Shown here in pieces: positions 1 through 43,676 of a stretch of DNA of 43,676 nt (within the stretch, counting starts at the first letter, position 1; each line of letters starts with the position of its first letter). The stretch comes from an uncultured Saprospiraceae bacterium. GTDB taxonomy: Bacteria; Bacteroidota; Bacteroidia; Chitinophagales; Saprospiraceae. The notes under the pieces were generated by a model. The model was not told the origin of the DNA, did no database searches, and was given only the letters and a program-made list of their open reading frames with translations. A program made the position numbers and the translations under genes. The DNA lies in the NCBI GenBank assembly GCA_937921525.1, contig CAKZUM010000001.1, positions 1 through 43,676 on the forward strand. The letters run 5' to 3'.

Positions 1-1
1 C

Positions 2-3000
2 ACTAACGATGATATTGATTCTACTGCAGATGATGATCCAACGGATGATGCGGGTGGTGAAGTAGGAGAAGATTCTGATGACCAAACAGACGGTGATGGT
101 ATAAATGACGAAGACGATCATGACCCTGCTATTGTAGAAATATTTGATCTTGCATTAAAGAAAACTACTACTGATATAGGTCCGTTCGCTTATGGGGATG
201 TGATGACTTTTGACTTTACTGTTTATAACCAAGGTAATATCCCAAGTACGAATATTGAAGTAACAGATTACATTCCATGTGGTTATGCCTTTGATGCTGC
301 CTTGAATCCAGATTGGAGTCTAGTTGGTACAGATGCTAAATACATAATTACAGATGTTTTACAAGGAGGGGATTCAGCTATCGTTTCTATCGACTTAATC
401 CTACAACCTTGCGATGATACAGGTGCTTGGAAAAACATTGGAGAAATTAGTGGAAGTGAAGATGACCAAGGAAACGATACGACCAATGATGATATAGATT
501 CCTTCGCAGATGATGATAGGACCAATGATGGAGAGATGGATGATAACATGACGGATGGTACGAATGCAGATGAAGACGATTCTGATTATGATGATTCTTT
601 TGATGAAGATGATTCTGATCCAGAAGTTGTTAGCATCTTTGACTTGGCTCAGATTAAAGAGATTGTTACACCGGGTCCTTATACTTGGGGAGATACTTTA
701 CAATATGCTATTACGGTAGTGAATCAAGGGAATATCCCAGCGACTAATATTACTGTAACGGATAATATTCCTGCTGGTTTAACTTATGATGCTGCTATCA
801 ATCCTACTTGGATGGGTGCTGCACCAAGTGTTACCAACACGATTACAGATACCCTCGAAATGGGAGATACTTCTGTTGTCTTTATCAATTTGATTTTGAC
901 ACAAACAGATGGTGGAAGTGATAACTATACCAACACTTCTGAAATCACGAGTAGTGAAGATGACAAAGGAAACGACACCACCGATGCCGATGCAGACGAT
1001 GATGACGGTGATGCTGATGACAATGCAAATGAAGAGGACAATTCTTTCGAGGATGGGGATGATGATTTAGATGAAGAATTTATTCGAATATTTGATTTAG
1101 CATTAAAGAAGACAACTTCGGCTACTGGTCCATTCTACTATGGCGATACAATTACTTTCGATTACACCGTTTATAACCAAGGTAACATCCCAAGTACCAA
1201 TATAGCGGTAACGGATTACACACCTTGTGGATATGCCTTTGATGCTAGTCTTAATTCTGATTGGTCTCTAAGTGGAACGGATGCAACAACGGTTATTACC
1301 GACCTAGTAGCTCCCGGAGATTCCATAATTGTTTCTATCAATTACATTGTAGAAGCTTGTGAAGAAATCACAAATTCTGCTTGGAGAAATACAGGAGAAA
1401 TTACCGCTAGTGAAGATGATAAAGGAAATGATACGAGCGATGAAGATGTGGATAGTACCACAGACAGTGATCCAAATAACGATGGAGATATGTCTGATAA
1501 CGATACTGATGGTAGCAATGGAGACGAGGATGATTCTGATTTTGAGTTAATTCAAATTTTTGATTTAGCACAGAAAAAAGAAATCGTCACACCTGGTCCT
1601 TATGCTTATAGTGATGTGATAACTTATGCAATCACCGTATACAACCAAGGTAATATTCCTGCGACTAATATTGGCGTATCGGATTTCATTCCTTCTGGTT
1701 TAATTTACGATCCTGCATTAAATCCTACATGGTCTGGTGCAGCTCCGATAGTAACAACAGTTATTACGGATACACTTTGGTCTACTGGCGATTCAACGAT
1801 TGTTTACATTGACTTAAGCATCGCCCCTACGAATGCTGGATTAGCAGGATATACGAATATTGCGGAGATAAATGGAAGTGAAGATGAGAAAGGAAATGAT
1901 ACTAGTAATAATGATGCGGATAGTAAACCAGATAATGATCCTACCAATGATAATGGTGGTATCGTTGGTGAAAGTAGCGACAATCAAGTCAATGGTTCTA
2001 GTGAAAATGATGAAGACGATCAAGATCCTGCACTAGTAGAAGTTTTTGATTTAGCGTTAAACAAAACTACTAGTACACCTGGCCCATATGCTTATGGAGA
2101 CATTATGACCTACGACTTAACCGTTTACAATCAAGGAAGTGTTGTAGCTAGTATTATTGAAATTAGCGACCATCTACCTTGTGGTTTTAAATTCTTACCA
2201 AGTAGTAATCCTACTTGGAATTACGATGCAGCAACGGGTCTTGTTACCACTACGATCAATTCTTTATTGCTAGGTGGAGATAGTATTACCGTTCAGTTAT
2301 TAGTAGAGATACAAGCGTGTGGTGGTACTGCATCTTGGAGAAATACTGCTGAGATAAGTGGAGCTACAGATGGCGAAGGAAACCCAGTTACAGATATTGA
2401 TAGTATCTCTGATAATGATCCAACGAATGATGGAGACATGGAGGATAATGCAATTGATGGAAGCAACGGAGATGAAGATGATTCTGATTTCCATGATATT
2501 GAAGTGTTTGACTTAGCATTCAAAAAGCAACTAGCACCAACGCAGGAATCACCTGTATTACCGGGTAGCGATGTGGCTTATCAAATGACTATTTATAATC
2601 AAGGAAATGTCGATGCTTTTGATATAACCGTCATTGATTATATACCTGATGGACTTGCTTTTGATCTTGCAGCCAACACAGCAGCAAGCGCAGGAAATAC
2701 AAATAATTGGAACTTGGTCGATGATGTTCCAACCTACATCATCAATACTTTGGCTCCTTTGGATTCTATAGTCATCAATATTACCTTCACTATTGACGGT
2801 GGCTTTAGAGGAACGGGTATTACTAACTTTGGAGAAATTGCTCATGCAGCAGATGCGCCTGGCGGACCAAATACTCCAGATGCAGACTCGAATGCAGATG
2901 GCGATATGGAGAATGATAATCACGCAGCAGATGATTCGGTCAATGGCTATGGGAACCAAGGTGGAGATGAAGACGATCACGATCCTGCATTCATTCAATT

Positions 3001-4684
3001 GTTCGCTCAAGAAGATATAATCATTATTGGAAACACCGATCTTCCTACGATAGATACGATTGTTACCGATACCATTACAGATGTAGATCCTGAAGCGACA
3101 CCTGTATTTGAAGAAGAAATAGAAGAGGAAGTAGATTGTAGTGAATACCCTGTCTACTGCTATCATGGTCTAGCGATAGAGTTGATGCCAATTGGAATGG
3201 CAGAAACCTGGGCAAGTGATGTTAGTGTCAATGACTACTCTAGTTGCCCAGATTACAGATTAGGTATCTGGCATAATAGTATGCCAATGAAGCAACCGAC
3301 TACTTTGGCAGAAGTAAGAGCATTACCGACTAATTTAATCTTTACTTGTGCGACCTTAGGGAATCAAGAAGTACAATTGTACGTCACTGATCCTGAAGGT
3401 AACTGGAACTTCTGCGAAACCTATATTAACGTCCAAGACAATAATAAAGGCTGTGTGGAAACTCAATCTACTGATGCTACTAACGCATTATTAGGTGGTC
3501 AAGTAAATACTTGGAAAGGAGATGCTGTACAGGAAGTCTTATTGAGTACCACTCAAATAGATTATATGACTACTCAAGATGGATTCTATCACTTTGAGTT
3601 ACCGATGGAAGAAAGCTATACCGTTACACCGCAAAAGAATCACATTCCGTTGAATGGCGTAAGTACTTTTGATTTGGTGTTGATGACAAAACACATCTTA
3701 GGGGTGCAGCCTTTTGATAATCCATACCAATGGATTGCAGCAGATGTGAATCAATCGAAAACGGTTACTGCTTTTGATTTGGTTCAATTACGAAAATTGA
3801 TCCTAGCTATTGATACCGAATTCACGAATAATACCAGCTGGCGTTTTGTGGAAGCTAATTATGATTTCACATCCAATAATCCACTTACAGAAGATTTCCC
3901 AGAACAAGCTCATATTAGCAATCTGAGTAGTGATATGGTGATGAATTTTGTAGCGATAAAGATCGGAGATGTTAATGGAAATGTTAGACCGAATGCCTTA
4001 CAAAGAGTTGAACCAAGAAACAGCGATAATGTATTTGAAATACAAGTAGCTGACCAATTCTTAAAAGCAGGACAAAACTATCAGATTGACTTGTACGCAA
4101 AAGACATCAGTAAAATACAAGGATACCAATTTACGGTCAATACTAAAGATGTAATGATCGACCAAATACACGGGGCATTAATGACGACAGAAAACTTCGG
4201 ACTCAATAACTTAGATGCAGGTAGAATTACGGTAAGTTGGAATCAACAACCGAACTACTTAGTAAGTGAAGAAAAACTATTCACGATTCAGTTACAAGCA
4301 ACTAAGGATACTAGATTGAGCGAGGTACTCCAATTAAATAATCGACCGACTGTGGCAGAAGCTTATGATCTGGAAGATAATATAATGGAGGTACAATTAC
4401 AGTTCACGAACGATGACAGTACAACCGATTTTGACTTAGCACAGAATCATCCGAATCCGTTTAGAAGTCAGACCAGTATTGGATATACATTGCCTAATAA
4501 TAGCCCAGTAGAATTAATCTTAAGAGATGAAGCTGGTAGAGTTATTAAGGTAGTGAAGCAAGATGGTAAAGCTGGTTACAATCTAATTCCTTTAGATGAT
4601 TTAGATATGGCACCAGGATTTATTTACTATCAGTTGATTACTAAATTTGGTACTAAATCTAAGAAAATGATTCGAGTAGAATAA
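2..4684 (+). CDS. Partial (5' end outside window) giant secreted repeat protein: at least six DUF11-type modules with acidic linkers, then HYR-like, carboxypeptidase-regulatory-like, dockerin-like and cohesin-like regions and a T9SS type A sorting domain
   Basis: The listed ORF 200..4684 is open upstream to base 2 (TNDDIDSTADDDPTDDAGGEVGEDSDDQ...FDLALKKTTTDIGPFAYGD), so the ATG at 200 is probably not the real start. C-terminus FDLAQNHPNPFRSQTSIGYTLPNNSPVELILRDEAGRVIKVVKQDGKAGYN...KSKKMIRVE is a typical T9SS CTD. Confidence 0.93.
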   Translation, partial: TNDDIDSTADDDPTDDAGGEVGEDSDDQTDGDGINDEDDHDPAIVEIFDLALKKTTTDIGPFAYGDVMTFDFTVYNQGNIPSTNIEVTDYIPCGYAFDAALNPDWSLVGTDAKYIITDVLQGGDSAIVSIDLILQPCDDTGAWKNIGEISGSEDDQGNDTTNDDIDSFADDDRTNDGEMDDNMTDGTNADEDDSDYDDSFDEDDSDPEVVSIFDLAQIKEIVTPGPYTWGDTLQYAITVVNQGNIPATNITVTDNIPAGLTYDAAINPTWMGAAPSVTNTITDTLEMGDTSVVFINLILTQTDGGSDNYTNTSEITSSEDDKGNDTTDADADDDDGDADDNANEEDNSFEDGDDDLDEEFIRIFDLALKKTTSATGPFYYGDTITFDYTVYNQGNIPSTNIAVTDYTPCGYAFDASLNSDWSLSGTDATTVITDLVAPGDSIIVSINYIVEACEEITNSAWRNTGEITASEDDKGNDTSDEDVDSTTDSDPNNDGDMSDNDTDGSNGDEDDSDFELIQIFDLAQKKEIVTPGPYAYSDVITYAITVYNQGNIPATNIGVSDFIPSGLIYDPALNPTWSGAAPIVTTVITDTLWSTGDSTIVYIDLSIAPTNAGLAGYTNIAEINGSEDEKGNDTSNNDADSKPDNDPTNDNGGIVGESSDNQVNGSSENDEDDQDPALVEVFDLALNKTTSTPGPYAYGDIMTYDLTVYNQGSVVASIIEISDHLPCGFKFLPSSNPTWNYDAATGLVTTTINSLLLGGDSITVQLLVEIQACGGTASWRNTAEISGATDGEGNPVTDIDSISDNDPTNDGDMEDNAIDGSNGDEDDSDFHDIEVFDLAFKKQLAPTQESPVLPGSDVAYQMTIYNQGNVDAFDITVIDYIPDGLAFDLAANTAASAGNTNNWNLVDDVPTYIINTLAPLDSIVINITFTIDGGFRGTGITNFGEIAHAADAPGGPNTPDADSNADGDMENDNHAADDSVNGYGNQGGDEDDHDPAFIQLFAQEDIIIIGNTDLPTIDTIVTDTITDVDPEATPVFEEEIEEEVDCSEYPVYCYHGLAIELMPIGMAETWASDVSVNDYSSCPDYRLGIWHNSMPMKQPTTLAEVRALPTNLIFTCATLGNQEVQLYVTDPEGNWNFCETYINVQDNNKGCVETQSTDATNALLGGQVNTWKGDAVQEVLLSTTQIDYMTTQDGFYHFELPMEESYTVTPQKNHIPLNGVSTFDLVLMTKHILGVQPFDNPYQWIAADVNQSKTVTAFDLVQLRKLILAIDTEFTNNTSWRFVEANYDFTSNNPLTEDFPEQAHISNLSSDMVMNFVAIKIGDVNGNVRPNALQRVEPRNSDNVFEIQVADQFLKAGQNYQIDLYAKDISKIQGYQFTVNTKDVMIDQIHGALMTTENFGLNNLDAGRITVSWNQQPNYLVSEEKLFTIQLQATKDTRLSEVLQLNNRPTVAEAYDLEDNIMEVQLQFTNDDSTTDFDLAQNHPNPFRSQTSIGYTLPNNSPVELILRDEAGRVIKVVKQDGKAGYNLIPLDDLDMAPGFIYYQLITKFGTKSKKMIRVE
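143..3010 (+). repeat. Six DUF11-type modules with Asp/Asn/Glu-rich linkers
   Basis: FDLA(L/Q/F) module starts at 143, 638, 1091, 1559, 2045 and 2507 (spacing 453-495 bp); each module ends in an acidic DxDSxxDxDPxNDG...DEDDxD linker. Confidence 0.88.
3641..3995 (+). other. Dockerin-like region (copy 1; equivalents near 18674..19028 and 43068..43422)
   Basis: NGVSTFDLVLMTKHILG ... ADVNQSKTVTAFDLVQLRKLIL ... KIGDVNGNVRPNA: duplicated Ca-loop/helix pattern of type I dockerin-like domains. Confidence 0.75.
4024..4408 (+). other. Cohesin-like beta-sandwich candidate between dockerin-like region and CTD (equivalent near 19057..19441)
   Basis: VFEIQVADQFLKAGQNYQIDLYAKDISKIQGYQFTVNTKDVMIDQIHGALMTTENFGLNNLDAGRITVSWNQQPNYLVSEEKLFTIQLQATKDT resembles the cohesin-like pattern; assigned by eye only. 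Confidence 0.45.
4430..4681 (+). other. T9SS type A C-terminal sorting domain (ORF1)
   Basis: FDLAQNHPNPFRSQTSIGYTLPNNSPVELILRDEAGRVIKVVKQDGKAGYNLIPLDDLDMAPGFIYYQLITKFGTKSKKMIRVE. Confidence 0.9.
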
Positions 4685-4723
4685 TCGAATCAAGAAAATA
4701 GTAACACTAAATTCTTATAATTG

Positions 4724-4757
4724 AAGTAGTCTTGCCTTGGGTGGGACTACTTTTTTT
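4724..4757 (+). terminator. Rho-independent terminator after ORF1
   Basis: AAGTAGTC (4724-4731) / GACTACTT (4745-4752) stem running into TTTTTTT. Confidence 0.8.
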
Positions 4758-4817
4758 ATTTAATCATAAATAATAACCTTAGCCAGATGTCACCTTTTAT
4801 AAAAAAAAGAAGAAAAC

Positions 4818-4853
4818 TACGTCTCGGACACCTTCGAATATGTCCGACACGTA
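4818..4853. repeat. Intergenic inverted repeat, 13-bp arms with one mismatch, 10-nt loop
   Basis: TACGTCTCGGACA-CCTTCGAATA-TGTCCGACACGTA. Confidence 0.75.
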
Positions 4854-5008
4854 ATACTTTCAGTAATAAAATAAGCTATTCCTGTATTAATGTACTCTAG
4901 GTATATACTAGAAACAATCTCAATAAATTGCCTCTATCAATCAAAACGACAATACTTTTCCTAGTCACAAAAGTTGGTTAAAAAAAAATATATACTTTAA
5001 TTAAAAGG

Positions 5009-5016
5009 TATATTTG
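5009..5016 (+). promoter_or_regulatory. Possible Bacteroidota -7 element (TAnnTTTG) upstream of ORF2
   Basis: TATATTTG matches TAnnTTTG; no well-spaced -33 TTTG was identified, so this is weak. Confidence 0.25.
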
Positions 5017-5260
5017 TATAAAATAAATTACCTATAGTTATTCCTCCTTATAGTAAATATTATTAAAGCTTCTTATTACTACCTCCTTACATAGATTTGT
5101 CCCTCCTAAAATCTTTATCACTCCCTTTAGTTGTCAACTTACTACCCACCATACAGGATCATTATAAAGTAATAATGTTCATTGTACTCTAGCATCCCCT
5201 TATTGAATAAGTTGTTTAAGCAGTCCCCTCTCCTCATTAGTTGTCTCTTATTAGCATCCT

Positions 5261-8200
5261 ATGAAAAAAACTACTTTGAAAAACAATTATCTAGTTTTTG
5301 TGCTCTCGATATTATTATTTTTTCAAATATCTGAAAAAATATATGGAGAGAATATAAACGCAGAAAATCTTTTTACTCCAATCACACAACAAGTTTTTGA
5401 AGACAGGGTGGAAACACTTCGTCTCTTACAAGAAAGCTATTCCATAGCCGATTGTACAGAAGAAAAACAACTCCAACAGAAAATATATAGCCATCGAAAG
5501 GCGATCATTGCGGATATAAAAACACAAGCAGGCATTGAGACAACTACAGCGTTTATGATGCCAGATCCCATTCCATGTCCAGAAATGCAAGTCATAGAAT
5601 TGCTAGGTGTTCCCGGCTTTGCAGAAACAGACGAATTAGTTATTTGTGGCGCACCAGATACCCTCGCCTTTTTGATTTTCATAGAAGAACCAGGTACGAT
5701 TTCTGGCACCCAAATGTCTGCCACTTTTTTACCCGGTATGCAATATGCTGGATTTGAATTGACTCATTATGGGAGTGGTACAATCTCTAATCTAGATCCC
5801 AATCCAAGTGCACCCAAGTTTTTATTGGAAGGAATTACCAATGGTGTTTATATTGGATACATTGGCGTAGAAGCTACCTGTGATGCTAATATCAATGCCT
5901 TTGAATATGAAGTAGATTTAGATTTTAGTTTTATATATGAAGACACTTTAGGGAATTTTCAAAAGTGTCGACAATCTGTCACGCCCATCCGAACGTACAA
6001 CTCTGTTATCAAAGATCCCGTACTCAATTATAGAAATGTACCCATCACCACCATTAATTCTTTAAGTACTGAATTTTGCACCAATATTCAGATTTCTCAA
6101 GATGGCATTGACGCCTATTTAACAGAAGTAGAATTTTCTATTTGTAATGTGGATTTCTCAAACGAAGTACAATTAAACAGCATTTCTGCAAATGGCACTC
6201 CTATTCCTTACACCTATAACGCTGCCGACTCTACCGTAAAAATGATTGTGTCAGATAATTTCTTTTTAGGAAATAGTAATGCCAATCCAGTAGATACTTT
6301 ATTCAATGAGTCTGAGTTTTTAAACATGCAAGTCTGCATGCAAGTAGATGAGTGCCCCACAGTCAATACTCAATTCATTAATTATAAAACAGCGTACTAC
6401 TGCCATGGAGATACTTGCCAAGTCATTAATAGAGCTAGTGAAATTCGAGTACGCCCTAATGATAGACCTGTTCCTATTGCAACTTCCAACTTAATACAAA
6501 TACCCGGTGTATGTGGAGCACCTGCCATTATGGAATTGACTTTAAAAAGCAGTGTATTAGATTCAGCAGGAGGAATTTTTACTGACTTATCTTTTGGTTT
6601 TGAAACCTGCGATCAATCTGCTTTAGACATCAGCAAAGTCACCATTGGTGGCACTGAAATAACAGCTGATAATTATGAATGGATAGACGATGATTTGAAT
6701 ATTGACTTAACCACTTTAACGAGTGATCCCGATGGAATAGGTAATGGTATTACAGATGCAGACGGCGATGGTTTTTTTGACGATTTACCGGGCGGACGTA
6801 TGTTGACGGTACGTATAGAACTTGACTTTATTTGTGCATTACCTCCTGATGCTGGCTCGATTGCTTGTAGTAGTCTAGATTGTTCTTTTGCTCAATTTTA
6901 TGTGCGAGCCAAAAGAGATTGTGGACAAGCTTTTAGCTTCGAACCAAACGTGGAAGATTTTAGTATCACCAATGGAGCTACCTATGTAAATTTAGGAAAT
7001 CAAGACTTAGTTAGTAATTCTTACTTTGCTTATAATTTTGGTAACACAAGGACGACAGGAAATACTTGTGCCAGCCCGATAGCTCCTAAAGTTAAAACGG
7101 TTGAGTTTTGCTATGTCTATGAAAGAGAGAATATAGAGCCTTGTCCAGCCGAAAATACTACTAATGAATTACAGGTTTTATTTGATGGTAATCCTTTGTT
7201 GGTCAACGATATTGTCTTTGTCCCTAGCTCTGGTTCAATGACCGTAAACGGAGTCACTACTCAATCTAATGTAACAGGAACTTTCACTGATCTTGCCCCA
7301 GATCAACGTTTGCTTTCGCTACCCATAGGGGAATTAAATGTAGGAGATACAGTTTGTTATATCTACCAGATAGAAGCAGATTCTGCTAGTTGCACACCAC
7401 CTATTTACATGAATGGTACTCACCAAGTAATTGAAACTTGCACAACAGACGGTTGTACTTGTAAGACTGTAAAAGCTTGTGATGTTGCACTTTTCAGAAG
7501 TGATCCTTCTAATTGTGGTTGTGAATGTGATATAGCAAGCGGTGCAAATATACAGCGTTGGAACTTGGGTTATACAGATGAGACCATGACCGAAAAAGTA
7601 AAAATAGAAGATGTCCCTATAGAAGACCGTACTCGATTCCTACCTTGCGATACCATGTATTATGAGGGCTGGATGACTTTTAATTCGCCAGAGTCAGTTG
7701 GGGAATTATACCAGTGGTATTTCGTTGCCAATATCACCAACATTGGCAGCAATGGATGGGGCGGAAATGACGATACCGAACTAATGATAGATGCTAGTGG
7801 TACAGAATTACTCGGCTTAGATTTTGCCAAACAAGGAGGGGCTGGAAAAGTTCCCATAGACATTAGTAGTTTCTCTGACTGTTTAGATAATCCGAATACA
7901 ACTGGTTCTACAGGTTTCTTTGCCTATGCGGCAAAAACGCCTTGGGATGATGTTACCTATAATACCCCTATGTGTAACTCTGGATATGAATACCATGACG
8001 GGAATTTGTTCGGTGTTTATTTTAGAAATTTTAATAAACTAGAAGATTGTAGAGGCACAGAAACAGCAAGTTGGGAAGAGGTAGATTGTTTGGATCAAAT
8101 TAAAGAAGCTTTTAATATAGAGATTGGTGACACCATTTATATGCGATGGTTATTACCACTAACAAAAAATGTAAAAGCTGCTGCAAACGAAATTGCCAAT

Positions 8201-11200
8201 CCAGATTTCACCTACAGAGATCCACAGATTCTAAATGTCGCTACTGGACATTTTTTAGATGAATTTGATTCGGATTGTTTATTAAGTTTATCGAACTGTA
8301 GAGAAAATAGCCCATTCCAAACCTTCTGCCCTGAAGGCATTAATGCCGTAACAGAAATGACCTTGGATGATTGTGGTGGGCAAGTCGAGCACTCTTTCAA
8401 TGTAGTGACTACCTCTCCTGTAAACTGGTTTACAGCCGAATACCGACCGTTCTTTACCTTAGAAGATATTCAGATACCTATGTATTCTCCACTCATCTAT
8501 TGTGGCAATGCAAAGATTGTAACTAAGGGTGGCTTGGAATACCCTTTGAATGTACAATCTATGACGAATCATAGTTGTGCAACCGTAGATGGACAAGAAT
8601 ATTGTACCGTATCAGAAGGAGATATAGGTACACTCACTTTCAATCCAGAGGCAGATGGCTACCCCGGATTAGGAGTAGGACTAGGTGGCTATGTAGATGA
8701 CTTTAAGATCGTTTATGATCTTTGTAAAATATGTCCATCTGAAACCCCAGACTTTTCAAATTATGAAATCACCTACGATTATCGAACTTGTGAAACACTA
8801 AATGGGAATTGTTTTAGATGTAACCAATCTACTACTGGCACTAGTAATGAATTACCTAATATTTGTGGAATAAATGGATCCGCTTTGGTTGATAGATTAG
8901 GCTATTATTATAATGTGTTAGAATTAGATACTTTATTCCGTTGGGAAGATGTCACCTCTGGAGATGTAGTCACTACAGATATTAGCAATGGCTTCCCTGA
9001 ATTGACACAAGAACAAGATCGAAATTTATTGTCAAGTACCTCTCCGGGTTCTAGTGAAGAATTAAATACCATCACCGTTTGTGCAGATGGGACAGATTCA
9101 ACTTTAGAAACCCACATGGGAATGCTTGCCAGTATCACTCTGACGAATAGTGTGGTATTCACAGGAGGCTATGATGCGGCTATGAATCCGTTACTTTTTG
9201 ATACCGTTTCTGTGAGTCCTACTACTACCACTTATGCTGTATTTTTACCTGATCTCGCTCCCGGTGAATGTACCGAATTCAAAATAGGAACGTCTTTACT
9301 CTTCTGCCCTACCCCACCCGATGTACCAGAAATTTGTATTACGACTACCTCTGGTTGTATGGGTCGTTCCATCATGGCAGCCTTAGCAGGAGAAACACAG
9401 GCGTGTAATAGTATTGAAACCTGTTATCAATATGTATTTGAGGAGTCTGGTATTCAAGCAGATTTTTTAACCCCTATCGAAGATGAAACGTATGCCCTGT
9501 GCGATACCATCCCAATGGCCGTATTGGTCAAAAATGTAAAGACCACCACTTTAACAGACATTGTATTAGATATTGATTTGCCCTTGGTCGGAATGGAAAT
9601 TATATCTGGTAGCTTCGAAGCTTCCTATCCAAATAGCGGAGATTTCTCGCTCCCCTTTTACTCCATTGTTGATCCAGCTATCAATGGGAATAATTTGATC
9701 TATACAGAAGATAATGACTTTAGTAATGCCATTCATAGCAATGGACTACCCGGTGTGACTAGTGCAGCAGATAGCAATTATGTACTCGTACGTTTCTTTG
9801 TAGAAACCAAATGTGATGAATTTATTTCTGGATCTCAAGCCACTTTTGTAGCTACTGCTACAGATCCTTGTAGTCCAGATATTTTAAGTTCTGGTATCGT
9901 TACTAGTAATCAAATGATTATTAACGGGGCAGATCCTGCTGACTATGGACAGGTACTCATTACCGCAAAACCATCCGAAGCATTTTGTGGACAAGAGACC
10001 CCTACTTTTAAAATAACAGGACAAAATATTTCGGAACAACCCTTAGGGGATAGTGTGACGATGTGTATCACCTTACCGACAGGCTTGACCTATCGACCGG
10101 GTTCTATGCGTTATATTATTCCTACCTCTTTGGATGTTGGAACAGAAATTATTACGGATATAAATGGGCAAACTCAAATTTGTTTCCAAGGTTTTGAGAA
10201 CATGCCAATCGGCGGTGCTTTTACTTTAAATTTTGAAGCTGACTTTGACACAGATGCTATCTGTGGAGACTATGATATACAAGTAGATACTAAAAATTTA
10301 GTAGAAGACGAATCCTGTACGGATGGAGGTCTATGTGATGTCTATGTACAATCCTCTGTCAACCCAACTTTCACTTTAACCTTAAAAGGTCCATTAGAGA
10401 CTACTGATATACAGTTGTTTAAAAAGTGTACAGGAACGGATGATCCAGTAACAATTTGTTATGAGGCAACACTTAGAAATCCCGGACCAGATTATATGGG
10501 GGATGTCTCTGTCAATTTACATGACGATATATTAGGAGATAATATCTTAGATTTTTATGATCCTATTTTAGGAGGTGACACTTATAATGATGTCTTTGTG
10601 GCTAGTGGTGATTCAATCACTTTAACAGGATGTTATACGGTAACGGAGATCAATGCTTGTCCAATAATTCTGGATATGGTTTATGACTCTGAATGTACTT
10701 GTAATCATTTGGCAACGCCTTACGCAAGTGTAGAACCAGAGTTCACAGCGATGTTACCACCCACTACCGTTCTTTGTCCCGGACAAGAATTAGGTATCGA
10801 AATTTGTGGGGATAATACACTCACTTTCAATCCTGCTAGTAATGTAAATACTAGAACGGTTGGAGATAGTACCTATATCAGTGTGATAGATAATTCTATT
10901 GTTACCCAATTATATTTCTCAGGTGGAATTGGAGAATGTACTTATGACGAAATTCGATTTATAAGAGGGGTAGAAGAATTTGATTTAGACATTTCTGACT
11001 CCATCACTTGTCAAAATCAAGTGGCTACTTTGGAGTTAAGTATTCCAATAGAATACCAAGACTATGTAGAAATACAGTGGTCGCCTACTACTAACTTGGA
11101 CGATCCTAATAGGATTGATCCAGATTTCCTTTCTGATACCCCCGGTATGTATTGCTATGAAGTAGCACTAACATTCAATGGCGGTTGTGTAAGAAGAGAC

Positions 11201-14200
11201 AGCGTAAAAATTGAAGTGAAACCAGTTGGACAAATGACTATCTCTGGCGATAATCTCATTTGTGCGCCCTATGAAACAAATACCTTAAACACCAACCCTG
11301 GCTATGATTATTATGAATGGTATTTATTAAATGGTGGTTTTGAAATCATAAAAGCTTCTACTCCAACAGAGGAATGGACTGGACCAATCGAACCCGGTAA
11401 ATATATTGTCAAAGGTTTCCGAAGCACAGACTTATGTCCAAGCGCATCGGACACCATTATGATTATGCAAGACGAATGTATTGATTTAGAATTAGAAAAA
11501 AATGTAGTCAATATTCCAACACCATTTATTATCGGTAGTCAAATAACTTATGAGCTAGTCGTTTGTAATAAAGCAGACCCTGCTTTGGACCCAGGCTATG
11601 ATGCATTCGATGTACAAGTAGCAGATCAATTACCCGGTGGTGTCACCTATGTCTCCCATACTCAAACTACTGGCAACTACAGTCCTACTCAAAATGACTG
11701 GGATATAAGTGTTATAGAAAATGGAACTTGTGATACCCTCTGGATAGACGTTACTGTAGAAGACTATGGCTGTACCATCAATGAGGCACAAATCACAAAA
11801 GCCGATAAAGAAGATATTGATAGCACCCCAAATAATGATGATGGCAACCAAAGCGAAGATGATGAAGATAATGGTAAGGTAGTCTTAGATACCTTCGACT
11901 TAGCATTAACCAAAAAGCTGAGTCCGATGCAAGCCGTTCCTGTCACCATCGGTAGCACGGTCACTTATGATATTGAAGTTTGCAATCAAGGACAAATAGA
12001 TGCTTACAATGTTGAAGTAGTAGATTACGTGCCAACAGGTATGGCAGTCACCGATCCAAATTGGACCGTTGGTAGCGTAGCTAATGAATATTTCCAAACA
12101 ATCCCAGGGCCTATTACGGTAGGAAATTGTCAGACTATAAAATTAGTAACGGAAGTCACTTCTATTCCTACAAGTGGCAGCTATATCAACTACGCAGAAA
12201 TCAATAAATCACAAGATAGCAATGGAGATAGTCCACCTGATATTGATAGTACTCCTGACAATGACCCCGCAAATGATGGAGCCGTTGAAGACGATGCAAC
12301 CGACAATACGAATGGAGACGAAGACGATCATGACCCCGCCGAAATAAAGGTCATCATGGTCGCTTGTCAAATAGCAAATAATAGTTTCGTGTGTCCAGAA
12401 ACGGCATTGGTCATGGAAGAGATCGGCATGAATAATGTCCGATGGAATTGGTCTGGACCCAATGGATTTACAAGCACCACACAAGGTGTCAATATCAATC
12501 CACCAATAGCGGGTACTTACGCTGTAACCGTTACCGATAATAATGGACTCACTACTACCTGCGAAGTAGAAATAGGTATTCATCCAGAGATGACTTTAAC
12601 GACTAGTCTAACTAATCCTTCTTGTTTTAAAGGTACAGATGGAGCAATTGATTTAACCGTTACAGGAGGTACTGGCCCTTTTACTTTTGATTGGACGAAC
12701 GATGGTCCAGATGCAACAGATGATGATACAGAAGATATTAACAACTTAGAAGCAGGCACCTATGGAGTCATTGTGACAGATGCCAATGGATGTATAAAAG
12801 AGACAAAAGTCACTCTAACACATCCTGACGAACTTGGCTGTAGAGTACAAGGTACAGATCTATTATGTAATGGGGATAATAGCGGCAGCATGGAAGTCCA
12901 AGCAAGAGGAGGCACGCTTCCTTACGAATATAGTTTAGATGGTGCACCATATCAACCAGGTACTTCTTTTACAGGGGTGGCCGCAGGGATGCACACCGTC
13001 ACCGTAAAAGATGCCAATGGATGTACTTCTACTTGTGAACTTACTTTAAAAGAACCAGAACTTCTTTCTTGCTCTATTAAAGCAACGGATGATAGTAGCT
13101 GTATAACAAATAATGGTTCAATCGAAACGATACCAACTGGCGGCACTAGCCCATATGAATTTAGCATAGATGGAACTACCTTCCAAAGGAGTAGTTTATT
13201 TTCCAATTTAGGCGCTGGAGATTATACGCTTACTGTAAAAGATGCCAATGGATGTATCACCACTTGTAGGGCGATACTCTCCGAACCAAGGCCTCCTGTT
13301 TGTACGATTACGACTACCGAAAATGTTACTTGTAAAAATGGAACAGATGGAAGCTTGATAGCCGAAGGTTCGTCAGGTAGTGGAGATTTTGAATTTAGCT
13401 TAGATGGAATGACTTGGCAAACTGCTGGAACATTTGACAGCTTAACAGCAGGTACTTATACCGTCACTATTAGAAATGTAGATACGCCAACTTGTACCAG
13501 TACCTGTACTACGATCATTACGGAACCAACTGTTTTATCTTGTTCTCTAACAGGTACGAATATTAGTTGTAATGGTGGAAGCGATGGTATCATTACCGTA
13601 GCGGCTATCGGCGGATTAGGAAATTACGAATACAGTATAGATGGTGGAGCAACTTGGCAACTTGGCAATACTTTTACTGGATTACCAATAGGCGATTACA
13701 CCGTTCAACTAAGAGATAACGACGATATTAATTGTATCACTTCTTGTGATATAACTTTGAGAGAACCACCTGTTTTGGCATTTACAACCAATGTGACACA
13801 GGTTGCTTGTAATGGAGATGCTTCTGGGGTGATTTTCGTTACGCCAACTGGTGGCACCGCCCCTTACGAATATAGCCTCAATGGCATGGCATGGCAACCG
13901 GGCAACATCTATGCAAATCTTACAGCAGGTAATCAAGTCATTACCGTAAGAGATGCCCAAGGATGTATTTTATCCTCCCTAATAACCATCACAGAACCGA
14001 GTGCATTGAGTTGTACTATCGTTTCTACGAATGCGACTAACTGTGGTATTTTTGATGGTACGATAATCGTCAATGCAGTCGGTGGTGTACCCACTTACGA
14101 ATACAGTATTGATGGAACGAACTATCAAGCTAGTAATTCTTTTACTGGATTAATGGCAGGTTCTTATATCATTTCTGTTCGAGATGAGAATGATTGTATT

Positions 14201-17200
14201 AGCACTTGTTCGGTAACGATCACCACACCCGATGCCCCATATTGTCAAATTTCAGCGGTCACACACGTAGAATGTTTTGGCGATGCTACAGGAAGTTTCA
14301 CGGTGATAGGAACAGAAGGAAATCCACCGTATGAATTTAGTTTAGATAGTACAAACTGGCAACCAACAGGAGCATTCAATAATTTAACCGCTGGTCAATA
14401 TACCATTTATATTCGGAATATTGGTAGTACCAATTGTATCAGTATGTGTGCGGTAGAAATAGAACAACCGACCCAATTAACTTGTCAATTAATACCAACC
14501 GATCCTCTTTGTAAAGATGGAACGGATGGCAACATAACAGTTCTGGCAACAGAGGGTACACCAGGCTATGAATATAGTTTAGATGGGAATCCATGGCAAC
14601 CTGATGCAGTCTTTTCTGGACTAGTAGCCGGCGATTATTCTATAACTATTCGGGATGCAAATAATTGTACAACTACTTGTGAGGTAACGCTAAGTGAGCC
14701 ACCTTTATTAACTTGTACGACTACAGTTGTTGATTTACTTTGTAAGGATGATGGGGATGGAATTATCACGGTAACAGGTATGGGCGGCACAGGTAACTAT
14801 GAGTACAACATAGATGGAGGTGCTTGGCAAACAAGCAATATTTTCTCTAGTTTAAGTGGTGGCGATTATGTACTAAACATCAGAGATGAACATAATTGCA
14901 TATCAACTTGTACCGCAAGAATTAATGAACCAACAACTCTAGTTTGTAAGCTCGTAGAAGTCGTTCCAGAATCTTGTGCCTTTAATGATGGAAGTATAGA
15001 AGTCATGGCTTCTGGCGGAACAGGTACACCTAGCTATAGCATAGATGGAGGTGCTACTACTCAAGCAACAGGTTTATTTACAGGCTTGACATTGGGCATA
15101 TATACCATTACGATACAAGATGAAAATAACTGTATAAGCACTTGTTCTTTTGAAATATTACCAGACTGCTATGACCTAGCTTTAGTTAAAAATCTTGCTA
15201 CACCAGGCCCATATAGTTATGGTCAAAAAGTAGTATTTGATATTGAAGTAATCAACCAAGGAAACATCAATGCAACGAACGTAGAAATCACAGATCATGT
15301 TCCTTGCGGATTTAGCTATGACCCAAGTGCATTAATAAATGTATCGAATAATTGGACGCCAACTGCGACAGCCGTTCCGATGAGTGTCATTGCTAATCTT
15401 CCTGCACAAACAAGAGATACTTTACAAATAGAATTAATCGTACAGGAATGTACAAATGCAAATGGCCATACTAACGAAGCTGAAATCAGTAGTGCCTTTG
15501 ATGAAAATGGAAACCCTGGTGAGGATGTGGATAGTACTACTGATTATGATCCAAACAATGATGTAGGAGGAGAACCTAATGGCCCGACTGACGATCAAGA
15601 AGATGGCGATGGCACGGTTGATGAAGATGACCATGATCCTGCTTTTGTAGAAATTTATGATTTAGCATTAACTAAAAAACTAGTTACACCTGCCCCATAT
15701 GCCTATGGAGATATTTTGGAATTTTCTATAGAAATTTGTAATCAAGCAGCCAGTCCAGTTCAAAATATTATAGTCTCCGATTATGTCCCAGTCGGCTATA
15801 GTTATGATGCTAGCTTGAATGTAGGTTGGACTGGAAGTGGGCCTACTCCTACCACTTTAAATTACAAACACACGACTCCTTTATTACATGGGGCTGACTG
15901 TATAACTATTCCTTTATTTTTAAAATTAGAAATGTCAAGTGGCATAGATGATTGGAAAAATATAGGAGAAATCAGCAGCTTTGAAGATGAAAACGGCAAC
16001 CCACAAAACGATGTAGATAGCACCCCAGATAGCAACCCGAATAATGATGGCGATATGGAAGACAACGTGACCGATGGCACCAATGGAGATGAAGATGATT
16101 CCGATCCAGCAGGTCCAGAAATAATAGATATTGCTTTAATTAAAACAACTACGGACACGGGGCCTTTTGTGTATGGCGATACGATTGTCTTTGACATTCA
16201 GGTATTCAATCAAGGGAATGTTGATTTATATAATACAGTTATCAATGACTTCATTCCTTGTGGTTATCGCTACTTAGGTACGAACTCTTCTTCGTGGATG
16301 TTTGACTCTGGTACTGGTATTGCTTCCACTACTTTAGCGGGTCCGATTGTTGCAGGAGATAGCACGACTGTTTCCATTGTACTAGAAGTGCAAGCTTGCG
16401 AACCTGCCTCTACCACTGCATGGACGAACATAGCAGAAATAGATTCTTTTGAAGATAAAGAAGGAGAAGATCGAACAGACGATGATATAGATTCTGATGC
16501 AGATGGTGACCCAACGAATGATCCAACAGATGATAATACCAATGACAACAATAATGGCGATGAAGATGATAATGATCCAGAAACAATTGTCCTATTTGAT
16601 TTAGCTCAAATCAAACAAGTGGCAACACCTGGCCCTTACGCTTACGGAGATATTATAGAATATGAAATTACTGTTATCAATCAAGGAAATGTAGCTGCTC
16701 AAAACATCTTAATCTACGATCATATTCCTACTGGATTAATTTATGATCCTAGTTTAAATTCAATTTGGTCTGGCGCAGCCCCTACGGTCAACACCACCAT
16801 TTCCAGTATTTTATTACCGGGAGAATCTACTACTGTTAGTATCTTTTTAAGCCTTGCACCAAATAGTGCAGGTAATGATAATTATACCAATTATAGTGAA
16901 ATTGGCGGTAGTGAAGATGGAGACGGAAATGATACTACCAATAGCGATGTGGATAGTACTCCAGATAACGACCCTAGCAACGATGGAGGGGGCGAACCAG
17001 ATAGTCCTTCAGACGATCAAACAAATGGAGATGGAACTAATGATGAAGACGATCACGATCCTGCTGTTATTGATGTCTTTGACTTAGCCTTAAAGAAAAC
17101 AACTTCGGCAGTCGGCCCATTTGCTTATGGTGATGTTATTACTTTTGATTTCACAGTATACAATCAAGGAAACGTACCGAGCACCAATATTGAAATAACA

Positions 17201-19717
17201 GAACAAACACCTTGTGGCTATGCCTTTGATGCTGCCCTAAATCCTGATTGGTTGCCTACTGGAAGTTCTGCTACTACGATCATTAGTGATACCTTACAAG
17301 GTGGAGATTCTATTATTGTCTCTATTAATTTTATTATCCAAGCTTGCGCAGATGTAGGTGCATGGAAAAATACAGGCGAGATTAGTGGCAGTCAAGATGA
17401 TGAAGGAAATGATACGACTGATTATGATATTGATTCAGATGCTGACAACGATCCAACGAATGATGGCGACATGGAAGATGACGCAACAGATAATGAAAAT
17501 GGAGATGAGGATGATTCTGATTTTGAAGAAATACAAATTTTTGATCTCGCATTGATTAAGCAATTAGCACCTACTCAACGAACTCCTGTGTTAGCGGGTT
17601 ATCCTGTCGAATATCAAATGACCATTTTCAATCAAGGCAATGTTGATGCTTATGATATTACAGTAGTCGATTATATTCCAGAAGGCTTACGTTTTAGAAT
17701 TGCAGATAATACAAACGCAAATACAGGAAATGTCAACGATTGGATGTTAGTCGGCAGTCTCCCAACTTACACAATTGATTATCTACCTTCTTTAGGCTCC
17801 GTAAATTTCAATATTCTATTCACTATTGAACCTGATTTTAGGGGAGAGAGTATCACTAACTTCGGAGAAATCACACATGGATCGGATAAGCAAGGTGGAT
17901 CAAATACACCTGATGCGGATTCTGTATCAGATGATGATGAACAGAATGATACCTTTGCTGATGACGATGACATTAATGGAGATAGTAAAATTGGTCAAGA
18001 TGAAGACGATCATGATCCTGCTGTTATTTTCATTATCCCTATTGAGGATATTGTGATTATCGGAGATACAAGTATTACCGTTTTAGATACTATCGTAACC
18101 GATACGATAAGCGATATAGATCCTGAAGCAACGCCCGTATTTGAAGAAGAAATAGAAGAAGTAGTAGATTGTAGCAAATTCCCTGCTTACTGTTATCATG
18201 GGCTAGCGATTGAGCTGATGCCGATGGGTATGGTCGAAACTTGGGCTAGTGATATAAGTGTCAATGACTTCTCACAATGTCCAGATTATCAACTAGGTTT
18301 ATGGCATGAAAGTATGCCGATGAAGCAACCGACTACCCTTGCGGAAGTGCGCGCTTTACCAACTAACTTAGTCTTTACTTGTGCAACTTTAGGAAATCAA
18401 GAAGTACAATTATATATCACTGATCCTGAAGGTAATTGGAACTTCTGTGAAACCTATATTAATGTCCAAGACAATAATAAGGGCTGTGTGGCAACTCAAT
18501 CTACCGATGCCACTAACGCATTGTTAGGTGGCCAAGTAAATACTTGGAAAGGAGATGCTGTACAAGAAGTTTTGTTGAGTACCACTCAAATAGATTATAT
18601 GACTACTCATGATGGGTTCTATCACTTTGAGTTACCGATGGAAGAAAGCTATACCGTTACACCGCAAAAGAATCATATTCCGTTGAATGGTGTAAGTACT
18701 TTTGATTTGGTGTTGATGACAAAGCACATCTTAGGGGTTCAGCCTTTTGACAATCCATATCAATGGATTGCAGCAGATGTGAACCAATCGAAAACGGTTA
18801 CTGCTTTTGATTTAGTGCAGTTAAGAAAAATGATTCTTGCGATTGATACTGAATTTACGAATAATACCAGCTGGCGTTTTGTGGAAGCTAATTATGAATT
18901 TACTACAGATAATCCACTATCAGAGAACTTCCCTGAACAAGCCCATATTAGTAATCTAAGTAACAATATGGTGATGGATTTTGTGGCAATAAAAATCGGA
19001 GATATTAACGGAAACGTTAGACCGAATGCCTTCCACCAAGCAACACCAAGAAATAGTGCGGAAGTATTTGAAATACAAGTTGCTGATCAATTCTTAAAAG
19101 CAGGGCAGACCTATGAGATTGACTTGCGAGCAAAGGACATCAGTAAAATACAAGGCTACCAATTTACGGTCAATACTAAAAATATAATGATCGACCAAAT
19201 ACATGGGGCATTAATGACGACAGAAAACTTTGGACTCAATAACTTAGATGCAGGTAGAATTACAGTAAGCTGGAATCAACAACCGAACTACTTAGTAAGT
19301 GAAGAAAAACTATTCACAATTCAGTTACAAGCAACTAAGGATACTAGAATGAGTGAGGTACTCCGATTAAATAGTCACCCAACTGTCGCAGAAGCGTATG
19401 ACTTGGAGGATAATATAATGGAGGTACAATTACAGTTCACTAACTATGATAGTACAACCGATTTTGACTTAGCACAAAATCAACCAAATCCATTTAGAAA
19501 CCAAACAAGCATCGGATATACTTTACCTGTTAACAGTTCTGTAGAATTGATATTAAGAGATGAAGCTGGTAGAGTGATTCAGGTAATAAAGCAAGATGGT
19601 AAAGCTGGATATAATGTCATTCAATTAAATGAATTGGAGACTGCACCAGGATTTATTTACTATCAGTTGATTACTAAATTTGGAACTAAATCTAAAAAGA
19701 TGATTAGAGTGGAATAA
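5261..19717 (+). CDS. Giant (4818 aa) T9SS-exported surface/adhesin-like protein: signal peptide, Cys-containing N-terminal half, DUF11 pair, 11 SprB-like repeats, six further DUF11 modules, shared C-terminal cassette
   Basis: Uninterrupted ORF; N-terminus MKKTTLKNNYLVFVLSILLFFQISEKIYG looks like a signal peptide; repeat motifs YEYSIDGxxWQxxxxFxGLxAGxYTxxxRDxNxCxSTC and FDLALxKxxxTPGPYAYGD; C-terminal T9SS CTD. Confidence 0.95.
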   Translation: MKKTTLKNNYLVFVLSILLFFQISEKIYGENINAENLFTPITQQVFEDRVETLRLLQESYSIADCTEEKQLQQKIYSHRKAIIADIKTQAGIETTTAFMMPDPIPCPEMQVIELLGVPGFAETDELVICGAPDTLAFLIFIEEPGTISGTQMSATFLPGMQYAGFELTHYGSGTISNLDPNPSAPKFLLEGITNGVYIGYIGVEATCDANINAFEYEVDLDFSFIYEDTLGNFQKCRQSVTPIRTYNSVIKDPVLNYRNVPITTINSLSTEFCTNIQISQDGIDAYLTEVEFSICNVDFSNEVQLNSISANGTPIPYTYNAADSTVKMIVSDNFFLGNSNANPVDTLFNESEFLNMQVCMQVDECPTVNTQFINYKTAYYCHGDTCQVINRASEIRVRPNDRPVPIATSNLIQIPGVCGAPAIMELTLKSSVLDSAGGIFTDLSFGFETCDQSALDISKVTIGGTEITADNYEWIDDDLNIDLTTLTSDPDGIGNGITDADGDGFFDDLPGGRMLTVRIELDFICALPPDAGSIACSSLDCSFAQFYVRAKRDCGQAFSFEPNVEDFSITNGATYVNLGNQDLVSNSYFAYNFGNTRTTGNTCASPIAPKVKTVEFCYVYERENIEPCPAENTTNELQVLFDGNPLLVNDIVFVPSSGSMTVNGVTTQSNVTGTFTDLAPDQRLLSLPIGELNVGDTVCYIYQIEADSASCTPPIYMNGTHQVIETCTTDGCTCKTVKACDVALFRSDPSNCGCECDIASGANIQRWNLGYTDETMTEKVKIEDVPIEDRTRFLPCDTMYYEGWMTFNSPESVGELYQWYFVANITNIGSNGWGGNDDTELMIDASGTELLGLDFAKQGGAGKVPIDISSFSDCLDNPNTTGSTGFFAYAAKTPWDDVTYNTPMCNSGYEYHDGNLFGVYFRNFNKLEDCRGTETASWEEVDCLDQIKEAFNIEIGDTIYMRWLLPLTKNVKAAANEIANPDFTYRDPQILNVATGHFLDEFDSDCLLSLSNCRENSPFQTFCPEGINAVTEMTLDDCGGQVEHSFNVVTTSPVNWFTAEYRPFFTLEDIQIPMYSPLIYCGNAKIVTKGGLEYPLNVQSMTNHSCATVDGQEYCTVSEGDIGTLTFNPEADGYPGLGVGLGGYVDDFKIVYDLCKICPSETPDFSNYEITYDYRTCETLNGNCFRCNQSTTGTSNELPNICGINGSALVDRLGYYYNVLELDTLFRWEDVTSGDVVTTDISNGFPELTQEQDRNLLSSTSPGSSEELNTITVCADGTDSTLETHMGMLASITLTNSVVFTGGYDAAMNPLLFDTVSVSPTTTTYAVFLPDLAPGECTEFKIGTSLLFCPTPPDVPEICITTTSGCMGRSIMAALAGETQACNSIETCYQYVFEESGIQADFLTPIEDETYALCDTIPMAVLVKNVKTTTLTDIVLDIDLPLVGMEIISGSFEASYPNSGDFSLPFYSIVDPAINGNNLIYTEDNDFSNAIHSNGLPGVTSAADSNYVLVRFFVETKCDEFISGSQATFVATATDPCSPDILSSGIVTSNQMIINGADPADYGQVLITAKPSEAFCGQETPTFKITGQNISEQPLGDSVTMCITLPTGLTYRPGSMRYIIPTSLDVGTEIITDINGQTQICFQGFENMPIGGAFTLNFEADFDTDAICGDYDIQVDTKNLVEDESCTDGGLCDVYVQSSVNPTFTLTLKGPLETTDIQLFKKCTGTDDPVTICYEATLRNPGPDYMGDVSVNLHDDILGDNILDFYDPILGGDTYNDVFVASGDSITLTGCYTVTEINACPIILDMVYDSECTCNHLATPYASVEPEFTAMLPPTTVLCPGQELGIEICGDNTLTFNPASNVNTRTVGDSTYISVIDNSIVTQLYFSGGIGECTYDEIRFIRGVEEFDLDISDSITCQNQVATLELSIPIEYQDYVEIQWSPTTNLDDPNRIDPDFLSDTPGMYCYEVALTFNGGCVRRDSVKIEVKPVGQMTISGDNLICAPYETNTLNTNPGYDYYEWYLLNGGFEIIKASTPTEEWTGPIEPGKYIVKGFRSTDLCPSASDTIMIMQDECIDLELEKNVVNIPTPFIIGSQITYELVVCNKADPALDPGYDAFDVQVADQLPGGVTYVSHTQTTGNYSPTQNDWDISVIENGTCDTLWIDVTVEDYGCTINEAQITKADKEDIDSTPNNDDGNQSEDDEDNGKVVLDTFDLALTKKLSPMQAVPVTIGSTVTYDIEVCNQGQIDAYNVEVVDYVPTGMAVTDPNWTVGSVANEYFQTIPGPITVGNCQTIKLVTEVTSIPTSGSYINYAEINKSQDSNGDSPPDIDSTPDNDPANDGAVEDDATDNTNGDEDDHDPAEIKVIMVACQIANNSFVCPETALVMEEIGMNNVRWNWSGPNGFTSTTQGVNINPPIAGTYAVTVTDNNGLTTTCEVEIGIHPEMTLTTSLTNPSCFKGTDGAIDLTVTGGTGPFTFDWTNDGPDATDDDTEDINNLEAGTYGVIVTDANGCIKETKVTLTHPDELGCRVQGTDLLCNGDNSGSMEVQARGGTLPYEYSLDGAPYQPGTSFTGVAAGMHTVTVKDANGCTSTCELTLKEPELLSCSIKATDDSSCITNNGSIETIPTGGTSPYEFSIDGTTFQRSSLFSNLGAGDYTLTVKDANGCITTCRAILSEPRPPVCTITTTENVTCKNGTDGSLIAEGSSGSGDFEFSLDGMTWQTAGTFDSLTAGTYTVTIRNVDTPTCTSTCTTIITEPTVLSCSLTGTNISCNGGSDGIITVAAIGGLGNYEYSIDGGATWQLGNTFTGLPIGDYTVQLRDNDDINCITSCDITLREPPVLAFTTNVTQVACNGDASGVIFVTPTGGTAPYEYSLNGMAWQPGNIYANLTAGNQVITVRDAQGCILSSLITITEPSALSCTIVSTNATNCGIFDGTIIVNAVGGVPTYEYSIDGTNYQASNSFTGLMAGSYIISVRDENDCISTCSVTITTPDAPYCQISAVTHVECFGDATGSFTVIGTEGNPPYEFSLDSTNWQPTGAFNNLTAGQYTIYIRNIGSTNCISMCAVEIEQPTQLTCQLIPTDPLCKDGTDGNITVLATEGTPGYEYSLDGNPWQPDAVFSGLVAGDYSITIRDANNCTTTCEVTLSEPPLLTCTTTVVDLLCKDDGDGIITVTGMGGTGNYEYNIDGGAWQTSNIFSSLSGGDYVLNIRDEHNCISTCTARINEPTTLVCKLVEVVPESCAFNDGSIEVMASGGTGTPSYSIDGGATTQATGLFTGLTLGIYTITIQDENNCISTCSFEILPDCYDLALVKNLATPGPYSYGQKVVFDIEVINQGNINATNVEITDHVPCGFSYDPSALINVSNNWTPTATAVPMSVIANLPAQTRDTLQIELIVQECTNANGHTNEAEISSAFDENGNPGEDVDSTTDYDPNNDVGGEPNGPTDDQEDGDGTVDEDDHDPAFVEIYDLALTKKLVTPAPYAYGDILEFSIEICNQAASPVQNIIVSDYVPVGYSYDASLNVGWTGSGPTPTTLNYKHTTPLLHGADCITIPLFLKLEMSSGIDDWKNIGEISSFEDENGNPQNDVDSTPDSNPNNDGDMEDNVTDGTNGDEDDSDPAGPEIIDIALIKTTTDTGPFVYGDTIVFDIQVFNQGNVDLYNTVINDFIPCGYRYLGTNSSSWMFDSGTGIASTTLAGPIVAGDSTTVSIVLEVQACEPASTTAWTNIAEIDSFEDKEGEDRTDDDIDSDADGDPTNDPTDDNTNDNNNGDEDDNDPETIVLFDLAQIKQVATPGPYAYGDIIEYEITVINQGNVAAQNILIYDHIPTGLIYDPSLNSIWSGAAPTVNTTISSILLPGESTTVSIFLSLAPNSAGNDNYTNYSEIGGSEDGDGNDTTNSDVDSTPDNDPSNDGGGEPDSPSDDQTNGDGTNDEDDHDPAVIDVFDLALKKTTSAVGPFAYGDVITFDFTVYNQGNVPSTNIEITEQTPCGYAFDAALNPDWLPTGSSATTIISDTLQGGDSIIVSINFIIQACADVGAWKNTGEISGSQDDEGNDTTDYDIDSDADNDPTNDGDMEDDATDNENGDEDDSDFEEIQIFDLALIKQLAPTQRTPVLAGYPVEYQMTIFNQGNVDAYDITVVDYIPEGLRFRIADNTNANTGNVNDWMLVGSLPTYTIDYLPSLGSVNFNILFTIEPDFRGESITNFGEITHGSDKQGGSNTPDADSVSDDDEQNDTFADDDDINGDSKIGQDEDDHDPAVIFIIPIEDIVIIGDTSITVLDTIVTDTISDIDPEATPVFEEEIEEVVDCSKFPAYCYHGLAIELMPMGMVETWASDISVNDFSQCPDYQLGLWHESMPMKQPTTLAEVRALPTNLVFTCATLGNQEVQLYITDPEGNWNFCETYINVQDNNKGCVATQSTDATNALLGGQVNTWKGDAVQEVLLSTTQIDYMTTHDGFYHFELPMEESYTVTPQKNHIPLNGVSTFDLVLMTKHILGVQPFDNPYQWIAADVNQSKTVTAFDLVQLRKMILAIDTEFTNNTSWRFVEANYEFTTDNPLSENFPEQAHISNLSNNMVMDFVAIKIGDINGNVRPNAFHQATPRNSAEVFEIQVADQFLKAGQTYEIDLRAKDISKIQGYQFTVNTKNIMIDQIHGALMTTENFGLNNLDAGRITVSWNQQPNYLVSEEKLFTIQLQATKDTRMSEVLRLNSHPTVAEAYDLEDNIMEVQLQFTNYDSTTDFDLAQNQPNPFRNQTSIGYTLPVNSSVELILRDEAGRVIQVIKQDGKAGYNVIQLNELETAPGFIYYQLITKFGTKSKKMIRVE
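11480..12350 (+). repeat. Two DUF11-type modules upstream of the SprB-like array
   Basis: IDLELEKNVVNIPTPFIIGSQITYELVVCNKADP and FDLALTKKLSPMQAVPVTIGSTVTYDIEVCNQGQIDAYNVEVVDYVP, with acidic linkers. Confidence 0.82.
12590..15169 (+). repeat. Array of about 11 SprB-like repeats (~75-80 aa each)
   Basis: Recurrent pattern C...(V/S)xCxxGxDGxIxVxxxGGxxxYEYSxDGxxWQxxxxFxxLxAGxYTxxxxDxNxCxSTCxxxxxEP, counted by eye as 11 units. Confidence 0.85.
15170..18030 (+). repeat. Six DUF11-type modules with acidic linkers
   Basis: Starts include YDLALVKN 15170, YDLALTKK 15656, IDIALIKT ~16126, FDLAQIKQ 16595, FDLALKKT 17078 and FDLALIKQ 17540. Confidence 0.87.
17540..19717 (+). repeat. Shared C-terminal cassette, copy 2 (2178 bp including stop)
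   Basis: FDLALIKQLAPTQ... to ...KSKKMIRVE*; same length as copy 1; 6 mismatches counted in the 165-nt stretch 4151..4315 vs 19184..19348. Confidence 0.92.
19463..19714 (+). other. T9SS type A C-terminal sorting domain (ORF2)
   Basis: FDLAQNQPNPFRNQTSIGYTLPVNSSVELILRDEAGRVIQVIKQDGKAGYNVIQLNELETAPGFIYYQLITKFGTKSKKMIRVE. Confidence 0.9.
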
Positions 19718-19752
19718 TCGGATCAAGAAAATAGTAATATATTAATAATTGG

Positions 19753-19787
19753 AGTAGTCTCACTTTGGATGGGACTACTTTTTTTTT
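19753..19787 (+). terminator. Rho-independent terminator after ORF2, paralogous to 4724..4757
   Basis: AGTAGTC (19753-19759) / GACTACT (19773-19779) followed by a T-tract to 19787. Confidence 0.82.
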
Positions 19788-20388
19788 GCCTTCATCGGAA
19801 ATACATTTGGTTAAAATTTTACTTTTCTTGAAAAAAATAAATTTTGACCAGAATAGCGTCCTGTATGAAGCAGAAAAAACATCGCTTATAACAAAAAAAA
19901 TCAGTTACAAAACGGCAAATATAAACTACACAACAATAAATACAAATAAATTTTTCTGTATAAAACATTGTAGTCGAAGAGTTCATAAAATAAAGACGAT
20001 AAATACATTTATTATTTTTTTATATTAAAAATATTTTTTATTGTAAAAAAATAAATTCCTTATTTTGTCACTCTTTGAATCGTAAATCATTGTAAATCAA
20101 ATAATAACAATTAAAAAAAAACTTTTTTACTGTCACAAAAGAAGTTCCACCTAACAAAAGATAAATTCCTTATGTCTTAGATTTGTTCTATCAATTTGTA
20201 TTACCCCCACCTACTATCTCCCACTCGCTATTATAGAGACATGTCATTGGGCAAACCATCAGTAGTATTTTTATTTAGAGATACGGAGCAGTACCATGCT
20301 TTGTAAAGATCGAAACATATAAAATATATTTTAATTTTATTAACACTCTAATAAATATACTAAATCTTTTCCAAAAATAATCTACTAG

Positions 20389-20528
20389 ACACATTAGTCA
20401 AAACTAAGTTAGATACTTAGCTCTATTTCTGACAAGCCTACAATTTTAATAAACACAACACACATTAGTCAAAACTAAGTCCTGTACTTAGCTTTTCTCT
20501 AACAAGTCTACTTTTCAATAAACACAAT
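20389..20528. repeat. Two-copy tandem direct repeat, 71-bp period, each with a 6-bp inverted repeat
   Basis: ACACATTAGTCAAAACTAAGT starts at 20389 and 20460; CTAAGT-tagat-ACTTAG (20404-20420) and CTAAGT-cctgt-ACTTAG (20475-20491). Confidence 0.8.
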
Positions 20529-20533
20529 ACAAC

Positions 20534-20562
20534 AAAAAAAGCCAGGATAAAAATATCCTAGC
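20534..20562 (-). terminator. Minus-strand rho-independent terminator-like signal
   Basis: On minus strand: GCTAGGATA-TTTT-TATCCTGGC (9 bp, one G-U wobble) followed by TTTTTTT. Confidence 0.65.
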
Positions 20563-20600
20563 TTGAAGCATAAGTCCTGCAAGAGGACTCTTTTCGATAC

Positions 20601-20635
20601 AAAAAAAACTGCTAAAATAGTACCAACTATTTTAG
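20601..20635 (-). terminator. Second minus-strand terminator-like signal
   Basis: On minus strand: CTAAAATAGT-TGGT-ACTATTTTAG (10-bp perfect stem) then CAG and TTTTTTTT; the stem is AT-rich. Confidence 0.55.
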
Positions 20636-20655
20636 TAAACTTTAATGGTAATGAC

Positions 20656-20730
20656 TTAATGATAAATGAGTACTCGTTTTATCACGATTCTAGTGGTATC
20701 GTCTGTCTCGTTTGAATGTTCTTTACCCAT
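20656..20730 (-). CDS. Possible 24-aa small ORF upstream of a minus-strand terminator-like hairpin
   Basis: Minus strand ATGGGTAAAGAACATTCAAACGAG...ATTTATCATTAA = MGKEHSNETDDTTRIVIKRVLIYH*. Supported only by position; could be chance. Confidence 0.2.
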   Translation of the reverse strand: MGKEHSNETDDTTRIVIKRVLIYH

Positions 20731-20800
20731 TTTTCTACTCTTGCGGACTTACAGCTTTACATTAATATAATTTTATAAGAAATTGTAAACTGTAATCACC

Positions 20801-23800
20801 ATGCAACAAAATGTTACTCGTTGGAGGAATTTGAATGCTATTAAACATTTAAATCCGCTTCCAAAAAAAATTAAAAGTACAGCACACCAAAAAGTGTTCC
20901 CTGAATTTAACAATGTGCTTTCTTATCAATTAGTCTACTCATTCGTTTTTAGGGCTTTGATATGCTTTATACTAGTTGTAGCTAACATTTCCTCTTTAAC
21001 TGCTCAGATTTCGCCAAACTTTGTAAATCAAGATCTGTATCCAGGCGCCGTAGGTTCGGTCACTGTTACAATACCTCCTAGCTCAAATCCGGGAGATTTA
21101 GTCATGGTTTTTATTGGAACGGATGATGATGGTGCTATTACAGAACCTGCCAGCTTCAGTAACTTATACGAATTTTGGACTGGAACAGCAGGACCAACTG
21201 CTGGTGTATATTATCGAATAATAGATGGTACCGAGGACCCTACCTATAGTTTTTCTTTTCCTTCCGAACCCACAGTGGTTACGACTATAAGATTTGACAG
21301 GGATAAAATAGATTCCGCCAACCCCATACATGCTATGGCAAATAATAGCGGTACTTCTAATAATCCGCAAGCTCCTTCTATTACTACTGGTATTGAAAAT
21401 CTTAGCTATTTTCAATATGTAGCTATAGATGGTGCTAGCGCTGGTGTCTTAAGTTCGAACTCAGCGACAGCTACCATACTTGCGACCGATCAAAGTGGTA
21501 ATTCCGGAGGAGTAGAAACGATGTTGGTATCAGAAATACAAGCGACTGCTGGTGCCACACCAATGGGTAGCTTTAGTTTTGCTAGCGAACAATGGGCAAC
21601 TGTTGCGTTCGCTTTAAATCCATCTCCTTTAGAAATTACTGGTCAAACTGGAGGCGATTGTAATAATGCTGCCGCTACCTTAACACTTGACTATGAAGCA
21701 GCCAATGCTGCGGGTACCTTTGAGTTAAGAGACCCTGCCAACGCTATCATCGCAACTGAAGCTTATTCCAGCACAACTGGTTCCATTTCCTTCAATTTTA
21801 ATGTAACAACCAATGGCGCTTACACCGTTCAAAATCAAGGAGCCCCATTGAATACCGCAACGGCTTATTATTATCCAACTGATATAGATTCTGATAATGA
21901 TGGGGTTTGTGATTTGAATGATTTAGATGATGATAATGATGGTATTTCGGATATAGCAGAAAATGCTATTTGCACTGCATTCGATTACACCGTAGTCGCT
22001 AATAAACAAAATATAGAACTATCAGCTACAGCTAACACATCTGGAGATATCCAAGTTTTATTAGATGGAAATGCTTCCAATAATAATTTTTATTACCCTG
22101 ATGTTTCTATTGTTGACAAAGAAATTGTCCGCTTAAAATTTCCAAAACCATTGGTGTTAACAGGTATTGAATTTCAAATTGGTGACAGTTATATGTTCAA
22201 TACTGGAGCAACAACTAGAATGCAAGCTAGTTCTGATGGTACCAGTTGGATAGATATATCTCCTGACTATGTCAAAATGCGACCTCCCAATAATACACCA
22301 GGCGTTATTAGTTCTGCTCCTCATGCAGAGACTTTCCAATGGTCTAATTCCACTCCGTATCAGTATTATAGATTATATGGAATAGCTGGTAATACCAATC
22401 AAAATCCTTGGATCAATGAATTACATTTTCAAGTAAGCAATGGCATATGTGATTTAGACCAAGATGGAGTTCCGAATCAACTAGATCTTGATTCTGACAA
22501 TGATGGGATTCCTGATAACGTAGAAGGTCAACCAACTTTAACTTATGTTGCACCAAATAATGATACACCCGCGCAATACCTAACGAATAACGGAATAAAT
22601 TCCGCTTATGGAACTGGCTTAGTACCGCCTAACCAAGATGGTGATTTTTGCGAAGATTTTTTAGATATTGATACAGACAATGATGGTACGGAAGATAAGG
22701 AAGAATCGGGCTTACTATTAACAGCAGTTTTTGGTGCTAATGGGCTAGATAATAATTTAGAAGGTGCAGATGACTACAGCGATGCTAACGGAAACATTAA
22801 TGATCCTAAAAATGACTTAGCGGGCTCAGATCCTGGAATTGCGGAAGTATATTATCGTCAAATTCCAACCCCTGGTGGAGTAGCTTTAGGTTTAGAATTA
22901 TGGACCCTTCCAAACTCCATTACCTACGATGCAACGAATGATAATATTATTACTAGAGTAGAAGATTTTTCGGGTACCATAGCAGCGGATCAGACTTATG
23001 GGTTATTCGACTTCATCAGTGGAGATCCTAAAATTATAGAAGCAGGCATTAATTTCAATCCAAACATTGAATTTGATGGGAATGATTGGTTCAGAAAAGA
23101 AGATGGGTTTAATACCAATACCTGGACAGAAGGAGAACGGTTCACCGTCATGGCAGAAAACGAAGAGGGCTATAATGGCAACAATGGTTTTGTTACTGAT
23201 TTTGCTGCAAAAGCAGGGGGCGCACATTATACTTTTGGTAATAAAGGTATTTATCATCAATTTGGTTCTAGTGATAGACATTCTTGGAATAGCACTACTG
23301 GAGCCAATCTAGAATCAAATGGAACCCACCAAGGCTTTCTATTTGATACCCGTAGTTATTTAATTGACAATGTATGGTCCGCTACCAACGATTGGGGAAA
23401 TGACGTTAATGGAAATCCAACCTACCGAGATGCCACTAACACCCCAAATTTTGCGATGACCCATTTCCATTGGGGAGCAGTACATAGTGCTACCTATTAT
23501 GGAAATTCTCCAGAAGTCTTTTTCTATTCTCGAAAGGTAAATGACCAAGAACGACTCCGAATTAATACTTACCTGGGCATCAAATATGGTATCACTTTAG
23601 GCAGTGAAACCAATTTAGTAAATTATCTAGATTCTAAAGGAGAGGTCATTTGGACAGCAAATGCAGACTACCAAAATAATATTGCAGGTATCGGACAAGA
23701 TAATGCTTCTGGCTTATCCCAAAAACAATCGACGACCATCAATGCTACTAATAATGTGGTCATGTATTTAGGGGATCATACAGGTACCGATTTACCTGCC

Positions 23801-25402
23801 ACCAATAAACTGAACACTCAATCCTTTCCTAATAATGGAGATTTTATGGTATGGGGAGATAATAACGAATCCCTTGGTTTCTTAACCTCCTACACCCCCA
23901 ATTCCTTTACTCCAGATGGCCCCTATTTTGCAATGGAAAGGGTTTGGATCATTCAAGAAAAGACAGGAAATGTTGGTACGGTCACAGTCAAAGCACCCAC
24001 AGGTGCTACTTATTTACTGGTACATAATTCTGCTAACTTTTCTACAGGCACACCAACAGAAGTTGCGCTTACAGAAGATGCATTTGGTAACCTGTTGGCT
24101 ACGTATGATTTTAGTGATGGGGATTATTTTACCTTCATTCAAGAACCGCCGCCTGCTCCGGGAGGGATCGCACATGAATTAGGGGTATGGTTAAGAGCAG
24201 ATAAAAATATATATTCCGATGCAGGTACTACCAATGCAATAACAAACAATCCTGTACAACAATGGAATACGCAAATAGGAGAAGACCATACTACCCAAAC
24301 AACTGCTAATCAACAACCTATTTATAAAGACGGTAGTCAGACAGAAGCGATTAATTTTAATCCAGGAGTTGTATTTGACGGAAGCAATGATGAACTACAT
24401 TTCCCTTCTAGACTCGGCGTCACAGGGACTAATAACTTTACCATTTTTGCAGCAGGAAAAGTAAGTAGTGGAGGAGCGAAAAGAATTTTTGGTCCAGCTA
24501 GTAGCGGCAACAATGCTTACGAAATGGATATTAATAAGGTATCGGCTGTTCAGGCTAGAGTGGCTGTTATTGCAGAGGGAGTAAAAGAGACAGAGGTTAA
24601 TGAAGCCTTTGTAGCATTTACTTCTAGAGATGGAAACACCTTTAGCGTAGCAACAAATGGAGAAGTACCTGTCACAGGCAACAATACTAAAAACTTTACT
24701 TCCACAAATAATTATGATTTGGGAAGTTCGTATAATACCAATCCAGATTTTCACGGTACCTTAGGTGAATTTGTAGTCTATCAAGGTGCAAAAACCAGCG
24801 ATGATATTCAAAAAATTCAAACTTACCTAGCCTTAAAATACGGGGCTACTTTAGATACCAATTATGTAGCCAGTTCAGGTACCACAATTTGGTCAAAAGA
24901 TAGTATCTACAACCAAGCTATTGCAGGGATCGGATATGATAAAGCAGCTGGTTTACTACAAAAACAATCTTGGTCTACAGTAGATACAACTATTGCGATT
25001 GGTCTAGGAAATATCTTTGCTAGTAATCAAGTGAACCCTGCCGTTTTTGAAAACAACCTATCCTTCCTCGTTTGGGGAAGCAATGGCGCTACGACTGCTA
25101 TTGACACCATGATTACCCCATTAATTAGTAGTATGAAACGAGTCTGGAAAGTCGCTAACATTCAAAGTATTGAAGATGTTGTTGCCAGAGTTCATAGTGC
25201 TACTTTAGGGGTAACAGATGAAACTCCCATCATCATTGTAAGTAGCGACGAAATCATTGATGAAAATGATACGATTTATTCCTTATCTGAAAGTGGCGAT
25301 TATTTCAAAGGAACAATTAATCTACCTGATGGCATGTATTTTACCATCGGTTTGAAAGCTCCCCAACCTTTAATGATTCCAATCAAATATTCTAGGAATT
25401 AA
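20801..25402 (+). CDS. Large secreted protein with TSP type-3-like Ca-binding motifs, an F5/8C-like segment and two copies of a LamG/DUF8202-like module
   Basis: 1533-aa ORF; DIDSDNDGVCDLNDLDDDNDGISD, DLDQDGVPNQLDLDSDNDGIPD and DIDTDNDGTEDKEE motifs; the pattern (K)YGxTLxxxxN/YV...W......Y...IAGIGxDxAxGLxQKQS occurs twice. No canonical T9SS CTD at the C-terminus. Confidence 0.9.
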   Translation: MQQNVTRWRNLNAIKHLNPLPKKIKSTAHQKVFPEFNNVLSYQLVYSFVFRALICFILVVANISSLTAQISPNFVNQDLYPGAVGSVTVTIPPSSNPGDLVMVFIGTDDDGAITEPASFSNLYEFWTGTAGPTAGVYYRIIDGTEDPTYSFSFPSEPTVVTTIRFDRDKIDSANPIHAMANNSGTSNNPQAPSITTGIENLSYFQYVAIDGASAGVLSSNSATATILATDQSGNSGGVETMLVSEIQATAGATPMGSFSFASEQWATVAFALNPSPLEITGQTGGDCNNAAATLTLDYEAANAAGTFELRDPANAIIATEAYSSTTGSISFNFNVTTNGAYTVQNQGAPLNTATAYYYPTDIDSDNDGVCDLNDLDDDNDGISDIAENAICTAFDYTVVANKQNIELSATANTSGDIQVLLDGNASNNNFYYPDVSIVDKEIVRLKFPKPLVLTGIEFQIGDSYMFNTGATTRMQASSDGTSWIDISPDYVKMRPPNNTPGVISSAPHAETFQWSNSTPYQYYRLYGIAGNTNQNPWINELHFQVSNGICDLDQDGVPNQLDLDSDNDGIPDNVEGQPTLTYVAPNNDTPAQYLTNNGINSAYGTGLVPPNQDGDFCEDFLDIDTDNDGTEDKEESGLLLTAVFGANGLDNNLEGADDYSDANGNINDPKNDLAGSDPGIAEVYYRQIPTPGGVALGLELWTLPNSITYDATNDNIITRVEDFSGTIAADQTYGLFDFISGDPKIIEAGINFNPNIEFDGNDWFRKEDGFNTNTWTEGERFTVMAENEEGYNGNNGFVTDFAAKAGGAHYTFGNKGIYHQFGSSDRHSWNSTTGANLESNGTHQGFLFDTRSYLIDNVWSATNDWGNDVNGNPTYRDATNTPNFAMTHFHWGAVHSATYYGNSPEVFFYSRKVNDQERLRINTYLGIKYGITLGSETNLVNYLDSKGEVIWTANADYQNNIAGIGQDNASGLSQKQSTTINATNNVVMYLGDHTGTDLPATNKLNTQSFPNNGDFMVWGDNNESLGFLTSYTPNSFTPDGPYFAMERVWIIQEKTGNVGTVTVKAPTGATYLLVHNSANFSTGTPTEVALTEDAFGNLLATYDFSDGDYFTFIQEPPPAPGGIAHELGVWLRADKNIYSDAGTTNAITNNPVQQWNTQIGEDHTTQTTANQQPIYKDGSQTEAINFNPGVVFDGSNDELHFPSRLGVTGTNNFTIFAAGKVSSGGAKRIFGPASSGNNAYEMDINKVSAVQARVAVIAEGVKETEVNEAFVAFTSRDGNTFSVATNGEVPVTGNNTKNFTSTNNYDLGSSYNTNPDFHGTLGEFVVYQGAKTSDDIQKIQTYLALKYGATLDTNYVASSGTTIWSKDSIYNQAIAGIGYDKAAGLLQKQSWSTVDTTIAIGLGNIFASNQVNPAVFENNLSFLVWGSNGATTAIDTMITPLISSMKRVWKVANIQSIEDVVARVHSATLGVTDETPIIIVSSDEIIDENDTIYSLSESGDYFKGTINLPDGMYFTIGLKAPQPLMIPIKYSRN
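21886..22710 (+). other. TSP type-3-like acidic motifs flanking an F5/8C-like segment in ORF3
   Basis: DIDSDNDGVCDLNDLDDDNDGISD; DLDQDGVPNQLDLDSDNDGIPD; DIDTDNDGTEDKEE. Between them ...VRLKFPKPLVLTGIEFQIGDSYMF...YQYYRLYGIAGNTNQNPWINELHFQ. Confidence 0.7.
22870..25390 (+). repeat. Duplicated LamG/DUF8202-like module in ORF3 (about 22870-24150 and 24154-25390)
   Basis: PGGVALGLELWTLPNSITYD.../PGGIAHELGVWLRADKNIYSD...; NTYLGIKYGITLGSETNLVNYLDSKGEVIWTANADYQNNIAGIGQDNASGLSQKQS / QTYLALKYGATLDTNYVASSGTTIWSKDSIYNQAIAGIGYDKAAGLLQKQS. Confidence 0.75.
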
Positions 25403-25404
25403 CT

Positions 25405-25464
25405 GGTAGGGGCAATCCTGTGTGATTGCCTATGTACGGGCAATCACATAGGATTGCCCCTACC
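25405..25464. repeat. Near-perfect palindromic element (26-bp arms, one mismatch, 8-nt loop)
   Basis: GGTAGGGGCAATCCTGTGTGATTGCC-tatgtacg-GGCAATCACATAGGATTGCCCCTACC. Confidence 0.9.
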
Positions 25465-25508
25465 CCAAATCTTTCATCTATTCAATCCTTATTAAAAATC
25501 CCATTTTC

Positions 25509-28500
25509 ATGGAACAGTTAAAACATATTATAACCATAGGTTTCTTACTATTTTTTTTATTTATTTCCACTAATGCCCAGAGTCAATGTAATACGTCTAC
25601 GGGTGTAGGTGGAACCGTCTTTCGAGACTTTAATCACAACGGAAATCAAGATCCTGCAACCGCAGACTTTTTAGCCGAAACAGGTTTTGCCAATGTCACC
25701 GTTACAGCTATTGGTGATGATGGAGCTATTCTTGGCACAGCAATGACAGATGCAACAGGAGCTTGGTTCATTAATGACTTGCCCGCAGGCGAACGTGTGT
25801 TAATCCAATATGAACCTGCAGAGGGAACTTGCGAAGGCGCTTTTGGTGCCAGCAGCAATTCAGAAACCGAACTCATCGAAGTAGGCAAATGTGGATTAAT
25901 TTCTTCCGTTGCTATCCCATCGGATTATCGCTCAGAAGAATTCAATTTATTGGGTTCTTGTATTAGTGATAAATATCAAACCGCACCGAGACAGAAGGGT
26001 GTCTATATTACCTCTGCATGGGATATTACAGACAACGCCACTTTATTTATGAAAAAATTTGGGGAAACCGATATAGCAATGACCCCACTCAGTTTTTATA
26101 ATCAAACAGGAAATTTATTTGGTGTCGCTTATGCCAAAACAACCAAACAAGTTTTTGGAGCAAACTATATCCGTAGTGGAGCCATCGAAACAGAAAACGT
26201 AGGTAAAATATTTAGATATGACGTGACGACCAACACCACTACTGCTTGGGCAGATTTACCTAGTTTAGGTTTTTCTGCGGGCAGTCCAATTGATTTGGGT
26301 AATCCAACCAATCATGGAGAATTTGTGGGTCGAACAGGCTTAGGCGATTTAGATATTGCAGAAGACGATTCAGAGTTATACGTTTCCAATGCCTTTACTA
26401 AAAGTATTTTCATTCTACCAATTGCAGCGGATGGTTCACTAGACCAAGCAAATGTCAAAGAAGTAACACTACCAAGTCCTTGCGGATCAGATGAATACAA
26501 AGCTGTTTCTGGATTAGGGGTTCATAGTAGTGGACGAGTGTATGCAGCTGTAACTTGTCATGGGCCAGCAACAAAAGATATTAAGTTCGTGATCTACTCT
26601 TTTGATCCTTCAAATGCCAATCCTTCTTCAACAGTACAAGAGGAATTAGTTTTAGATAATCTATTTGATAAAGTCTCCCTTTGGAAAAATTATAGTTGGG
26701 CCGACTGGCCTAGTAAAGCAACCGTTGCGTTACAATTATGGATGACCGATATCGTTTTTCGCTTAAATAATGATGGCAGCGAAGTGATGTATATGGGTAC
26801 GAGGAACAGAAACTTAGATCAATCGGTTGCAACGCCAGGGTCTTGTAGTATTAATTCCCCTGTTCCAATTTATACCGCAGAAAGATCAAGTACGACAGGG
26901 GCTTGGACTAAAGCCAATTTAAATTTCAAATCTGACTATGGAACCAGTGGTTCTTTAGCTTATCAACCTGGAGGCACCAATCTGTTAGCGATGTATCGAG
27001 ATTGTAATTCTAATGCCCAAGCCAAAAATTCCTATGGAGGGTATAGAGCCTATCCAATCAATGGTGGAAGTGCAGCGGTGCAATATCGGGCTTTACAAAC
27101 TGCCTTTTCAGAAGTCTTAATGCGTTTTAACAATATTTGGGCGGATATAGAAATCATGAGTGATCCTGCGCCCATTTCGATTGGTAACTTAGTATGGTAT
27201 GATGTGGATGCAGATGGAATTAGAGATACCGATGAAGCGTATGCTAGTGGGGTTTCCGTTTCTTTATACAAAGATACAAATGGAAATAACAGCTATGATA
27301 GTTCAGACAAATATATTGAAACAACCATAACAGATGGTCTTGGTCACTACTATTTCACGAACTTACTACCTAACATGAAATACTTTGTGGCCTTAAACAA
27401 TAGCAATGATTTTGCCACGGGAGGGGTGTTAGAAGGCGGAACTTTAACCACTACTGATGCTGGAAACAATGACAAATTAGATTCAGATGCGACCCTAGTA
27501 AATGGTATTCCTGTTGCTATGGTAATGACTCAAAACGCAGGGAAAAATAATTATACGGTTGACTTTGGCGTCATCGTTAGCAATCCACCAATGCTTCCCC
27601 CTCCAGGTTGTTATACGCCTTCTTCAGCAGCAGCTCCAAAAGCAACTGCTTGTTTAGGAGAGTTAGCAGATCCTTGGGAGATTAATGTTTTTAATAGTCC
27701 TGAACCAGGAGATCAACTTAAAATCGTTTCTTTTCCGAGCAAACAAACAGGTACAGACATGTATACAGGCGGAACTGTTTTAGCTACGGAAACCATTGTT
27801 GATAATAAAATTTCTTATACGCCAGTTGTTGGAGCTAGTGCAGAAACAATCTTTTTATATGCGATTATAGAGCCTACTCCACCGAATGCTGCTTGTCGCC
27901 CTTTTGCAGAATTAGAATTGAATATCAGAGATTGTAGTGTTATTCCTGATTTAAAATTAACGAAGGATATTGATAGGAATCAAGTAGCATTAAATAGTAA
28001 TGTAACTTATACCTTAACCGTTAAAAATGAAGGAACACTAGATGCGACAGGAATCACCGTCGATGAACCTTTACATGCAGCTTTAGCGCTTGTAAATTCT
28101 TCTCCAACTAAAGGAGATTATACCGCAGGTATATGGACAATTGGGGATCTAGCAATTGATGAAGAAGTGACGCTGACGATTACAGCAACCGTTTCAGAGG
28201 TCGGTCTTTTTTATAATACCGCAGAAATTGCTAGTGTCAACGAGGGCGATAAAGATTCTACGCCTAGCAATAAAGAAGAAAAAGAAGATGACATGGATAG
28301 AGAATGTGTAAGTGTACCAGTGGAAATTTGCCCAGGCGAAACCTATACCCTATCCGTTGATCCTGCTTATACCGATGTACAATGGTTCTTCAATGGAGAT
28401 ACCATTCCAGATGCAACAGATAATTCTTATACGGCTACTGAAGAAGGAGTTTATACCCTAACTGCTTTATATAAAAACAGACCAACTGATAGTGGTTGTG

Positions 28501-29366
28501 GTTTTGAATTAAAAATTAAAACAGGTATTGAAGCGCCAATTTTAACTGCCGTAGATACGATTCTTTGTGCAGAGGAAAATACCACTTTGACTGTTACTAA
28601 TGGGGCTAATTATTCTTGGAGTACTGGCGAAACAACTGCTAGTATAAATGTTGCTCCATTAGCCACTACCATTTACACCGTAACCTTAACCGTTCCGGGA
28701 TGTGCCACTCCTATAGAAAAAGAAATGGAGGTGATCGTTAATAGCAAACCATCTATCTATATGTTTTCTCCACTAGCAGCCTGCTTAAATGGCGATTTAG
28801 AACTGAGTGCCATTGGCGGTGTAGAATACAATTGGAGTAATGGCGCAACAGGCCCAGATGTGACTTATACACCTACTACTTTAGGCAATCAATCTTTTTC
28901 AGTGGAGGTCACCAATGCTGAAGGTTGCACAAGCCAACAAGCCGTACAGGTAGAAATCAAAGATGATTGTGGCCCTTGCCCAACACTTGATATCGCTCAA
29001 ACGGTACAGACTTGCTGTTATGGTAGTTTGCCTGAATCAATTGATATTACGATTTCTGATTTGACGATTGATTCAATTGATATTGCGATCATGTACGAAG
29101 AGGTAGTAGAGACCGATCTTATTTATGACGATTTTGATTTATATTACATACAAACGATTCCTGTTGTTAATGGCCTTGCTACTTGGCAACCTTTCAATAT
29201 TAATGGAATGTTTGAAGGAGATTTAGCAGATACTAGAGATGCTTTTATCTATGCAGGTTTACGGACAGCCCCTACCAATCCGACTTGCCGACCTTTTGCT
29301 TTTCAGAAAATTTTAATTAACCGAAAGCCAATTTGCCCCCCTACCGATATCAATCTAAAAGAATAA
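25509..29366 (+). CDS. Large secreted protein: SdrD_B-like domains, a possible propeller-like middle region, DUF11 and Ig/PKD-like domains
   Basis: 1285-aa ORF; signal peptide MEQLKHIITIGFLLFFLFISTNAQSQC; GTVFRDFNHNGNQD and IGNLVWYDVDADGIRDTDE are SdrD_B-like; PDLKLTKDIDRNQVALNSNVTYTLTVKNEGTLDATGITV is DUF11-like. No canonical T9SS CTD. Confidence 0.9.
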   Translation: MEQLKHIITIGFLLFFLFISTNAQSQCNTSTGVGGTVFRDFNHNGNQDPATADFLAETGFANVTVTAIGDDGAILGTAMTDATGAWFINDLPAGERVLIQYEPAEGTCEGAFGASSNSETELIEVGKCGLISSVAIPSDYRSEEFNLLGSCISDKYQTAPRQKGVYITSAWDITDNATLFMKKFGETDIAMTPLSFYNQTGNLFGVAYAKTTKQVFGANYIRSGAIETENVGKIFRYDVTTNTTTAWADLPSLGFSAGSPIDLGNPTNHGEFVGRTGLGDLDIAEDDSELYVSNAFTKSIFILPIAADGSLDQANVKEVTLPSPCGSDEYKAVSGLGVHSSGRVYAAVTCHGPATKDIKFVIYSFDPSNANPSSTVQEELVLDNLFDKVSLWKNYSWADWPSKATVALQLWMTDIVFRLNNDGSEVMYMGTRNRNLDQSVATPGSCSINSPVPIYTAERSSTTGAWTKANLNFKSDYGTSGSLAYQPGGTNLLAMYRDCNSNAQAKNSYGGYRAYPINGGSAAVQYRALQTAFSEVLMRFNNIWADIEIMSDPAPISIGNLVWYDVDADGIRDTDEAYASGVSVSLYKDTNGNNSYDSSDKYIETTITDGLGHYYFTNLLPNMKYFVALNNSNDFATGGVLEGGTLTTTDAGNNDKLDSDATLVNGIPVAMVMTQNAGKNNYTVDFGVIVSNPPMLPPPGCYTPSSAAAPKATACLGELADPWEINVFNSPEPGDQLKIVSFPSKQTGTDMYTGGTVLATETIVDNKISYTPVVGASAETIFLYAIIEPTPPNAACRPFAELELNIRDCSVIPDLKLTKDIDRNQVALNSNVTYTLTVKNEGTLDATGITVDEPLHAALALVNSSPTKGDYTAGIWTIGDLAIDEEVTLTITATVSEVGLFYNTAEIASVNEGDKDSTPSNKEEKEDDMDRECVSVPVEICPGETYTLSVDPAYTDVQWFFNGDTIPDATDNSYTATEEGVYTLTALYKNRPTDSGCGFELKIKTGIEAPILTAVDTILCAEENTTLTVTNGANYSWSTGETTASINVAPLATTIYTVTLTVPGCATPIEKEMEVIVNSKPSIYMFSPLAACLNGDLELSAIGGVEYNWSNGATGPDVTYTPTTLGNQSFSVEVTNAEGCTSQQAVQVEIKDDCGPCPTLDIAQTVQTCCYGSLPESIDITISDLTIDSIDIAIMYEEVVETDLIYDDFDLYYIQTIPVVNGLATWQPFNINGMFEGDLADTRDAFIYAGLRTAPTNPTCRPFAFQKILINRKPICPPTDINLKE

Positions 29367-29451
29367 TGTTATAAGTACTTGAGACTTTTTTAACAAAATG
29401 TTTACAGGTACAAATATTACACACTTTAAAGGCAAGATCCATTTAAAATAA

Positions 29452-29616
29452 TGAAGTTGTTTAAGAATGTAGTCTGATATTAGTTGTAAGTGCTTGGTTT
29501 CTAGGGCGAAGCTCTTTTTTATTTTCGTAGCCTTAGCTACGGGAATCAAAAAAGCTGAAGATCCTAGGAATCAATGACTTGCAAATAATGCAGAAATACA
29601 TTTTTAAACAACTTCA
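29452..29616. mobile_element. MITE-like (non-coding) imperfect inverted-repeat element, ~165 bp
   Basis: Outer arms TGAAGTTGTTTAAGAATGTA / TACATTTTTAAACAACTTCA (20 nt, one mismatch), further complementary interior segments, and a perfect inner hairpin CGTAGC-CTTA-GCTACG. No transposase in window and no clear target-site duplication. Confidence 0.55.
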
Positions 29617-29627
29617 ATAGGCATTAG

Positions 29628-29651
29628 AGCAATCTTATAAAGAAGATTGCT
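29628..29651. repeat. Perfect 9-bp inverted repeat upstream of ORF5
   Basis: AGCAATCTT-ataaag-AAGATTGCT. Confidence 0.65.
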
Positions 29652-29774
29652 TAGATAATTCAACTGAAAAGTAAAGTAATTACTTCGAGTTATCCTTTTA
29701 GAAGTATGCTATATCATCAAAAAAAATATTGAAATGGTAGTGCTACAAGACTACCCAATTTTAAAATAATCGTC

Positions 29775-32700
29775 ATGAGCAATTTGATAAAAAATTTACT
29801 AACTCTCTGTATGTTCCTGCTAGTAGCTAGCAGTATAGTAGCTCAATCTGCGGATTTAAGGCTAGAATATGAGACCTCGCCGACTCCAGCTATTATCAGT
29901 GTCGGGGATACTTTAAAAGTGCGATATGAAGTCAGTAATACTGGCTCAGCAAATGCTACAGGTAGTCAAATGACTATTGATTTAAGTACTGGTTTCCAAA
30001 TCGTTGAATCCATGTCAACTGCTGGTAGCTTTTCAAATAATGTTTGGGATATTGGTACGGTCCCAAGCGAGGAATCAGAAATTTTATTAGTTTTCATTAC
30101 CAAAACATCAGAAGGCTTAGGCACTTTAGAAGCCGAAATAACTCAAATGACAGGCGGTGGGCCAGACCCCGATTCTACTCCTAATAATGAAGATGCTGCG
30201 GAAGATGATTTTCAGTCTTTCTGTATTTCCACTGTTAAAGAATTTTACCAACCACAAGTCATCACTTTAAGTGCCGGGGCAGACATGACGGATGTGCAAT
30301 GGTATAAAGATGATGTGCTGATAGTTGGTGCAGACAGCATTGACTTTGATGCAACCGAAGAAGGTATTTACTATTTTAACGCAGCTGGTTCCCCTTGTGA
30401 ATTAGGCGGTTGTTGTCCTATTCAATTAAAAGAAGTACCACCACCTCCTTGTTCGGTCACAGCTTTATTGGCAGAAATTTCCTGTAATGATAATGGCAGT
30501 TCCACCATTGCCACTGACGATTATATCGATTTTAAAATAACGACAACAGGCGAGAGTTTAAGTGGTGGATTTACTTTAAGTGCAGACAATGGCACCATCA
30601 GCAAACAAGATGGTAGTGCGGCTACTAACTTACAATATGGTGTCGATTCTTTATTTCGTATGCAAAATGGCGCAGCAGGCGCAGGAGATATTCAAGTCAT
30701 CATTACGGACACTATGGATATTACTTGTAAAGATACCTTAACGATTATTGACCCAGGCGTTTGCTCTACACCTGTCTGTAGTATGGTCTTAAGTCTTGCG
30801 CCAGATGATTGTGATACGGACGATAACAATTATGAATTAGTAGGGTCTGTTACTTTTTCAACACCACCGACTACAGGCACTTTAAGCATTTTAGTAGATG
30901 GTATCGTTCAACAAACATTTACTGCCCCTTTCACTACTCCTCAGGCCATTTCTATTACCGATTTAATTTCAGATGGCTTGGCACATTCTGTCACTTCTAC
31001 TTTTTCAGATGCCGCATCCTGTCAAGTGCAAATGAATTTTAATGCACCAGAACCATGTATGATCAGCAGTACTTGTTCCGTCAATGCCACGGTTGCTGTC
31101 GGTACTTGCGATAGCGAGGATAATGAATATGAACTTTCTGGAAATGTAACTTTCTCTGATGCGCCTGATTCTGGAACTTTGACTGTTTCCGCAGGACCAT
31201 TCCAACAAGTATTTACAGCACCATTTACCTCCCCTCAAGCCTACACTTTATCAGGTTTGATTGCAGATGGTAGCGGGCATGATTTAACAGTTGTTTTTTC
31301 AGCAGATGCTTTCTGTCGATTTGACACTACTTATATCGCACCTGCTGGATGTGATCCAGTTGCATGTGGTATCACCATGACAGCTACCCCAGGCACTTGT
31401 AGCAGTAATAAATTTGATTTGACTGGTGAAATTAGTTTTACGAATGCACCTGATACGGGTATGTTAAGTATTGATTTAGGTGGCGAATCTATTATTTTTT
31501 CTGCACCTTTTACTAGCCCTCAAGCCTATAGTTTTACAGACCTAATAGCAGACGGGAGTACTCGAAGTTTAACAGCTAGTTTTTCTGATGATATCACCTG
31601 TGCAGCAAACATAGATTTCACATCACCTATCGCCTGTGATAATGCAGTCTGTGCAGTATCCTTAGATTTAGTACCTTCAGCTTGTTCTGACAACACTTAT
31701 TCTTTAAGTGGAACAGTTGCTATGGTCAATGCACCTACCACAGGTAACTTAATAATCGCAGCTGGAGGAACTACTTATTTGACACTTGCTATGCCTTCTA
31801 CTAGTCCTATTAATTTCACTTTACTAGGTTTGCCAGCAGATGGACAAGCATTAATTTTCGATGCTACATTTTCCGCAGATGCCACTTGTACGGATACTAT
31901 TACGATCCTTGCACCAGCAACTTGTGTTGGCACTTGTAGTATGAATGCAGTAGTTGCAGATGTACAATGTAATGACAACAGCAGTTCTACCGCTAACGAT
32001 GATTACATCACTTTTGAATTAAATCCAACAGGCACAAATCTAAGTGCAACTTATCAGGTTACGTCTACTACTGGTAGCGTTTATTTATTATCTGGTGCAT
32101 TGGCAGATAATGTTCCTTATGGCCAAGCTACCACTTTTAGGATGGCCAATGGTTCCGCAGGTTCGGGTGATTTGAGTATCCAGGTACAAGATAATTCTAC
32201 GAGTACCTGTGTGCAAGGCCCATTAACTATTCCTGACCCAGATATTTGTTCTTGCGAAGAACCAACTGGCACCATAGCTGCCAATCAGGTGACTTGTGAT
32301 GGAAGTGATTCCAAGCAAGATGCAAGCTTGGTTTTAACGAGTGTAACAGATGGAGATAAATTCAATTATTCTATTGGGGAAACGTATACAGGGGACACGG
32401 ATTATGCAAATGCCATCGCTATCAGCACCTTGCCAGACACGCTGGTATCGAACCTAGCTAATCCAACAGATTCTATAAAATATACGATTCGTATTTTTAA
32501 TAATAGAAGTAATTGTTTTAAAGATTCTACTGTTACTTTATTAGAAAAAACTTGTACTTGTACCAATCCAACACTCGCCGATTTAACCGATGAAAGTATT
32601 TGTGAGGAAGGTACATTTACAGCTACTAACTTAACCACTAGTGTAACGAATGACATTCCTGTTAGCTACCAATGGTTTGATAATGATGGCGTAAATAATA

Positions 32701-35700
32701 CTGGTACGGCAGCAATAGCTGGGCAAATCACAGCTACCTTAACTAATCTACCAACAACGGTAGGAACGTATAGTTATAAAGTAGTTGCTACCAGTACTCA
32801 GCCAGGTGGATGTTCCGCAGAAAAAATAGTGAACCTCACTATTCTACCTATATCCGAAACACCCATCACTGAAAATATATGTGCAGGGGAAAGCTTTACG
32901 TTCAATAATCAAAACTTAACAACAGCTGGTATTTATCGAGATACGATGACGGCTGTAAACGGTTGTGATTCTTTCCTTGTGTTGACACTAAATGTCATCG
33001 ACGAAATGGAAACAACTATTAGCGAAGATATTTGTAGTGGCGACAGTTATACTTTTGATGGGCAGACATTGACTACAACGGGAACTTATCGAGATACCAT
33101 GACGGCTATTGGTGGTTGTGACTCGATTATCATCCTGACATTAGGAGTGATAGACCCTATCGAAATTTCTTTGTCAGCAGAAATTTGCCAAGGCAATACT
33201 TATACTTTTAATAACCAAACCTTAAATACAGCTGGAACTTACCGAGATACGATGAGCGCAGCAAGTGGCTGTGATTCCATTATCACTTTAACCTTATCTA
33301 CTTTAGATACGGTCCAAACAAATATCCGTCAAGATATTTGTGCTGGCGAAAACTTTACTTTTAACAACCAAACTTTATCCGAAGCCGGTATCTATAGAGA
33401 CACCATGACAGCGGCTAATGGTTGTGATAGTTTTGTCGTATTGACTTTAAATATTTTGAATATTTCGGAGACACCAATCAACCAAGATATTTGTAACGGC
33501 GATAGCTTTACTTTCGATAATCAATCCTTAACAGTATCAGGTACTTATAGAGATACCATGACGGCTGCCAATGGTTGTGATTCGATTATTATTTTGAGTT
33601 TGAATGTCCTAGATACAATTCAAATCCCAATTAGTCAGGAGATTTGCGAAGGAGATTCCTATGCGTTTAATAATCAAAACTTAACAACGGCTGGTATTTA
33701 TCGAGATACCCTAACAGCAGTTAATGGTTGTGATTCTTTCCTTGTTTTGACACTAAATGTCATCGACGAAATGGAAACAACTATTAGTCAAGATATTTGT
33801 AGTGGCGACAGTTATACTTTTGATGGGCAGGTATTGACTACAGCGGGCACTTACAGAGATACCATGACGGCTATTGGTGGTTGTGATTCTATTATAATAC
33901 TAAATTTAAATGTATTAGAAAAGATCGAAACGCCTCTCCGTCAAGAAATTTGTCATGGCGACACTTTTGATTTTAATAATCAATCATTAACAATAGCAGG
34001 TATCTACCAAGACACCTTAACTGCTACAGGTGGTTGTGACTCCATTCTTATCTTGACCTTAGAAATTCTTGATAAAATGGAGAGTAATAGTAGGGAAGTA
34101 ATTTGTCTAGGAGATAGTTTTAAGTTTAATAATCAATCATTAACAACAGCAGGTATTTATCAAGATACCTTAACTGCTGCAGGTGGTTGTGACTCGATTA
34201 TTGTTTTGACCTTAGAGGTTATTGACATAATAGAAACGAATATTAATGAAACAATTTGTCAAGACGATAGCTTTACATTTAATAATCAGAACTTAAGTAC
34301 TGCTGGTATCTATCAAGATACTTTAACCGCAGCTAATGGTTGCGACTCGATTATTATTTTAAACTTAAACATCAATCCGAATACAGTTAGTACGGTCGTT
34401 TATGAAGGTTGTGAAGAGGACAACTATAGTATCCTTGTTGGTTCAACAACTTATAACGAAGCGAATCCAACAGGTACAGAAATACTTACGAATGCTACAG
34501 GTTGTGATTCTATTGTAAGCATTAATCTAGTTTTTAATCCGAATCTAAATAGCGAAGTTACTTACATCGGTTGTGAAGAAGATGGTTATGAAGTAGTAGT
34601 TAATGGTGCGACCTATGATGAATTTAATCCTATAGGTACAGAAGTATTGACCACTTCAAAAGGCTGTGATTCTACCGTCACCATTAATCTAGTTTTCAAT
34701 CCTTTAAACAAAGCAGCTTGTGGTCTATTTGATTTGGCTTTAGAAAAATCAACCGACTCTACAATTGTTCGACTAGGCGATCTAGTAACCTATACAATTG
34801 AAGTGAGCAATGAAGGAACCATTGATGCCTATGATGTCAACATCACAGACTTTATTCCTACTGGTATGAGTTTGGCGGATGCGAACTGGACGGCCAGTCA
34901 AGATACGGCTAGATTTAATACGCCAATAAGTTATTTACCAGCAGGTGCAAGTTATGAATTGTATATAACACTAAAAGTAGACTTAGATTTCACAGGAACT
35001 ACTTTAGTAAACTTTGCAGAAATAAGCGAAGCAGATGACGATACAGATCCTAGCAATACACCACCAGTAGATGAGGATTCTACACCAGACGAAGATAAGG
35101 AAAACGAAGACGAAGATGATGATGACTCCGCTATCGTTACAGTAGTTGAAGAAGGCGAAGAAATCTTTGATTTAGCTTTAATTGAAACTTTAGCGCCTGG
35201 TCAATCAGGTATGGTACAAGCGGGAGAAGAAGTAGCGATTAAAATTAAAGTTTCCAATCAAGGTACCCTTCCTGCGGAAACAATTGAAGTGACCCAGTAT
35301 TTACCAGAAGGACTTATCTTAAGTTCAAATAATTCACAGGATTGGGTTGCTGAGAATGATAGTACAGCTAGTATTTTGTTAACTGCCGGCAATCAATTAC
35401 CGACTGATGGTTTAGCACCAGATAGTATGATTATGGTAATGATTCAAGTTGTAGTAGAAGACGACGTAATTGGTGGTAAATTAACACCTCACGCAGAAAT
35501 TAGTGACGATGGTATTCAGGAAGATATTGATTCTACACCTGATGATAATAGAACGAATGATGCTGGTGGTATACCAAATACAGATTCAGATAACAGTAGT
35601 GACCAACTCCCACCTTCCGATGAAGATGATGCTGATCCTGTTCAAATAATGATACAGGAATTTGATTTGGCTTTAACAGAAGAACTACTTACCGAAGGTC

Positions 35701-38700
35701 CTATTACTCCGGGAGATAGTATTACGGCTAAAATCAAAATTTTCAACCAAGGAGATATTGTAGCCGATGCTATTGAAATCTATGCGTATATTCCAGAAGG
35801 TCTATTATTAGATGATGACCGCTGGACTGCCATAGATGACTCTACTGCCGTACTTACGTTGGCCGTTGCATCTAATGAGTTACCAGCAGAAGGATTAGTG
35901 CCGAATGAAATGACGATGATCACGATCGGATTCCAAGTAGATGAAATGTTTATGGACACCTGCATAATTTCATATGCGGAAATTGGAAGTGCAACGGATG
36001 AAAATGGTACAGCTGTAACAGACATAGATTCTACACCAGATTCAGATCGAACCAATGATACTGGAGGACAAGTATTTACCCCAACGGATAATACTACCGA
36101 AGAAATTCCACCAGTAGACGAAGATGATCATGACCCTGTAAAAATACTTGTTGAGCAAATATTCGATTTAGCTTTAGATAAATCTACAGAGGCAACCACT
36201 GTAAAGTTAGGCGACTTAGTGACGTATCAGTTGACCATCACTAATGAAGGAACACTTGATGCTTATGCGATTGGTATTACAGATTTTATTCCAGATGGCA
36301 TGTCTCTACAAGATCCTAATTGGACAGCTACTGGAGACACAGCAAGATACAATACGCCGATCTCCTACTTGGCAGCAGGTGAAGAAACAGCTATTAGCAT
36401 CACGCTACAAGTGGATCTAGACTTCCTGGGAACTAGTTTAATCAATGTAGCAGAAATTAGTGCTGCAGATGATGACACAGATCCAACTAATGCACCTCCA
36501 ATGGATGAAGATTCTACGCCTGATGAGGATATGGAAAATGAAGACGAAGATGATGATGATCCAGCGGTCGTTAATGTCATTCAAGTCTTTGACTTAGCTT
36601 TAATTGAAACTTTAGCTCCAGCGCAATCAAGTATGGTTCGTCCTGGCGAATCAGTTGACCTTAAAATTAAAGTTTTCAACCAAGGAACACTTCCAGCAGA
36701 TACGATTGAGATTACACAATACTTACCAGTAGGTATGACATTAGATGCGAGCAATCCACAAGGTTGGACTGCCATAAATGATAGTACTGCTCAGATTGTA
36801 TTAACTAGTGGACAAGGTTTACCAATTGCTGGTTTAGAAGCGGATAGTATGTTGATGATTCCTATTCAAGTAATCGTAGACCCAACAACAAACGCTAGCA
36901 AACTGACCCCTTATGCGGAAATCAGCAATGACGGTGTGGATAAAAATGATATAGATTCTAGTCCAGATGATATACGAGACAACGACATGGGTGGACAAGT
37001 AAATACCGATACGGACAACAGCACAGATCAGATTCCGCCAACAGATGAAGATGATCAAGATCCTGTACAAGTGATGCTGTTAGAATTTGATTTGGCCTTA
37101 ACCGAAGAATTATTAACCGAAGGACCAATTGCCCCTGGGGATAGTATTACGGCTAAAATAAAGGTAGTCAATCAAGGAGATATTCCTGCTGATGCTATCG
37201 AAATCTATGCGTATATTCCAGAAGGTCTATTATTAGATGATGAGCGTTGGACCGCTATAGATGATTCTACAGCAGTATTAATTTTAAGTACTGCTAATGG
37301 CGACTTGACCATTGATGGTTTACAACCAACGGAAATGATTATGACGACTATTGGATTTAGCGTATCGGAAACAGTGGAAGATACCTGTCTGATTACCTAT
37401 GCTGAAATCGCATCTAGCACAGACGAAAATGGTTTACCTATAATGGATGTAGATTCTACTCCTGACTCAATTAGAAGCAATGATTCAGGCGGAGTAGTGG
37501 ATACCCCTACAGATAATGAAGTAACAGAAACAGCACCTATTGATGAAGACGATCATGATCCAGTAAAAGTGCTTATTGAAGAAATATTTGATGTAGCATT
37601 AGAAAAATCTACGGATGCAATGCTCGTTAACTTAGGCGACTTAGTCACCTACCAGTTGACTGTAAGTAATCAAGGAAATGTTGCTGCTTACAACATTGGC
37701 GTTAGTGATTTTATTCCAAACGGTATGATCTTGCAAGACAACAATTGGACGGCAAGTGGAGATACGGTTAGATTTAATACACCGATTCCACTCTTAGCAG
37801 CAGGCGAAAGTCAGACGATTGAAATCACTTTACAAGTTGATCCTTTATTTACCTCAACAGCCATAGACAATCAATTCATCAACTATGCAGAAATTAGTAG
37901 TGCAGATGATGATACGGATCCTAATAATGATCCGCCAACAGACGAGGATTCTACGCCTGATGAAGACATGGAAAACGAAGAAGAAGACGATGATGATACA
38001 GCAGTAGTGAATCTTATCCCATTAGCGGATTTAGCATTAATAGAAACGCTAGCCCCAGGTCAATCTGGTATGGTCCGACCAGGAGAAGTTGTAGAATTAA
38101 AAATAAGTGTTTTTAATCAAGGTACCTATCCTACTAGTAGCATTGAGATTACCCAATACCTTCCAGAAGGATTATTGATGAACACCAACAATCTACAAGA
38201 TTGGACAAGTTTGAACGATAGTACTGCACAGATCACTTTAACCCCTTCTAATGGTTTACCTGCTGCTGGTTTACTACCAGATAGTATGGTGACGGTTTGC
38301 TTAGAGGTCCTTGTTGAATCAAACGTAACAGAAACAAAATTAGTGGCTCATGCAGAAATAAGTGCAGATGGTTTAGCTATAGACGATGTGGATTCTACAC
38401 CTGATGATATTAGAACGAATGATGTTGGAGGTGTTCCAAACACAGATACTGATGATACAACAGATTCAAGTATTGCATCAGATGAAGATGACGAAGATCC
38501 TGTTCAAGTGATGATACTTGAATTTGATTTAGCCTTGACGGAAGAATTACTTACAGAAGGCCCTATATTCCCTGGCGATAGTATCACAGGAAAAATAAAG
38601 GTAGTCAATCAAGGAACAATCTCCGCTGATTCTATAAAAGTAGTGGCTTACATACCAGAAGGATTAATCGTGAATGATGATCGCTGGACGGTAATGGATG

Positions 38701-41700
38701 ACTCTACTGCTATGTTGTTATTGACAATAATGGATAATGATTTACCAACAACAGGTTTAGTAGCTGGTGAAATGATTATGCCGACTATTGATTTTGTAGT
38801 ATCACCTGACTTTCAAGATACCTGCCTGATTACCTATGCGGAAATTGTTAGCGCTACCGATGAGAACGGCCAGGCTGTGACAGATATTGATTCCACACCA
38901 AATGACGATCGCACGGATGATACAGGTGGCGAAGTAAATAGCTCTACAGATAATACAGTAGATCAAACACCGCCAACTGATGAAGATGATCATGATCCGA
39001 TGAAAATTGAGGTACAGCAGATATTTGATTTAGCATTAGAAAAATCTACTGATTCCACGATAGTAGAAGCAGGAGACTTTGTGACCTATCAATTAGCGAT
39101 ACGCAATGAAGGGACAGTCGATGCCTATAACATTGAAATTAGTGATTTCATTCCAACAGGAATGAGTTTACAAGATGCTAATTGGACAGCTTTTGGAGAC
39201 ACAGCAAGATGGAATACCCCTATTGCCTTTTTAGCTTCGGGTACTAGTCAGACTATTGACATTACTTTACAAGTTGATCCAGATTTCATGGGAACCAGTC
39301 TAGTTAATTTCGCAGAAATCACAGCAGCAGATGATGATACGGATCCAAACAATACCCCACCAATGGATGAAGATTCTACGCCTGATGAAAACATGGAGAA
39401 TGAAGAAGAGGACGATGACGATATAGCCGTTATTCATGTTGGGCAGATATTTGATTTGGCCTTAATTGAAACCCTAGGAGATGACCAAGCTAGTATGGTC
39501 CAGTCTGGAGATACGGCCTTGTTAAAGATTATTGTTTTCAATCAAGGTACTTTACCAGCGGATACTATTGTAATTACTCAGTACATACCAGATAGTGTTC
39601 GATTAGCTCCTGGATTGGGATGGACTAGTATAGATGAGCGCATGGCAAATATTATGCTCACAAATAGCAATGGTTTACCAGCTAATGGTCTAGCACCAGA
39701 TAGTATGGTCATGGTATTCATTGAGGTGATTATTGAAAGTGATGACCCAAGTATTTTTGTAACACCAGTTGCAGAAATAAGCTATGATGGTTCCACTTAC
39801 AAAGATTACGATTCTACACCGAATGAAGACCCAACAGATGATACTGGTGGAATGGTCAACACTTCTACTGATAATGTAGTTGATTTGCTTAAGCCATTAG
39901 ATGAAGATGATCAAGATCCTGTTCGATTGGGTTTATTGAGTTTTGATTTGGCCTTGACAGAAGAGTTATTAACAGAAGGTCCAGTACATCCAGGTGATAG
40001 CATTTCTGGAAAAATTAAAGTATTCAATCAAGGAAGTATTGCGGCGGATAATATTACGATCTATGCATACATCCCTACAGGCATGACCTTAGCAGATGAA
40101 GACTGGAGAGTCGTAGATGATTCTACAGCCGTAATTACCTTGTCTACTAAAGATGGAGAATTACCAAGTGGAGGTTTATTACCAGACGAAATGACCATGC
40201 TAACAATTGATTTTGTAATTGATCCTGATTTCATGGAAACTTGTCTAATCACTTATGCAGAAATTGGAGATGCTACGGATGAAAGCGGAAATAGCTTAAG
40301 AGATGTAGATTCTACTCCAGATAATAATATTGACAATGATACAGGAGGTGTTCCTAATAGTGCGACGGATAATGCAATAGATCAAACACCGCCAACAGAT
40401 GAAGATGATCATGATCCAATGAAGATCAGAGTGGAACAAGTTTTCGATTTAGCGTTGATTATTGAATTAGCGCCAACACAAGAATTGGAAGTAAAACAAG
40501 CAGATACGGTTTGCTTTGAAATTACAGTTGTCAATCAAGGAACGGTAGATGCTTATGATATTGGTATCGTCAATTATGTGCCAGAAGGCTTGGTCTTTGA
40601 TGCGGCGTTAAACCAACAATTAGGCAGCAACTGGCAAGTGGATAGCACTTATCAATTAGCAGCGTTGAGTGCTGGAGACACAGCGATCATTCCAATTAAA
40701 TTCATTGTAGATATGGATATAATGGATTCCTTAGTCATTGACACTGCAGAGATCTACTTTGCTACTACGACCACCGGAAATCCAATAAATACCATAGATG
40801 AAGATTCAGAAGCAGATAATAACAATGACGATTTCATTGGCGGAGATGATTTATTAAATAGTGAATTGAACGATGAAGATGACCACGATTTTGTTTATGT
40901 GGTGAATTTACAAGAAGTAGATCCAACAGGGTATATCTATGCAGATAAAACTGGTAAAATTATTAAAGGTGGTAAAATCAGTGTAACACCTCCACCAGGT
41001 GGGGTCGCAATGATCATCATGGACGGGTCCGATGGAATGTATAAATGGTTTACCAATGGAGTACCAGGCACTTATACCATGACCTATGAACATCCAGATG
41101 GATATGTACTAAGTAAGAACTGTAGTGCAAACGCTGGTGTATATGATCCTACTGGTCGAGATGGCGCTGCTGAAGATATGGATAGAGATGGGACAAATGA
41201 TATTATACAGTTAGGCAGCGATGTTGTCAACTCGGATTCTACTTACTTAATCAATTTTGACTGTGGAGACAATCCATACTTCTTGGATTTCTTCTTGCAA
41301 TCTGGTGATCCATTTATTACAGAAAATAATCTTCCAATTCAAGAATCTTTTATTGGAGCTATTGTATGTGAAGATAGTGATGGAGACTTAATACCTAGTG
41401 AGAATGATTTGCCAATGATGGATGTATCCGTTTATTTATATACTTGTGGTGATACGATTAATCCAATTGATTCTACTAAAACGGACATCAACGGAGCATA
41501 CGAATTTGGTGCATTGACTAGTGGTGATTACATCGTTCAATTTATTTCTCCAACGACTCACCGTCTAGCACTAGAGGCTATTCCATTAAGTCAAACAGCC
41601 TTGAGAAATGGATTCACAGAATGTATCACTTTAACTGCTGGAGCTTGCGACACTACTAATAGCGTTTGCTTAGTTGCTTGTAAAGAAATTGATTTATCGA

Positions 41701-43676
41701 TCAGTCCTGATAGCATTGTGGAAGTTGGACAAGCGGTTACAGTTAGCGTCAATACCCCTGGAACTTTTGATTTCACATGGACACCAGCTGCATCTGTACA
41801 TTGTAATACACCTACTTGTGAAACAGTCAACATTTTGAGTGATCAATCTGACACTTATACTGTTATCATGGATGATCGCTATGGTTGTATAGATCAAGAA
41901 TCTTTTAATATTGAGGTTATAAATTCAGATACTTTTGATCTAGCATTGGTAAAACGATTGGCACCGACACAACAGTCTCCTGTTTTTCCGGGATCACCTG
42001 TAGCTTATCAAATGACTATTTTCAACCAAGGAAATGTTGATGCCTTTGATATAGCGATCATTGACTATATTCCTGATGGACTTGATTTTAGTCTTGCAGC
42101 GAACACAGCAGTAAGTACAAACAATACGAATGACTGGAATTTAGTCGATGGTGTTCCTAACTACATCATCAACACTTTAGCCTCTTCAGAATCTGTAACC
42201 ATCAATATTACTTTCACAATTGATGTTGATTTTAAAGGAACAACTATTACTAACTTTGGAGAAATTGCTCACGCATCAGATACTCCTAGTGGACCAAATA
42301 CGCCAGATATAGATTCGAGTGCAGATGATGATATGGAGAATGATAATCATACAGCAGATGATGCGGTCGATGGCTATGGGAATCAAGGTGGAGATGAAGA
42401 CGATCACGATCCTGCGTTCATTCAATTATTCGCTCCTGAAGATATAGTGATTTTTGGAGATACAACAATTCCTGTGGCAGATTCGGTTTTGACCGATACC
42501 ATTACAGATATAGATCCAGAAGCAACCCCTCTTTTTGAAGAAGAGATAGTAGAGGAAGTAGATTGTAGTCAACTACCCGCTTATTGCTACCATGGCCTAG
42601 CGATTGAATTGATGCCGATAGGGATGGTCGAAACTTGGGCTAGTGATATTAGTGTTAATGATTTCTCTAAGTGTCCTGATTATCAATTAGGTCTATGGCA
42701 TGAGAGTATGCCGATGAAGCAACCGACTACCCTAGCGGAAGTGCGCGCTTTACCAACTAACTTAGTCTTTACTTGTGCAACTTTAGGAAATCAAGAGGTG
42801 CAATTATACATCACCGATCCTGAAGGAAATTGGAATTTCTGTGAAACCTATATTAATGTTCAAGATAATAATATAGCCTGTGTCGAATCCCAAAATACGG
42901 ATGCGCAAAACGCTTTACTAGGTGGTCAAGTAAATACTTGGAAAGGAGATGCTGTACAAGAAGTTTTATTGAGTACCACTCAAGATAACTACATGACGAA
43001 GCAAGATGGTTTCTACCACTTTGAATTAACAATGGAAGAAAGCTACACGATTACCCCTCAAAAGAATCATGTTCCTTTGAATGGCGTCAGTACCTTTGAT
43101 CTAGTATTAATGACCAAACACATCTTAGGGGTTCAATCTTTTGACAATCCATACCAATGGATTGCAGCAGATGTGAATCAATCGAAAACAGTTACTGCTT
43201 TTGATTTGGTGCAGTTAAGAAAAATGATTCTTGCGATTGATACTGAATTTACCAACAACACTAGCTGGCGTTTTGTGGAAGCTAATTATGACTTCACTAC
43301 AGATAATCCACTATCAGAGGACTTCCCTGAACAAGCTCATGTTAGTAATCTAAGCAGCAATATGGTGATGAATTTTGTGGCAGTAAAGATTGGGGATATT
43401 AACGGAAACGTTAGACCGAATGCTTTCCACCAAGCGACACCAAGAAATAGTGTGGAAGTATTTGAAATACAAGTAGCTGATCAATTCTTAAAAGCAGGGC
43501 AGACCTACGAAATTGACTTGCAGGCAAAGGACATCAGCAAAGTACAAGGGTACCAATTCACCTTAAATACCAGAGATGTAATGATTGAGCAAATACAAGA
43601 AGCAGTAATGACGACAGAAAACTTCGGTTTAAATAACTTAGATGCAGGTAGGATTACGGTAAGTTGGAATCAACAA
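29775..43676 (+). CDS. Giant secreted repeat protein, 3' end outside window (at least 4634 codons); DUF11, Ig-like, 153-bp tandem repeats, 4x three-module DUF11 higher-order repeat, SdrD_B-like, PKD-like and shared C-terminal cassette
   Basis: ATG at 29775 starts MSNLIKNLLTLCMFLLVASSIVAQSADLRLEYE (signal peptide). Translation checked at many points stays in one frame to the last codon of the window (...VSWNQQ). Absent from the supplied track, presumably because it has no stop in the window. Confidence 0.93.
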   Translation, partial: MSNLIKNLLTLCMFLLVASSIVAQSADLRLEYETSPTPAIISVGDTLKVRYEVSNTGSANATGSQMTIDLSTGFQIVESMSTAGSFSNNVWDIGTVPSEESEILLVFITKTSEGLGTLEAEITQMTGGGPDPDSTPNNEDAAEDDFQSFCISTVKEFYQPQVITLSAGADMTDVQWYKDDVLIVGADSIDFDATEEGIYYFNAAGSPCELGGCCPIQLKEVPPPPCSVTALLAEISCNDNGSSTIATDDYIDFKITTTGESLSGGFTLSADNGTISKQDGSAATNLQYGVDSLFRMQNGAAGAGDIQVIITDTMDITCKDTLTIIDPGVCSTPVCSMVLSLAPDDCDTDDNNYELVGSVTFSTPPTTGTLSILVDGIVQQTFTAPFTTPQAISITDLISDGLAHSVTSTFSDAASCQVQMNFNAPEPCMISSTCSVNATVAVGTCDSEDNEYELSGNVTFSDAPDSGTLTVSAGPFQQVFTAPFTSPQAYTLSGLIADGSGHDLTVVFSADAFCRFDTTYIAPAGCDPVACGITMTATPGTCSSNKFDLTGEISFTNAPDTGMLSIDLGGESIIFSAPFTSPQAYSFTDLIADGSTRSLTASFSDDITCAANIDFTSPIACDNAVCAVSLDLVPSACSDNTYSLSGTVAMVNAPTTGNLIIAAGGTTYLTLAMPSTSPINFTLLGLPADGQALIFDATFSADATCTDTITILAPATCVGTCSMNAVVADVQCNDNSSSTANDDYITFELNPTGTNLSATYQVTSTTGSVYLLSGALADNVPYGQATTFRMANGSAGSGDLSIQVQDNSTSTCVQGPLTIPDPDICSCEEPTGTIAANQVTCDGSDSKQDASLVLTSVTDGDKFNYSIGETYTGDTDYANAIAISTLPDTLVSNLANPTDSIKYTIRIFNNRSNCFKDSTVTLLEKTCTCTNPTLADLTDESICEEGTFTATNLTTSVTNDIPVSYQWFDNDGVNNTGTAAIAGQITATLTNLPTTVGTYSYKVVATSTQPGGCSAEKIVNLTILPISETPITENICAGESFTFNNQNLTTAGIYRDTMTAVNGCDSFLVLTLNVIDEMETTISEDICSGDSYTFDGQTLTTTGTYRDTMTAIGGCDSIIILTLGVIDPIEISLSAEICQGNTYTFNNQTLNTAGTYRDTMSAASGCDSIITLTLSTLDTVQTNIRQDICAGENFTFNNQTLSEAGIYRDTMTAANGCDSFVVLTLNILNISETPINQDICNGDSFTFDNQSLTVSGTYRDTMTAANGCDSIIILSLNVLDTIQIPISQEICEGDSYAFNNQNLTTAGIYRDTLTAVNGCDSFLVLTLNVIDEMETTISQDICSGDSYTFDGQVLTTAGTYRDTMTAIGGCDSIIILNLNVLEKIETPLRQEICHGDTFDFNNQSLTIAGIYQDTLTATGGCDSILILTLEILDKMESNSREVICLGDSFKFNNQSLTTAGIYQDTLTAAGGCDSIIVLTLEVIDIIETNINETICQDDSFTFNNQNLSTAGIYQDTLTAANGCDSIIILNLNINPNTVSTVVYEGCEEDNYSILVGSTTYNEANPTGTEILTNATGCDSIVSINLVFNPNLNSEVTYIGCEEDGYEVVVNGATYDEFNPIGTEVLTTSKGCDSTVTINLVFNPLNKAACGLFDLALEKSTDSTIVRLGDLVTYTIEVSNEGTIDAYDVNITDFIPTGMSLADANWTASQDTARFNTPISYLPAGASYELYITLKVDLDFTGTTLVNFAEISEADDDTDPSNTPPVDEDSTPDEDKENEDEDDDDSAIVTVVEEGEEIFDLALIETLAPGQSGMVQAGEEVAIKIKVSNQGTLPAETIEVTQYLPEGLILSSNNSQDWVAENDSTASILLTAGNQLPTDGLAPDSMIMVMIQVVVEDDVIGGKLTPHAEISDDGIQEDIDSTPDDNRTNDAGGIPNTDSDNSSDQLPPSDEDDADPVQIMIQEFDLALTEELLTEGPITPGDSITAKIKIFNQGDIVADAIEIYAYIPEGLLLDDDRWTAIDDSTAVLTLAVASNELPAEGLVPNEMTMITIGFQVDEMFMDTCIISYAEIGSATDENGTAVTDIDSTPDSDRTNDTGGQVFTPTDNTTEEIPPVDEDDHDPVKILVEQIFDLALDKSTEATTVKLGDLVTYQLTITNEGTLDAYAIGITDFIPDGMSLQDPNWTATGDTARYNTPISYLAAGEETAISITLQVDLDFLGTSLINVAEISAADDDTDPTNAPPMDEDSTPDEDMENEDEDDDDPAVVNVIQVFDLALIETLAPAQSSMVRPGESVDLKIKVFNQGTLPADTIEITQYLPVGMTLDASNPQGWTAINDSTAQIVLTSGQGLPIAGLEADSMLMIPIQVIVDPTTNASKLTPYAEISNDGVDKNDIDSSPDDIRDNDMGGQVNTDTDNSTDQIPPTDEDDQDPVQVMLLEFDLALTEELLTEGPIAPGDSITAKIKVVNQGDIPADAIEIYAYIPEGLLLDDERWTAIDDSTAVLILSTANGDLTIDGLQPTEMIMTTIGFSVSETVEDTCLITYAEIASSTDENGLPIMDVDSTPDSIRSNDSGGVVDTPTDNEVTETAPIDEDDHDPVKVLIEEIFDVALEKSTDAMLVNLGDLVTYQLTVSNQGNVAAYNIGVSDFIPNGMILQDNNWTASGDTVRFNTPIPLLAAGESQTIEITLQVDPLFTSTAIDNQFINYAEISSADDDTDPNNDPPTDEDSTPDEDMENEEEDDDDTAVVNLIPLADLALIETLAPGQSGMVRPGEVVELKISVFNQGTYPTSSIEITQYLPEGLLMNTNNLQDWTSLNDSTAQITLTPSNGLPAAGLLPDSMVTVCLEVLVESNVTETKLVAHAEISADGLAIDDVDSTPDDIRTNDVGGVPNTDTDDTTDSSIASDEDDEDPVQVMILEFDLALTEELLTEGPIFPGDSITGKIKVVNQGTISADSIKVVAYIPEGLIVNDDRWTVMDDSTAMLLLTIMDNDLPTTGLVAGEMIMPTIDFVVSPDFQDTCLITYAEIVSATDENGQAVTDIDSTPNDDRTDDTGGEVNSSTDNTVDQTPPTDEDDHDPMKIEVQQIFDLALEKSTDSTIVEAGDFVTYQLAIRNEGTVDAYNIEISDFIPTGMSLQDANWTAFGDTARWNTPIAFLASGTSQTIDITLQVDPDFMGTSLVNFAEITAADDDTDPNNTPPMDEDSTPDENMENEEEDDDDIAVIHVGQIFDLALIETLGDDQASMVQSGDTALLKIIVFNQGTLPADTIVITQYIPDSVRLAPGLGWTSIDERMANIMLTNSNGLPANGLAPDSMVMVFIEVIIESDDPSIFVTPVAEISYDGSTYKDYDSTPNEDPTDDTGGMVNTSTDNVVDLLKPLDEDDQDPVRLGLLSFDLALTEELLTEGPVHPGDSISGKIKVFNQGSIAADNITIYAYIPTGMTLADEDWRVVDDSTAVITLSTKDGELPSGGLLPDEMTMLTIDFVIDPDFMETCLITYAEIGDATDESGNSLRDVDSTPDNNIDNDTGGVPNSATDNAIDQTPPTDEDDHDPMKIRVEQVFDLALIIELAPTQELEVKQADTVCFEITVVNQGTVDAYDIGIVNYVPEGLVFDAALNQQLGSNWQVDSTYQLAALSAGDTAIIPIKFIVDMDIMDSLVIDTAEIYFATTTTGNPINTIDEDSEADNNNDDFIGGDDLLNSELNDEDDHDFVYVVNLQEVDPTGYIYADKTGKIIKGGKISVTPPPGGVAMIIMDGSDGMYKWFTNGVPGTYTMTYEHPDGYVLSKNCSANAGVYDPTGRDGAAEDMDRDGTNDIIQLGSDVVNSDSTYLINFDCGDNPYFLDFFLQSGDPFITENNLPIQESFIGAIVCEDSDGDLIPSENDLPMMDVSVYLYTCGDTINPIDSTKTDINGAYEFGALTSGDYIVQFISPTTHRLALEAIPLSQTALRNGFTECITLTAGACDTTNSVCLVACKEIDLSISPDSIVEVGQAVTVSVNTPGTFDFTWTPAASVHCNTPTCETVNILSDQSDTYTVIMDDRYGCIDQESFNIEVINSDTFDLALVKRLAPTQQSPVFPGSPVAYQMTIFNQGNVDAFDIAIIDYIPDGLDFSLAANTAVSTNNTNDWNLVDGVPNYIINTLASSESVTINITFTIDVDFKGTTITNFGEIAHASDTPSGPNTPDIDSSADDDMENDNHTADDAVDGYGNQGGDEDDHDPAFIQLFAPEDIVIFGDTTIPVADSVLTDTITDIDPEATPLFEEEIVEEVDCSQLPAYCYHGLAIELMPIGMVETWASDISVNDFSKCPDYQLGLWHESMPMKQPTTLAEVRALPTNLVFTCATLGNQEVQLYITDPEGNWNFCETYINVQDNNIACVESQNTDAQNALLGGQVNTWKGDAVQEVLLSTTQDNYMTKQDGFYHFELTMEESYTITPQKNHVPLNGVSTFDLVLMTKHILGVQSFDNPYQWIAADVNQSKTVTAFDLVQLRKMILAIDTEFTNNTSWRFVEANYDFTTDNPLSEDFPEQAHVSNLSSNMVMNFVAVKIGDINGNVRPNAFHQATPRNSVEVFEIQVADQFLKAGQTYEIDLQAKDISKVQGYQFTLNTRDVMIEQIQEAVMTTENFGLNNLDAGRITVSWNQQ
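30450..32253 (+). repeat. Domain array in ORF5: X (30450) - Y x4 (30777, 31074, 31365, 31650) - X' (31935)
   Basis: X: CNDNGSSTIATDDYIDFKI.../CNDNSSSTANDDYITFEL...; Y: (Y)xLxGxVxFxxAPxTGxLxxxxxGxxxxFxAPFTSPQAYxxxxLIADGxxxxxxxxFSxxxxC at 297/291/285/285-bp spacing. Confidence 0.75.
32877..34406 (+). repeat. Ten tandem 153-bp (51-aa) repeats, perfectly phased
   Basis: ICxGDSFTFNNQxLTTAGIYRDTMTAANGCDSIIxLTLNVxDxxET; the GGTTGTGAT-type core starts at 32961, 33114, 33267, 33420, 33573, 33726, 33879, 34032, 34185, 34338, i.e. every 153 bp. Confidence 0.95.
34401..34725 (+). repeat. Two diverged longer units (162-bp spacing) capping the 153-bp array
   Basis: YEGCEEDNYSILVGSTTYNEANPTGTEILTNATGCDSIVSINLVFNPN / YIGCEEDGYEVVVNGATYDEFNPIGTEVLTTSKGCDSTVTINLVFNPL. 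Confidence 0.8.
34728..40442 (+). repeat. Four copies of a ~1.43-kb higher-order repeat, each three DUF11 types (A-B-C)
   Basis: A starts 34728/36162/37587/39024; B starts 35166/36588/38025/39450; C starts 35661/37086/38523/39942; next module at 40443. A = EKSTD..TDFIPxGMSLxDxNWTA; B = IETLAPGQSxMVxxGE; C = TEELLTEGPIxPGDSITAKIK. Confidence 0.93.
40920..41925 (+). other. SdrD_B/Cna_B-like pair followed by a PKD/Ig-like domain in ORF5
   Basis: SFIGAIVCEDSDGDLIPSENDLPMMDVSVYLYTCGD...TDINGAYEFGALTSGDYIVQF; then DLSISPDSIVEVGQAVTVSVNTPGTFDFTWTPAASVHCNTPTCETVNIL. Confidence 0.65.
41934..43676 (+). repeat. Shared C-terminal cassette, copy 3 (truncated by window edge after 1743 bp)
   Basis: FDLALVKRLAPTQ... 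to ...VSWNQQ; the same point lies exactly 1743 bp into copies 1 and 2. Confidence 0.9.

Follow-up and report, generated by a model that had tools for sequence, protein, structure and literature searches.

Conserved block between ORF2 and ORF3

Does the gap between two giant secreted-protein genes, ORF2 (4818 aa, carrying SprB repeats as well as DUF11) and ORF3, whose 1533-aa product has no Pfam match, contain a gene of its own? For the window, i.e. the whole 43,676-nucleotide stretch of Saprospiraceae DNA analysed here, the initial annotation had proposed a minus-strand small transcript in this gap, divergent from ORF3 and encoding an sRNA or a small peptide, on the basis of two terminator-like hairpins and a 24-aa ORF. 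Both minus-strand hairpins with T runs were present (20564-20539 and 20635-20612), and a terminator scan of positions 19500-22000 yielded five terminator-like sites compared to 1.2 ± 1.2 in shuffled sequences. Comparison with related genomes strongly supported a divergent minus-strand gene, which we infer to be transcribed. It spoke for an sRNA, in that the promoter-like box and the terminator are conserved and paired bases show compensatory changes, and against a peptide.

A DNA search found the stretch 20531-20627 at 72-97% identity in other genomes of the genus; the intergenic sequence around it was mostly not common to the relatives. The conserved unit was a 93-nt block on the minus strand (20626..20534) consisting of promoter, two-hairpin RNA and terminator. 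Conservation started at the -24 box and stopped at the U run, and the flanks differed except in the closest relative, G007, which was 97% identical over the RNA. A covariance model (R1) built from eight copies gave the window copy 112.5 bits and detected ten copies in six of the nine genomes of the genus, nine of them beyond the window in five of the eight other genomes examined, with E-values of 1e-4 to 1e-17 for the further copies. Up to three copies occurred per genome; G002 had three, and both G005 and G007 had two. Eight of the ten were intact, while G005b and G007b had decayed, with the -24 GG lost and the structure weaker or partly gone.

The covariance model produced no convincing copy in the remaining three genomes of the genus, which, like the others, are incomplete MAGs, nor, with strict first-pass filters, beyond the genus in 298 genomes of the family. 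Two out-of-genus matches with E-values of 0.05-0.1 looked like ordinary terminator hairpins 3' of genes and were rejected. An exact-pattern scan of GTDB genomes returned model-confirmed matches from this genus only, plasmids, phages and viral contigs held no match to the RNA, and the window and seven related loci gave no match above the gathering threshold in Rfam 15. The RNA is a new family of an already known general kind and, as far as tested, appears to be restricted to the genus.

A putative sigma-54 promoter

The sigma-54-type promoter TTGGTACTATTTTAGCA was assigned to 20610..20626 on the minus strand (TTGGTAC-N5-TTAGCA) by conservation and spacing. The -24 GG lies at 20624-20623 and the -12 GC at 20612-20611 with 10 nt between them. 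YTGGTAYNATTTTRGYW opened the block in all eight intact copies, in which TGGTA-N2-ATTTT-R-G was likewise invariant. GG-10-GC was seen in the window, G007a, G005a, G008 and G003, and GG-10-GT in the three G002 copies. TATCG or a near version of it, the predicted +1, began roughly 12 nt beyond the GC/GT at a nearly fixed spacing (4 nt more in G003). Together with the TATCG spacing, GG-10-GC/GT has the arrangement of a sigma-54 -24/-12 promoter and its putative start site. The box matched 9 of 12 positions of the general sigma-54 consensus with GG and GC fixed. An equally good sigma-54 site appeared in 98 of 2000 shuffled versions of the intergenic stretch, so the box is convincing only through its conservation.

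RpoN (PF04552) was encoded in all nine genomes of the genus. Furthermore, the region upstream of groES carried a conserved -24/-12-like motif throughout the genus (L104-L112), TTGGYAYA..ATGAT / CTGGTATA..TTGAT, exemplified by TTGGCATAAAGAATGCT in G001 and TTGGCACAGGAAATGAT in G000 and listed also as TTGGCATAAAGAATGCTA (G001), TTGGCACAGGAAATGATA (G000) and CTGGTATAAAAGTTGATG (G006). We assign the promoter to sigma-54 because the box is conserved, RpoN is present in every genome and groES has a similar motif. Sigma-54 promoters have an enhancer site about 100-150 nt upstream. A possible activator site, the inverted repeat CTTAAT..ATTAAG, was clear at roughly -90 to -135 in G002a, G002c and G005b only, and was not found in the window. 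The groES motif agrees with a transcriptome study of Flavobacterium psychrophilum (PMC9723704), which placed both groES and Rfp36, a putative regulatory RNA, under sigma-54 promoters.

The upper of the two hairpins, 20601-20635, had been read as a terminator. It overlaps the promoter and does not hold up in this role. Its stem (20612..20635, minus strand) comprises 10 bp, almost all A-U, followed by T8, with -9.2 kcal/mol and a z-score of -3.0; the terminator scan omitted it because it has too few G-C pairs. The full 10-bp stem occurred only in the window and G007a, i.e. two of eight intact copies, an 8-bp version in G002a, and the other five intact copies lacked it. Of the two proposed terminators, the lower one alone was conserved as such.

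Structure of the RNA

The small RNA is predicted to be transcribed from 20599 to 20534 on the minus strand, giving about 65 nt from TATCGAAAAG... to the U run. Start to terminator (20600-20532) folded with -23.7 kcal/mol and a z-score of -4.3, which none of 200 shuffles reached. Hairpin 1 (GAGUCCUCUUGCAGGACUU, 20572..20590, minus strand), overlooked in the initial annotation, showed compensatory change in two of five modelled pairs with 96% of cells paired. It is joined by the linker AUGCUUC (20565..20571, minus strand), a candidate base-pairing region conserved in the alignment and unpaired in the fold, to the intrinsic terminator AAGCUAGGAUA-UUUU-UAUCCUGGCUU with its U run (20534..20564, minus strand), which was found by the terminator scan and is conserved. 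The terminator hairpin (20564-20539) has 11 bp and a T run, with compensatory change in 6 of 11 pairs and 97% of cells paired. The earlier reading of 20534-20562 as a terminator was correct: it is a normal intrinsic terminator, conserved together with its U run.

Over the two hairpins 8 of 16 pairs showed compensatory (double) changes, and 96.8% of cells were paired in the ten copies (0/500 shuffles). The covariation score was 0.251 compared to 0.100 in shuffles (0/500), measured on an alignment that was fitted to the model and is biased toward the structure. The signal was lost when the partners were slid by 1-3 nt, and compensatory changes such as AAGCCTTGATT/AATCAGGGCTT in G003 were visible in the raw sequences. 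The comparison indicates that the RNA structure is under selection.

Genomic setting of the copies

RNA copies adjoined ORF3 homologues in two relatives, at 64% identity in G002 and at 82% over 332 aa in G007, and the G003 copy adjoined an ORF2-like C-terminus (76%). The neighbor of G005b was an SdrD-type protein of 2802+ aa, and those of G005a and G008 were ordinary metabolic genes. The RNA often, yet not always, adjoins genes for giant secreted proteins. A same-strand gene followed 0.6-0.8 kb beyond the RNA in G002b/c, G005b and G007; the neighbor was on the opposite strand in the window, G003, G002a, G005a and G008. Because the downstream neighbor varies in strand and kind between loci, the RNA is not the leader of one gene, and a leader or riboswitch role was rejected. 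Judged by sequence only, the RNA has its own promoter and its own terminator and does not lie within a single mRNA. Comparison between the loci shows it to be independent of any one downstream gene.

Companion elements in relatives

In the relatives the RNA was usually paired with a further element, comp1. Seven units carried its conserved core on the opposite strand, 0.2-0.5 kb upstream of the RNA (L069:8478-8535, L072:8654-8711, L068:7838-7863 and 9677-9737, L067:2040-2075, L070:7274-7338, L071:3636-3668). The core was near-invariant over 24-30 nt with a 26-nt 5' part, RGCAARAATAGTCTTTACCATACTTT (opposite strand), and was followed by a terminator hairpin. The stem of this hairpin varied with pairing kept (GTCCCAATC/GATTGGGAC, GTCCCAGTC/GACTGGGAC, GTCTCAGTC/GACTGAGGC). 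Without a match in Rfam, comp1 looks like a second, divergent conserved small RNA. A third conserved block, comp2 (TTTTAATGATTCTCTGGAAAG), followed the RNA at a distance of about 300 nt (L069:9101-9121, L072:9329-9349, L067:2766-2783, L070:6715-6728, L068:10325-10340). Units stood in tandem in G002 and G007, and the order of the three blocks was fixed. Neither comp1 nor comp2 was detected in the window, and pairing between RNA and comp1 was no better than in shuffles in six of seven units. That the RNA and comp1 make up a two-RNA module, a sigma-54-switched control unit often beside giant secreted adhesin genes, is a tentative idea about which we have more doubt than confidence.

Interpretation and alternatives

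We consider it probable that the block is a stand-alone minus-strand gene for a non-coding RNA of about 65 nt with a sigma-54 promoter, most likely acting in trans in the RpoN response. RNA polymerase with sigma-54 (RpoN), assisted by an enhancer-binding activator, would use the -24/-12 promoter at 20626-20610 and begin transcription near 20599. The product would fold into a short hairpin and the intrinsic terminator, leaving a 5' tail (UAUCGAAAAG) and the AUGCUUC linker unpaired, and through both it may base-pair with mRNAs within the RpoN response. We infer the dependence on sigma-54, the activator, the pairing mode and the targets; pairing with the mRNA starts of the three flanking genes, ORF2-ORF4, was no better than in shuffles.

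The main competing view of the promoter, that the same RNA is transcribed by a sigma-A or ECF sigma factor, is rather unlikely in our judgment. The box is imperfect at 9/12 and has GT at -12 in three copies, yet a correctly placed TAnnTTTG -7 box, the sigma-A consensus of Bacteroidota (PMC9723704), was missing, and the GG-10-GC spacing is paralleled at groES in the genus. It is improbable that the block lacks an independent RNA function and is conserved only for terminating transcription or as a bidirectional insulator between neighboring genes. Its last hairpin is indeed a good intrinsic terminator and the block is intergenic, but a terminator alone needs no invariant upstream box, TATCG start, extra hairpin or linker. 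Moreover, ORF2 has its own plus-strand terminator just past the stop (19751-19781), and no minus-strand gene of the window requires termination at the block.

Spread rather than function could account for the conservation if comp1, RNA and comp2 formed a small intergenic cassette that is mobile or has been duplicated. The presence of up to three copies in a genome, the tandem arrangement in G002 and G007, the fixed three-block order and the decayed copies might suggest this. The compensatory changes in the hairpins, however, indicate selection on the RNA. The unit flanks had no common ends by eye, the spacers varied in length and sequence, plasmids, phages and viral contigs gave no match, and the window copy stands without detectable comp1 or comp2. 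We give the cassette a slim chance. A minus-strand small-peptide gene or type I toxin-antitoxin locus is very improbable. The 24-aa ORF that had prompted the peptide proposal does exist (20656..20730, minus strand), but it lies 5' of the promoter and is not conserved; a search of the G007 locus found no counterpart at the same place, although this relative is 97% identical. Nor did inspection reveal a conserved reading frame inside the RNA of about 65 nt.

Relation to known small RNAs

Qrr and CrcZ are sigma-54-dependent sRNAs of proteobacteria, short and stand-alone with a -24/-12 promoter and an intrinsic terminator. The window RNA, as predicted from its sequence, shares this layout with them and likewise with GlmY, another sigma-54-dependent proteobacterial sRNA (PMC7073468). 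It differs from all three in being much shorter and from another phylum, and it had no Rfam match. Closer in phylum are RNAs of F. psychrophilum described in the transcriptome study (PMC9723704). Rfp36 is, as the window RNA would be, a putative regulatory RNA of Bacteroidota with a -24/-12 promoter. We liken the two by description and claim no homology; as far as tested, the window RNA is a different one, restricted to its genus. Rfp36 is expressed together with exported proteins and the sprB gliding operon. Rfp18 resembles the window RNA, again by description, as a structured, genus-conserved Bacteroidota sRNA, and its predicted targets include secreted proteins. The F. psychrophilum RNAs have a median length of 176 bp as compared to about 65 nt here.

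The small RNAs of Saprospiraceae seem to have been studied hardly at all, the mentions that we found in the literature being incidental. For a Bacteroidota sRNA under sigma-54 the literature support found consisted of one transcriptome entry, Rfp36 (PMC9723704). A compact RNA that has a recognizable promoter and a conserved structure and lies beside giant SprB-repeat/DUF11 proteins offers an entry into the regulation of surface proteins in these bacteria.

Further features of the surrounding sequence

The plus-strand terminator directly after the stop of ORF2 (19751-19781) is strong, with 12 bp and a T run. Upstream, the adjacent giant genes at 200-4684 and 5261-19717 share, by eye, a near-identical C-terminal region of several hundred residues. 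A pair of direct repeats (ACACATTAGTCAAAACTAAGT...), each about 71 nt long and containing a small inverted repeat, occupies 20384-20531 immediately 3' of the RNA terminator.

On the plus strand before ORF3, the stretch 20738..20776 (CTCTTGCGGACTTACAGCTTTA...) is similar to the RNA when both are read in the same sense. Its local alignment score was 18, compared to a mean of 9.6 in shuffles (0/500) and to 16 for the best of 1078 other stretches of the window. The core was kept in G007 (score 14, reached by 2% of shuffles) and not in G002. The stretch is possibly a decayed inverted copy of the RNA. In the leader of ORF3 (20738-20800) it is followed by a TTACAG..CTGTAA hairpin just 5' of the start codon.
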